Source: Balneolaceae bacterium
Lineage (GTDB): Bacteria > Bacteroidota > Rhodothermia > Balneolales > Balneolaceae
Assembly (NCBI GenBank): GCA_007693395.1
Contig: REDS01000146.1
Coordinates: forward strand, 1 to 55,472
Length of the DNA stretch: 55,472 nt
Direction of reading: 5' to 3'
In this document: piece after piece, positions 1 to 55,472 of the stretch
Position numbering within the stretch: the stretch's first letter is position 1
How the letters are laid out: every line of letters begins with the position of its first letter
The notes under the pieces: generated by a model
The model's database searches: none
Told to the model about the DNA's origin: nothing
Seen by the model: the letters and a program-made list of their open reading frames with translations, nothing else
Position numbers and translations under genes: made by a program

Positions 1-3000
1 CCTGATCCAGCGTATAGACCGTCGGGAACGATGCACCCGGATTGGTTGAGCCGGGGTAGCCCTCTGTTCGGATGTTGCCAAGAAGCTCGCCAACCGTTTG
101 ATCTACTCCCGGCGAGGAGAACAGGAACCACCCTTCTGTAAACTCATACGGCATGGCTTGAGCGGCAAGGTCGGCCGGCAGGGTACGTTGCTCTTCAGCA
201 TTTTCGTAGATAAACTGATCATAACCATATACATAAACTGTTGCAGGAATACCCTTCTCAGGTATATAACCCAGTTTCCCGGCTTCCACATCACCTTTGT
301 GTATCACATCATTATTCTCTACAGCCGTTCCATCCAGAAGGAGGGTTCCCTGAACCGGAAGCTGCGTGATGGTTACGCTCTCGCCACCTTCAAACAGAAT
401 ATGCTGAGTGGTAACCGGGGTTTCTTTGCCAGCCGTGGCAAACAGCCTCGGGGCTTCATCAAACCCGGCAACTCTCACCAGTCCCGGTGGCGGATCCTGC
501 TCGGGCGCCTCGTCACTGTTGCCGAAGTAGGGGTAGGAGATATAGTCGCCCGATTCAATCGCCCAGAGATTCGTGAAATCCCACGATTCATCCAGTCCCT
601 CGGTAGCGGTATTGGTGAAGGTGGTGATTCTCTTCATCTCGGATGTGGATTTTGGCGTGCCACGCCCGTCATCATCTTCCTGGCCGCTGGTATTGCGGTC
701 ATAGAAAGAGTTGGTAACGGTGCCTGAATTACCACCCAGCAGACCGCCAACATGTTCAGTACCACTAACCGTACCGACTGAATATGAATTGAATACTTCA
801 GTTCCACTTGAGTTTAATCCCACTAAACCACCAACACGAGACTTACCGTTAACCCCGCCAACTGCATAAGAGTTGTGAATACTGCTGTTGTGGTTGTTAC
901 CCACCAGGCCGCCAATATAGCTGTTTCCATGTACATCACCTGTAGAATAGCTAGACTTTATGGATGCATTACTGAACATATCACCTACCAAACCACCAAC
1001 AGAGCCACCACCATTGACAACTCCTGCTGCAAACGAGTTTGAAATCTCAGCACCTCTGTTTCGTCCTATTAATCCACCTACATTATTTCCGGATCCTGTA
1101 ACGTTTCCAGTAGCATACGATTCAGAAATTTCAGGATCTTCTGTACCAGCAGCAGCACCAACAAGTCCTCCTATCGAACCCGAGCCGGTTACAGGGCCAC
1201 TCGAATTTGAGTTCATTATCTTTGCACTGGATAAACTGCCAACCAATCCGCCAACTGCATTTGAGTTACTGCCGCCCTCAACCGATCCGGTTGCATAGGA
1301 GTTAACAATTTCGGATCCACTTCCTAAGAAGCCAACCAATCCTCCGGCTTCGTGATCTCCTGCAACAACATCACCTGTGGCATAACTTTTATAAATCACA
1401 GAATTGTTGACAGCCTCTCCGATTAACCCACCTACCATATCATCTGAACCATTCACTGTGCCAGAGGCAAATGAATATCTTACATCGGTATTGTTGATGG
1501 TTGCTGCAAGTCCTCCTGCATTGGTATTACCATCCACAGTCACATCACATGATGAGCCTGAGTTTGATATGATTGAATCAAAACTTTCGCCTATCAGACC
1601 GCCACCTCTCGTTCCTGCATTAATTTGTCCGCTGGAAATTACTTCTGAAATCTCAGTGTCAAATGCTAGGCTTATCAATGCACTTGCAAAACCGTTGCCT
1701 GTTATATTTACATCATTTAAAGACATGTTTTTAAATACTGCTCCATCAGACAACTCAAAAAGTGCAGCGTAATAATGATCTGTAACATTAATAAAAAGGT
1801 TATTGATAGCATGGCCATCTCCGTCTAATGAGCCGGTAAATGGTACATTATCAGCATTGTCCCAGCTTACATAAGTACCAATCGGTTCCCAGCCTTTACC
1901 ATCATTATAACCAGCCCCATCATCAGCGAGATAGGCTTCCAGGTCAATATCGTTGTCTAATTTATAGTAGGCACTTAAATCTTCCCGTACGTTGTTCAGC
2001 TCATCTGCCGTACAGATCAGGTAGGGATCATCTTCGGTGCCTTCGCCGCCGCAGAATAGTGGAGACTCTGTAATTAACCAGACAGAATCATCACTTCCAT
2101 CCTGCCAGGCGAGGAAGGGGTATCCGTCGTTTAATTCAGTGTCAGTCAAAGCAATGTCCCAATCATCAGAAAATGTATCTAATTGCTTCATCTCAATGCT
2201 TGATCTTGCATACACACCATCAGTTGCACCTTCGCCAACACCATCAGTTTGGTTAGAAACTTCTGAATCGAAAAAGGCATTCGTAATAAGAGTGTCATCT
2301 TCTCTTGAACCGATAAAACCAGCCACGTTATCACCACTTGCATCTACAAAAACTGCTGAGAAAGAATTTGTTATTTGAGTATCATCCTGGGTTCTTCCTG
2401 CAAAACCTCCAACAAGTGAACGGCCTCGCACATCACCCATAGCATATGAATCGATCATTGTTGAATTATCTTCTGATGATCCTACAAATCCACCAATTCT
2501 TCTACCATATCCACCATCTCTGTGATCAACATCTCCGGTTGAAAAAGAGCGTTGGATTTCAGAACTTCTCGATGTAGCGCCAACAAACCCACCAAGGTTA
2601 TTCCCCCCAAAAACATTTCCTGTAGAGAATGAATTTTTGACAGTAGCTTCACTATTCTCTCCAATAAACCCACCAATATTCGATCTTCCTGTTGCATTGC
2701 CTGTTGAAGATGAATTCTCTACAATAGTTGACCCCGAATTATATCCTATAAAACCCCCCACTCTGGCAGCATGAAAATCGCTATAAGTTGACTCTGCACT
2801 TCCTGTTGAATAGGAGTTACGAATGGTTGCATCATCATTTCTGCCTGCAAAGCCACCGACACTTACATTACTACCAAGAGCATCTCCTGTTGAATATGAA
2901 TTCAGTATAGTTCCCCGGTTATTTCCAACAAACCCGCCAATTGAACTTCTGCCATTGACATTTCCTGTAGAATGAGAATCGTCAATTGTACCCCAGTTAT

Positions 3001-4330
3001 TACCAACCAGGCCTCCAACTCTATTAACTAAATGACTTGTTCCAAAAACAATTGCATCAGAGTAAGAATTAATTATAACTCCATTATTTTGATTATACCC
3101 CACTAAACCGCCAAGATCACCTGGCATAGTGGATGGAACAATAATATTAACTTCTCCAGATGAATATGAATTCTCTATTAATCCATCATTAAAGCCTGCA
3201 AGCCCACCAACATAGGAGCCTGTAGAATTAACAGTTACATTGGTATGTGAATTTTTAATATTTGAATCAGTATTAATCCTTCCAAACATACCACCTACAC
3301 GCCAACTACTACCTGTAATTTCCCCCGTCACATAAGTATTATTTACTATCGATCCACTTACTGCACCAATCAGCCCTCCTACATTCCAACTTCCATTAAC
3401 CCATACATTATTCAGCTTGATGTTCTTGAACTCAGCCGAAGAGCCGGCCGCCCCAAAAAGGCCTATGGTATTTTCTTCTGGACGGTTAATAAACAGATTG
3501 CTGATTGTAAATTCATCACCGTCAAAGCTTCCGATGAAGGGGTCTGAAGACGTGCCAATCGGCTCCCAGCCCTCGCCATCATTATAAGGTGCAGCATTCA
3601 AATCGATGTCGTCATCCAGTTTGAAGTAGGCATCCAGATAGAGGCGTACGTTGTTCAGCTCATCGGCCGTACAGATCAGGTAGGGTTCGGCTTCGGTACC
3701 GCTGCCGCCGCAAAAAGCACTGCTTATATTAATGCTTACCGTTGCCGGCTCAGAGTTGGCCCACCCATCATTTGCAACAAATGTAAATGAATCTGTCCCA
3801 TCACCATAACTATTTGCCGTATAAGAAAAACTGCCATTCGTGTTGAATACCAATGTTCCGTTATCAGGACCTGTTTGTAAAGCGTAAGTAAGCGCATCAC
3901 CATCCACATCTGTTGCAGTAACCTGTCCGCTATGCGTGTCGCCAAGATCAACTGTAAAAGATTTTGATTGCGCAACGGGTGCATCATTTACAGGAGTAAT
4001 GGTTATAGAAACCACATAAGGATCATCACTTTCTTCCTGATCATTTGATTTATACTCGAATGAATCGGTATCCTGAAACCCAGCCGTTGGTTGTCTGTGC
4101 GCTGTATAGGTAAAGGACCCGTCTGAATTGAACGTTAACGTACCATAGGATGGCCCCTGTATTAAGGTGAACGGCGCATCCCCGTTTTCAACAGCTCCGT
4201 TGTAAGTGCTTCCTTCAGCTACAGTAAATTGCGCATATATCCGTTCCGGCACGGCTGAAGCAAGAAGAAACAACAGTGCAAACATTACATATATACAAAG
4301 GCCCTTTGGATTGGTTTCCGGTCGTCTCAT
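1..4330 (-). CDS. Large secreted GLUG-repeat surface protein with two cadherin-like domains (3' end outside window)
   Basis: The frame stays open from an ATG at 4330 to the window edge, giving at least 1443 residues. The N-terminus has a signal-peptide-like hydrophobic stretch (MFALLFLLASA) ending near IYAQ. Residues about 35–205 hold two cadherin-like/VCBS-type domains, the second with VNDAPVA, TDVDGDALTYAL and GTDSFTFVANDG. Two long arrays follow. Each opens with a near-identical header, FCGGxGTExxPYLICTADEL, at about residues 206 and 759. Each carries roughly a dozen GLUG repeats of the form VGGLVGxNxGxIxNSYSTGxV. After the second array comes a non-repeat region with GWFLFSSPGVDQTVGELL, the kind of segment that precedes C-terminal sorting domains in this group. 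A type IX sorting signal would lie outside the window. The role is unknown; adhesion or a surface structural role is inference. The gene appears monocistronic. Confidence 0.85.
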   Translation of the reverse strand, partial: MRRPETNPKGLCIYVMFALLFLLASAVPERIYAQFTVAEGSTYNGAVENGDAPFTLIQGPSYGTLTFNSDGSFTYTAHRQPTAGFQDTDSFEYKSNDQEESDDPYVVSITITPVNDAPVAQSKSFTVDLGDTHSGQVTATDVDGDALTYALQTGPDNGTLVFNTNGSFSYTANSYGDGTDSFTFVANDGWANSEPATVSINISSAFCGGSGTEAEPYLICTADELNNVRLYLDAYFKLDDDIDLNAAPYNDGEGWEPIGTSSDPFIGSFDGDEFTISNLFINRPEENTIGLFGAAGSSAEFKNIKLNNVWVNGSWNVGGLIGAVSGSIVNNTYVTGEITGSSWRVGGMFGRINTDSNIKNSHTNVTVNSTGSYVGGLAGFNDGLIENSYSSGEVNIIVPSTMPGDLGGLVGYNQNNGVIINSYSDAIVFGTSHLVNRVGGLVGNNWGTIDDSHSTGNVNGRSSIGGFVGNNRGTILNSYSTGDALGSNVSVGGFAGRNDDATIRNSYSTGSAESTYSDFHAARVGGFIGYNSGSTIVENSSSTGNATGRSNIGGFIGENSEATVKNSFSTGNVFGGNNLGGFVGATSRSSEIQRSFSTGDVDHRDGGYGRRIGGFVGSSEDNSTMIDSYAMGDVRGRSLVGGFAGRTQDDTQITNSFSAVFVDASGDNVAGFIGSREDDTLITNAFFDSEVSNQTDGVGEGATDGVYARSSIEMKQLDTFSDDWDIALTDTELNDGYPFLAWQDGSDDSVWLITESPLFCGGEGTEDDPYLICTADELNNVREDLSAYYKLDNDIDLEAYLADDGAGYNDGKGWEPIGTYVSWDNADNVPFTGSLDGDGHAINNLFINVTDHYYAALFELSDGAVFKNMSLNDVNITGNGFASALISLAFDTEISEVISSGQINAGTRGGGLIGESFDSIISNSGSSCDVTVDGNTNAGGLAATINNTDVRYSFASGTVNGSDDMVGGLIGEAVNNSVIYKSYATGDVVAGDHEAGGLVGFLGSGSEIVNSYATGSVEGGSNSNAVGGLVGSLSSAKIMNSNSSGPVTGSGSIGGLVGAAAGTEDPEISESYATGNVTGSGNNVGGLIGRNRGAEISNSFAAGVVNGGGSVGGLVGDMFSNASIKSSYSTGDVHGNSYIGGLVGNNHNSSIHNSYAVGGVNGKSRVGGLVGLNSSGTEVFNSYSVGTVSGTEHVGGLLGGNSGTVTNSFYDRNTSGQEDDDGRGTPKSTSEMKRITTFTNTATEGLDESWDFTNLWAIESGDYISYPYFGNSDEAPEQDPPPGLVRVAGFDEAPRLFATAGKETPVTTQHILFEGGESVTITQLPVQGTLLLDGTAVENNDVIHKGDVEAGKLGYIPEKGIPATVYVYGYDQFIYENAEEQRTLPADLAAQAMPYEFTEGWFLFSSPGVDQTVGELLGNIRTEGYPGSTNPGASFPTVYTLDQ

Positions 4331-4737
4331 AGCAATAAATTTTTATTTGGAATAGAGTGATTATGAATAGCCCGAAACGTATCAGCAAATTGAACGGAAG
4401 AGGAAAAACACGCTATTTTTTTTAAGAAGCTATTGACTCTTAGCGGATATAGATAGGTTGACTCTGATATTACTTTTCTTACTCCCATCACTATTGAATG
4501 TAAATTAAATGAGCAAGCGCATACATCGGGCCTTATTCCAACCTATAATTTTAGATTTTTATATCCAAATATATTTATAAAATCTAATACCTAAAAAGGG
4601 CTGTTTTAGCTTAGATGTGTCCTATAAAGGTTTACATCTTAATGAAAATTTCCGGGTAAATATGCCGGCAATTATATGCTTTTTTTGGTGTCTGTCGGAG
4701 AAGCTATTTTGAAAGTAATTTCAGTAAAGAACCGATT
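4331..4737. other. Intergenic region upstream of the GLUG gene and downstream of the ABC ATPase gene
   Basis: This AT-rich stretch separates two minus-strand genes. It must hold the promoter of the GLUG gene and the 3' end of the ABC operon. I see no convincing TTG/TAnnTTTG promoter, no strong hairpin with a T-tract and no small coding frame. The GLUG start codon is preceded by an A/T-rich leader without a Shine-Dalgarno sequence. Confidence 0.5.
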
Positions 4738-5499
4738 CTATATCCAATCAATCTCAGCGTCGTTTGCTTTGCTGATTCCCACATACTGCTCGAAAATTTC
4801 GCTGAGTGATGAATCCTTTTGAAGATCTCTGCGTGACAGGGAATCGAGATAGGCTACAATTTTTCCATTGTGGAGAATGGCAATATCATCACAAAGATTT
4901 TCTACCACTTCAAGTATATGGCTTGTAATAAAAATGGACGTACCGCGCTCTTTCAGCTTTCGAATGATGGTTTTCATCCTCCCGATGGAGATCACATCCA
5001 CGCTTTCAAACGGCTCATCCAGGAAAAGCAGCTTTGGGTTTACAAGAATGGCAGCGCAAAAGGATAGTTTCTTTCGGCTGCCGGATGATAGTTGCTTTGC
5101 CTGAACATGCCGGAATTCCTCTATTTCAAAATAGTTGAACAGCGAATCGATCTTGCCGCCAAGATTATCGGAGACTTCCTTATACATTTCGCAGACATAG
5201 TTTACAAATTCTATGCTCGTAAAATTTTCGAACAGAAGGGGTGGCTGTAAAACAGATGAAACATCTTTCTTTATCTCCACCTCATTGCTTTTATTCAGCT
5301 CCAGATCGTTGATGATAATTTGCCCCTCGCTGTAGGTAAGCAGTCCGGTAAGAATCCCGATCAAGGTACTTTTACCTGCACCGTTTGGGCCAATCAACCC
5401 GAAAATGTTACCTGCCGGCACCTCGAGGTTCAGGCTTTTCAGAACGGGCCCTTTTCCGTACGATTTTGTGAGGTTACTTATGATTAAAGCTCGTTCCAT
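4738..5499 (-). CDS. ABC transporter ATP-binding protein
   Basis: This 253-residue protein is a single complete ABC ATPase domain. It has Walker A GPNGAGKST (37–45), a Q-loop glutamine at 85, a slightly degenerate signature LSSGS (137–141), Walker B LLFLDEP (157–163) and an H-loop histidine at 194 (ITSH). The layout and length fit the ATPase subunit of ABC-2 type exporters. Its start overlaps the last 16 bases of the upstream permease gene, so the two are translationally coupled and probably form one transporter. The substrate cannot be told from the sequence. Confidence 0.93.
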   Translation of the reverse strand: MERALIISNLTKSYGKGPVLKSLNLEVPAGNIFGLIGPNGAGKSTLIGILTGLLTYSEGQIIINDLELNKSNEVEIKKDVSSVLQPPLLFENFTSIEFVNYVCEMYKEVSDNLGGKIDSLFNYFEIEEFRHVQAKQLSSGSRKKLSFCAAILVNPKLLFLDEPFESVDVISIGRMKTIIRKLKERGTSIFITSHILEVVENLCDDIAILHNGKIVAYLDSLSRRDLQKDSSLSEIFEQYVGISKANDAEIDWI

Positions 5500-7013
5500 A
5501 ATTTGGGAATCACTTTTTGGTTAAATGGTTCGGATATTCGAGCCAGTTTTCTCCTGAAACTGATGAATAGAATAAGATTTATTGATACAAGAATTGCAAT
5601 ATGATACCAAACAAAGCTTTCGATGATGAAAAATGTGAACAGGCCGATTATCATCACAATAAACACTGATGAAAATGTAATGGATGCCGGTAGTACCGGG
5701 TTCGACACAGACATTACGCTAACCTCCTCAATTTTCTTGTAATTATTGATACTGCTTCTGAGTATGTAGTGTAAAAACACGAGCGATATTAAAATTATAC
5801 CCATATGAACCTGCAGCATAGCAGGTATGGATTCTATGAAAACAGGAACCAGAATTAATACGATACTCGATCCGGTAAGACATATTAATAAAGCTGCTTT
5901 TATTCTCTCTTTCACGATGGTTTCGAGCCGTACAGGAAACTGAAGTGAAAGCAATATCTCACGATGCTCAAAACCGAACATATTGGTAAGCATCACCATT
6001 AGAAAAATAATGGGGATAAGTGTTAAAAATACTCCGATGATGTACGTACTATCTCCCAAAAACACAATGTAGGGTATAACAAATATATAAGTTATTAAAA
6101 GCTGAATTTTGCTGTATTTATGGCTCCAAACCGCATGAAAGTATTTGCCTCCTTCGTGGCCCAGCCACTTAATAAAAAGAGCAAGCTGGCTTTTTTTCTT
6201 GATTCCAGAAGATGATTGTGGCGGTGTTAAAAGTGCAGCCTTTGTATTCAGCATCATATCCCGGTTTACTATTACAAACAGAAACAGCAGAAGTGCAATG
6301 AGAAAAACCTGTAGAGTAGCATCGGTGAGCAGATTTCCGGAATAGTAGAAAAGGTAACCAGGGGTATAAATCAGCCAGGGGTTTATTGTTTGTGCCGCAA
6401 GATCAGGTGATTCGATATACGGTGTGAAATCAAGATAAATTGCGATGAGAATAAAAAAGAGTACAAATGTGCTTACAACTGCGCTCACCTGTTTAAACCG
6501 TTCTGCCGAAAAGATTCGGAAACGCCATTTCAGAGAGCTGATCACCCCGTAAGTTACAAACACAAGCAACGTAACCATTACAATGTGCGTGGCAGAACCT
6601 GCCATATTGATTAAGTAGAGCAGCCAAACAAAGAGAAAAATTATGTTCAACGGATGAAAAAAACCGGCGAGATTAATATACCAAGCCAGCCTGTTTGCAG
6701 ACATACCAAAGGAGAGTAACTTTCTGTTTTCATTGAGTTGCAAACGGTTGATCTTGACAAAGAAAATTTGCGATAAAAAAAGTGAGTTCAAAAAAACAAG
6801 GTGTGCTGCAAACTGAATATCTTCCGTAATCCATGAGTAAAACTGGCGGGCTTGTTCTATATCATCCATAAAAATCAGGATCAGTATTACCCCGAAAAAC
6901 TGCCCCAAAACCAGCAACAAAAAAACAGAATAGAAGAGCATAGCAGCTATCTCTACACCCGCAAGCGACCTCCACCAGATTTTAGCATTTAATGTTGCGA
7001 ATAGTTTTAGCAT
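5484..7013 (-). CDS. ABC-2 type transporter permease
   Basis: This 509-residue integral membrane protein has about a dozen hydrophobic segments spread along its length and no nucleotide-binding motifs. It starts with an amphipathic MLKLFATLNAKIWWRSL segment, typical of ABC-2 permeases, and overlaps the ATPase gene that follows. The hydrophilic stretch around residues 265–280 is probably a cytoplasmic loop dividing two membrane halves, an arrangement seen in large ABC-2 permeases. It presumably pairs with the downstream ATPase as an exporter of unknown substrate. The family call rests on hydropathy and context rather than on a diagnostic motif. Confidence 0.8.
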   Translation of the reverse strand: MLKLFATLNAKIWWRSLAGVEIAAMLFYSVFLLLVLGQFFGVILILIFMDDIEQARQFYSWITEDIQFAAHLVFLNSLFLSQIFFVKINRLQLNENRKLLSFGMSANRLAWYINLAGFFHPLNIIFLFVWLLYLINMAGSATHIVMVTLLVFVTYGVISSLKWRFRIFSAERFKQVSAVVSTFVLFFILIAIYLDFTPYIESPDLAAQTINPWLIYTPGYLFYYSGNLLTDATLQVFLIALLLFLFVIVNRDMMLNTKAALLTPPQSSSGIKKKSQLALFIKWLGHEGGKYFHAVWSHKYSKIQLLITYIFVIPYIVFLGDSTYIIGVFLTLIPIIFLMVMLTNMFGFEHREILLSLQFPVRLETIVKERIKAALLICLTGSSIVLILVPVFIESIPAMLQVHMGIILISLVFLHYILRSSINNYKKIEEVSVMSVSNPVLPASITFSSVFIVMIIGLFTFFIIESFVWYHIAILVSINLILFISFRRKLARISEPFNQKVIPKLWNEL

Positions 7014-7037
7014 TTCCCTTGTAAATAGAGATATTTA

Positions 7038-8126
7038 TCAAAAGCGAAGGCCAAGTACAAGTGCCATGAAAATATGTTTTTCGCCATCGCTGAACTCACT
7101 TTTTTGCACATCTGTAAAGGCAAAAGAACCTCTTGCCTGTACATTCAAAATAACATCCCCCACAGTAACATCGAGCCCGGCCCCACCAATGAGGCCAACA
7201 TCAACTTCCCGGGTTGTGTCATCCAGATCGCGGCGGCTGCCATCTTCCCGTACTCTTTCAGCACTAACCATAAAGGCGGTGTACGGCCCAAGAAATATGT
7301 GCGGCGAAAGGCCATACGATAAATCATAGGTAAACTTTGCCAGAACCGGCACCTCAATGTAATCGAACTCGATAGATACACCATCAAAACGTCTGCTTGG
7401 GTTATCAAAGCCTTTTTCGGTGAAATTAACTCCTGTTTGTATGGAAGGCCTGATGTTGTACGGCAATCTGTAAGGCAAACCGATATCTATCGTAAATCCG
7501 AATGTAATCCCGCTGCGAAAATCCCGGTTAAAGGTTGCCTCAAAAACATTTGCCAGGCTTAGCCCGCCCTGGGCACCAAATGTTAACGATACACCGCTAC
7601 GATCCGTAACCCTTACAGGTAACTGCTCGGAATCCACAGGTTCATCACCTGTAATTACATCCGGTTCGGGCTCTTCATCGGGTATCTCAGTAACAACCAT
7701 GCCTGCCTGTGCTGCAGCTTCTTCTCGAGTGGCAAACCGAAGGGAGAGTAACACATCGCGGCCATTCACATCAGGGTAGGCTTCTGCCACAAAGTATGTG
7801 CCATCCTTAATGTACAAATCTGTTCCAATTCCACTCAGAAGATTGTAAAGATCAATTTCTGTAATGTGAGGAGTAACAGAAATAGGAATTACACTGTCAG
7901 TATTCAGGTCCATGGAGAAAAGAACCATCTCTATACGGTTCAATTCCGGTTGAGAGACTCGGAATGAGTCAGGCAGCTGAGTCATATGATACCGCACTAC
8001 AAGCCCAAGGCCATCTGCCCTTTCTGTAGTAGATATACGTTGAAGCTCTGTTTGTGCTAAAACAGTAGTAACTCCCACAGTAATGAAAAGAAGGGATAAA
8101 AATATCGATCTGCTAATAAACTTCAT
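7038..8126 (-). CDS. Outer-membrane beta-barrel (PorT-like) protein with N-terminal periplasmic domain
   Basis: The 362-residue protein has a signal peptide (ending near VLAQ, about residue 25). Residues about 28–130 resemble an AMIN-like periplasmic domain (GLGLVVRYHM, LLSLRFATREEA). A short acidic linker follows (EIPDEEPEPD, near 146–155). The C-terminal 190 residues have alternating aromatic/glycine strands and end in FMALVLGLRF, as in the OMP_b-brl family. A cell-envelope location is well supported; a specific function is not. It sits 24 bases downstream of the ABC permease start, so it is transcribed before the ABC pair and could share their transcript. Confidence 0.75.
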   Translation of the reverse strand: MKFISRSIFLSLLFITVGVTTVLAQTELQRISTTERADGLGLVVRYHMTQLPDSFRVSQPELNRIEMVLFSMDLNTDSVIPISVTPHITEIDLYNLLSGIGTDLYIKDGTYFVAEAYPDVNGRDVLLSLRFATREEAAAQAGMVVTEIPDEEPEPDVITGDEPVDSEQLPVRVTDRSGVSLTFGAQGGLSLANVFEATFNRDFRSGITFGFTIDIGLPYRLPYNIRPSIQTGVNFTEKGFDNPSRRFDGVSIEFDYIEVPVLAKFTYDLSYGLSPHIFLGPYTAFMVSAERVREDGSRRDLDDTTREVDVGLIGGAGLDVTVGDVILNVQARGSFAFTDVQKSEFSDGEKHIFMALVLGLRF

Positions 8127-8209
8127 GAAATCTCTTACTCAAAACAGTGATTTGTTAAACGCTATAATATCAGTAAAAAAACAGACAGTTTTCTGTGCGT
8201 ATATCCATG

Positions 8210-11026
8210 CTACAAAACTTCTTTCAGAAACCGGCCGGTATGGCTTTTGTCAATCTTTGCAATATCTTCCGGTGTTCCCGTTGCCACAATTTGCCCGCCG
8301 CGGAAACCTCCCTCAGGCCCAATATCGATAATCCAGTCGGCTGATTTCATCACATCAAGATTATGCTCGATAATGATAACAGAGTGCCCGTTATCTACCA
8401 GTTCATTGAACGATTTCAGAAGCTTGGCGATGTCTTCGAAATGAAGCCCCGTGGTTGGTTCATCAAAAAAGTAGAGCGTCTTTTCAGGATTGGTTTTCGA
8501 CAGAAATTTGGCAAGTTTTACACGCTGAGCTTCACCGCCCGATAGTGTTGTTGCGCTCTGGCCCAGCCGAAGATAGCCCAGGCCTACATCCTCCATGGGC
8601 TGAAGTTTCTTGATGATTACTGACTCATCCACGAAAAATTCAATGGCATCACTGATATTCATCTCAAGCACATCATGAATACTCTTCCCGCGATATTTTA
8701 CCTGCAGCACATCTTTTCTGAACCGTGTGCCGCCACACTCCTCACAAACCAGTTCAATATCGGCCATAAACTGCATCTCAATTTTTTGTACACCCTCACC
8801 CTGACATGCTTCACAACGGCCGCCCGGAACATTGAATGAAAAATGACCGGGAGTGTAGCCCATAATTTTTGACTGGCGCGTATTGGCAAAAAGTTCACGA
8901 ATACCATCAAAAGCCTTGGTGTATGTGGCGGGATTCGAACGCGTTGAACGGCCAATCGGGCTTTGATCAACCATTTCTACAGCTTCAATATTACGGATTC
9001 CGCTCACTCCGCGATTTCGCCCTACCTTCTCCTTCCAGGTACCTATTTTTTTCTGAATGGATGCAAACAACGTATCGTGCACTAAAGTTGATTTGCCCGA
9101 CCCGGACACACCGGTTACGCAGACCAATTTGCCAAGTGGAAATTCCACATCAATATTTTTCAGATTATGCTCTGATGCCCCTTCTACAAACAGCAATTTG
9201 CCATTCCCTTTTCTTCGCTTTTTTGGAATGGATATACTCATTCTTCCGGAGAGATATTTTCCGGTGAGTGTGCCGGCATCAAGCAGTTCAGAGTAAGGGC
9301 CGGTGAATACAATCTCCCCGCCGTAGGTTCCTGCAAATGGGCCAATATCAATGATATTATCAGCTGCCTTCATCATTTCGGGATCGTGTTCTACAATCAA
9401 AACCGTATTGCCAATATCTCGGAGCGATTTCAGGATGGTTATGAGCCGGTCATTATCCCGGGGGTGCAGGCCAATTGTTGGCTCATCCAGTACATACAGG
9501 CTGCCTATTAGTGAACTCCCCAGCGAATTTGCCAGGCTGATGCGCTGCGACTCCCCGCCGCTCAGGGTGTTTGTGAGGCGATCGAGAGTGAGATAATCCA
9601 GCCCAACCTCATCAAGATATTTGAGCCGTTTTCTGATTTCATAAAGAATCTGCCCGGCTACCGATTTCTCATATTCGGTGATCTCCAGATTGTCGAAAAA
9701 TTCGCGGGCATAGCCTATAGTCATTTCCGTGACCTCACCGATGTGCAGCCCGCCAACTTTTACGAAGAGTGCATCGCGCCGCACCCGGTAGCCTTCGCAT
9801 TCAGGGCACCGGCTGTACCCTCTGTAGCGTGAATAAAGCACACGCATATGAACTTTGTAAAACTGACTTTTAACATCTTCAAAAAAGCCGTAGATACCTG
9901 AATAACCCTCTTTGCCCTTCCACAGAATCCGCTTCGCTTCTTTACTGAGTGTACTGTACGGCACATCAATGGGTATCTGCTCTTTGGCTGCCACACGCAC
10001 AAAGTCGCGCAGATACGAACTGAATTTGGGCGAATCGAACGGTGCCACAGCCCCTGCACGGATCGACTTATCATGATCAGGGATAACCAGATCTTCATCA
10101 ATGCCTGAAACCTTTCCGAAGCCCTCGCAGGAATCGCAAGCGCCGTAAGGGTTGTTGAACGAAAACATTTGAGGGGTTGGCTCCAGATACTCCACACCAT
10201 TCTCTTCAAACCGCTCGCTGTATGCCAGCTCTTCACCATCTCGTATTTTTATACGACAGTAGCCATTTCCCTCACGAAAAGCCGTTTCTATGGATTCGGC
10301 AATACGGCTGCGTGTGGCATCATCTTTTTTGATGGCAAGGCGATCAACCAGAACGCGATAATTTTCCGGCTTGATCTTTTCGGCTTTATACTCATCCCTG
10401 GTAAGGTCAAGAATCGATTCGTCATCAACATTCAGCAGGCGTGTTAACCCTTTTTCTTTCAACACATCGAACTGTTCGGCTGGTTTTCTGCCATCTCTCA
10501 TTTGCAGCGGAAAAAGTACATAGAATCTGGTTTTTTCATCGAACTGTTCAAACAGCTCATTGATGATGCTGCCGGGATTATCTTTTTTCACCACCTTCCC
10601 GGTTACAGGCGATATGGTTTTGCCGATCCGGGCAAAGAGCAACCGCACATAATCGTAAATTTCGGTTGATGTGCCCACAGTTGAGCGGGGATTGCTGCCT
10701 GTGGTTTTCTGCTGAATAGCCATTGCAGGGGAGATACCGTGCATGTGATCAACATCGGGCTTGTCCATTCTTTCCAAAAACTGCCGGGCATAACTCGAGA
10801 GGCTCTCTACATATCGCCGCTGGCCCTCAGCATAAATTGTATCGAACGCAAGGCTCGATTTCCCGGAACCTGAAACCCCTGTAACTACCGTCAGTTTGTT
10901 ACGGGGAATTTCTACATCAACATTTTTCAGGTTGTGCACCCGTGCACCTTTTACTACAATTGGGCGCCCCGCGGCACGAGAGGTGTTTTCAGCTGTATTT
11001 GAGGGAGATACGTCGTTTTGGGGCAT
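8210..11026 (-). CDS. uvrA: Excinuclease ABC subunit UvrA
   Basis: UvrA is the damage-recognition ATPase of nucleotide excision repair and loads UvrB. The 938-residue protein has both ABC modules: Walker [10 protein letters not shown] at about 50–58 and GVSGSGKST at about 639–647, with signatures LSGGESQR (about 488) and LSGGEAQR (about 828). Partner Walker B segments are [11 protein letters not shown] and [11 protein letters not shown]. The C-terminal zinc finger is complete (C738, C741, C761, C764). In the N-terminal zinc module only C297/C300 remain; the first CxxC found in E. coli UvrA is absent near residue 273. A further CPEC (407–410) is present. The gene stands alone and is divergent from the small gene at 11213. 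Confidence 0.97.
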
Positions 11027-11212
11027 GTTTAGCGGCTGATTTCAAATCAAGAAAAATACGAAAAATGTGAGCAACCAATCGGTTTTTTCTCACAGTTTGA
11101 TTTGAAAGAACATGTGGACGGAAAGAGCCGTTCATGAACCTAAGCATAGCAGCTTGCTATTTATGAAACTATTTGAATATTTACTTCTTCTATTAATACC
11201 GCGCTAACACAA

Positions 11213-11491
11213 ATGTCTTTTAAAATCTCTTTCGGAAAAGATCCCGGGCTCAGCAAAACGTCTTCAATATTAGGAGCGCTTTTATGCTTTGGGCTTTCAA
11301 TTCTTGGCCTTTATGTAGCTCTTTTCGGTAATAAGCTTAGTGGTGGTGTACCGTTTCTTCCTGATGAAGTGAACACGCTTATGGGACGTATAACGTTTGG
11401 TTCAGGCGCTTTATTTACCTTTTGGCTTTTTACGTATGCGCTAAGAGAATTCTTACGAAAAGTACGCACTGAAAAAGATTCAAAAAAGTGA
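11213..11491 (+). CDS. Small two-helix membrane protein, unknown function
   Basis: The 92-residue product has two hydrophobic segments (about 18–38 and 61–80) separated by a short polar loop, and a strongly basic tail (LRKVRTEKDSKK). No family is recognised. The gene starts at an ATG after an AT-rich leader and ends 14 bases before the convergent carbonic anhydrase gene. It is the only plus-strand gene before 40 kb. Its codon use and compact membrane layout make it plausible as a real gene. Confidence 0.65.
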   Translation: MSFKISFGKDPGLSKTSSILGALLCFGLSILGLYVALFGNKLSGGVPFLPDEVNTLMGRITFGSGALFTFWLFTYALREFLRKVRTEKDSKK

Positions 11492-11505
11492 ATGAGAGGT
11501 GTTCA

Positions 11506-12228
11506 CTACACCTCAAAGAAAACTACCTCTCCTGTGCATATGTCGTACATTCCGCCTGCAATCAGAATAGACCCCTTCTTTTCCAGTTCGTTTAGTATGT
11601 GGCTCTCCTGCCTGATCTGTTTTACAGAATATTTCACGTTTGTTTTGGCAAGATGATTCACATATTCGTAACTATCTGAGCTTACTTCACCATCAAACGT
11701 CTCTTTTGCAACCGGTTCAGCTTTTTTAATTTTATTCACGAGAGTAGTCAAGTGGCCAAATTTTGCACTGTCAGCTGCACCTTTTACAGCCCCGCAGCGT
11801 GTGTGCCCCATTACCAAAATCAACTTCGCACCTGAAAGGCTTGTGGCAAATTCCATACCACCCAGTACATCATCGTTAATAACATTACCGGCAAGCCGTG
11901 TACTAAAAATTTCGCCTATACGGGCATCAAATATGGTTTCAACGGGTACCCTGCTGTCGATGCAGCTATGCACAATCGCATAAGGAATCTGCTTCTCCTT
12001 CGTTGCTGAAACCTCTTTGATAAATTTTCTCCTGCGAAGCTTGCCTTCCATAAATCTCTTGTTTCCATCTTTAAACTCCTGCAAGATCTCGGCAGGGGTC
12101 ATCTTTGCCCTTTTTTCGTCTGTAAGCAGATCCTCTTCATACAAATCATCAGAATCTTGTGAAATTACATTCATCAACCCAAAAAGTGAGAGTGAAAGAG
12201 CCAAAAAGAGTAGTGATAAAGAGATCAT
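11506..12228 (-). CDS. Beta-class carbonic anhydrase with N-terminal signal sequence
   Basis: Beta-carbonic anhydrases are zinc enzymes interconverting CO2 and bicarbonate. All expected residues are here: C89, the D91–R93 dyad in CIDSR, and H142 and C145 in GHTRCGAVKGA. The 240-residue protein begins with a hydrophobic stretch (MISLSLLFLALSLSLFGLM) followed by an acidic linker, so it is probably exported or membrane-anchored. Cytoplasmic housekeeping forms lack such a leader. The gene is monocistronic, convergent with the small membrane-protein gene, and lies downstream of the amidohydrolase terminator. Confidence 0.93.
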   Translation of the reverse strand: MISLSLLFLALSLSLFGLMNVISQDSDDLYEEDLLTDEKRAKMTPAEILQEFKDGNKRFMEGKLRRRKFIKEVSATKEKQIPYAIVHSCIDSRVPVETIFDARIGEIFSTRLAGNVINDDVLGGMEFATSLSGAKLILVMGHTRCGAVKGAADSAKFGHLTTLVNKIKKAEPVAKETFDGEVSSDSYEYVNHLAKTNVKYSVKQIRQESHILNELEKKGSILIAGGMYDICTGEVVFFEV

Positions 12229-12327
12229 GGTGACTAAAATTAATTCGTGATAAAAGATTTATTCAACTAACACTAAATATACTAAGGCTTTCGATTAGGC
12301 ATAAACTTTTGAGCAATTTATCCTCAT

Positions 12328-12364
12328 TAAAAAACCTCTGATAAGAAAAATTCCCATCAGAGGT
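12328..12364 (-). terminator. Intrinsic terminator of the amidohydrolase operon
   Basis: A perfect 9-bp inverted repeat (12334–12342 and 12356–12364, ACCTCTGAT/ATCAGAGGT) with a 13-nt loop is followed on the minus strand by a T-run. It lies about 33 bases past the stop codon of the amidohydrolase gene ending at 12397. Confidence 0.75.
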
Positions 12365-12396
12365 CTTATTTTTTTGATGTGGCTCCATACAAGAAA

Positions 12397-13632
12397 CTAA
12401 TTCCGTGTATGTACTACCACTCCATTAATAATTACGGACTCAACGTTGGTTAGATATTCGAACGGATCGCCATCAAATAGAACAACATCAGCATCTTTAC
12501 CCATTTCAAGGGAACCCACACGCTCGTCAATTTCGAGTACCGAGGCAGCACCTAATGTGAGTGCGTGTAATGCATTTTCCATTCCAAGCCCATTGGCAGC
12601 AGCAATGGCTGCTTCAAATTTTGCAATCCGGCTTTTTGGCACATAGCCTTCAAACCCGCTTTGGAACACAACCGGAATACCGGCTTCGTGAAGTTTAGCG
12701 GCTGTTTCGAAACTGGAGTTTTTAGCTTCGCCGAAAGGACGGATCATCTTCGGGTGAATTACTACCGGTACCCCGGCCTCTTTAATTTCATCCATCACAA
12801 GATACGCTTCGGATGCACCTTCAAGTACCATTGGGAAACCAAACTCCCGTTGTATCCTCAGAGCAGTAATAATATCACTCGCTGTATGCGCCGATACAAG
12901 TGCCTTGATTTTTCCATCCAGCAGATCTGCAAGTGCTTCCATCTTCAAATCCCGGCTGTTAACATCCCCTGCTGCACGGTTTTCTGCATAGGCTTGCGCA
13001 CGTATCAGATCCTGCCGCAAAACAGCTACAGCTTTGGCTCGTGTACCAGGTGAACTGAAGTTGCTGCGAATACTTGGGCCCATTGTTACAGCAAGCATGG
13101 TTGTGGAATCCACAAGTGCTTCATCTACCGTTCTGCCTGCCGTTTTTACGATCATGGTCTGCCCGCTGATTACTGCACCCGGGCCATGCCCTGTGTGCAT
13201 TGTGGTAATCCCCTCGCTGCGCAGATACCCTACAAGAAACTCTCTGGCATTGTACGAGTCTATCGCTCTGAGTTCGGGCTGAACAGCATTGGATGTTTCC
13301 AGCTGATCCTGATCGTGCGGGTGGTTATAATAACCTGCAAGGCCTACTACCGTTCGTGCATCAATCAGGCCCGGTGTAACGATTTTAGCTTCGTGAATTT
13401 CGTAGGTATCCGGTATATCAATTCGATCGGCTGACCCTACCCGCTCAATCACACCATTGTTAATGAGAACCACACCATTTGGAATCGGGTCGCCCGCCAT
13501 GGTGTATACCATTTCGCCCTTAACGGCAATTTGCGCATCAGCAGTTATTGAGAATGTAAAGAGAACAGTAAAAGCTGTAGCAAAACAGGTTAACAATTTC
13601 GAAATCTGTACTTTATTTAATTTCTTCAACAT
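12397..13632 (-). CDS. Secreted amidohydrolase-family protein lacking metal ligands (putative pseudoenzyme)
   Basis: The 411-residue protein has a signal peptide ending near ADAQ (about residue 34) and the overall amidohydrolase fold: a first strand leading to TPGLIDA and a C-terminal GSLEMGKDADVVLFDGDP. The metal-binding residues of the family are mostly missing. The HxH after the first strand is replaced by R93 and V95 (DARTVVG). The histidine matching LQH in its neighbour is lost (LEGASEAY). The Asp-containing HSDD motif is SGF. One histidine is kept in VSAHTASD. Its start is only 2 bases past the stop of the intact paralogue, so the two are co-translated. It may be a structural partner of that enzyme; this is inference. 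Confidence 0.85.
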   Translation of the reverse strand: MLKKLNKVQISKLLTCFATAFTVLFTFSITADAQIAVKGEMVYTMAGDPIPNGVVLINNGVIERVGSADRIDIPDTYEIHEAKIVTPGLIDARTVVGLAGYYNHPHDQDQLETSNAVQPELRAIDSYNAREFLVGYLRSEGITTMHTGHGPGAVISGQTMIVKTAGRTVDEALVDSTTMLAVTMGPSIRSNFSSPGTRAKAVAVLRQDLIRAQAYAENRAAGDVNSRDLKMEALADLLDGKIKALVSAHTASDIITALRIQREFGFPMVLEGASEAYLVMDEIKEAGVPVVIHPKMIRPFGEAKNSSFETAAKLHEAGIPVVFQSGFEGYVPKSRIAKFEAAIAAANGLGMENALHALTLGAASVLEIDERVGSLEMGKDADVVLFDGDPFEYLTNVESVIINGVVVHTRN

Positions 13633-13634
13633 AA

Positions 13635-14939
13635 TTAGTGCCCTCCTGAATGAATATGCGAATTGGCTGATGCCCGGAATATTTCATATCCGCCCACAGC
13701 GTAAACACGATCTTCAGGGTTATCACGATCCCAGATTTTTTCGCCCTCAATCCAGGTTTGCTCAACTTGGGTGTACACACTGAATGGATCGCCGGAAAGA
13801 ATGATAAAATCTGCATCTTTGCCTTGTTCAAGGGAACCAACCCTGTCTTCAATATCCATCATCTTTGCGCCGGCAATGGTTAGTGCTTCAAGTGCCTTTT
13901 CGCGGCTCATACCCTCGCGTACAGCTTGTGCAGCTGAACGGATCAAAAAGCGGGAATCTACAATGGGATCATCCGAATGAAACGCAACCAAAGCACCTGC
14001 TTTTTCAAGTTCGCGACCGTTGATGTTCAGCAGGTTAATCGCTTCGAGTTTTCCTCCGGGAGAGTCGAGTGTAATGATGGATGAGCCAATTACCGATGAG
14101 TTTGCAATCTCTTCTGCCACTTTCCATCCCTCGCTGACATGCTGTAAAACCATACGGTATCCAAACTCTTCAGCCAGACGAATGGCGGTCAGGATGTCGT
14201 CATGCCTGTGGGTATGGTTATGTACAATACGTTTCCCTTCAAGAACTTCAACCAATGTTTCCATCTGAAGATCGCGGGAGGGCATTTTTTCAGGATCGCC
14301 ATTGGCGGCATCAACTTTTGCTTTGTACTCAACTGCACGCACAAACAGTTCCCGTGCAAGTGCCGCTGATTTTGCCCTTGTTCCCGGCGTGCCGTCAGCC
14401 CGAAGCGGATTGGTGCCATTTGCCATTTTCAGCCCGCCGTAGATGCCTGTGTCTTCATCAACAATAATGAGCATCTCTTCTATTGTGTTTGCAGGCTTTG
14501 TTTTTACATACACGGTTTGGCCGCTCATCAGCAAGCCGGAACCGGGCATAATATTTACAGACGTAACACCTCCGGAAGCAGCTTTTCGAAAGGTTTTGCT
14601 TCGCGGGTCGATTGTATCAAGAATGCGAACGTCTGGATGAAGCGTAGCTGAGCGGTCACCGCCATCACCTTCGCCAATGTGCGAATGGGTATCCACTATT
14701 CCCGGCATAATCACTTTACCGGAAACATCTACACGTTCCGCATGTTGAGGGATGGTAACATCAACGGCTGACCCCACCACTGTTATAACTCCGTTCTCAA
14801 TTATCATAACACCGTCTGCGTAGGTTTCACCTGTTATGGTGATAATCTCAGCGCCCACAAACGCATGTGGCCGATCCTGCGCAAACAGCATTGTTGAGGC
14901 AAGGAGCAGCATCAGCACTGTTTTGAGTACAAGTTTCAT
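13635..14939 (-). CDS. Secreted metal-dependent amidohydrolase (imidazolonepropionase-like)
   Basis: I start the gene at the ATG at 14939, which directly gives a signal peptide (MKLVLKTVLMLLLASTMLFA, then Q). An ATG at 14996 would add 19 polar residues in front of it. The 434-residue enzyme carries HSH at 85–87, further histidines at VHNHTHRHDD (240–246) and LQH (267), and an acidic HSDD (321–324), consistent with a TIM-barrel amidohydrolase with an intact metal site. The C-terminal GSLEQGKDADFIILSGDP strand is typical. Substrates in this family are cyclic amides, dipeptides and similar; none can be named here. It is the first gene of a two-gene operon with the ligand-less paralogue. Confidence 0.88.
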   Translation of the reverse strand: MKLVLKTVLMLLLASTMLFAQDRPHAFVGAEIITITGETYADGVMIIENGVITVVGSAVDVTIPQHAERVDVSGKVIMPGIVDTHSHIGEGDGGDRSATLHPDVRILDTIDPRSKTFRKAASGGVTSVNIMPGSGLLMSGQTVYVKTKPANTIEEMLIIVDEDTGIYGGLKMANGTNPLRADGTPGTRAKSAALARELFVRAVEYKAKVDAANGDPEKMPSRDLQMETLVEVLEGKRIVHNHTHRHDDILTAIRLAEEFGYRMVLQHVSEGWKVAEEIANSSVIGSSIITLDSPGGKLEAINLLNINGRELEKAGALVAFHSDDPIVDSRFLIRSAAQAVREGMSREKALEALTIAGAKMMDIEDRVGSLEQGKDADFIILSGDPFSVYTQVEQTWIEGEKIWDRDNPEDRVYAVGGYEIFRASANSHIHSGGH

Positions 14940-15018
14940 AGATTGGTTTTTTATGTTTTGGTTAGATTGGAAAATTATTGTGGACTTAGCGTTCACATGA
15001 TCAAAATAGCGATACGAT

Positions 15019-16074
15019 TTATGGGGTTACAACTGCTCTTCCCGTTATTTCGCCTTTTTTAACTTTCGCAAGAATGTCATCAGCGGCATCGAGACTGTAG
15101 GTTTGTACCGGGATACTCTTCAGCTTTTTGTTCTGAACAATCTCTATTAGCTCGCGTAATTCAGCCAGGCCACCGGTGTAAGAACCGCGAATCGTCAGAT
15201 TTTTCAGCGCTACAACCGGATTGGAAAATGTTAGTTTACCCCCAAAAAGCCCTACCATTACCATTGTTCCATTCTTCTGAAGCATATTGAACGCAGCTGT
15301 AGCCGTAGCTTCATTGTTCACAAAATCAACAATTGCAGAAGCACCTTTGCCATTTGTTGCATTCATCACAACCTCAAGTGGGTTTTCCTTTCTGGAATTA
15401 ATGGTCATAAAATCACCCAGCTGTGTAGCAACATTCAGCTTGTTGTCGTCCACATCAATTACAATAACGGCTGCTGCAGTGAGCTCTTTGACCACCTGCA
15501 TCGCCATAAGCCCGAGGCCGCCTGCACCAATAATAACCATTGTTTCATCTTTATCGAGTGGCATCATTTTTTTAAGGGCGCTATAAGCTGTAAGACCCGC
15601 ACAGGCGTAGGAACAGGCATTTTCAGGCTTAAGCCCATCAATTGCCACCAGATATTGCTCGTGAGGAATCATCACAAAATCGCTGTACCCACCATCTTTA
15701 AACACACCAAGCGAACCGGGTGAGAGGCACATGTGCATTCTGTCGGTTATGCAATATTTGCAATCATTGCAACCAATCCATGGGTAGATCAGCCGCCGAT
15801 CACCTTTTTGCGCCCCTTTTGCATCCGGTCCGGTTTCAACCACTGTACCAACCACCTCATGACCCATGGTAAGGGGCAGGTTCACACCGCGGTCGGCAAT
15901 GTACATACGCTCATCATCTCCAAGCTCGTAATAGCCTTCCCAGATATGCAGATCGGAGTGGCAAACCCCGCACGCATCCACTTTCAAAAGCACCTCATTG
16001 CCTTTCGGTTTTGGTGTTTCTGATTCAACCCATTGCAGCGGTTTACCGAATTCAGCCAGTTTTAAACTTTTCAT
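15019..16074 (-). CDS. Zinc-dependent alcohol dehydrogenase (MDR family)
   Basis: The protein has 351 residues and the classical medium-chain dehydrogenase pattern. Catalytic zinc ligands are C38 (GVCHSD), the GHE at 71–73 and a cysteine near 154–158. The four structural-zinc cysteines are C102, C105, C108 and C116. A Rossmann motif GAGGLG lies at about 183–188, followed by an acidic residue (VIDVDD) that suggests NAD+ preference. It lies 107 bases downstream of the aldehyde dehydrogenase gene on the same strand. It could therefore be the last gene of the catabolic cluster or carry its own promoter. Together the pair would oxidise an alcohol to a carboxylic acid. Confidence 0.92.
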   Translation of the reverse strand: MKSLKLAEFGKPLQWVESETPKPKGNEVLLKVDACGVCHSDLHIWEGYYELGDDERMYIADRGVNLPLTMGHEVVGTVVETGPDAKGAQKGDRRLIYPWIGCNDCKYCITDRMHMCLSPGSLGVFKDGGYSDFVMIPHEQYLVAIDGLKPENACSYACAGLTAYSALKKMMPLDKDETMVIIGAGGLGLMAMQVVKELTAAAVIVIDVDDNKLNVATQLGDFMTINSRKENPLEVVMNATNGKGASAIVDFVNNEATATAAFNMLQKNGTMVMVGLFGGKLTFSNPVVALKNLTIRGSYTGGLAELRELIEIVQNKKLKSIPVQTYSLDAADDILAKVKKGEITGRAVVTP

Positions 16075-16180
16075 GTTGTTACTAGTTGATTAAAAATTTT
16101 ATCCATCGGGCATACACTATTTTATATCCCAATGGGATGCTTTTGTCATTTCTAAAAAAACGATTTCTCTTAGTACCTGT

Positions 16181-17608
16181 TTAACCGTGGTTGATGACAA
16201 CTGTTTTTACAGCGGTAACATCATAAAGCGCTTCGAATCCTTTTTCACGGCCAAAACCACTCTTCTTCATTCCGCCGAAGGGAAGCTCCACACCGCCACC
16301 TGCACCATATCCGTTCACATAAACCTGCCCGGCATGTATGGCATTGGTAACCCGGTGTGCACGGCCGTTGTCTCTGGTCCAAACTGCTGCAATCAGGCCG
16401 TACTCCACATCATTCGCAATCCGGATGGCGTCTTCTTCGTCTTTGAAAGGAATCACAGCGAGAACCGGGCCAAACACCTCATTCTGTGCAATGTAGCTAT
16501 CGTTATTCACCCTGCCCATTAGTGTGGGAGGAAAGAAGTATCCGTCGCCTTCCGGCTTTTCAGCCTGAGCCAGAATGGTTGCCCCAGCCTCTTCAGCACG
16601 CTTCACAAAATCTTCTACGCGCTTCAGCTGTTTTTTGTTGATAATGGGGCCGATATCTGGGTTGGAATCTGCCGGACCTACGTTAATTTTTTTGAACCGA
16701 TCTATCAGTTTTTTCACAAATTCATCATGTATATCATCCTGAATCACCAGCCGCGAGCCTGCTGAACAGGTTTGCCCTGCATTCTGGATGATTGCATTCA
16801 CCACAACGGGCAGTGCGGCATCCAGATCAGCATCATTAAAAATAACCTGCGGCGATTTTCCGCCAAGCTCCAGTAAAACAGGACGAATGTGATTCGCAGA
16901 ATTTTTCATAATCTCAATTCCCACTTCTGGAGATCCTGTAAAAGCCATGTGATCGATTCCGGGATGGTTGGCAAGAGCAGCGCCAACTTCCTGCCCCAAT
17001 CCGGTAACGAGATTCAGTGTACCGGCCGGGAAGTCGAGCTCCGAAATCAGCTCGAAAGCGCGCACTACGGCAAGGCAGGCATCTTCAGCAGGCTTAAATA
17101 CAACAGCATTTCCTGCCGCAAGGGCAGGTGCAAGGGTGCGTCCGGTCATCTGCAAGGGATAGTTCCATGGTATAATGTGACCGGTAACCCCAAGAGGCAC
17201 CCGTTGTGTGTAAACAGTGTACCCATCTTTAAAAGGGATGGTATCCCCGTGAAATTTATCGGCCGCTCCGGCATAAAATTCAAAATATCTTGCAATCAGT
17301 GTGGCATCTGCCCTGGCCTGCTTTAGTGGTTTACCGGTATCTTTCGACTCCAGCTCAGCCAGCTCATCTGCATTTTCCAGCAAAACCTCGGCCGCCTTGT
17401 ATAGCAATCTTCCGCGATTTTCAGCAGATGTTTTTCCCCACTTACCCTCAAACGCAGCCCGTGCTGCTTTTACGGCGGCATCCACATCTTCCTTTCCGCT
17501 TCTGGCTATTTCGCCCGCTTTTGTATCGTACGAGGGGTTTATCATATCAAGTTTTCCGAGTGTACCATCCACCCACTTTCCGTTTATGAAATTTTGTGCT
17601 TTTGCCAT
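16181..17608 (-). CDS. NAD(P)+-dependent aldehyde dehydrogenase
   Basis: The 475-residue protein is a full-length ALDH superfamily member. It has the oxyanion asparagine N149 (PWNY), the general base E247 (LELGGKSP) and catalytic C281 (GQTCSAGSR). The C-terminal PFGGMKKSGFGREKG is the usual ALDH tail. It resembles betaine- or aminobutyraldehyde-type enzymes, but specificity cannot be assigned. The gene starts 11 bases after the MmgE/PrpD stop, so it belongs to the same transcript as the CoA-ester pathway genes. It may oxidise an aldehyde precursor of the acid fed into that pathway (inference). Confidence 0.94.
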   Translation of the reverse strand: MAKAQNFINGKWVDGTLGKLDMINPSYDTKAGEIARSGKEDVDAAVKAARAAFEGKWGKTSAENRGRLLYKAAEVLLENADELAELESKDTGKPLKQARADATLIARYFEFYAGAADKFHGDTIPFKDGYTVYTQRVPLGVTGHIIPWNYPLQMTGRTLAPALAAGNAVVFKPAEDACLAVVRAFELISELDFPAGTLNLVTGLGQEVGAALANHPGIDHMAFTGSPEVGIEIMKNSANHIRPVLLELGGKSPQVIFNDADLDAALPVVVNAIIQNAGQTCSAGSRLVIQDDIHDEFVKKLIDRFKKINVGPADSNPDIGPIINKKQLKRVEDFVKRAEEAGATILAQAEKPEGDGYFFPPTLMGRVNNDSYIAQNEVFGPVLAVIPFKDEEDAIRIANDVEYGLIAAVWTRDNGRAHRVTNAIHAGQVYVNGYGAGGGVELPFGGMKKSGFGREKGFEALYDVTAVKTVVINHG

Positions 17609-17619
17609 GATTCTGTGAT

Positions 17620-18939
17620 TTATTTTATGATTAATTCCGGAACAAGTGTGCTGCTGTCAGCTTCTAAAATCCATTTTGAGAGTTGGTGAGATGTATGCTT
17701 CTTTGCGCCTGCATAGGTCATCAAACCTGCAAATTTTGTCATCATCTCTTCATTGCTGAGGGGGTTTTCAGGGTCACCTTTGGCTGATTTTATTTCCGAT
17801 TCAAATTTCATCCCGCCGGTACTTACCGTAACCTTTGCTCCCCAGTTTTTGGGATATGCCTCATTGAATTTTTCATCGGTTCGCACTGCTGTTTTTTCAA
17901 TCAAGCCGGTTGATGCATTTCCAATAAGTTCACGCCCCTCAAAGTGAGGCAACATGGGAAATCCCTTCAGCAACGCCAGGCATACACAGTACTGGATACT
18001 GAATTTTGCGGCAAACGTAGTTTCAGGCGATGGGTTGTCGGTAACCCGAAGTGCTGTTTCGTACGTGTTTATTTCAATATTTTCAATCTCTTTCGTATCT
18101 GAAACCGCCAAATTTAACCTCTCTCTGATATCGAGTGCGGCATCAATGGCAGGGTGGGTGTGTCTGCAGGATGGGTACGGCTTGATGGAGGTTTCATTCA
18201 ATTTCCAGCCGGCAGACTCTGCCGTAACAGCTTCGGGTTTTGGGTTGAGGCATAGGCCTGCGAAAAAGCCTTTTTTGCCCTCAAATATTTTTTCAGAGCC
18301 GGTAAAGTTTTCAGCTGCCAGCAGTGCAGCTTTAAGCCCGGCTTCAGCAGCATGGCCGGCGTGCAGGTGTTTGCTCATGGCAGCATCTTCATTAAACTGC
18401 CAAAGCCCGGCAGCCTGTGTACCTGCATTTCCCATAGCCCAGACAAACTGGTCTTCGTTCAGGCCAAGAAGAGCAGATGCCGTAGCCGCCGCACCATAAA
18501 CACCAGCAGTAGCTGTATTATGAAAAATCTTGTAGTGCTCCTCTCCAAGTGCCTCACCAACCCTGCACATTGTCTCGTAGCCGTGCAGTGATGCAACAAG
18601 GCAATCATGAAAATTCTTCTTTAGAAAACGTGAAAGATGCCACGCAACCGGAAAAACCACGCAGGCAGGGTGTGTAACTGACCCTCGGTGCAGATCGTCC
18701 GTCTCTGTGATGTGCGATTGTGCCGCCATCAAAAAAACCTGCTGAAGTAAACCGTCGCCTGCCCATTTAGAGTGGTATCTGCCAAGAATAGTGCCTTGCT
18801 GTGCAACCGTTCCTGCAGCAAAACAACCTGCCCAATCAAGCATAAAGAGCCGCACATCCTGCAGATGGCCCTCTTCAACAGGTTTTCTGTTTAATAGGTG
18901 ATAAAGCTGCCTGCTTATTGATTCCACGAGTAGATCCAC
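17620..18939 (-). CDS. MmgE/PrpD family protein (cis-aconitate decarboxylase / 2-methylcitrate dehydratase superfamily)
   Basis: The 439-residue protein matches the MmgE/PrpD fold over its length: an N-terminal DWAGCFAAGTVA, a helical HGYETMCRVGEAL segment, and KPYPSCRHTHPAIDAAL near residues 260–275, the conserved Cys/His region. The family includes 2-methylcitrate dehydratase and the itaconate-forming cis-aconitate decarboxylase. The start is a GTG at 18939 that overlaps the end of the MaoC gene by 25 bases; a second in-frame GTG at 18927 would reduce this to 13. Its place among CoA-transferase, hydratase and lyase genes parallels the MmgE/PrpD gene in the Pseudomonas aeruginosa itaconate cluster. 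The exact reaction is unknown. Confidence 0.88.
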   Translation of the reverse strand: MDLLVESISRQLYHLLNRKPVEEGHLQDVRLFMLDWAGCFAAGTVAQQGTILGRYHSKWAGDGLLQQVFLMAAQSHITETDDLHRGSVTHPACVVFPVAWHLSRFLKKNFHDCLVASLHGYETMCRVGEALGEEHYKIFHNTATAGVYGAAATASALLGLNEDQFVWAMGNAGTQAAGLWQFNEDAAMSKHLHAGHAAEAGLKAALLAAENFTGSEKIFEGKKGFFAGLCLNPKPEAVTAESAGWKLNETSIKPYPSCRHTHPAIDAALDIRERLNLAVSDTKEIENIEINTYETALRVTDNPSPETTFAAKFSIQYCVCLALLKGFPMLPHFEGRELIGNASTGLIEKTAVRTDEKFNEAYPKNWGAKVTVSTGGMKFESEIKSAKGDPENPLSNEEMMTKFAGLMTYAGAKKHTSHQLSKWILEADSSTLVPELIIK

Positions 18940-19766
18940 TTAACCGTTGCCATCATGGCAATTTTATTGTCGGGCCCAAGCACCCTCATTTCCACTTTTG
19001 TATTGTCCACATCTTTACTGGTGATGGTAAGCTCTTCACCCAGATAAATCGGCCCAACTGCCTTATAACTTACCTCTTCGATAACTTTACCATCCGATTT
19101 TGATTTAAACGCATTCAGGAGAAGCGTTAACAGCAGCGGTCCGTGCACCACAATATTGGGATATCCCTCTTCTTCTGTGGTGTAGGGAAAATCGTAATGA
19201 ATTTTATGGCCGTTAAACGTTAGTGCAGAGTAACGAAAAAGATCTGTTGACGTAAGCACACGGCTCTTTTTCCAATCGAAATCTATATCCATCGGTTTCG
19301 TACGGATTGGGTGCGCACCCTCTTCTGATGCTTCCCGGTAAACAATCTGCTGCTCTTCATCAATTGCCACAGCACCATATGCACTTATCTGATGGCGAAC
19401 CGTTACAAAACAGAGTTTACCACTCGAACCCTCTTTCTCTTCAATTTTTACAATTGTGGATTTCTTATCCGCCGGGGCACCGGTTTTCAGCGGTTTCTTA
19501 AATTGAATGGTACCGCCTGCCCACATACGTTTGGGCAGATCAACAGGAGGAAGAAAGCCCCCTTTTTTTGCATGGCCATCGGCTGCAAGATCAGATTGCC
19601 TGCCCATTGGTGTAAAATACACCCAATGTGCACAGGGGGGCAGCACAGTGCCAGCCTGCACCTCTCCGGGGTCCCTGTCGAGCATTGCTTCAAACCTCTG
19701 CAGCTGTTCGGGTGCCATTGAGTCGTTCTGATCTTTCGATTTTCCAATCCACTCTTCGTAACTCAT
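18915..19766 (-). CDS. MaoC-type acyl-CoA hydratase (itaconyl-CoA / mesaconyl-C4-CoA hydratase-like)
   Basis: The 283-residue protein has the double-hotdog layout of the HTD2/mesaconyl-C4-CoA hydratase group. The N-terminal half contains LPPCAHWVYFTP. The C-terminal half contains FNGHKIHYDFPYTTEEEGYP and VVHGPLLLTLLL, the hydratase signature with its HYD and catalytic His region. Members hydrate itaconyl-CoA or mesaconyl-CoA to citramalyl-CoA. Its ATG overlaps the TGA of the CoA-transferase gene (ATGA, 19763–19766), a sign of translational coupling. With the transferase and the CitE-type lyase it makes a complete three-step route from the free acid to acetyl-CoA and pyruvate. Confidence 0.86.
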   Translation of the reverse strand: MSYEEWIGKSKDQNDSMAPEQLQRFEAMLDRDPGEVQAGTVLPPCAHWVYFTPMGRQSDLAADGHAKKGGFLPPVDLPKRMWAGGTIQFKKPLKTGAPADKKSTIVKIEEKEGSSGKLCFVTVRHQISAYGAVAIDEEQQIVYREASEEGAHPIRTKPMDIDFDWKKSRVLTSTDLFRYSALTFNGHKIHYDFPYTTEEEGYPNIVVHGPLLLTLLLNAFKSKSDGKVIEEVSYKAVGPIYLGEELTITSKDVDNTKVEMRVLGPDNKIAMMATVKWIYSWNQ

Positions 19767-20893
19767 AATCCTAACTCCTTTTTAATTTTTTCGTTGTGCT
19801 CGCCAAGAGCCGGTATCGGGCCGAATAGAGTTTCATATCCTGCAAAAATTGCGGGACGATCAGCCATTTGCACATTGCCTGCTTCACTTTCAACTTCAAT
19901 AAGCCGCAGTTGTGGATGACCCACAAACTCAGCCATGCTGTTGAGGTTTGCATACGCAATCTTCTGCTCTTTCAGCCTGCTCAATACATCAGTATAACTC
20001 AATTCACTGAACTTCCGTTGAATCTGCCTGTTCAGTTCATCCCTGTTCGCCACTCTGAGAGAATTTCGACTGAACCGTTCGTCTTCCGGGTTGATAGAGC
20101 CATCCATCACGCCATCGCAAAACCGTACCCATTCACGCTCATTCTGGATGCCAATCATCACCTCACGCCCACCTGATGTTTTAAATGGGCCATACGGAGC
20201 AATGGCAGCATGATGAACTCCCGTTCTCGCCGGGGCTTTACCGCCATATTTTTGATGCAGCCAGGGTACCATCATCCAGTCGGCCATGGAATCGAACATG
20301 GACAATTTTATACCGGTACCTTTGCCTGTTTTCTCTTTCTGAATGATCGCCTCCAGGATAGCCGAATAAGCGTGAATGCCGGTGCTGATGTCTGCAATAG
20401 AGATTCCCGTTTTTGCCCGGGTTTCGCCATCTCCAGTCACATCGATGAGTCCGGTTTCTGCCTGAACAAGATTGTCATACGCTTTCATTTTAGCATACTC
20501 TCCCTCTTCGCCATATCCGCTTATATCACATGTAATAAGGTGTGGATGCTCGTCCCTCAGTTTTTCGCTGTGTAGATTTAGCCTTTTCAGTGCACCGGGA
20601 GCCAGATTCTGTATAAACACATCCGCTTTGGCGATCAGTGCCAGAAAAAGTTTTCTACCCTCATCCGATTTAATATCTGCAGTTACCGATTCCTTTCCGC
20701 GGTTCAGCCATGAGAAATAAGTACTTTGGCCTTTTACAACTTCATCGTACTGGCGGGCAAAATCACCGGTGCCTTCACGCTCTATTTTGATAACCCTGGC
20801 ACCTGCATCTGCCAGCCTGCAACTCGCGAACGGAGCCGAAACAGCCTGTTCAATGCTAACTATGGTGATATTTTCGAGCGGTTTGAATTTCAT
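19763..20893 (-). CDS. CaiB/BaiF family CoA-transferase
   Basis: Family III CoA-transferases move CoA between carboxylic acids. This one has the N-terminal VSAPFASCRLADAGARVIKIE, the NRGKESVTADI segment and the catalytic aspartate in SIADISTG at about D168. I start at the ATG at 20893, 10 bases past the acyl-CoA dehydrogenase stop. An earlier in-frame ATG at 20932 would add 13 residues and overlap that gene. The product is 376 residues, a little shorter than formyl-CoA transferase. By context it would activate the substrate acid (itaconate, or possibly mesaconate or methylsuccinate) using succinyl-CoA. The substrate is inference from neighbours. Confidence 0.92.
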   Translation of the reverse strand: MKFKPLENITIVSIEQAVSAPFASCRLADAGARVIKIEREGTGDFARQYDEVVKGQSTYFSWLNRGKESVTADIKSDEGRKLFLALIAKADVFIQNLAPGALKRLNLHSEKLRDEHPHLITCDISGYGEEGEYAKMKAYDNLVQAETGLIDVTGDGETRAKTGISIADISTGIHAYSAILEAIIQKEKTGKGTGIKLSMFDSMADWMMVPWLHQKYGGKAPARTGVHHAAIAPYGPFKTSGGREVMIGIQNEREWVRFCDGVMDGSINPEDERFSRNSLRVANRDELNRQIQRKFSELSYTDVLSRLKEQKIAYANLNSMAEFVGHPQLRLIEVESEAGNVQMADRPAIFAGYETLFGPIPALGEHNEKIKKELGL

Positions 20894-20903
20894 GGAATGA
20901 AGT

Positions 20904-22067
20904 TTAGTACGATCTCGGAAGGCCAAGCACATGTTCCGATAGATACGCCAGTATGAGATTTTTTGATATCGGTGCTACCTGGTAGAGCCTTGTTTCACGG
21001 AATTTTCTTTCTATGGCAAAGTTAGCATCGAACCCTCTGCCCCCATAGGTTTGCATTGCAACATTGGCTGCTTCCCAGGATGCTTCGGATGCAAGCAGCA
21101 GCGATGTATTTGCCTCTTCACCGCAATTTTCACCCGCTTCAAACACAGCACACCCTTTCTTCACCATCATTTCTGCTGCCAGCATAGATGCGTAAGCACG
21201 TGCAATCGGGAATTGAATCCCCTGATTCTGGCCAATCGGGCGCTCAAACAGCTCGCGCTGGTTAGCCCACTTTACTGAACGGTTGATGAACCATTTCGCA
21301 TCACCAACACACTCCGAGGCGATCAACAGGCGTTCGGCATTCATTCCATCCAGAATATAGCGGAACCCTCTGCCAAGCTCTCCAACTAGGTTTTCATCAG
21401 GGATGAACAGATCGTTAATGTAAATCTCCGTGAGGGAATGGTTCATCATGGTGCGGATGGGGCGGATATCGAGTGATTTTCCTTTCTCTTTTCGCATATC
21501 CACAAGAAATGTTGACAGGCCATCTACTTTTTTCTGCACTTCGTCTATAGGCGTAGTGCGTGCAAGAAGCAGCATCAAGTCAGAGTGTTGCCCCCGGCCG
21601 ATGTAGAATTTATGACCGTTTACCAGGTACCCGCCATCCACTTTTTTGGCAAAGGTGCGGAGTTTGGTTGTATCGCTGCCGGTATGCTTTTCGGTTACTC
21701 CAAACACCTGTAGGCGAAGCTCGCCTGAAGCAATTTTTGGCAAAAACCGCTGTTTTTGTTCTTCATTTCCGTGCTTCAACAGTGTGCCCATGATATACAT
21801 CTGTGCATGGCATACACCACCGTTACATCCGTTAGCCTGTATCTCTTCCATCACAACAGTCGCCTCAGTAAGAGACCTGCCCTCGCCTCCATATTGCTTC
21901 GGAATTAAAACCGACAGCAAACCGCTTCGGCTCAGTTCGTCCACAAATTCTGATGGATATCTTCTGTTCTCATCGAGATCCTGCCAGTATTCGTCCGGGT
22001 ATTTTGCTGTGATATCGCGAACACGCTGACGGAGCTCTTCGTGGTTTTCGTTTAAATCAATCTTCAT
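20904..22067 (-). CDS. Acyl-CoA dehydrogenase
   Basis: The 387-residue protein (ATG at 22067 chosen; an upstream ATG at 22106 would overlap the lyase gene) has the acyl-CoA dehydrogenase order. An N-terminal helical domain contains SGLLSVLIPKQYGGEG. The middle beta domain has VFGVTEKHTGSDTTKLRTFAKK. The C-terminal four-helix domain has YGGRGFDANFAIERKFRETRLYQVAP. These enzymes use FAD to introduce an alpha,beta double bond in acyl-CoA. In this operon it could oxidise methylsuccinyl-CoA to an unsaturated C5 dicarboxyl-CoA that the MaoC protein then hydrates. That role is inferred only from position. Confidence 0.93.
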   Translation of the reverse strand: MKIDLNENHEELRQRVRDITAKYPDEYWQDLDENRRYPSEFVDELSRSGLLSVLIPKQYGGEGRSLTEATVVMEEIQANGCNGGVCHAQMYIMGTLLKHGNEEQKQRFLPKIASGELRLQVFGVTEKHTGSDTTKLRTFAKKVDGGYLVNGHKFYIGRGQHSDLMLLLARTTPIDEVQKKVDGLSTFLVDMRKEKGKSLDIRPIRTMMNHSLTEIYINDLFIPDENLVGELGRGFRYILDGMNAERLLIASECVGDAKWFINRSVKWANQRELFERPIGQNQGIQFPIARAYASMLAAEMMVKKGCAVFEAGENCGEEANTSLLLASEASWEAANVAMQTYGGRGFDANFAIERKFRETRLYQVAPISKNLILAYLSEHVLGLPRSY

Positions 22068-22077
22068 TCTTGTAATT

Positions 22078-22941
22078 TTATTGTTGATAATATTTTGCAA
22101 GGGCAAGCACCCTTTTGGCCTGATTAATTACGGGTGGTTCAAGTACTGTTCCTCTCCACGCAACGGCATGCCCACCCGCTTCATCAAATACCCGAACCAT
22201 TTCTGCTGCATCTTCAACTTCCTTCGGGGTTGGTGTAAACGTGCTATTGATTGAGGTTACCTGTTTGGGGTGAATAGCTGCTTTTGCTGTAAATCCAAAA
22301 CGTTTGGCATTGGCAGTTTCAGTCTGCAAACCTGCTTCATCATCGAGGCCAAACCACGGCATATCTATCAGAGAAAGGTTCAACCCGCCGGCACTTCGAA
22401 TAAACCCGGACCGATATGCTGAAAGTACATCCCACTCTTTTGTGCAACCAAGTTCCATTGCGAGATCGTACCCTCCAAAAATGGTACCGGTAACGAGATT
22501 TGTACTTAAGATAGCCCGGCAGTTTTCAAGGGCAAGCGCTGTTTCGATAAGCGGAATAAGCTGTGTTTTCCGGTCGAACATGATAAGCTGTTTAGATAGC
22601 CTTTCCAGCAATCCTGCTTCTGTAAGTTTTGGAATTACCAGCCCTCCAACCGGCTTACTGAGCTCTCTAATCATTTCAAGATCACTTTTCCCCAATTCCG
22701 AATCGACCGAATTGATACGAAGAACTACAAGCGGGTGATTTTGCGTGCCATGCTCAAGAAATGTAAACACTAAAGACCGTGCCTCTGTTTTTTCATTTTG
22801 AGGCACACTGTCTTCAAGGTCAATACAGAGAACATCAGCACCGGAGGCTTCGGCTTTTTCCCACTTATCCAATTTGCCGGCAGGTACAAACAGCAAACTT
22901 CGTACAGCCGTAAGATTTGCTATGTTATTAGGTTCCGCCAT
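22078..22941 (-). CDS. HpcH/HpaI (CitE-like) CoA-ester lyase, likely citramalyl-CoA or malyl-CoA lyase
   Basis: The 287-residue protein starts with RSLLFVPAGKLDKWEKA, has the acidic metal/substrate motif CIDLEDSVP (about residues 39–47), and ends with the diagnostic AAIHPKQVTSINSTFTP. The order and length match the CitE-like lyases that split citramalyl-CoA or malyl-CoA by retro-aldol (Mg2+-dependent). It lies 15 bases downstream of the gene for the 179-residue protein and 10 bases upstream of the acyl-CoA dehydrogenase start. In an itaconate route it would release acetyl-CoA and pyruvate from citramalyl-CoA. Confidence 0.9.
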   Translation of the reverse strand: MAEPNNIANLTAVRSLLFVPAGKLDKWEKAEASGADVLCIDLEDSVPQNEKTEARSLVFTFLEHGTQNHPLVVLRINSVDSELGKSDLEMIRELSKPVGGLVIPKLTEAGLLERLSKQLIMFDRKTQLIPLIETALALENCRAILSTNLVTGTIFGGYDLAMELGCTKEWDVLSAYRSGFIRSAGGLNLSLIDMPWFGLDDEAGLQTETANAKRFGFTAKAAIHPKQVTSINSTFTPTPKEVEDAAEMVRVFDEAGGHAVAWRGTVLEPPVINQAKRVLALAKYYQQ

Positions 22942-22956
22942 ATATAAATGTATTGT

Positions 22957-23496
22957 TTAATTTTGAATGTATGATAAAACTTCAGGCCTAAGTTGCAGTT
23001 TGGCAGCTGCCTCGAAGTGCTCATCAATGTAGATCCACTCGTTCGGGGGCCTGTTTTTTAGCTCAACCACAAATGTTTTCAGATAAAAGAGCTTGCAGGC
23101 TTGTGCCTTAACCTCATAATCTTTCAGCAGTTTATTTCTGCTAAGCACAATACCCTTAATCAAATCAATCGCCTCCTCTTTTGCGCCATTTTCATCAATT
23201 TTACTGGTGAGTATTTTTCCATCGTCAAGTGTTTGAATAGCCGAAGCAGGATAAGAGGAGACCCGCTCCTTCACGGGGCGGAGGCAATCAACAGCTACCA
23301 GATCGTTGTACACCATTCCTTTTTTCAGATAGGTATCCATTTTTACCGAAACAGATACATAATACCAGGGGTACCAAATGGTTATCTGCCCGGACTTTTC
23401 AAACCGCTTCAAAAACCTTCGGAATGGATACGCACTCTTTATGCCAAATTGAATCTGTTTATTGGTTAGTTCGGCAAGTACTGCTGTTTGAGCCAT
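22957..23496 (-). CDS. Unknown 179-residue protein in the CoA-ester catabolic operon
   Basis: No family is recognised. The protein has no signal peptide or membrane segment. It looks like a globular alpha/beta protein with an aromatic stretch (ITIWYPWYYVSVSV, about 38–51), a charged middle region and a C-terminal NEWIYIDEHFEAAAKLQLRP. It lies 35 bases downstream of the symporter stop and 15 bases upstream of the lyase start, so it is almost certainly co-transcribed with them. It could be an accessory enzyme or a regulator acting with the transporter; nothing in the sequence decides this. Confidence 0.75.
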   Translation of the reverse strand: MAQTAVLAELTNKQIQFGIKSAYPFRRFLKRFEKSGQITIWYPWYYVSVSVKMDTYLKKGMVYNDLVAVDCLRPVKERVSSYPASAIQTLDDGKILTSKIDENGAKEEAIDLIKGIVLSRNKLLKDYEVKAQACKLFYLKTFVVELKNRPPNEWIYIDEHFEAAAKLQLRPEVLSYIQN

Positions 23497-23531
23497 TTTT
23501 GCAGGAGAATTTACTCCAAATTGGATGAATC

Positions 23532-25037
23532 TTATTTTCTTACCGGAGAGAAGATTTCGTTCAGTTTCTCTTCGGGCATAGGCTTTGTAAAGAGACTAAC
23601 AACCACCATCACAGCTGATGCAAGCAGCACACATACTCCTGCCGCGCCAAATGGATTTTGCCAGCCAACTACAAGCCACATTGCTGCATAGCTAATCACA
23701 CCAACAAGAAACGATGATATTGCACCGGCTTTGGTAGATCTTCGCCATATTGAACCGATTACCAGCGGGCCCGCAGCGCCACTCATGATACCGCCAACTC
23801 CAATCCAGAGTAGTACGGCAAGGAAGTCCGGCGGATTCCATGCAAGCCACATCGCTGCAAAAACGGTTATAACTGTGGCAACACGTGATATGTTGAGGGC
23901 AGTTTTTTCAATCTCCTTTTGAGATTTATTGGGATGAATTTTTTTCGAAAAGGTTTTTCGGTAAAGGTCATTACTAAAGATTACCGCTATGGAAACGAAT
24001 AGCCCGTCAGCCGTGGATATGATTGCAGAGAGAATGGCGATTCCCAAAAAGCCTGCAAGTGCCGGGGGAAAAAGTTCAACAAAAAGTGCCGGTATGGCTG
24101 CATCGGGTCGAAGCTCCGGCCCGATTACTGCCCTTGCATGAAGGCCGCCCAAAACTGCAAAGCCAAGAATGGAGCCAATCGGGATGGCCAATATCAGAAA
24201 CTTTCGGAGCTGTGCCGAATCTTTCAGGGCGAATGCTTTATTGCCAATGTGGGGATTCATGGCAAATGGCAGATGAGCAATAAACATCAGAATCACAAGC
24301 CATAAACTGCCAAAAATTGGATCGCCGGGCGAAAAGTAATTATCCCATGTTAAGGAAGCATCCTGAGCGCCAATTGCCTCATTTATACCGGCAGCACCAC
24401 CGCTTTCGGTTCCGGTTCCAAGAAAGAAGAGTACGGTAATTAGTACTGCAATAAGCAGCATCAAGCCACCCTGAAATGCATCGGTTAAAATATCGGCATG
24501 AGAGCCCCCTATAGTAATATAGATTCCGATCACGATTACCGTTACAATAACACCCAGGCGGTAATCAACGCCAAGCATCACTTCAAAGGCAGTGGCTGCA
24601 GCAACTACCTGAGCCGTTACATAGTAGATAAGCAGCAATGAGAGCAGTGCAAACCCAACCCTCAAAAAATCACTATCGAAACGCTGCCCCAAAAACTCCG
24701 GGAGTGAGTTAGATCGAAAAGCATCGCCCGCACGCTTGATAAGCTGAACGGATAGGATAAGGCCAATGTAAATTCCTATCGGGTAAATGGCCGGATACCA
24801 AAGTGCTGGGAAACCTTTATCATAAGCAAGCCCCGGAATGCCCATAAACGTGGAGCCGCTGGCAATGGTAGAGGCTAGTGCAAGGATGAGGATATACGGG
24901 CCGTAAGATTTACGGGCTACTGCAAAGTCTTCATCTGTTTTTGTTTTGGTCATGGCATAAAAACCAATTCCAAGCGTACCAACAATAAAAAAGACTAACC
25001 AGAACCAGGCCCATGTGCCAATTGTTACTTCTTCCAT
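23532..25037 (-). CDS. Sodium:solute symporter (SSS family)
   Basis: The 501-residue protein has about 13 hydrophobic segments and SSS-family features. These include the first-helix region TLGIGFYAMTKTKTDEDFAVA, GPYILILALASTIASGSTFMGIPGLAYDKG (sodium/substrate site helix 1), and ITIGGSHADILTDAFQG, the family's conserved mid-protein signature region. It would import an organic anion with Na+ into the cytoplasm. Its place at the head of the CoA-transferase/hydratase/lyase operon suggests it brings in the acid that the operon degrades. The tiny upstream frame at 25045–25134 ends 7 bases before its ATG. Confidence 0.93.
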   Translation of the reverse strand: MEEVTIGTWAWFWLVFFIVGTLGIGFYAMTKTKTDEDFAVARKSYGPYILILALASTIASGSTFMGIPGLAYDKGFPALWYPAIYPIGIYIGLILSVQLIKRAGDAFRSNSLPEFLGQRFDSDFLRVGFALLSLLLIYYVTAQVVAAATAFEVMLGVDYRLGVIVTVIVIGIYITIGGSHADILTDAFQGGLMLLIAVLITVLFFLGTGTESGGAAGINEAIGAQDASLTWDNYFSPGDPIFGSLWLVILMFIAHLPFAMNPHIGNKAFALKDSAQLRKFLILAIPIGSILGFAVLGGLHARAVIGPELRPDAAIPALFVELFPPALAGFLGIAILSAIISTADGLFVSIAVIFSNDLYRKTFSKKIHPNKSQKEIEKTALNISRVATVITVFAAMWLAWNPPDFLAVLLWIGVGGIMSGAAGPLVIGSIWRRSTKAGAISSFLVGVISYAAMWLVVGWQNPFGAAGVCVLLASAVMVVVSLFTKPMPEEKLNEIFSPVRK

Positions 25038-25044
25038 AGTTCTA

Positions 25045-25134
25045 TCAGGTCCAGTCTTCCTTTTTGCTTACATAGTAAATTCCACCCACCCAGTAGATGA
25101 GAATAATGATTCCGAGAAGGAGGAGGAGATTCAT
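25045..25134 (-). CDS. 29-residue single-helix membrane peptide, symporter accessory-like
   Basis: An ATG at 25134 opens a 29-codon frame ending with TGA at 25045. The peptide starts MNLLLLLGIIILIYWVGGIY and ends in a charged tail (VSKKEDWT), so it is one transmembrane helix with a short charged end. It is preceded by a purine-poor leader but is spaced only 7 bases from the symporter start. Similar tiny genes sit directly before SSS-family symporters in other bacteria and are annotated as symporter small accessory proteins. I assign it by position and shape, without sequence comparison. Confidence 0.7.
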   Translation of the reverse strand: MNLLLLLGIIILIYWVGGIYYVSKKEDWT

Positions 25135-25176
25135 ACTTCTTATGTGAGATTAGATGAGCAATGAGCAGAAATAATC

Positions 25177-25220
25177 ATTAAGCATCGGGCCACATAAAGC
25201 ACATTCACCCGATGCTTAAT
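25177..25220. repeat. 13-bp perfect inverted repeat with 18-nt spacer
   Basis: Arms at 25177–25189 and 25208–25220 (ATTAAGCATCGGG / CCCGATGCTTAAT) are perfect complements. The repeat lies between the stop of the MBL gene (25246) and the start of the 29-residue peptide (25134), both minus strand. It is 26 bases past the MBL stop. On the minus strand no T-run follows it, so it is either an unusual terminator or an operator for the symporter operon. Confidence 0.6.
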
Positions 25221-25245
25221 CTTAGGCGCTAATGAACAAAATCAA

Positions 25246-26103
25246 TTAATCGTAATATTCAGGCAGAAGGCGTCTTGTCTGGAATTGCTCCATGCTATGG
25301 CCGAGCCAGATTTCACCGTTCTCACGATCGCGTATCAGTTTCATCCGCTCGATGGCTTCCATTGCTTCCTGCACATTCCATACAATACCGGGGATGGTTC
25401 CCTGGAGGTTTTCAGGCATATAGGCGGCATCAGCGGCAAGAATTACAGTTCCGGTGTTTGGAAGACGTACAATAAGCGACTGATGGCCTTGTGTATGTCC
25501 TTTGGTATCAATCAGCTCAATGGCGCCATCTCCGAACAGATCCATGTCTTCAGTTAACTCAATAAAATTGAAGTTCCTGGTTTCCATATAATCATCCAAC
25601 ACATAAGCTGCGCGCTGAAACTGCTCCGGCCACCATGCGTTTTTAAGCTCCGCCTTACGAACAATATGCGTGGCATTGGGAAACATAGCTATGTTGCCGG
25701 CATGATCGAGGTGGAAATGGGAGTGAATTACGTATTTAACATCCGATACTGATTTACCGATTTGTTGCAGCCTTTCGTCAATTCCCTGATCGCGGGTCAT
25801 AGTAGGGATAAATGCCTGAGACACCGGTCCCCAGTACTCTGCACCATTATCGGGCACAACATTTACACTCATTCCCGTGTCAAAAATTACAAGGCCTCTT
25901 GGGTGATCAATGATATACATGGGAACAGGGATATCAATCATGGTGCCAACGTTCGTCATAGCTGTAAGCCAGCCCTGATCAAGTTCAAGCTCACCACTGG
26001 TAGTTACGTACATTTTAATGTCACTATTTTGCGCATGGGCAGCAGAGAAAAGCGACATAATCAGAAAAAGAGAAATAGTGATAGAAAATATTTTTTTGAG
26101 CAT
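25246..26103 (-). CDS. Secreted MBL-fold hydrolase, N-acyl-homoserine-lactonase-like
   Basis: The 285-residue protein has a signal peptide (cleavage near AHAQ, about residue 24) and a complete metallo-beta-lactamase dinuclear zinc site. The site consists of HSHFHLDHAG (H129, H131, D133, H134), a histidine in GHTQGH (203–207), D225 in LAADAAY and H269 in LGHSME. The spacing and LVIFDTGMS segment match the lactonase-type subfamily. Enzymes there open acyl-homoserine lactones or other lactones. With an export signal it would act in the periplasm or outside. Its physiological substrate is uncertain. It sits 124 bases after the FG-GAP gene and may be on that transcript. Confidence 0.88.
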   Translation of the reverse strand: MLKKIFSITISLFLIMSLFSAAHAQNSDIKMYVTTSGELELDQGWLTAMTNVGTMIDIPVPMYIIDHPRGLVIFDTGMSVNVVPDNGAEYWGPVSQAFIPTMTRDQGIDERLQQIGKSVSDVKYVIHSHFHLDHAGNIAMFPNATHIVRKAELKNAWWPEQFQRAAYVLDDYMETRNFNFIELTEDMDLFGDGAIELIDTKGHTQGHQSLIVRLPNTGTVILAADAAYMPENLQGTIPGIVWNVQEAMEAIERMKLIRDRENGEIWLGHSMEQFQTRRLLPEYYD

Positions 26104-26227
26104 ATGTAATATCGGTTATTTGTTTGTTAAAAGCGCTTCCGAAATTTTAGTAAAATGATTCCATCATCGCAACTGTTTAAGCTAATCTTTACAAAATATG
26201 TTACAGATGGTGAATTGTTCTGAATTT

Positions 26228-29200
26228 TTAACGAACCGGTGGCTGATACAAGTAAGGAATAACCGGTTCACCATATCTGCCAAGAAGAAAAAGAGAGCCT
26301 AACGGGCTCGGCACCAAATCTATACTGCGAACATCACCAACGCCATAAAAGCCGGTAAGCCGGGGCGGTACTACTTCAAATTCAAACTCACCTTCTGCTT
26401 TTAGCATTATGCCCTGATCAGCCATGGGACCAATTTCCGGCCGGGTACCAAAATTATTTCCGGCTGCCATAATATCGGGAAGGCCGTTGGCAAAAAAGTC
26501 ACCAATAAACAAATCGTAGATTGGTGCTGCCTGCGCTCTTATTGGGAGTGCTTTTCTTGTGAAGGTGCCATCACCGCTGTTCATAAAAACAGAAGATTCA
26601 AAGGTATCCACACGGAATTGCTCCGTAGTTCTCCTGGCCAATGAGATAATATCATCTGCGTTTGCAGCTGCCCACGATGCGTAAGTGGGAAATTGATTAC
26701 GAAATGATGGCAGCTGCTGGAGAAACGTATCTCTTTCGGGAAATGGCACGCGCCGCCCCTCTGTTACTTTGGTGATTAGCGGATCATGTAAACCATTGTT
26801 ATTGAAATCGCCGAGATAGAGAATTACCGGGTTTTCCGGTGATGTTTGCAGTTGTGTATTTAACCCTCTGTTACCTGCAACAATATCAGGCAGCCCATTG
26901 CCATTCAGGTCGGCAACATCAATTACATTCCACCAGCCTGCACTCTCTTTTAAGCCGAACTGATCGGTTCTGTCTCTGAACACACCATCCACTTTTTTAA
27001 AAATACGTATCGGCATCCACTCGCCGGCAATGATAAGTTCTGCCTCTCCGTCACTATCTATATCAGCCCAAACAGCTGATGTAACCAGGCCGGGGCGCAT
27101 TAAATCGGGGCCAAATTGCGCTGTTACGTCCTCAAATCGGCCATTATTATTTCTGAGCAGATAGCTTCTGGGGGATGCAGGATATTGCCCTGTAAGCACA
27201 CGGCCACCCACAAAAAGATCAGGGCTGCCATTGTTTTCAATATCAATAAGAATAACGGTGCCACCGCTGGTGTGCATTTGCGGGAGAGCATCGGGCAGGT
27301 AACGGAAGTTTCCAAACCCATCATTCATGTAGAACCTGTCCTGGTAAGCTTCACCATTCATCTGATCGTAATTTCCGCCGCTTACCACATAGAGATCCTG
27401 AACTCCATTGCCGGTTGCATCAAAAAAGAGTGCGGCTGTATCTTCGTAATTGGCATGTCGTTCAAAATCGGGTACGGCCACTCTGAAAAATGTACCATCG
27501 GGTTGTTGCAGAAATAGTGCCGCCGGCTGGCCCTGGCCACCTCCCATAAAAATATCCGGAAGGCCGTCGCCGTTCACATCCGCCGAGGTTACAAATGCGC
27601 CGAGGTTTGAAAGTGTATGCGGCATCAACGGGCTAAAAATTCTGTCACGAAAGAAGCTTTGTTCATGTGAAAAATCTAAACCCAATGCTGCGTCATCAAG
27701 CAGCACGAAAAGCGGTTCAGGCTGGGCAGCTGCCGCAGTTTGCCCGGCAACCGCACTCCTCTGGTTTACAATAAGGGTTTGGTTAGCTGCAACCTGCTCA
27801 ATTGTTTCTATTGTTTGATCGGGCCATATAACCTCAACATTTACTTTTTCTGCACTACCCAGGCCAAAGTGCAAAACCGGATCTACAGTTGACTGAAAGC
27901 CACGGGTTGTAAATGCCTCCTGAAAGAATATTGAGCCATCATCTGTTGTTAGTTTTACTTTTGAGCCGATACCAAATGTATTTGCTCCGGAACCCTGAAG
28001 GCGCACCTTTAAATAGTTGTTGGCATTTTGCAAGTGTGCATTATTTTGAAAAATAAAGGGCGTTTCGTTGATATTGTTCACAATAATATCCAGCGCACCA
28101 TTATTGTTTAGATCAACATAAGCAGCACCGCCCGAAACGCTTGGGCGTTTGAGTCCCCACTTTTCTGTGGCATCGCCAAACGTTAGATCGCCTCTATTCT
28201 GAAATGCTACATTGCTCATTTCCACCTTCTCCATTTGTGTAACCAGCCGGTACAAAATGGAAGGGTTATCGGGCAGGTCTTCATCCGGGTATTCTCTCCA
28301 GAGAGTATTGTTAAGGTAATCAAGGTCAGTGTAGAAGCGTGGAAAGCCGTTTGTGATATAAATATCTTTATGGCCGTTGTTATCGAAATCTGCAAGAAGT
28401 GTAGCCCAGCTCCAGTCTGACTTGTGAACCCCTGCAAGCTGGCCAATCTCTGTAAAAACGCCATCACCATTGTTTAGCTGAAGCGTATTACGCATATTTT
28501 TTCGGTGATAGCCTGCAGCTACATGCTGATCGTAATTGGCATAATCGGGTGTTTTAAAAACTTTTCTGCGCTCGTATTGGGGTGGCAGCATATCTGCCAC
28601 AAATATATCGGGAAGGCCATTGTTGGTGATATCGGCAATATCAGATCCCATTGAGAAGTATGAGGTTACATCCGTTCTTGCAAGAATCTCATCACGAAAA
28701 GTGCCATCTCCCTGGTTAATGTACATATAGTCGCGCTCCATAAAATCGTTGGCAACATAGATATCCGGCAGGCCATTGCCTGTGAGGTCTGATACTGTAG
28801 CACTCAGGCCAAACCCTATTGGATTTTGCATAATGCCGGCCTCCCGGCTTACATCCGTGAAGGTACCGTCACCGTTGTTTCTGTAGAGTTTGTCACCAGC
28901 AAATTCGTCAATCTCATTCCTTATTGTTCGTATGTCGAACCCGCGAAATGCACGTGTATTGTAGTTCACGATAAATAGATCGAGCAGGCCATTGCCATTA
29001 TAATCAAAAAAAACAGGCTGTGTGCAGTAACCGGGATCATCCAGGCCAAATTGTGCTGCCTGTTCTGTAAAAACTGGTATGCCTGTATCAGGGTTAACCC
29101 CATCATTGATAAAGAGTTTATTTCGGCGCTCTTCTATCTCTACTTTTCCGGCTTTACACACGTAAATATCGAGCAGGCCATTGCCGTTGATGTCAACCAT

Positions 29201-29536
29201 GGCCGTTCCGGCACTCCAGCCTCCGGAATCAACCACACCGGCTTCTTCTGTTACATTTATAAAACGATAATTGCCCCGGTTCAGATAAAGGGCGTTTGAC
29301 CCCTGATTGGCTGTAAAATAGAGATCAGGGAAGCCATTGCCGGTAATATCTCCCACGGCCACACCGCCTCCGTTGTAAAAAAATTCTGATTCAAGAATGT
29401 TGTTTCCGGGCTTTTCCTCAAGATGATTTACAAAATCAATTCCCGTACGTTCGGGGGGCAGCAGATGGAACAGTGTTTCTCCAAAAGGAGATTGCTGCAA
29501 GGAGAATAGTAATAGTAAATACGATAACAGAAGCAT
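26228..29536 (-). CDS. Secreted FG-GAP/VCBS repeat protein with ASPIC/UnbV domain (CRTAC1-type)
   Basis: The 1102-residue protein has a hydrophobic N-terminus (MLLLSYLLLLFSLQQ) and many FG-GAP/VCBS repeats of the type D(I/L)xxNGxPD(L/I), e.g. DITGNGFPDLYF and DIENNGSPDLFVGG, which form beta-propeller blades and bind calcium. An ASPIC/UnbV domain lies at about residues 520–595 (GIGSKVKL…VLHFGLGSA…VEVIWPDQTIETI). A second propeller set follows. This architecture is common in Bacteroidota and is often coded near SusC/SusD pairs. Its role is probably extracellular binding, and an enzymatic role is not shown. It is separated from the upstream SusD gene by a terminator, so it needs its own promoter. 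Confidence 0.9.
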   Translation of the reverse strand: MLLLSYLLLLFSLQQSPFGETLFHLLPPERTGIDFVNHLEEKPGNNILESEFFYNGGGVAVGDITGNGFPDLYFTANQGSNALYLNRGNYRFINVTEEAGVVDSGGWSAGTAMVDINGNGLLDIYVCKAGKVEIEERRNKLFINDGVNPDTGIPVFTEQAAQFGLDDPGYCTQPVFFDYNGNGLLDLFIVNYNTRAFRGFDIRTIRNEIDEFAGDKLYRNNGDGTFTDVSREAGIMQNPIGFGLSATVSDLTGNGLPDIYVANDFMERDYMYINQGDGTFRDEILARTDVTSYFSMGSDIADITNNGLPDIFVADMLPPQYERRKVFKTPDYANYDQHVAAGYHRKNMRNTLQLNNGDGVFTEIGQLAGVHKSDWSWATLLADFDNNGHKDIYITNGFPRFYTDLDYLNNTLWREYPDEDLPDNPSILYRLVTQMEKVEMSNVAFQNRGDLTFGDATEKWGLKRPSVSGGAAYVDLNNNGALDIIVNNINETPFIFQNNAHLQNANNYLKVRLQGSGANTFGIGSKVKLTTDDGSIFFQEAFTTRGFQSTVDPVLHFGLGSAEKVNVEVIWPDQTIETIEQVAANQTLIVNQRSAVAGQTAAAAQPEPLFVLLDDAALGLDFSHEQSFFRDRIFSPLMPHTLSNLGAFVTSADVNGDGLPDIFMGGGQGQPAALFLQQPDGTFFRVAVPDFERHANYEDTAALFFDATGNGVQDLYVVSGGNYDQMNGEAYQDRFYMNDGFGNFRYLPDALPQMHTSGGTVILIDIENNGSPDLFVGGRVLTGQYPASPRSYLLRNNNGRFEDVTAQFGPDLMRPGLVTSAVWADIDSDGEAELIIAGEWMPIRIFKKVDGVFRDRTDQFGLKESAGWWNVIDVADLNGNGLPDIVAGNRGLNTQLQTSPENPVILYLGDFNNNGLHDPLITKVTEGRRVPFPERDTFLQQLPSFRNQFPTYASWAAANADDIISLARRTTEQFRVDTFESSVFMNSGDGTFTRKALPIRAQAAPIYDLFIGDFFANGLPDIMAAGNNFGTRPEIGPMADQGIMLKAEGEFEFEVVPPRLTGFYGVGDVRSIDLVPSPLGSLFLLGRYGEPVIPYLYQPPVR

Positions 29537-29643
29537 AGAAATTTTAACGTAAGATCCTGTGAAAAAATATTCGTTTTGCTAATCAACAGAAAATTTGTGC
29601 GGCGTTATTGGCGTCGATTTTTTTTGATGATTTATTCCGAAAT

Positions 29644-29673
29644 AAAAAACCCGGCACTATGTCCGGGTTTTTT
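29644..29673 (-). terminator. Intrinsic terminator of the second SusC/SusD operon
   Basis: An 11-bp perfect stem (AAAAAACCCGG at 29644–29654 and its complement at 29663–29673) with an 8-nt loop lies 28 bases past the SusD stop codon. A-run and T-run flank it, so it could work in both directions. Confidence 0.85.
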
Positions 29674-29701
29674 CTTAATCACTCACGTAAAGATATTCGC
29701 G

Positions 29702-31255
29702 TTATGGAACATCCCACCACATGCGTGTAGTAAATAGATCCGGCCCCTGTCGGTTAACAGCTGCTTCGTAATTAGCTCTGTTATTGCCCGGTTCCTGAAT
29801 TGGATAGATAATTCTTCTTGGAATCTGCCCATTAGACTCATTACCGGGGAAGTTAACAGGTGTAAGATTTGGAAATCCTGTTCTTCGCCACTCTGCATAT
29901 GCTTCGTAGCCATTTAAGAAGAGTGCTATCCATTTTTGTGTAGCAATTTGTTCTAAATCAGCTGGTGCAACATTTGCAATATATTGTGAGATCTCTGTAT
30001 CTGTGATCTCAAGGCCATATAATTCGAAATGCTTCATTGCTGCCTCAATACCTGCCTCATAATGTGTTTGCGCATCGCCGGGCACATTCCATCCTCTTAA
30101 AGCTGCTTCAGCAAGGAGGAAACGAACCTCTGCATACGACTGGAAAATGTTGGGTTTATCGTAATTAACCATATCCTCTCGGTTGGGCATAGCATAAGGT
30201 TGTAAATCGGGGTCAGTAAGGCTCCAATTGTTTGAGATTTGAGCTGCCTGTAACCCATTTGGCACACCTTTGTACTCCATCACATCCATGGTGCGAACGC
30301 TACCATCTGCATTGTAAACTCTGCCAATGTGCTGAAGACGGGGATCGATATTTGCGTTGTTATTAGCTTCATCAATCAGTATACCAACAAATGTGTCACT
30401 AAGCGCAAAGTTGTGACCGGTTAAGCCAAAGTCATGAAATACTTCGCCTACTCCATATCTGTTGATACCAGACTGATCCGCATGATTTACCCATGCAATA
30501 TCAGCATTACTCTGCATTACACCGCCAGGAGCATTCACTGCAGACTCAACAGCAGCACGTGCAGCAGCAGGGTCAACATTCGACATTCTCATTCCGAGTC
30601 GTAGTTTTAACGAGTTGCCAAAACGTCTCCATTGCTCTACATCTCCGGCAAAAAGCAGATCATTCGATCCGAATGTCATCTGACCTTCTGTAAGTGCGGC
30701 AACTGCTTCAGTCAATTCATTGATCATATCTTTGTATATCTCTTCCTGTGGGTCGTATACAGGATTTGATATACCTTCGATGAACCCTTTGCCAGCTTCA
30801 GAGTATGGTATGTCACCATAAAAATCGGTGAGCCGATGGTAAATAAACACTCTCAAAATTCTTGCTTGAGAGTGAAGATTTACCCATTCGGGTTCGTCTT
30901 GTACCTGGTCAATTATATCTTCTATAGTTTTTACTGCATTAGGATAGAGTGAATTCCAGAAAGCCCCGGTATACTCCGTATTTATTGTATACCGATCTCC
31001 CGACCATGCTGTAGTCAATGAAGACAAATGCTGAATCATTGATGAGGCGTGTATAAGATTTCCCCTCCATGATTCGAAGCGCCCTTCAGATGTTTGAAGA
31101 AGCGCACGTGTAAACTTTAACTCAGGATCAAGTTGGTCGGCTTGAGTCGGGTTTACGTTTATATCTGTGAGTCCGTCATCACAAGCTTGCAGCATAAAGA
31201 CAGCTACCACCGCAATAAGAACTCGTTTAGTAATCTTAAATATTGAATCTTTCAT
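29702..31255 (-). CDS. SusD/RagB-type nutrient-binding outer-membrane lipoprotein
   Basis: The 517-residue protein has a lipoprotein signal peptide with a lipobox cysteine in FMLQACDDG (about residue 25), followed by DINVNPTQA, typical of SusD-like proteins. Tetratricopeptide-like helices follow (ARILRVFIYHRLTDFYGDIPYSEAG). The C-terminus has FPNLTPVNFPGN, RRIIYPIQE and LFTTRMWWD, features of the SusD-like_2 subgroup. SusD proteins sit on the cell surface as a lid over their SusC channel. The gene starts 18 bases after its SusC partner. The substrate is unknown, as SusD-like_2 pairs are not limited to starch. Confidence 0.93.
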   Translation of the reverse strand: MKDSIFKITKRVLIAVVAVFMLQACDDGLTDINVNPTQADQLDPELKFTRALLQTSEGRFESWRGNLIHASSMIQHLSSLTTAWSGDRYTINTEYTGAFWNSLYPNAVKTIEDIIDQVQDEPEWVNLHSQARILRVFIYHRLTDFYGDIPYSEAGKGFIEGISNPVYDPQEEIYKDMINELTEAVAALTEGQMTFGSNDLLFAGDVEQWRRFGNSLKLRLGMRMSNVDPAAARAAVESAVNAPGGVMQSNADIAWVNHADQSGINRYGVGEVFHDFGLTGHNFALSDTFVGILIDEANNNANIDPRLQHIGRVYNADGSVRTMDVMEYKGVPNGLQAAQISNNWSLTDPDLQPYAMPNREDMVNYDKPNIFQSYAEVRFLLAEAALRGWNVPGDAQTHYEAGIEAAMKHFELYGLEITDTEISQYIANVAPADLEQIATQKWIALFLNGYEAYAEWRRTGFPNLTPVNFPGNESNGQIPRRIIYPIQEPGNNRANYEAAVNRQGPDLFTTRMWWDVP

Positions 31256-31273
31256 AGTGATATAGCCTTTAGA

Positions 31274-34200
31274 TTAAAATTGGAGAGATATATCGAAACC
31301 AAAGCTTCGGGTGCTTGGAAGCGTAGCATGCTCCAATCCCTGCGCGTTACCTGTATTAATTACAGATTCCGGATCGATGTTTGGTGTGTTCTTATGGATG
31401 AGCCACAGGTTACGGCCAACGAAGGACACACTTGCCGATCTGAGGCCAAATCTTTGAACCACATTTATCGGGAGAGAATATCCAACTGAAAAAGAGCGGA
31501 GTTTTACAAAGCTGGCATCGTAAACAAAATCTTCACTGATGTTTGCACCGATGTGGCTGTAGTAAACCTGCGGATCCACTTCAACGCTATTTGGGTTTCC
31601 ATTTTGATCTACACCTTCTCCAATTACACCACCACCAAGAAAATTATCATCACCGTCGAACTGAGCAGAGTCACGCCCTGGCAATGTATCAATATGCCTG
31701 CCTGTTCCAAACATTTGAGCATTTGTAAGCGAGTAAATCTGACCACCACTACGTATATCTATGAGTGCGCTAAAAGCAAAATTGCGGTAAGTAACGCTAT
31801 TTCGAACACTGCCTGTCCAGTCCGGGGTGTAATTACCAAGCACAACGTTGTTATCAAAAAGTGGCAAACCTGCATCATTATGAATGATTCGACCCTGACT
31901 ATCACGCTGATATGCACGGCCTACAATCTGACCGTAAGGTTCACCAACTCTTGCATCTACGAATGTATGAAGTGAACGGCTTGTACCCAGCCGCAGGCTT
32001 TCAAGATCTCCTTCAAGGGCAACTACTTCATTACGGTTTCTCGCATAGTTTACAGCTACATCCCATTGCAGGCTTCTTGTAACAACGGGGCGGCCGGTTA
32101 TTCGCATTTCAACACCTTTATTTTCAATTTCACCGGCGTTAATCACACGGCTTTCGAAACCTGAGGTATTTGAAATAGTGGTTGCAAGAATTTGATCCGT
32201 AGTATTTTGCTGATAAACTGTTGCATCTAAACCAAGGCGGCCATCAAAGAAGCGTAAATCAATACCTGCTTCAAGTGCCTCTGTAGAGGTTGGCTTGAGA
32301 TCTGCCAAAGGAATTTGATTTCCCGAAATACCCCCATGGGCAGCATTACCACCACCTTTGGTTGGGTGCCCACCGGATATGGCGTATGTAAGATTAAGCT
32401 GATAAGGGTCTGTATCACCACCTACATTCGCCCATGATGTACGGATCTGGCCGTAGTTGAACCAGTCGTTCGTGAGGCCTAACGCTTCTGCAAAACTGAA
32501 ACTGAGGTTAACAGATGGATAGAAATAGGAGTTATTACCCGAAGGTAGTGTTGACGACCAGTCATTTCGGGCTGTTAACTCAAGGAAAATAAGATTTTGA
32601 TAATCAAACTGAGCTGTACCAAAAAGTGAGTTAACCTGCTTCTCATTAAATCCATATCCAACATTTCTTGAACTTTGAGTTGTGTTACCAATGGTAATAA
32701 GGTTAGGGATAATGAATGTATTTCCAGAGTAAGATACTTGTTCGAAAGTTTCATAGGTACGCGCTCCACCAAATGTTGCGCTTAAACCAATATCTTCAGT
32801 TAAAGATCTTTGCAGCTGGAAGAATGCATCAATGTTGTCTTCACGTACATTATAACTAAACTCATTCATCTGGCCATTTATCACCCAAGGTGTGCCTGTA
32901 TTATCCCAGGTTGTTCTGCGAAGATTGTAATAATCTGTTCCCGCACGCACCTGAAAGTTTAACCAGTCAAGAATCTCATAATTGGCCCTTACAAAACCAA
33001 TGATTCTTCTCCTGTCATCCTGATTACCATTCTCATTGAAACCCCAGTATGGATTAGGCCTAAAGTTACTTGATGTGAACGGTATATGATTACCCTGAGC
33101 ATCTTTATAATTAGCAAGATTACGCACATCAATAGTAACAGGCATGTAAGCCAATGAAAGTGCCGGGTTCGAAGGATTATCTGAGAGCTGAGGACGGAAG
33201 TTCGTTTCCTCAATGATGTAATTGGCTTTTGCCTCAACAGTCAAATTCCCGACTCTGCGTGATCCAATCAGATTGATATTATCTCTGTCAACCGTGCTTG
33301 TTGGGATAATACCTGTGCTGTTTAAGCGATTAACTGATAATCTGAAGCTTGAATTTTCGGTACCACCCGATACTGCTATTGAGTTAGAGATATTAGTCCC
33401 GGTATCATAAAAGTTTTCGAGGTTTCTGTCATTAACTTCATATGGCCTTACTTCTCCATCAAACTGCACAACCGGCTGGCCATTGATACGTTCGCCCCAA
33501 CTTGCAATTCCAAATTGAAGTGCTTCAGCTTGTGAACGGGGTGCACGGCCTCTTGAACCCTGGCCAAACTCTGTTTGCACGGCGTCGTAGCGTGCCAGTA
33601 CATTATCAAAAGTAACATTACTTCGAACATCTACCACGAAACCGTCTGTACCAGCTCCGGTTTTTGTCGTAATAATAATTGCACCGTTTTGTGCCCGAGA
33701 ACCATAAAGTGCAGTAGCTGATGGCCCTTTTAGAACAGTTAGGTCTGCTATATCGTCTGGGTTTAATGCAGAAATACCTTCACCGCCGTCAAAACCACCC
33801 CACTCACCGGCTTCACCGATGGTTCTGTTATCCATGGGGATACCATCAACAATAATGAGTGGTTCGTTATTTCCGGTAAGAGATGTAACTCCACGCAGTA
33901 CCATTCTTGTTGAGCCTGCCGGGCCTGTTGGAGGAGAAGTAACTTGAAGGCCTGCTACCTGCCCTGATAAATTATCAGCAATGTTTGTGGAGCGAACTCG
34001 TGCAAATTCCTCTGTATTTACCCTACCTACAGAATATCCAAGAGATCGTTCTTCTCGCTGAATACCAAATGCCGTAACAACAAGATCATCAAGCTGGCCA
34101 ATCTCCTGCTGTAACCTTACAGTGATATTACTTCTGCCATCAACACCGATGGTTTGTGCCTGATAACCAATAAAGGATACTCTGATTTGTACATCAGCTC

Positions 34201-34438
34201 CGGATACTGTTAAACTGAATTCCCCATCCGGGTTTGTCACCGTTCCGGTTTGTGTTCCAACTTCAACAATGTTGGCCCCCGGTATTGGTTCATTTGTTTC
34301 GCCATCAAGAACCTGGCCGGAAACATCGAACTGTGCTTGCGCAGCGTTCGGCAAACTTAGAGCCAGGCAAAACAACAAGCTTAATAAACCCGCTGCTTTT
34401 CCTGCTTTCTTAAAGATTTGATCGTACGGATTGTGCAT
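31274..34438 (-). CDS. SusC/RagA-type TonB-dependent outer-membrane transporter
   Basis: The 1054-residue protein has a signal peptide ending near AQAQ. A carboxypeptidase-D-like domain follows (FDVSGQVLDGETNEPIPGAN…, about 36–115), then a TonB-box-like DDLVVTAFG and a plug domain (NLSGQVAGLQV, SALNPDDIADLTVLKGPSAT, SRAQNGAIIITTK). A 22-strand-type barrel ends at SFGFDISLQF. It imports oligomers or peptides through the outer membrane, powered by TonB, with the SusD lipoprotein downstream. It is a close paralogue of the SusC at 36733–39885; their first 130 residues share nearly the same CarboxypepD and TonB-box wording. Confidence 0.95.
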   Translation of the reverse strand: MHNPYDQIFKKAGKAAGLLSLLFCLALSLPNAAQAQFDVSGQVLDGETNEPIPGANIVEVGTQTGTVTNPDGEFSLTVSGADVQIRVSFIGYQAQTIGVDGRSNITVRLQQEIGQLDDLVVTAFGIQREERSLGYSVGRVNTEEFARVRSTNIADNLSGQVAGLQVTSPPTGPAGSTRMVLRGVTSLTGNNEPLIIVDGIPMDNRTIGEAGEWGGFDGGEGISALNPDDIADLTVLKGPSATALYGSRAQNGAIIITTKTGAGTDGFVVDVRSNVTFDNVLARYDAVQTEFGQGSRGRAPRSQAEALQFGIASWGERINGQPVVQFDGEVRPYEVNDRNLENFYDTGTNISNSIAVSGGTENSSFRLSVNRLNSTGIIPTSTVDRDNINLIGSRRVGNLTVEAKANYIIEETNFRPQLSDNPSNPALSLAYMPVTIDVRNLANYKDAQGNHIPFTSSNFRPNPYWGFNENGNQDDRRRIIGFVRANYEILDWLNFQVRAGTDYYNLRRTTWDNTGTPWVINGQMNEFSYNVREDNIDAFFQLQRSLTEDIGLSATFGGARTYETFEQVSYSGNTFIIPNLITIGNTTQSSRNVGYGFNEKQVNSLFGTAQFDYQNLIFLELTARNDWSSTLPSGNNSYFYPSVNLSFSFAEALGLTNDWFNYGQIRTSWANVGGDTDPYQLNLTYAISGGHPTKGGGNAAHGGISGNQIPLADLKPTSTEALEAGIDLRFFDGRLGLDATVYQQNTTDQILATTISNTSGFESRVINAGEIENKGVEMRITGRPVVTRSLQWDVAVNYARNRNEVVALEGDLESLRLGTSRSLHTFVDARVGEPYGQIVGRAYQRDSQGRIIHNDAGLPLFDNNVVLGNYTPDWTGSVRNSVTYRNFAFSALIDIRSGGQIYSLTNAQMFGTGRHIDTLPGRDSAQFDGDDNFLGGGVIGEGVDQNGNPNSVEVDPQVYYSHIGANISEDFVYDASFVKLRSFSVGYSLPINVVQRFGLRSASVSFVGRNLWLIHKNTPNIDPESVINTGNAQGLEHATLPSTRSFGFDISLQF

Positions 34439-34600
34439 ATGTTATAACCGTTAGTTTTCTGGTTTTGTGATTACTCAAAGTATACTGAATGAGTTGTAAA
34501 TATTACAAACAGTCAAGCAAGCATGCATTAATTATTGTTTTTAAATACTATACATGCAACTTTCACTGTTTTACGTAAGTTTACAATATCATAACATGCA

Positions 34601-34630
34601 CAAGTATACACATCTTCTAATTAGAAACAA
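34601..34630 (-). promoter_or_regulatory. Candidate promoter for the second SusC/SusD operon
   Basis: On the minus strand TTG (34630–34628) is followed after 19 bases by TATACTTG (34608–34601), one mismatch from the Bacteroidota TAnnTTTG box. The -33 end touches the LacI-type palindrome. A second candidate lies closer to the start codon: TTTG at 34509–34506 and TATACTTTG at 34484–34476. I cannot tell which is used. Confidence 0.3.
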
Positions 34631-34649
34631 TTTGGAACCGGTTCCAAAT
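34630..34649. promoter_or_regulatory. LacI-family-type operator palindrome upstream of the second susC
   Basis: A perfect 20-bp palindrome centred on CCGG (core TGGAACCGGTTCCA) lies about 190 bases upstream of the susC ATG at 34438. The same 14-bp core recurs at 40035–40048. A central CG within an odd/even palindrome of this size is typical of LacI/GalR operators. The protein that binds it is not coded in this window. Confidence 0.7.
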
Positions 34650-34730
34650 ATAATGTCATGTTGAATAATTTTCTCCCTTAACATTTAAAGAGCTATTTAG
34701 AGAAAGCTTAAAACAGGCTCTAAAACAAAA

Positions 34731-34754
34731 AAGCCCGGTTTTAATACCGGGCTT
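34731..34754 (-). terminator. Intrinsic terminator of the first SusC/SusD operon
   Basis: A 9-bp stem (AAGCCCGGT 34731–34739, ACCGGGCTT 34746–34754) has a 6-nt loop and a T-run on the minus-strand side (TTTTTTG). It lies 56 bases after the SusD stop at 34811 and before the palindrome and promoter region of the next susC. The two SusC/SusD pairs are therefore separate transcription units. The rest of the 34439–34810 intergenic region is AT-rich with no coding frame. Confidence 0.85.
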
Positions 34755-34810
34755 CTCTTTTTAAGTGTTGATCTATATAACTATATCTGCTGTAATAGCT
34801 TAATCGTTAT

Positions 34811-36721
34811 TTAGGGTTGTTGTGCCCACCAAAGAGGGGTTAACACTTCGTCACCTCCATTTAAATAACCAACTGCTTGCTGATATCCCGCGGGGTTTTC
34901 ATTAGACAACCTTGATGGATAACGCAATCTTTGCGGGAAAAATGAAACTCTGCTTTCCATATAATTACCCTGGTTCAGTGCGGGCAGGTTTGCAATAGGA
35001 AGTTCAACCGATGGATTTTCAAAAAACGGTAATCCTAACCTTCGGTGATCGTTCCAAGCCTCAAGTGGCAGGTATGGAAGCTGAGCAAGGTATTTCTGGG
35101 TGATTATTTTTGTAAGGTGATCGTTCTTCACGTTACCGTTTGCATACAGATGATTGTCAGGGAATGTGAATTGGAAGGTACCCTCTTCATTTGTGTAACC
35201 GTTGATGTAGCTCTTGGTAACCGATGCGGGTGGCTCAGTTGTATGATCCCAGCTAACAGATGTGCCGGCACGGTTAAAGCTTTCAGAACGGAGATATTCA
35301 TCCACAAACTGATCAACTCCAAAAAATGCGAAGTTTGATCTAATACCCTGCTCATACGCATCTTTAGGGCTCATCGGAACACTCCATCCTCTTACTCCTG
35401 CTTCTGCTATAAGAAAGTGTGTTTCCCAGTCAGCAAAGAAAATTCTCTCACCATTACCTGTTCTGAACCTTTGGCTCAATCTGGGTATTGTACCAACATA
35501 GGCTGCAAGTTGATTTCTCGGAGCTTTATCTCCCCAATTACCCAAAGGAGTAGCATTCCAATGGCCGGTGGCATTCACTGTCTTCAAAACTTCACCATCT
35601 TCGGCAATCAGGTTTCTTTCCACGGTGAACGCATCCTGTGTCCATGATGGGAAGTGGCTGAAATTCGAGTTATCAAACCAACCGGGAATAATAAACGCCT
35701 GATATGCACGCGGATCTATAGTGTACGGTAAACCATCTTTCCAGAATCCTGCAGAGGGATCGTTTGTGTGGGTTCCAAGATGATTTTCCAGCCTCAGGCC
35801 TAAGTAATTTTCCGGCCTGATGTGATCGTGCATACTTGCAGGAACTTGTCTTTCGGATGTAATTCCTCCAAGACCCAAATAAAGGTTATTGAGAGTAGCT
35901 GATAAGGGCTGAGCATTCCACTCTCTCGACATAACTGCGGTCAGATCGTCCCAGCCACCACCTTCAGGAACAGAAAATGTATGGTCGGCATTGGTAATGA
36001 TCAGGCCTGAAGCAGCTTCTTCGAAGTGGGCCTGTGCCACTGATGGTGCCACTTCAGAAAGGCGCATGGCTAACCTCATTCGCATCGAGTTTCCGTAACG
36101 CACCCACTTTTCAAGGTCAAAGCCATAAGCTTTATCGAACCTTTGAATGCTTGAGGGAACCGGGGTTCCAAGATCCATACTGTTAACGGCATCTCTCAGC
36201 TCTTCCAGCAGGAAGTTGTAAACCGTTTCTACATCTCTGAACTCAGGATTTTCACCCTGAAAACCATCTACCGGCATCGGGCCGAAATTATCGGCAAACT
36301 CACTCATAAGATATGCTCGCCAAATTCGTGCAACCTGAATGAGATTGCTTGTGTAAGCAAAATTTACACCTTCCTGAATCTGTTCTTCACCAACGGTTAT
36401 AGCAAGGTTTGCTGTACGCAGCCAACGTGATAATGAGCCATAGTAGTCATTAGTCCAGCCATCGTTATAGCCTCCCAGTGCTAATGATCCGTTTACACGA
36501 TGCTGCCGGGCTGCAGTTTTCCAGTAAAGAATAAATGCACGCTCAGCGTCGTGAGGATTCATTTGGGCGCCGGTAATCGAAGAGTTGATAAAATACTCTA
36601 CCTGAACCTGATCGAAGCTGGCGGCTTTAGGATCTGTATTCACATCCAGAAAACCGTCAGTACAGGAACTTACTAAAAGAATAACCGCAAAAATTAGCGT
36701 AAGATATATAAGTTTCTTCAT
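34811..36721 (-). CDS. SusD/RagB-type outer-membrane lipoprotein, long form
   Basis: The 636-residue protein begins with a lipoprotein signal ending LLVSSCTDGFLDVNTDP, with the lipobox cysteine at about 20. SusD-like helices follow (IWRAYLMSEFADNFGPMPVDG), and the C-terminus has LEAWNDHRRLGLPFFENPS and SFFPQRLRYPS, close to the SusD-like_2 pattern. At 636 residues it is over 100 longer than its paralogue at 29702, mainly through extra loops in the middle and C-terminal half. It starts 11 bases after its SusC partner and is the last gene before a strong terminator. Substrate unknown. Confidence 0.92.
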   Translation of the reverse strand: MKKLIYLTLIFAVILLVSSCTDGFLDVNTDPKAASFDQVQVEYFINSSITGAQMNPHDAERAFILYWKTAARQHRVNGSLALGGYNDGWTNDYYGSLSRWLRTANLAITVGEEQIQEGVNFAYTSNLIQVARIWRAYLMSEFADNFGPMPVDGFQGENPEFRDVETVYNFLLEELRDAVNSMDLGTPVPSSIQRFDKAYGFDLEKWVRYGNSMRMRLAMRLSEVAPSVAQAHFEEAASGLIITNADHTFSVPEGGGWDDLTAVMSREWNAQPLSATLNNLYLGLGGITSERQVPASMHDHIRPENYLGLRLENHLGTHTNDPSAGFWKDGLPYTIDPRAYQAFIIPGWFDNSNFSHFPSWTQDAFTVERNLIAEDGEVLKTVNATGHWNATPLGNWGDKAPRNQLAAYVGTIPRLSQRFRTGNGERIFFADWETHFLIAEAGVRGWSVPMSPKDAYEQGIRSNFAFFGVDQFVDEYLRSESFNRAGTSVSWDHTTEPPASVTKSYINGYTNEEGTFQFTFPDNHLYANGNVKNDHLTKIITQKYLAQLPYLPLEAWNDHRRLGLPFFENPSVELPIANLPALNQGNYMESRVSFFPQRLRYPSRLSNENPAGYQQAVGYLNGGDEVLTPLWWAQQP

Positions 36722-36732
36722 GACAATATATA

Positions 36733-39700
36733 TTAATATGATATTGTTAGATTAAATAAATAGGTCCTGGATGTTGGAGGTGCTGCATTCTCAAAACCCA
36801 GTGCATTTGTTCCGGTGGCAAATACTGACTCAGGATCATAACCATTAAGGTTACTTCTGATCATCCACACATTATTTATAGTTGCTCCAAGCCTCATACC
36901 CTGAATCGGCAGGTTTTCAATTATCCTAACCGGGAGATCATAATTTAGGTTGATATATCTGAGCCTCACGTTTGTGGCGTCGTATATATTGGCCTCATTA
37001 ATTCCAAGGTTACCTGTTCCCGCAACTACTGTCCAGTATTGTTGTTGAGTTATCTCCGTGGTGTTTGGGCTGAATGATCCATCCCCATTCTGCACCACAC
37101 CTTCAACAACGGTATTATTTCTTTCACCACCCGGTGCTGTAACAGCCGCAGTTCCCATCAATTGCATTTGCTGATTGGTTTGTGAGAAAATCTCACCGCC
37201 AATTCTTGCATCAACCAGGAAGCTTAAACGCACTCCCCTGTAAGCAAAGGTATTGGTTATACCCATAAGAGCCCTTGCCTGCTGATTGCCTAAACGCACG
37301 TTTTGTTCAACCAGAGGGAACCCGTTCGAGTCAACAATCTTCTGGCCAAAGAATGGACTGCTTTCATCATCAACCCGCAGAAAGCCTGAACCGTAAATTT
37401 CACCAAACGGTCTGCCGGTTTCTGCCCGGATAGAGAGGTTATCAAAACCCCCAAGCCTGTAGAAATCTACATTCTCATGCAGTTCAATAATTCTGTTTCT
37501 GTTTGTTGAAAAATTGAATGCTGTATTCCATTGGAATGAGCGGTTTTGTAAAATATTCGCATCAATCATCAACTCCGTTCCTTTATTCTCAATGTCGCCG
37601 GCATTAACAAGCCTTGCGCTGAAACCACTGAGTGGGTCCATAGGGATTGGAATCAACTGGTTGGTTGAGTTAGACTGATACCAGGTAAAGTCAATACCAA
37701 ACCGGCCTTCCAGAAAACGCATGTCTATACCAAGTTCTCTTGAAGTGATTAGCTCACTTTTCACATCAGGGTTGAACAAGGTTCCTCTTGAATCAGCAGT
37801 GGTATTTCCAAGTGGATCGTTCCCAATAGCAAACGTATTGAACAGCTGATAGGGGCCAAGGGCATTACCTACCTGCGCTACCGAAGCTCTAACCCGGCCA
37901 AACGTAATCCATGATGGTAATGACATATCCATTGTGCTCAACATATCGGTAAATACCACTGAAGCACTAACGGAAGGATACATGAATGAGCGGTTATCTC
38001 TGCTAAGGGTAGAGGCCCAATCATTTCTAAGGGTACCTTCAAGATAGATGAAATTATCCCAGTTAAACTCTACCATACCGTACAGAGATGCAATTCTCTG
38101 CTCTGAAAAGAATTCGTTAACAGATGGGTTTGTTGTGCTGTTATTTAGCGAGAAGAGGTTTGGCACTTCAAGCTGGCCTGCATTAGATGATATGCCTTCA
38201 CTCTGCTGCATCATGATATTACCACCAAAACTTCCAGAAACTCCCAGCCTGTCGATCAGGTTATCCCGGTTTGCGCGAATCAGGTAACTGAAATTATGTT
38301 CGTGGAAGGTAGTTTTACCCATAGAAAATTCACCATTCGGTGAGAGAGGCCCGCCTGCAAACATTCTGTTATCTGAGCTTGTGGTGTACATATCAGAACC
38401 AGCAGTTATTTCTGCCCCGAGCCAGTCAGCAAATTGGTGGCTAAGTGTTGCCTGCAGAATAAAGCGGTCTCTTGTATCTCTGTTTAATCTGTTTTCCGCT
38501 GTCCAGTATGGGTTTAACTGGCTGCTTCCACCATACCATATCATATTGCCATTTTCATCAACGGATCGTTCAAACTGCCGTATATCCATACTTACAGGCA
38601 ACCTGTACATGGTAAAGAACGGGTTTGATGGGTTATGGCCAAGAAGAGGCCTGTTTCTCGCTTCAGCATTCATATACTGCACTTTTGCATCGATAGACCA
38701 GTTGTTGTCATTACCGAAGTTAGATATGGCCCTTGTTGAAAGGTTGGTTCTATTTAACTCTGTACCGGGTATCATACTGTTATCATCCCTTCTTGTAACA
38801 GAAGTAAAGATGGATGTGTTATCAAAACCCTGCTGATAAGATAAGCTGTAGTTCTGGCTGACACCTCTGTCAAAAAAGTTACTCACATTATCGTAGGGAG
38901 CAAGCTGCGCCTGTGAACCATCCCAGTTCTGTACTGTTTGGCCTTCAATTCTCGGGCCCCAGCTGGAGTTTGATTCGTTCTCGAAAACACCATCTGTACC
39001 CTGGCCAAAAACTGTTTGTCTGTTTGGATTGGCAAAAATGGTCTCAACGCCTATAGATGATGAAAATGTCATCCCAAGACCCGGCCGGCTCTGGCCTGAC
39101 TTGGTTGTAATGAGAATTACACCGTTACCTGCACGAGCACCATAAAGCGCCGCTGCTGAAGCTCCCTTAAGTACAGAAATATTTTCAATATCCTCGGCAT
39201 TTATATCACCAATTCCACTTCCCATATCGAGTGATGGGTTCCAGTAGTCTGTATTTTCTGCACCGGTAAAGTTATTAATTGGGATACCGTCAACAACAAT
39301 AAGCGGCTGGTTATCCCCCACGAGCGATGAATGCCCTCTGAGGATGATTTGAGAAGATCCTGCAGGGCCTGTGCTGGAACGAATCACCTGCAATCCGGAA
39401 ACTTTACCCGTTAATGCATTAGCAACATTTACTTCTCTGCTTTCAAGAAGTGCTTCACCCTGAATATCCTGTATTGCATAACCGAGGGATCTGCGCTCTC
39501 TCGGAACTCCAAAAGCTGTTACCACAAGATCACCAAGCTGGCCAACCATCAAGGATAAACTTATCGTTACATTGCTTCTGCCATCAAGATTTACAATCTG
39601 TGGCTCATAGCCAATAAATGATGCACGAATCTGAACATCAGGCCCGGAGACCGTAAATGAAAATTCACCGTCAATATTTGTAACTGTACCTGTTTGAGTA

Positions 39701-39885
39701 CCAACTTCGATTACGTTGACACCCGGAATAGGGTCGCTCGTTTCGCTGTCAATAACTAACCCTGAAATGCTAAAACCCTGCCCAAAAGCAGTGTTTGGCA
39801 ACAAGAACGTTATTCCAAACATCAAACCGAGCACCACTGATACTTTTAGTATCTCACCAATCTTTCTGTAGTAAGAAGTGTGCAT
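36733..39885 (-). CDS. SusC/RagA-type TonB-dependent outer-membrane transporter
   Basis: The 1050-residue protein has a signal peptide ending near AFGQG, a CarboxypepD_reg-like domain (FSISGLVIDSETSDPIPGVN…), a TonB-box-like GDLVVTAFGVPRERRSLG, and a plug domain with GKVSGLQV, DINAEDIENISVLKGASAAALYGARAG, then a long barrel ending YLFNLTISY. It is the first gene of a SusC/SusD operon. The upstream region, shared with the divergent CBM9 gene, contains a LacI-type palindrome about 150 bases before the ATG. A TACTTTG box lies at 39939–39945 on its strand, but no matching -33 element was found. Confidence 0.95.
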   Translation of the reverse strand: MHTSYYRKIGEILKVSVVLGLMFGITFLLPNTAFGQGFSISGLVIDSETSDPIPGVNVIEVGTQTGTVTNIDGEFSFTVSGPDVQIRASFIGYEPQIVNLDGRSNVTISLSLMVGQLGDLVVTAFGVPRERRSLGYAIQDIQGEALLESREVNVANALTGKVSGLQVIRSSTGPAGSSQIILRGHSSLVGDNQPLIVVDGIPINNFTGAENTDYWNPSLDMGSGIGDINAEDIENISVLKGASAAALYGARAGNGVILITTKSGQSRPGLGMTFSSSIGVETIFANPNRQTVFGQGTDGVFENESNSSWGPRIEGQTVQNWDGSQAQLAPYDNVSNFFDRGVSQNYSLSYQQGFDNTSIFTSVTRRDDNSMIPGTELNRTNLSTRAISNFGNDNNWSIDAKVQYMNAEARNRPLLGHNPSNPFFTMYRLPVSMDIRQFERSVDENGNMIWYGGSSQLNPYWTAENRLNRDTRDRFILQATLSHQFADWLGAEITAGSDMYTTSSDNRMFAGGPLSPNGEFSMGKTTFHEHNFSYLIRANRDNLIDRLGVSGSFGGNIMMQQSEGISSNAGQLEVPNLFSLNNSTTNPSVNEFFSEQRIASLYGMVEFNWDNFIYLEGTLRNDWASTLSRDNRSFMYPSVSASVVFTDMLSTMDMSLPSWITFGRVRASVAQVGNALGPYQLFNTFAIGNDPLGNTTADSRGTLFNPDVKSELITSRELGIDMRFLEGRFGIDFTWYQSNSTNQLIPIPMDPLSGFSARLVNAGDIENKGTELMIDANILQNRSFQWNTAFNFSTNRNRIIELHENVDFYRLGGFDNLSIRAETGRPFGEIYGSGFLRVDDESSPFFGQKIVDSNGFPLVEQNVRLGNQQARALMGITNTFAYRGVRLSFLVDARIGGEIFSQTNQQMQLMGTAAVTAPGGERNNTVVEGVVQNGDGSFSPNTTEITQQQYWTVVAGTGNLGINEANIYDATNVRLRYINLNYDLPVRIIENLPIQGMRLGATINNVWMIRSNLNGYDPESVFATGTNALGFENAAPPTSRTYLFNLTISY

Positions 39886-40034
39886 AGTTTTTCCCGTTTA
39901 TTTTTATTTTTAGTGATGTTATAGCATCTATTCTGCTACAAAGTACACCTGCTATCCTCTTTTTTCTTTTTTTGGCATGATGTACTAACTATAAATATAC
40001 TATAAGTCCCCTCATTCAGAATCATCAATCGGCA

Positions 40035-40048
40035 TGGAACCGGTTCCA
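40035..40048. promoter_or_regulatory. LacI-family-type operator palindrome in the divergent susC/CBM9 region
   Basis: TGGAACCGGTTCCA is a perfect 14-bp palindrome, identical to the core of the site at 34630–34649. It lies 150 bases upstream of the minus-strand susC ATG (39885) and 95 bases upstream of the plus-strand ATG at 40144, so one bound protein could control both directions. The remainder of the 258-base intergenic region is AT-rich and non-coding. Confidence 0.7.
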
Positions 40049-40143
40049 AAGCGCAGGCCGTTATTTACATACTTCTGCATACTGCTTATATAAGAGAAAG
40101 TCCCCTACACATTGCCACATAAACAAAATAACAGCCCCGCTAA

Positions 40144-41268
40144 ATGAATAGGCTCTCAATCTTAATTTTCTTTTTTTTGATGCTGCCTTGTGTAACAATG
40201 CCTGCTTTGTATGCACAAGAAGTAAGAACGCCATCCATTTCCTTTAACCCAGAAACCTACGTTGTTTACAAAACCCAACAACCATTAACAATTGATGGCG
40301 ATTTATCCAAAATCGAATGGGAGCAGGCTGAGTGGACCAGTGCTTTTGTGGATATTCGTGGCGATGAGTACCCCTCTCCCCGATATGAAACCAGGGCAAA
40401 GATGCTTTGGGATGATGACTATTTCTACTTTGCTGCAAAACTTGAAGAACCGCATGTATGGGCCACTATAACCGAGCGGGATGCCGTGATTTACATGGAT
40501 AACAATTTTGAGATTTTCATAGACCCAAACGGCGATACCCACAATTACTACGAACTTGAAGTAAATGCACTTGGCACATTCTGGGATCTGATGCTAACCA
40601 AACCGTACAGGAACGGCGGCAGAGCAATTAACGCATGGGATATTAAAGGGCTTAAAATTGGCATTGATATTCAGGGAACACTAAACAACCCGACCGATAT
40701 CGATGAGGGCTGGACTGTTGAAATTGCCATTCCGTGGAGCGTGCTTCTTGAAGCCACTCGTGGCGGAATGCCTGTTGAGGGAACACAGTGGAGAGTGGGT
40801 TTCTCGCGTGTTCAGTGGCAAACTGAGGTAATTGACGGGGAGTATGTAAAACTGAAAGACCCTGATACCGGCAGGGATCTCCCCGAAGATAACTGGGTTT
40901 GGTCGCCTCAGGGGCTTATCAATATGCATTTTCCCGAGATGTGGGGGCTTGTTCAGTTCAGTGAAAAAGCAGCAGGTGAGGCTGATGTTCAGTTTAACTG
41001 GAACCCCGCTGAGGATTACAAATGGCTGCTTCGCGAACTGTACTACCGGCAAACCGAATATCGAAACAGACATGGACGATACTCAGAAAATGGTGCAGAT
41101 CTCGGCTTTGATGAAAGCTTTGACAAGCTGTTTGATGAGGATACACCGCTGCCAAAATTTACCATATCTGTGTTAGATGATACCTACATCATGCGCCTTC
41201 AGCCGGAGGATATGAACTATAACTTTTACATCCGGAACGACAGCAAAGTCTGGAAAACTGAACGATAA
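40144..41268 (+). CDS. Secreted CBM9-like (DOMON-fold) carbohydrate-binding protein
   Basis: The 374-residue protein has a signal peptide (MLPCVTMPALYAQE, cleaved about residue 25) and a family-9-like carbohydrate-binding domain over about residues 40–255. The domain includes LTIDGDLSKIEWEQAEW, KMLWDDDYFYFAAKLEEPHVWAT, DNNFEIFIDPNGDTHNYYELEVNALGTFWDL and WTVEIAIPWSVL. The C-terminal 100 residues (WLLRELYYRQTEYRNRHGRYS) are helical and resemble a region often fused to these domains in Bacteroidota. It is the first gene of a plus-strand pair divergent from susC and is probably co-regulated through the shared palindrome. It likely binds the polysaccharide or glycan on the surface. Confidence 0.87.
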   Translation: MNRLSILIFFFLMLPCVTMPALYAQEVRTPSISFNPETYVVYKTQQPLTIDGDLSKIEWEQAEWTSAFVDIRGDEYPSPRYETRAKMLWDDDYFYFAAKLEEPHVWATITERDAVIYMDNNFEIFIDPNGDTHNYYELEVNALGTFWDLMLTKPYRNGGRAINAWDIKGLKIGIDIQGTLNNPTDIDEGWTVEIAIPWSVLLEATRGGMPVEGTQWRVGFSRVQWQTEVIDGEYVKLKDPDTGRDLPEDNWVWSPQGLINMHFPEMWGLVQFSEKAAGEADVQFNWNPAEDYKWLLRELYYRQTEYRNRHGRYSENGADLGFDESFDKLFDEDTPLPKFTISVLDDTYIMRLQPEDMNYNFYIRNDSKVWKTER

Positions 41269-41293
41269 CCCAATCTGTAAACAATCAGCTATT

Positions 41294-42382
41294 ATGAAAC
41301 GAAAAGATTTTCTTAAAACCATAAGTACCGGAACCGCTGCACTTGCCGCAGCAGCCACATTTCCTTCAGCAGCAATTGCGAGGAGACAGGGCCGCCGGTG
41401 GAACTCAGACAACTATACCTGGATATCTCATCATGGAGAGAGTGATGATGATGCACGTGTACGTCTTGAGCAGATAAAAAAAGCCGGGCTGAAAGGAATT
41501 TTACCTTCTGGGCAGTATGAGCGCTGGGTGAGGCTAGCCGGGGAGTTTGATCTTGATGTACACGCATGGTGGATTACCCTGCAACGCGGCGGCGACAGCT
41601 ACCTCATTGAGAACCACCCTAACTGGTTTATGGTGAACAGAAAGGGGCAGTCATCCGTGGATTATCCCGCTTACGTTGATTATTATAAGTGGCTTTGCCC
41701 AACCAGGCCGGAAGCGCAGGAATATCTTATGAAGCAGGTTGATGAAATTATGGCCATTGATGAGATTAAAAGCGTTCATCTGGATTACATCCGCTACCCC
41801 GACGTAATTTTGCCGATACAGCTGCAGCCGGTTTACAATATTGTGCAGGACAGGGAATACCCTGAATACGACTACTGCTACTGTGAGGCGTGTCGGTCGA
41901 AATTCAAAAATCTTCAAGGAGAAGATCCCATTGAATTTACCAAACCAGAAGATCATGAGGTATGGAACCGGTTCAGGTACAATCAAATTACACACCTTGT
42001 TAATAAGATAGCAGAAAGAGTTCGAAGTGGGGGCAAAAAGCTTACAGCAGCCGTATTTCCAACTCCCGACATTGCCCGCTCACTTGTGCGACAAAACTGG
42101 GTTGATTGGTCGCTAGATGCTGTTTTCCCGATGATTTATAATCACTTTTATCACAAAGATGCTCGCTGGGTTGGTGAAGCCGTGGCAGAGTGCCGACGGG
42201 AAATGCCCAAAACCACGCCACTCTATTGTGGGCTCTACATACCGGAAATGAGTGCGATTGAAGTTTCGCAGGCGTATGTGTACGCAATGGAAAACGGCGC
42301 TGCCGGTGTTACCATTTTCCCGGATCACACCATGAGCCAGAAACAGTGGAACTATTTGCGACGGGTAGTTTTACAGGGATAA
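41294..42382 (+). CDS. Putative glycoside hydrolase (GHL10-like TIM barrel) with Tat-like leader
   Basis: The 362-residue protein starts MKRKDFLKTISTGTAALAAAA, a Tat-type leader with KR in place of the usual twin arginine. The body resembles the glycosyl-hydrolase-like GHL10 group. It has a first strand with TWISHHGESDDD, GLKGILPSG, DLDVHAWWITL, the characteristic VHLDYIRYP near residues 175–185 (acidic, potentially catalytic), a CYCEACRSKF cysteine patch, and AVFPMIYNHFYHKD late in the barrel. It starts 25 bases after the CBM9-like gene. It is the only hydrolase-like enzyme near the two SusC/SusD pairs. The catalytic activity is family-level inference. Confidence 0.78.
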   Translation: MKRKDFLKTISTGTAALAAAATFPSAAIARRQGRRWNSDNYTWISHHGESDDDARVRLEQIKKAGLKGILPSGQYERWVRLAGEFDLDVHAWWITLQRGGDSYLIENHPNWFMVNRKGQSSVDYPAYVDYYKWLCPTRPEAQEYLMKQVDEIMAIDEIKSVHLDYIRYPDVILPIQLQPVYNIVQDREYPEYDYCYCEACRSKFKNLQGEDPIEFTKPEDHEVWNRFRYNQITHLVNKIAERVRSGGKKLTAAVFPTPDIARSLVRQNWVDWSLDAVFPMIYNHFYHKDARWVGEAVAECRREMPKTTPLYCGLYIPEMSAIEVSQAYVYAMENGAAGVTIFPDHTMSQKQWNYLRRVVLQG

Positions 42383-42472
42383 TCGAACTGCCTTACTTTA
42401 ACAACAGATTGAACATTCTGCCGCCCCCTTCTGTTTAGTTGAATGAAATCAAAAACTAAATAGAATGTGACC

Positions 42473-42913
42473 ATGAAAAAAGCAGCACTGTTTATATTAG
42501 GATTTTTTCTCCTTCCACTAATAATCGCTTGCGAAGATGAAACTGCATCGGCAGATATAGAGGAGGAGACTATCGGTGTATTCCTGCAAAATACCGGCAG
42601 CTCCGATCTTGTGATAAGAGAAGTTGTTGTAACCTTCTGTTATGAAACAGGTGGCTGTGTAGAAAGTAACGTTTCCAACTTTTCACTCCCGGCTAACGCA
42701 GGCTCACCACTTGAACTTGGCATTGCTGATGCAGGGCAAGTACCCATCGGAGCTATTGTAACATTTCAGGCGGTAACCGGGCAGGGGGCTATCGAGATTC
42801 AGCAGGGGCTTCCGCTCACTGTGGGCGATTTCGAAACGATCGAAATCCTGAAATTCTCTGAATTTCAGTCCGGCGAGTTCGTTACTGTTACTTATGGAGA
42901 AACCAACTCCTGA
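42473..42913 (+). CDS. Small lipoprotein, unknown function
   Basis: I start at the ATG at 42473, which gives MKKAALFILGFFLLPLIIAC with a lipobox cysteine around residue 20; an in-frame GTG six bases earlier is less likely. The mature 127 residues are beta-rich and acidic, with a possible disulphide pair (FCYETGGC). No family is recognised. It follows the GHL10-like gene by 90 bases on the same strand without a clear terminator, so it may be on the same transcript. Confidence 0.72.
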   Translation: MKKAALFILGFFLLPLIIACEDETASADIEEETIGVFLQNTGSSDLVIREVVVTFCYETGGCVESNVSNFSLPANAGSPLELGIADAGQVPIGAIVTFQAVTGQGAIEIQQGLPLTVGDFETIEILKFSEFQSGEFVTVTYGETNS

Positions 42914-43028
42914 TTTCGCCTTTTGGCATTATTATCCGCTATATCAGGCATCTGTACTTTGAAAAGATTTACCAATAATTTGTAACTATATTGCAGAAGG
43001 GTACAGAAAATTGCCGGCCATATACAGT

Positions 43029-43589
43029 ATGCAAAAAAAAACAGATCACATATTTAAATATCCGCCAAATCTCCAAGAGCTCGATCTTGCTACAATGGTA
43101 AGTATGTATCGCGATCGCGGTGAACCTCGCAGGGCAGCCCCCGGCAAATACCTTGCATGTGCAGTTTCCCAAAAACTTCTGAAAAATGCCAAGTGGTGGT
43201 TTGGTATTTACTACAGCCAACCCGCCTGGGACAGCCTTCTTACAAAATCATCGGAAGGGTACCCTCTTACCGAAGCCGAGCTTAACCTGCTTGGCCTTTT
43301 ACTCACACTTGATGATGAACCACCCCAAAGAGAGTTTGTTGAAAAAAACCTTGGTGTATTGCCAAAGCTTGGTTATTTGATTGTGAATGATATGCGCCAA
43401 TTCGGCTTTATAAATGAAGATGAATATGGCTGTCTTAGTATCACACCAGCCGGGGAGCGTGCACTTCAGGGAATATGCAGGCGATTGTATGGCAAACGGT
43501 TCAGCCCCGACATGCTCGAACTTTACCATCTTGATCCCACCTTTGCGAGAAAAACAACCTCAGCGAATGATCAGCCCTCTCTTTTCTAA
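43029..43589 (+). CDS. Conserved-looking 186-residue protein, unknown function
   Basis: The ATG at 43029 (MQKKTDHIFKYPP) follows an A-rich leader; an in-frame TTG at 43011 is a weaker alternative. The protein is soluble and mixed alpha/beta, with LTEAELNLLGLLLTLDD in the middle and a C-terminal LSITPAGERALQGICRRLYGKRF that has the feel of a winged-helix end. No family was recognised. It lies 113 bases upstream of argS on the same strand. Confidence 0.65.
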   Translation: MQKKTDHIFKYPPNLQELDLATMVSMYRDRGEPRRAAPGKYLACAVSQKLLKNAKWWFGIYYSQPAWDSLLTKSSEGYPLTEAELNLLGLLLTLDDEPPQREFVEKNLGVLPKLGYLIVNDMRQFGFINEDEYGCLSITPAGERALQGICRRLYGKRFSPDMLELYHLDPTFARKTTSANDQPSLF

Positions 43590-43702
43590 TCAGATAATTC
43601 CCTTGAAAATCCGGGAGAATCGGGGGTTTGAAAGCGGTATATTTAAAAATTGCAATATAAACGCTCAAATAAACACATCCGCACAGATTACACTTTAGCT
43701 TT

Positions 43703-45337
43703 ATGGAATCCTACCTGCAGGAAATTATCGGTAACGCACTAAAAAGCATGGGGCTTGATGAAGATCAAATCCCTGAAATAAAAATTGAAACACCAAGAGA
43801 CCCCAGCCATGGAGACGCCGCCACAAACGTAGCCATGCAGCTTGCCAAACCTCTTCGCAACAATCCACGCAAGATAGCAGAACAACTTGTTGATGCACTC
43901 AACTTAGACTCTTCAAAAATATCTTCTGCCGAGATTGCCGGGCCGGGTTTTATCAACTTCAGGTATGCAGAAAATTATCTCTACACCGAACTCAACAAGC
44001 TTCTGAGCAGCGGAACCGAGTATGGCAAAACAGCTGATAATGAAGGCAAAAAATGCCTTGTTGAGTTTGTAAGTGCAAACCCTACCGGGCCGCTTACAGT
44101 AGGCCATGGAAGAAATGCCGTTCTGGGTGACACTGTTTGCAGGCTGCTTGAATGGACCGGAGCCGATGTTCAGCGCGAGTATTACTTTAACAACGCCGGG
44201 CGGCAGATGCGGGTGCTTGGCCAGAGTGTGCAGGCGCGCTATAAAGAGCTTCTTGGCAAAGAGAGTGAATTTCCTGAAGGGGGGTATGAAGGTGCTTACA
44301 TTATTGATATTGCCCAAAAGCTTATCCATGAACAGGGCGATAAACTGCTTGCCAAACGGGACGAGAAGCTGTTTAAAGAAAAGGCTGAAACTGCAATTTT
44401 TGAGGAGATCCGCAAAACGCTCGAGAGGATGAATATTGTGATGGATTCATTCTTCAACGAACATTCTCTGTACGAAAGTGGTGCGATTGATGAAGTGATC
44501 AAAACGTTTCGCGAAAAAGATGTTGTTTATGACAGTGATGGCGCTGTTTGGTTCAAGACTACCGAATTCGGGAAAGAGCAGGATACGGTGTTGGTGAAAA
44601 GCTCGGGCGAGCCCACCTACCGCCTGCCGGATATTGCATACCATGCCGAAAAACTGAACCGCGGCTTTGATCTTTGCCTCGATGTATTTGGTGCTGACCA
44701 TATTGATACCTACCCCGATGTAATGAGTGGTATTGAAGTACTTGGTTATGATAAAAGCAAAGTTGAGGTACTGGTTTATCAGTTTGTTACACTGGTAAAA
44801 GATGGCAGACCGTATAAAATGAGCACTCGAAAAGCCAATTTCGTAACTCTTGACGATCTGATGGATGAAGTTGGTGAAGATGTAACCCGTTTTTTCTTTC
44901 TGATGCGATCGCCCAATACTCATCTTGAGTTTGATGTGAATCAGGCGAAAGAAGCGGGTGATAAGAATCCGGTTTTCTATCTGCAATATGCACATGCCCG
45001 AATTCAGTCTATTCTGAGAAAAGTAAACAGTATCGAAACCTTTACGGATGAGCCGAACCTCTCCGTTCTGAATCATCCATCAGAAATAACACTTATCAAA
45101 AAGCTGCTCAGTTTTCCCGGAGCTGTTTCGAATGCAGCTTCTCATCGCGAACCACATCGGTTAATCACCTATTTGAACGAGCTTGCCTCTGAATTTACAT
45201 CGTTCTATCACGATTGCAGAATTGTTGGTGTAGAGAAGCAGCAAATGTATGCACGAACCAAACTCGCCGAAGCAACGGCACGGGTTTTGGCAAACGGGCT
45301 TACTATTCTGGGTATTTCGGCGCCGGACAGAATGTAG
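43703..45337 (+). CDS. argS: Arginyl-tRNA synthetase
   Basis: ArgRS charges tRNA-Arg with arginine. The 544-residue protein is a class I synthetase with an N-terminal additional domain (DPSHGDAATNVAMQLAK, then PGFINF), the HIGH-like motif PTGPLTVGHGR around 127–137, SSGEPTYRLPDIAYH (about 300), and the KMSKS counterpart YKMSTR (371–376). A C-terminal DALR anticodon-binding domain follows. Length and order are canonical. It ends 43 bases before the convergent methyltransferase gene. Confidence 0.97.
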   Translation: MESYLQEIIGNALKSMGLDEDQIPEIKIETPRDPSHGDAATNVAMQLAKPLRNNPRKIAEQLVDALNLDSSKISSAEIAGPGFINFRYAENYLYTELNKLLSSGTEYGKTADNEGKKCLVEFVSANPTGPLTVGHGRNAVLGDTVCRLLEWTGADVQREYYFNNAGRQMRVLGQSVQARYKELLGKESEFPEGGYEGAYIIDIAQKLIHEQGDKLLAKRDEKLFKEKAETAIFEEIRKTLERMNIVMDSFFNEHSLYESGAIDEVIKTFREKDVVYDSDGAVWFKTTEFGKEQDTVLVKSSGEPTYRLPDIAYHAEKLNRGFDLCLDVFGADHIDTYPDVMSGIEVLGYDKSKVEVLVYQFVTLVKDGRPYKMSTRKANFVTLDDLMDEVGEDVTRFFFLMRSPNTHLEFDVNQAKEAGDKNPVFYLQYAHARIQSILRKVNSIETFTDEPNLSVLNHPSEITLIKKLLSFPGAVSNAASHREPHRLITYLNELASEFTSFYHDCRIVGVEKQQMYARTKLAEATARVLANGLTILGISAPDRM

Positions 45338-45380
45338 CGTAAGCCTTATTTCATGTATCAACAAAGGGCACTTCAGGAAG

Positions 45381-46187
45381 TTAAGCCGGCCTGAGTTTTG
45401 TGAAACAGACAATACCTTTTACAAACTGATCTTCCACCTCAAAGCCTGCCCGGTTAAAGAGATCGTTACTCTGTTCCTGTGTCCAGAATTTTATGCCGCT
45501 CCATTCGGCAGAGTTCTGCAAAATTTTTCCGTACCAGCTGCCGGCTTGTATGAGATGCATCATAAAAAATACACCATCATTTTTTATTACCCTGCGGCAT
45601 TCATAGAGCACTTTCAATTCATCCCCAAGTTCATTCAGTGTGCCGCCCATTACAATACCATCGAATGAAGCGCTGAAAAACGGGAGTTCGCGGGCGTCTG
45701 CCCGGATCAGGAATAGATCAGTTTGATCGGCCTCCCCCTTCAGTCGGGCTTCTTCGAGCATGGCTTTAGAAAAGTCGAGGGCAACCTGAGTGCTTTTTGG
45801 CTCAGCCTTTTTCAGCGATCTGGCATAAAGTGCCGTGGAGCATCCTACATCAAGATAGATCCCATCTGGCTTTGGTTTTACCCATTTGTTCAGCAGTTCT
45901 TTTTCCTTCTCTATGGGAAATGGCTCGCCCGTAAGCAGCGAAAGTGAGCGTACCCTCCAGAGATCTTCATAAACCGATGCCGTTACATTCCAATGGTTGG
46001 TACTCTGGGCAAGTGTGTAGTGTTTGTCTTCCGTTATAAGGTCGGCAATATTATTTTTGATCGGGTATTCATCACCCTTAGCAGAGCATAGTGAACCGTT
46101 AAAAGGCTTGGAGAGATCTGAAGCTTCGGCAGGAATCGAGATTTTCTCGCCATCGAAAAGAGGGGAACGAAGATCGGGTTTTTTCAT
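45381..46187 (-). CDS. Class I SAM-dependent methyltransferase
   Basis: The 268-residue protein has the Rossmann SAM-binding motif LDVGCSTALYARSLKKA (about 103–119), an acidic motif II VALDFSKAMLEEA, LIRADARELPFFSASFDGIVMGGTLNEL and DGVFFMMHLIQ. An N-terminal stretch of about 50 residues (GSLCSAKGDEYPIKNNIADL) resembles the small Trm112-like region in some methyltransferases, but lacks a zinc-cysteine cluster. The substrate is not identifiable. It is 53 bases downstream of the SAM hydrolase gene. Confidence 0.88.
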   Translation of the reverse strand: MKKPDLRSPLFDGEKISIPAEASDLSKPFNGSLCSAKGDEYPIKNNIADLITEDKHYTLAQSTNHWNVTASVYEDLWRVRSLSLLTGEPFPIEKEKELLNKWVKPKPDGIYLDVGCSTALYARSLKKAEPKSTQVALDFSKAMLEEARLKGEADQTDLFLIRADARELPFFSASFDGIVMGGTLNELGDELKVLYECRRVIKNDGVFFMMHLIQAGSWYGKILQNSAEWSGIKFWTQEQSNDLFNRAGFEVEDQFVKGIVCFTKLRPA

Positions 46188-46240
46188 AGATCGCTATTGA
46201 TTTACCCCTGATAATACGCAAAGAGGATACTCGTGTTACG

Positions 46241-47029
46241 CTATTTCTGATTTATGATTGATATTTGAGCACCTTTTTCAACACCTAACATCTCTTTAGC
46301 ATTTCCTTTATTAATGGCAACTTCGAGAGTACCCGAACTGCCGATGTAAGCTGCCGGTTCGCCATCCGGTACATCGCCATACGTTTGTACAATGTTTTTC
46401 AGAATGGTATTGCCAACATAGATACGGAACTGAGATAAATTCACAGCATCTTTTATTAACGCCTCCGGAATGTTAGAGATAAGATTCCCAAAGCGGTCTA
46501 TATGCACAATCCATCCCTGAACTCCGTCTTTATCAGAGATAGGAATAGCCCAGCGAAATGTTACAAGCTTTTCAAGAGGGCGGCCAAGGTGACTGATGTT
46601 CAAACCTTTGGAAAGATGAGCGGCAACGGGAGCAAAAATATCGCGGCCGTGAAAGGTATTTGAACGCTCTTTACGCCAGAACTTTTCATTGTCGAGCACC
46701 ACAGCTTCATATTTAAAATCCTCCCCAATCAGCGAGAAAATGCCATTATCGGGGCCAACAAAGAATTGATCTTTTATTTTAATGGCTACCGGGCTGCGGG
46801 TGGTTCCAACTCCAGGATCTATCACCACAAGGTGAACCGTGTTGGGCGGGTAGAGCATAGTGGCGTTCCGTACCACCCAGGCGCCGGCCATAATATCCTG
46901 CGGTGGTATGTTATGAGAGATGTCAACCAGGCGGGTTTCAGGGGCAATGGCAAGAATGGCTGCTTTCATGGCACTTACATAATGATCCTGTAAACCAAAG
47001 TCTGTAGTAAGTGTTATGATTGATGCCAT
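46241..47029 (-). CDS. S-adenosylmethionine hydrolase (DUF62, SAM hydroxide adenosyltransferase)
   Basis: The 262-residue protein has the DUF62 layout: TLTTDFGLQDHYVSAMKAAIL at the N-terminus, VVIDPGVGTTRSPVAIKI with D71 and R78, and NTFHGRDIFAPVAAHL with H127. The Asp–Arg–His triad is that of SAM hydroxide adenosyltransferases rather than of halogenases, because the fluorinase-specific insertion is absent. It would turn SAM and water into adenosine and methionine. The next gene downstream is a methyltransferase. Confidence 0.9.
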   Translation of the reverse strand: MASIITLTTDFGLQDHYVSAMKAAILAIAPETRLVDISHNIPPQDIMAGAWVVRNATMLYPPNTVHLVVIDPGVGTTRSPVAIKIKDQFFVGPDNGIFSLIGEDFKYEAVVLDNEKFWRKERSNTFHGRDIFAPVAAHLSKGLNISHLGRPLEKLVTFRWAIPISDKDGVQGWIVHIDRFGNLISNIPEALIKDAVNLSQFRIYVGNTILKNIVQTYGDVPDGEPAAYIGSSGTLEVAINKGNAKEMLGVEKGAQISIINQK

Positions 47030-47133
47030 AAAATTACTTGCTGACCGCCCTCAGCCTGATTTGTATGAGCTAAATTGCCCCGCGTAACCAAAATGATACC
47101 TGATTAAACGTGCGATGTTTCCTGATTAGTAAA

Positions 47134-48249
47134 TTAGGCGTAACTGTTCAGCATTACCGGCATCACAAGCATCAGCATCTCTTCGCCATCTTCTTCTTCG
47201 GCCGGTTTTACAATCCCTGCTCTGTTAGGTGTGGAAAACTCAAACTTCGCTTCGTCGCCGTCTACATTACTCAGAACATCAGCCAGATATTTTGCATTAA
47301 AGCCAATTTCCATACTATCGGCGCTGTATTCGCAGGTAATGGTCTCTTTTGCTTCACTGCTCATATCGAGGTCTTCAGCGCGGATGGTTAGTTTATCATT
47401 CTCGAGCTGAAGGCGAATCTGCCGGGTAGAACTGCTTGAAAAAACAGATACGCGTCTTACTGTTGATAGCATCTGGTTTTTATCAATCAGCAGATTTTTG
47501 TCATTATCGCGGGGAATTACCGATTCGTAATTCGGGTACTGCTCGTTGATTAAACGTGTAATCACAATAGTACTTCCACTCTTAAATTGTGCATGATCAC
47601 TTGAAACTTTAAGCTCGCAATCTGCACCGTCTAAAGCTTTTGACACAAGATTAAGTGCTTTATCAGGTACAATGAAGGAAAGCGGCGTTTCTGATTTGAA
47701 ATTTTTATTAACAAACCGAACCAGGCGGTGGCCGTCGGTAGCCACAAATTTTGTTGCCTCTTCACCAATATCAAAGTAAACACCCATCATGGCAGGGCGG
47801 AGATCGTCCGTAGAAACCGCAAACATGGTTTTGCTGATGGCGTTCTGAATTAGCTCAGTATCGGTGTTGAGGGTTTCACCGGTTTCCATATCTGGAATTT
47901 CCGGGAACTCATCTGCTTCTTCACCAACAAGTTTGTATTTCCCTTTATCGGTTTTAAACTCCACATTTTGATCGGCATCCACTTCAAAAAATACGGGGAT
48001 GTTGGGAAGCTGCCTTAATGTATCGAGAAGACGCCTTGCTGGTATCGCTACCGCTCCCTCTTCTTCAATTTCGGCATCAATATACTCGATAATGGAAATT
48101 TCCAGATCGGTAGCTGTCAGTTTTAGCCTGCCGTCCTCGCTTTCAAAAAGTATAGTTTCGAGAATGGGTAGTGTGGCTTTATTTGGAACAGCACCAATCA
48201 CAGCAGAAAGGCCCCCGTTCAAATCGTTACTTGATACGCTAAATTTCAT
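47134..48249 (-). CDS. dnaN: DNA polymerase III beta subunit (sliding clamp)
   Basis: The clamp holds DNA polymerase III on the template. The 371-residue protein starts at the ATG at 48249 (MKFSVSSNDLNGGLSAVIGAVP); a TTG two codons earlier is not needed. It has the three clamp domains in order, with DTLRQLPNIPVFF in domain 1, MGVYFDI and FVATDGHRLVRF in domain 2, and a C-terminal MLMLVMPVMLNSYA, close to the usual MPMR ending. It is on the minus strand and not next to dnaA, which is not in the window. Confidence 0.97.
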   Translation of the reverse strand: MKFSVSSNDLNGGLSAVIGAVPNKATLPILETILFESEDGRLKLTATDLEISIIEYIDAEIEEEGAVAIPARRLLDTLRQLPNIPVFFEVDADQNVEFKTDKGKYKLVGEEADEFPEIPDMETGETLNTDTELIQNAISKTMFAVSTDDLRPAMMGVYFDIGEEATKFVATDGHRLVRFVNKNFKSETPLSFIVPDKALNLVSKALDGADCELKVSSDHAQFKSGSTIVITRLINEQYPNYESVIPRDNDKNLLIDKNQMLSTVRRVSVFSSSSTRQIRLQLENDKLTIRAEDLDMSSEAKETITCEYSADSMEIGFNAKYLADVLSNVDGDEAKFEFSTPNRAGIVKPAEEEDGEEMLMLVMPVMLNSYA

Positions 48250-48445
48250 AATCAAAAATCAAAATTTGTGGTCAGTTTTCTCTAATAATCAGTAAGAACT
48301 CAATCAGCCAATACTAACAAATCCTGCTTCATATGGCAACTTTCAAAACGCTGCATTGGGCAAAAAAACATCATGTATCAGTTTATTTTCCCAAAAACTG
48401 TTTTCTCAAACGGCATGGCTTCAACTACTTCAATCGCTGCCAAAG

Positions 48446-48901
48446 TCAGTTCTCTTCTTCCCGCAATCCAAGCTTTTTACAAAGCTCAGAAAGAGTCTCT
48501 TTTTCCTTCTCAGAAAGCACACTAAACTCCTGCTTAATTCTATCAAGGTGTTTTGGAAAAAACTCCTCGATGAAACTTCTCCCTTGGTCCGTTAAGTAGA
48601 TCAGAACTGCACGCCTGTCTTCCGGATCTTTCTTTCTCTTCACATAGCCGCTTTTTTCCAGGTTGTCAATAACCATCGTTATGTTGCCACCGCTTTTCAG
48701 AAGTTTTTCACCGATAGAACGTTGATTAAGCGGGCCCAGGTGCAGCAATACTTCAAGTGTGCCGAACTGGCTAACGGTAAGGTTGGCATCCGCAAGGTGC
48801 CTGTTGAGCCGGTTATTGATGGATTCGGTTGCTCTCATCAATTTGATGAAAGCATTGAGGGTGCTCTTTTCTTCTTTAGAGCCTGAGTAGTGAGTTCCCA
48901 T
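48446..48901 (-). CDS. MarR family transcriptional regulator
   Basis: The 151-residue protein has the MarR winged-helix core: NRHLADANLTVSQFGTLEVLLHLGPLNQRSIGEKLLKSGGNITMVIDNLEKSGYVKRKKDPEDRRAVL-type region at about 35–105, with the DRRAVLIYLTDQG wing. Dimerisation helices flank it. MarR proteins bind palindromes and often respond to phenolic ligands or oxidation. The ligand is unknown and no adjacent target gene is obvious. It lies between dnaN and tyrS on the same strand. Confidence 0.93.
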   Translation of the reverse strand: MGTHYSGSKEEKSTLNAFIKLMRATESINNRLNRHLADANLTVSQFGTLEVLLHLGPLNQRSIGEKLLKSGGNITMVIDNLEKSGYVKRKKDPEDRRAVLIYLTDQGRSFIEEFFPKHLDRIKQEFSVLSEKEKETLSELCKKLGLREEEN

Positions 48902-48961
48902 GCCGGTTATTGGTTATGTAAACATCTGTAACATTCAAATATATCATTTATTCCCATAGGA

Positions 48962-50176
48962 TTACGAGCTAATTAGCCTGGCATATTTTCTTTTGCCAAC
49001 TTTAAGCTCAAGCTCATCACCGGCAGTAAATGTAATGGAGTGGTTAGGGTCGTTAATCTTCTCTTCGTTAATACTTATGCCACCCTGCTTCATCATTCGC
49101 TTGGTTTCACCATTGCTTGAAGTTAAGCCTGCGTCAGCTATGATATCGATCAGTCTGTAATCGGTGCCCGGATCAAACGAAAATACCGGTGCATCATCAG
49201 GTATATTTTTTTTGATTACTGTCTCCTCAAAATGCTTTCTGGCCGCAACTGCTGCTTCCTCTCCGTGATACATTTTGGTGATGGCAAATGCCAGATCATG
49301 TTTCGTATTTCGGGGGTCTTTTTTTGCTTTCTGTTTGATCGCAGGAAGTTCATCAACAGAAATATCGGTAACCAGTTCAAAATAGGGATAGATCAGTTCA
49401 TCGGGGATGGAGAGTGATTTTCCGTACATATCGTTAGCCGGTTCATCAATCCCGATGTAGTTATCGTACGATTTACTCATCTTCATGGAACCATCCGTTC
49501 CAACAAGTAACGGCATCATCAAACAAACCTGTGGGTCTATTCCCTCGGCCCGTTGCAGATCCCGGCCCACAAGCAGATTGAATTTCTGATCGGTGCCTCC
49601 CAGTTCAACATCCGATTTCAGGTGAACCGAATCCTGCCCCTGTGCAAGGGGATATAAAAACTCGTGCAGGGAGATGGGCTCGTTATTCTGATATCGCTTG
49701 GAAAAATCGTCACGCTCAATCATTCTGGCAACAGTAAGCTTTGATGAGAGTCGTATCACATCCATAAAGGTAACCGGCCCAAGCCAGTCGTTGTTGTTCA
49801 CGATGGTTGTTTTTGACGGGTCCAGGATTTTCTTAGCCTGCTCAATATAGGTTTCTGCATTTTCCTGAACTTCTGAATCTGTTAGGGGAGGCCGTGTTTT
49901 ATTCTGCCCGGTAGGGTCGCCAATCATAGCGGTAAATCCACCGATAATCAGGATAGCTTCGTGGCCAAGATCCTGAAACTGCCTAAGTTTTCGTAAAATT
50001 ACAGAGTGGCCAAGGTGGAGGTCTGGCCTTGTGGGATCAACCCCAAGCTTAATTCGTAAAGGGGTATTTGTTTTGCGTGATTTTTTGAGCTTTACTTTAA
50101 GCTCATCTTCAGGAACAATTTCAACGGTTCCTCTTTTAATCACGGCCATTTGTTCATCAACCGATAAAAAACTCAT
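48962..50176 (-). CDS. tyrS: Tyrosyl-tRNA synthetase
   Basis: TyrRS charges tRNA-Tyr. The 404-residue protein has GVDPTRPDLHLGH (HIGH motif near 54–57), an intact KMSKS (232–236), and a C-terminal S4 RNA-binding domain (RMMKQGGISINEEKI…GDELELKVGKRKYARL). The HLGH form and KMSKS spacing are those of the TyrZ-like group. Its ATG overlaps the stop of cvpA by four bases (50173–50176), and it is the last gene of yqeY–cvpA–tyrS. Confidence 0.96.
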   Translation of the reverse strand: MSFLSVDEQMAVIKRGTVEIVPEDELKVKLKKSRKTNTPLRIKLGVDPTRPDLHLGHSVILRKLRQFQDLGHEAILIIGGFTAMIGDPTGQNKTRPPLTDSEVQENAETYIEQAKKILDPSKTTIVNNNDWLGPVTFMDVIRLSSKLTVARMIERDDFSKRYQNNEPISLHEFLYPLAQGQDSVHLKSDVELGGTDQKFNLLVGRDLQRAEGIDPQVCLMMPLLVGTDGSMKMSKSYDNYIGIDEPANDMYGKSLSIPDELIYPYFELVTDISVDELPAIKQKAKKDPRNTKHDLAFAITKMYHGEEAAVAARKHFEETVIKKNIPDDAPVFSFDPGTDYRLIDIIADAGLTSSNGETKRMMKQGGISINEEKINDPNHSITFTAGDELELKVGKRKYARLISS

Positions 50177-50742
50177 GATTCGGATTCTGGTTTATTAAAT
50201 AGTGGTAGGGATCTTAATGTGTTATTTTCTCGAATAGATTTTTCGATCGTTTCCACAAAGCTTACAGCTTGCGGATATATAGATGCTACAAGATTAAATG
50301 CAGCAGGCGCTATTGTAATCGCAGTGGAGTAGGTTAGAGAGCCCTCTCTGTTCTTTTCATTTGGTTTATCGAAGCCCGCAAACAACAACAACATAGCACT
50401 GACTAAAAGTGCCATTTTCAGCCCCCCAAATAGTGCACCGCTAACCGCATTCACTATACCAAGGCGCGCATACGTAAAAACCCTGTCCAGCCAAAATGCG
50501 GTTACCTGCACCGCAGCCAGTGTTAAAAAGAAGATCAAAATACCTGTTACCAAAACTGCACTATCTGTATTCTGAACAAAAGCTCTGGTAAAGCCCGATA
50601 CAGGCCCCATAAAATTGAACGTTACGAAAATGGCAATAATCAACCCTGCAAATCCAAAAAATTCTTTTATAAACCCCTTCATAAAACCTTTGTATGCAAA
50701 ATAGCCAACAGGCAGCACTATTAAGAAGTCTATAGCATTCAT
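50173..50742 (-). CDS. CvpA family membrane protein
   Basis: The 189-residue protein has four hydrophobic segments in the CvpA arrangement: AIDFLIVLPVGYFAYKGFMKGFIKEFFGFAGLIIAIF at the N-terminus, then two central helices containing LARLGIVNAVSGALFGGLK-like wording. A short C-terminal tail follows. CvpA proteins are linked to colicin V production or envelope functions, and the real role is unclear. It starts 6 bases after the yqeY stop and overlaps tyrS by four bases. Confidence 0.87.
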   Translation of the reverse strand: MNAIDFLIVLPVGYFAYKGFMKGFIKEFFGFAGLIIAIFVTFNFMGPVSGFTRAFVQNTDSAVLVTGILIFFLTLAAVQVTAFWLDRVFTYARLGIVNAVSGALFGGLKMALLVSAMLLLFAGFDKPNEKNREGSLTYSTAITIAPAAFNLVASIYPQAVSFVETIEKSIRENNTLRSLPLFNKPESES

Positions 50743-50748
50743 TTTATC

Positions 50749-51207
50749 TCATTTTGAAAGTTCATCTTTAACAACAGCACTTATCATTGCACCCTCTGCC
50801 TTGCCTTTAAGCCTTCCCATCAGGGCTCCCATCACTTTGCCCATCTCTGCCATCGATGTTGCATTCATTCTGGCGATCTGATCCCTTACAACCACACGCA
50901 CTTCTTCTTCAGTCATCATTTTGGGTAGGTATTTCTCAATGATGGCGAGTTCACTTTTCTCTTTTTCAGCAAGATCTTCGCGAGATCCGGCTTCAAATTG
51001 TGTTATCGATTCTTTTCGCTGTTTTGCAGCTTTCATTAAAACCTCAACAACCTGTTCATCGCTTAGAATAGACTCTCCGCCAGATCGTTCTTCGATCTCT
51101 TTTTCCAGAATTTTAGCTTTCAGAGACCGCAGCACCAAGGTAGTAGCGGTATCTTTTGCTTTCATTGATGTTTTTAGGTCTTCAAGAATAGCTTCTTTTA
51201 TGGGCAT
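50749..51207 (-). CDS. GatB/YqeY domain protein
   Basis: The 152-residue protein has the YqeY layout: MPIKEAILEDLKTSMKAKD, LRSLKAKILEKEIEERSGG, VLMKAAKQRKESITQFEAG and AMGALMGRLKGKAEGAMISAVV at the C-terminus. The domain resembles the tRNA-binding tail of GatB amidotransferase. It is the first gene of the yqeY–cvpA–tyrS cluster and lies downstream of the terminator that ends the rpmB operon. Confidence 0.93.
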   Translation of the reverse strand: MPIKEAILEDLKTSMKAKDTATTLVLRSLKAKILEKEIEERSGGESILSDEQVVEVLMKAAKQRKESITQFEAGSREDLAEKEKSELAIIEKYLPKMMTEEEVRVVVRDQIARMNATSMAEMGKVMGALMGRLKGKAEGAMISAVVKDELSK

Positions 51208-51353
51208 TTTCTTACTTTTTTTAAATTAGAATTTCTAATGATTTATGCACAAAATGCTTTCGGACTACTCTTAACACTGAATGTAAACATTTTGGGTACA
51301 AATAGATTGCCGAATTTTGACTATAGTTATTACTGAATAATTCGAAGACAAAA

Positions 51354-51388
51354 AAAAAGGTTTCATCTTTTCAAGATGAAACCTTTTT
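51354..51388 (-). terminator. Strong intrinsic terminator of the rpmB–rpmG–DUF4295 operon
   Basis: A perfect 16-bp stem (51354–51369 with 51373–51388) with a three-base loop, flanked by A- and T-runs, lies 14 bases past the DUF4295 stop. It separates the ribosomal-protein operon from yqeY. It could work in both directions. Confidence 0.92.
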
Positions 51389-51402
51389 GAAAGCCAAATA
51401 AA

Positions 51403-51573
51403 TTAAGGCTTATTTTTTTGTATAAAATCTGATACGCTGTCTGCTTCAACCATTGTCTCTTTATATGAAAATTTACCTCTTTCATTTTTGGTTGAAATGA
51501 TCACTTTTGCCATTCTCTTGTGAGAGCCTTTCAGTGATTTAGCATCTTCGCCGAAAACCTGTTTCTTAGCCAT
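51403..51573 (-). CDS. DUF4295 family small protein
   Basis: The 56-residue protein starts MAKKQVFGEDAKSLKGSHKR, continues MAKVIISTKNERGKFSYKE, and ends FIQKNKP. Small basic proteins of this size and pattern follow rpmG in Bacteroidota and are annotated DUF4295. It starts 9 bases after the rpmG stop, so it is in the ribosomal operon and is probably ribosome-associated. The assignment rests on length, composition and position. Confidence 0.85.
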   Translation of the reverse strand: MAKKQVFGEDAKSLKGSHKRMAKVIISTKNERGKFSYKETMVEADSVSDFIQKNKP

Positions 51574-51582
51574 ATCAACTAC

Positions 51583-51747
51583 CTATTTAATTTCTTTGTG
51601 AACGGTGTGCTTTCTAAGTACAGGATTGTACTTTTTAATTTCAAGCCTTTGTGTAGTGGTTCTCCTGTTTTTGGTTGTTACGTAGCGAGAACTACCGGGC
51701 TTCTCTGTGCATTCAAGTATAACCTGAATTCGATTGCCTTTTGCCAT
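51583..51747 (-). CDS. rpmG: Ribosomal protein bL33
   Basis: The 54-residue protein reads [20 protein letters not shown]…, with [20 protein letters not shown] and a C-terminal [12 protein letters not shown], which matches bL33. Only one cysteine (C13) remains, so this is the zinc-free form. It starts three bases after the rpmB stop and precedes DUF4295. Confidence 0.96.
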
Positions 51748-51750
51748 GGT

Positions 51751-51996
51751 TTACACCTCTTTTAATAAAGTTCCTTTTTCCTTTGCCTCTTTAAGTACAG
51801 CAGTAATACCTTTCTTGTTGATGGTTCTCAATGTTTTTGCTGATACTTTCAAAGTAACCCACCGGTCTTCCTCGGGTATGTAAAAACGTCTTCGTTGCAA
51901 ATTCAGATGAAAGCGATGCTTTGTCTTATTATTCGCTTTAGACGAACGGTAACCATTTAAAGATGATCTTCCAGTAATGTCGTCTTTTCGTGCCAT
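51751..51996 (-). CDS. rpmB: Ribosomal protein bL28
   Basis: The 81-residue protein has KTKHRFHLNLQRRRFYI, the core of bL28, and a VTLKVSAKTLRTINKKGI C-terminal part. It is the first gene of an operon with rpmG and DUF4295, read from the promoter candidate at 52034–52064. The length and pattern match bL28 of Bacteroidota. Confidence 0.96.
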   Translation of the reverse strand: MARKDDITGRSSLNGYRSSKANNKTKHRFHLNLQRRRFYIPEEDRWVTLKVSAKTLRTINKKGITAVLKEAKEKGTLLKEV

Positions 51997-54341
<2,345 letters not shown>

Positions 54342-54433
54342 ACCGGAAGATGTCAGGCAATAGCAACAAGGGCATCAGAATTTTTTCTGTCCCTCTGTCA
54401 AAATTCACAATACTTACTACTCAAGATTAAAGA

Positions 54434-55472
54434 ATGGCTAGCGAAAAAATAATTCCTATTACGATAGAAGACGAAATGCAATCATCCTACATCGATTATT
54501 CGATGTCGGTTATTGTTTCACGTGCTCTGCCCGATGTTCGGGACGGCCTTAAGCCTGTACACAGACGCGCACTCTACGGAATGAGTGATTTAGGAATGCT
54601 TCACAACAGGAACTACAAAAAAAGTGCCCGAATTGTTGGTGAGGTTTTGGGTAAGTACCACCCTCACGGCGACTCTGCTGTGTATGACTCTATCGTAAGA
54701 ATGGTACAGGAGTTTTCACTGCGCTACCCGCTGGTTGATGGCCAGGGCAACTTTGGCTCGATTGATGGTGATTCTGCAGCAGCTATGCGTTATACCGAAG
54801 TACGTATGCAGCGAATTGCTGAGGAACTTCTTACCGATATCAACAAAGATACCGTTGATTTCCAGACAAACTTTGATGACACCCTTACAGAGCCAACCGT
54901 TCTGCCGGCTATGTTGCCAAACCTTTTATTAAACGGTGCATCTGGTATTGCTGTGGGTATGGCAACAAATATGCCTCCGCACAACCTTAATGAAGTTGTT
55001 GATGGAACCGTGGCTGTAATCGATAATCCTGAGATTGAAACAAAAGATCTCATGAAGCTCATTACCGCACCTGACTTCCCCACAGGTGGTATTATTTATG
55101 GTTACGAAGGAGTGAAAGAAGCCTACGAAACCGGGCGTGGAAAAATCACCATGCGGGCACGTGCCAACACAGAGGAGCTGCGAAATGGTCGCGAGCAAAT
55201 TGTTGTGACTGAAATTCCGTATCAGGTAAATAAGGCTACGCTGATCGAGAAGATCGCATCATTAGTGCATGCAGAAAAAATCTCAGAAATCTCAGAAATT
55301 CGGGATGAATCTGACCGCGACGGTATGCGGATTGTGATTATCCTGAAACGAAATGCCAATCCGGGTGTGGTGCTGAACCAGCTGTTTAAATACACGCAAA
55401 TGCAGCAAACATTTGGCGTGATTAATCTTGCCCTGGTAAAAGGCCGGCCAAAAGTAATGGCCCTGAAAGAGC
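54434..55472 (+). CDS. gyrA: DNA gyrase subunit A (5' part; 3' end outside window)
   Basis: The first 346 codons are present. The catalytic tyrosine is Y120 in [10 protein letters not shown]. The quinolone-resistance region reads [18 protein letters not shown] with S81 and D85, the residues equivalent to E. coli S83 and D87, so the common resistance changes are absent. The start ATG ([16 protein letters not shown]) follows a short A-rich leader 92 bases after gyrB. GyrA cuts and rejoins the DNA gate that GyrB's ATP hydrolysis drives. Confidence 0.97.

Follow-up and report, generated by a model that had tools for sequence, protein, structure and literature searches.

Of the known systems, the one closest to the locus described here is a five-gene cluster for itaconate and methylsuccinate found in saprophytic Pseudomonadota (PMC12290011), represented by ich, mcd, msi, ict and ccl in P. 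aeruginosa (PA0878-PA0886) and C. necator. That cluster is a methylsuccinate cluster no less than an itaconate one (PMC12290011), and its core genes suffice for growth of Pseudomonas on both acids (PMC9875883, PMC12290011). The active site of its isomerase Msi (PA0881) comprises His88, Glu91, His102, Tyr148, His152, Lys202 and Lys266 (PMC12290011), and methylsuccinate had no clear source in the environment before the reduction of itaconate by gut bacteria was shown (Gonner et al., PMC12290011). Conversion of a lactone to a hydroxyacid and on to a semialdehyde has a known model in the BlcABC system (PMC5924552), and we found nothing relevant in the literature on bacterial breakdown of methyl- or methylene-butyrolactones. 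We propose, at somewhat better than even chances, that the locus serves to break down a branched C5 lactone, the C5 diacids that lie below it, or both.

The window, by which we mean the whole 55,472-nucleotide stretch of DNA that was analysed, comes from a member of the Balneolaceae, a soda-lake bacterium, and the cluster is present once in the host genome. A preliminary description had listed nine packed minus-strand genes at 16181-25134, and all nine are there, closely spaced with intergenic gaps of -29 to +35 bases, and in an order kept in relatives (Table 1). The overlaps at the ACAD and Ict genes arise because the longest open reading frame was taken, and they vanish with starts at a conserved Met14 (about 22067 and 20893), which comparison with homologues suggests are probably the correct ones. 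The conserved unit is wider than this run, with the lactonase gene upstream and the Zn-ADH gene downstream both belonging to it; the limits of what had been called a complete itaconate operon were thus too narrow, and that account misses the probable first steps. The SusCD/ASPIC genes (26228-39885) and an amidohydrolase pair (12397-14996) were left out of the cluster, both being found in only some members of the genus and absent from the other family in which the cluster occurs.

Table 1. Features of the conserved unit, from the lactonase to the Zn-ADH gene.
Feature	Position	Strand	Evidence
Secreted MBL-fold lactonase, AttM/BlcC-AiiA type, 285 aa, signal peptide	25246..26103	-	NF045700 AttM 218 bits; motifs; position the same in all full clusters
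Hairpin, probable terminator/attenuator, between lactonase and 29-aa peptide genes	25178..25219	-	Strong in 7 of 7 genomes, T-run in three
29-aa single-pass membrane peptide, proposed symporter subunit	25045..25134	-	MNLLLLLGIIILIYWVGGIYYVSKKEDWT; kept in all clusters, recognisable in haloarchaea
SSS sodium:solute symporter, 501 aa	23532..25037	-	PF00474 2.4e-48
179-aa protein (U179), fold without match	22957..23496	-	Always directly 3' of symporter gene
(S)-Citramalyl-CoA lyase candidate (Ccl), RipC-like	22078..22941	-	NF038242 RipC 213 bits; PDB 3qll; tree
Methylsuccinyl-CoA dehydrogenase candidate (Mcd), ACAD	20904..22106	-	Start probably 22067; 54-63% identity to cluster ACADs
CaiB-family itaconate/methylsuccinate CoA-transferase candidate (Ict)	19763..20932	-	Start probably 20893; PF02515; 46-51% identity to cluster Ict
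Itaconyl-CoA/mesaconyl-C4-CoA hydratase (Ich), MaoC	18915..19766	-	Best PDB match 8khg, 1.7e-59; common motifs
(S)-(R)-Methylsuccinate isomerase candidate (Msi), MmgE/PrpD family	17620..18939	-	Seven PA0881 residues matched
NAD(P)-dependent aldehyde dehydrogenase (ALDH), proposed semialdehyde to dicarboxylate step	16181..17608	-	PF00171; GQTC and LELGGKS motifs; position kept
Zn-dependent medium-chain alcohol dehydrogenase (Zn-ADH), proposed omega-hydroxyacid dehydrogenase	15019..16074	-	Domain, gene order, neighbours of plasmid homologues

The gene order MBL lactonase, 29-aa peptide, SSS, U179, Ccl, ACAD, Ict, Ich, MmgE, ALDH, ADH recurs, as far as the contigs extend, both within the genus, in the stretches read from eight further genomes, and outside it, in three genomes from another family of the order, at 31-98% protein identity, and the cluster is therefore not a chance arrangement. 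In searches over the order, U179 and SSS mark the identical 13 of 129 genomes, U179 always directly 3' of the symporter gene. MmgE (at least 50% identity) and the MBL lactonase each occur in 12 of these 13, the exceptions being G326, where the cluster is split over contigs, and G360, where the contig stops just past SSS. Genomes of the genus with only Ict and Ich, or only Ich (G018, G019, G020 and G281), are without the MBL, SSS, U179 and MmgE markers. Identity to the other family is 80-83% for SSS, 80% for ACAD, 64-72% for ADH and ALDH, and 38% for the lyase; since the additions to the core are conserved, we regard them as part of the system. Because the conserved hairpin follows the lactonase gene, that gene may form a transcript apart from the rest of the unit; scans of the region for sigma-70 promoters and terminators gave results no richer than shuffled sequence.

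The core of Ict, Ich, Mcd, Msi and Ccl very probably constitutes a C5-branched dicarboxylate pathway, each enzyme being a candidate by homology, and both domain searches and identities place homologues of all five together in the cluster. Our references were clusters of two kinds, those with five genes on plasmids of Aminobacter, Variovorax and Shinella and those with four genes in Chelatococcus, Acinetobacter and Roseomonas; the Variovorax and Aminobacter clusters and the solved P. aeruginosa Ich and PA0883 stood in for the chromosomal genes of PAO1 and C. necator. Across all reference clusters the identities for Ich, MmgE and Ccl are 37-44%, 33-46% and 30-35% respectively, and against the five-gene clusters of Aminobacter and Variovorax they are 63 and 57% for ACAD, 46 and 48% for Ict, 43 and 40% for Ich, and 46 and 39% for MmgE. 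The best solved match of Ich is the P. aeruginosa itaconyl-CoA hydratase, with which it has the motifs GGFLPP-D and FRYSA-TFNGH-IHYD in common. The MmgE/PrpD protein keeps all seven of the PA0881 residues, as H76, E79, H90, Y136, H140, K190 and K253, each number being 12 lower than in PA0881, or 13 lower for the last. Its HxxE and Yx3H signatures are common to Aminobacter, Variovorax and Chelatococcus, whereas the Shinella and SAR116 proteins lack them, as do IDS epimerase, B. subtilis IRG1 and cis-aconitate decarboxylase. On these residues we reject a role as cis-aconitate decarboxylase (HxxD, without the Tyr), and the site also differs from that of IDS epimerase (HxxD, Yx4H spacing). The Ich match, the identities and the Msi residues support the route to pyruvate and acetyl-CoA, of the P. 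aeruginosa/C. necator type, that was put forward in the preliminary description. Its naming as an itaconate cluster is incomplete, for Mcd and the Msi-type MmgE make it at least equally a methylsuccinate cluster. A further point in favour of this core is an ETF alpha gene in the host genome.

The lyase differs from the Pseudomonas-type citramalyl-CoA lyase PA0883, and its identity of only 29-35% to the lyases of Pseudomonadota clusters counts against the scheme proposed here. RipC is by far its best family, although the curated cut-off of 375 bits is not reached, and among solved structures it scores 163 bits against Y. pestis RipC and 87 bits against PA0883. Phylogeny had been suggested as a check, and for the lyase, to which we applied it, the tree joins the protein to Y. 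pestis RipC (support 88/89, not strong) and away from PA0883 and most plasmid lyases; neither bit scores nor tree thus indicate a PA0883-type enzyme. By these comparisons the transferase and hydratase are Pseudomonas-like and the lyase is Yersinia-like.

The lactonase has the HxHxDH, GHTxGH and DAAY (DxxY) motifs and the C-terminal His of the AiiA/AttM family, and these motifs and the signal peptide are present in every homologue read. Its AttM score is short of the cut-off of 390 bits and it lies below all AHL-lactonase cut-offs; among the 245 genomes of the class, a lactonase at this similarity is found only in cluster-bearing genomes, adjoining the cluster wherever the contig allows. ADH and ALDH score well below every named-family cut-off, a point against the substrates proposed for them, and among solved structures the best relatives of Zn-ADH carry the annotation NAD-dependent alcohol dehydrogenase. 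We examined nine plasmid relatives of this enzyme, and nearby there is a hydrolase in six, an ALDH in seven, and a BVMO-like flavoprotein in five. On the Pseudosulfitobacter and Actibacterium plasmids ADH, SSADH, a hydrolase and a BVMO-like enzyme stand beside Ict, Mcd, Ich and lyase homologues, with an Mcd that is 77-87% identical to that of Variovorax or Shinella; the Pseudosulfitobacter Ict is short (251 aa). In the window itself a Blc-like set of lactonase, alcohol dehydrogenase and aldehyde dehydrogenase is found together, in conserved gene order.

The symporter belongs clearly to the SSS family (PF00474, 165.5 bits against a gathering cut-off of 22.8). The 29-aa peptide that precedes it ends in KEDWT and is conserved in all clusters read, and neither it nor U179 has a Pfam or NCBIfam family; U179 is a genuine addition to the known cluster, as had been supposed. 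We found no plasmid match to U179, and its predicted structure (mean pLDDT 71, from nine sequences) has no PDB match at E <= 0.001. The nearest plasmid relatives of SSS are haloarchaeal, at 41-43% identity, with a drop to 32% for the next. In Halalkalicoccus, Halomarina and Natrinema the SSS gene is preceded by an open reading frame of about 43-46 aa that starts with MNV(L/I)..L....(Y)F......K.ED and is followed by one for a protein of 189-204 aa, and a U179 profile ranks the three haloarchaeal follower proteins first of 16, with weak scores of 25.7, 15.2 and 11.7 bits. This is suggestive, although not strong, evidence that the follower protein is related to U179. Next to the Halomarina trio are MmgE, ACAD, a protein of the succinate CoA-transferase family and a RipB/Ich-like hydratase that scores 177 bits against a cut-off of 340; next to that of Halalkalicoccus are a CoA-transferase and an ALDH that shares 50% identity with the window ALDH. 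We therefore infer a trio of 29-aa peptide, SSS and U179 that recurs in haloarchaea and could form a three-part symporter. The claim that the cluster has its own uptake system stands insofar as the symporter is within the unit, but a diacid cargo is not supported: the SSS carboxylate carriers named in a review take monocarboxylates (PMC7918813), and a lactone-derived hydroxyacid is therefore an equally or more plausible cargo, although both it and the C5 diacid itself fit.

Taken together, the lactonase motifs, the plasmid neighbours of the ADH, the Roseobacter clusters and the BlcABC model suggest oxidation of a lactone to methylsuccinate, a front end to which we give a chance close to, or just short of, even. 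Simple chemistry leads from alpha- or beta-methyl-gamma-butyrolactone to methylsuccinate, and from alpha-methylene-gamma-butyrolactone to itaconate. In the scheme that we infer, including its substrates and the order of its early steps, the secreted lactonase would act in the periplasm, opening the ring of a methyl- or methylene-gamma-butyrolactone, and the three-part sodium symporter would import the hydroxyacid. Zn-ADH and ALDH would oxidise its CH2OH group by way of the semialdehyde, giving methylsuccinate or, where the lactone was of the methylene form, itaconate, and Msi would interconvert S- and R-methylsuccinate. Ict would transfer CoA from succinyl-CoA, Mcd would convert methylsuccinyl-CoA to mesaconyl-C4-CoA, Ich would hydrate this or itaconyl-CoA to (S)-citramalyl-CoA, and Ccl would cleave the latter to acetyl-CoA and pyruvate.

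Several other readings have to be weighed. Itaconate or methylsuccinate could be taken up and degraded as such, with the symporter carrying the diacid and with the lactonase (perhaps a counterpart of PA0880), ADH and ALDH detoxifying or scavenging side compounds. The sufficiency of the core genes for Pseudomonas growth on both acids (PMC9875883, PMC12290011) is in keeping with this, as is the hairpin that separates the lactonase and symporter genes, and around the Halomarina trio, which stands beside its RipB/Ich-like hydratase and CoA-transferase, no lactonase gene is annotated. However, ADH and ALDH are kept at 64-72% identity in the unit of another family, yet would be useless to a diacid route, and the reviewed SSS carriers point away from a diacid (PMC7918813). 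PA0880 in the P. aeruginosa cluster is a 2-hydroxyparaconate lactonase, but at 127 aa and annotated as a ring-cleaving dioxygenase it is half the length of the MBL protein and of another family. We consider direct diacid uptake unlikely, though well short of negligible.

It is distinctly improbable that the same chemistry acts on some other substituted succinate, such as a larger alkylsuccinate or one that arises when cyclic ketones or terpenoids are broken down. The isomerase site could accommodate larger C3-modified substrates (PMC12290011), the ADH relatives adjoin cyclic-ketone-type monooxygenases, and the lyase has diverged and evolves quickly (38% identity between families against 80% for ACAD), but ACAD and MmgE are close to C5 enzymes, the Msi active site is fully retained, and Ich and the lyase are of known C5 types. 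We give very little credence to a quorum-quenching N-acyl-homoserine lactonase that adjoins the cluster by chance; although AttM and AiiA AHL lactonases are its best families and the AiiA-type residues are retained, the shortfall against the AHL-lactonase cut-offs (218 against 390 bits for AttM), its export, and its restriction within the class to cluster-bearing genomes argue otherwise.

The lactone route, which we continue to prefer, predicts methylsuccinate as an internal intermediate, offering an alternative source of this acid and a testable reason for the Mcd and Msi genes, and it suggests as substrate a branched five-carbon lactone as yet unnamed by anyone. The methylsuccinate gene set is extended to the Balneolaceae, and the symporter trio is a new candidate uptake system for such acids. 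Tentatively, and with the balance slightly against it, the locus may hold both an undescribed branched-C5-lactone route into methylsuccinate and an undescribed three-component sodium symporter common to Balneolales and haloarchaea, and associated in these groups with two versions of an itaconate-type pathway that are not homologous.

Compared with known systems, the core resembles a member of a described pathway and it is the additions that are unusual. As in P. aeruginosa and C. necator, all five homologues lie in one run, with the same Msi residues and Ich type and with a dedicated importer adjoining (PMC12290011, PMC9875883, PMC12599236). However, the importer there is the IctPQM TRAP system and here the SSS trio, the gene order differs, and the lyase here is RipC-like. 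Where P. aeruginosa has PA0880 there is here an MBL lactonase, and ADH and ALDH are extra; the host is a member of the Balneolaceae, whereas 96.2% of the methylsuccinate isomerases found were in Pseudomonadota. The Yersinia pestis RipABC itaconate cluster has the lyase nearest to that of the window, but the transferase here is of the CaiB and not the RipA type, the hydratase is the 280-aa P. aeruginosa type and not RipB, and Mcd and Msi are additional. The Agrobacterium BlcABC (AttKLM) gamma-butyrolactone operon likewise combines an MBL lactonase with alcohol and aldehyde oxidation to a succinate-type acid, although here the lactonase is exported, the cluster continues into a C5 CoA pathway, and the ADH is of the Zn type, whereas Rhizobium attM adjoins an iron-containing ADH. 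The plasmid clusters of Pseudosulfitobacter (L113) and Actibacterium (L115) have an ADH 44% identical to that of the window together with ALDH, hydrolase, Ict, Mcd, Ich and lyase homologues, and add a BVMO-like enzyme and an SDR; their hydrolase is of the alpha/beta type in place of MBL, their ALDH is of the SSADH type, and no SSS trio was seen in them. With the alpha/beta hydrolase and the other ALDH class, this Roseobacter parallel is functional and not orthologous.

Conservation across the cluster is uneven: between the window's family and another family of Balneolales, the lyase candidate Ccl and the 179-residue U179 retain 38% and 33%, compared with 80% and 82% for their neighbours ACAD and the SSS symporter (window 22078-23496 against L039 13224-14638). 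Ccl and U179 are perhaps fast-evolving, or were swapped jointly. No adjoining regulator was identified for the window's cluster; a GntR-family gene is present at L039. The amidohydrolase pair is retained in several members of the genus (L010, L014 and L018). One of the window's SusC/SusD pairs is found again with ASPIC in G007 (L109) and the other in G003 (L011), and neither was seen in the other family; these pairs could possibly provide outer-membrane uptake of the cluster's substrate, or of a different one.

Coordinates of flanking genes and related loci
Feature	Locus	Coordinates	Position
Two exported imidazolonepropionase/prolidase-like amidohydrolases	window	12397-14996	immediately after ADH
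ASPIC/UnbV FG-GAP protein, two SusC/SusD pairs	window	26228-39885	upstream, same strand as cluster
GntR-family regulator gene	L039	17632-18522	upstream of lactonase, other family
Ict-Ich pair alone	L036	9885-11854	
Ict-Ich pair alone	L037	10109-12078	
Ict-Ich pair alone	L038	8756-10727	
MmgE, ACAD, RipB/Ich-like hydratase, CoA-transferase, symporter trio (archaeal)	L122, Halomarina plasmid	1-9347	
Ich, MmgE, Ict, lyase, second MaoC, second CaiB	L023, SAR116	9968-15908	
SDR, BVMO-like monooxygenase, hydrolase, ADH, SSADH joined to Ict/Mcd/Ich/lyase	L113, Roseobacter plasmid	916-10951	
SDR, BVMO-like monooxygenase, hydrolase, ADH, SSADH with Ict/Mcd/Ich/lyase	L115, Roseobacter plasmid	278-11026	

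Near the three solitary Ict-Ich pairs there are no lyase, ACAD or isomerase homologues, and a universal stress protein gene adjoins two of them (L036 and L038). No CitE-type lyase is annotated near the Halomarina cluster. The second MaoC of the SAR116 run has a match of the mesaconyl-CoA hydratase type. The two Roseobacter clusters probably encode an undescribed pathway that converts a cyclic ketone or lactone to methylsuccinate.
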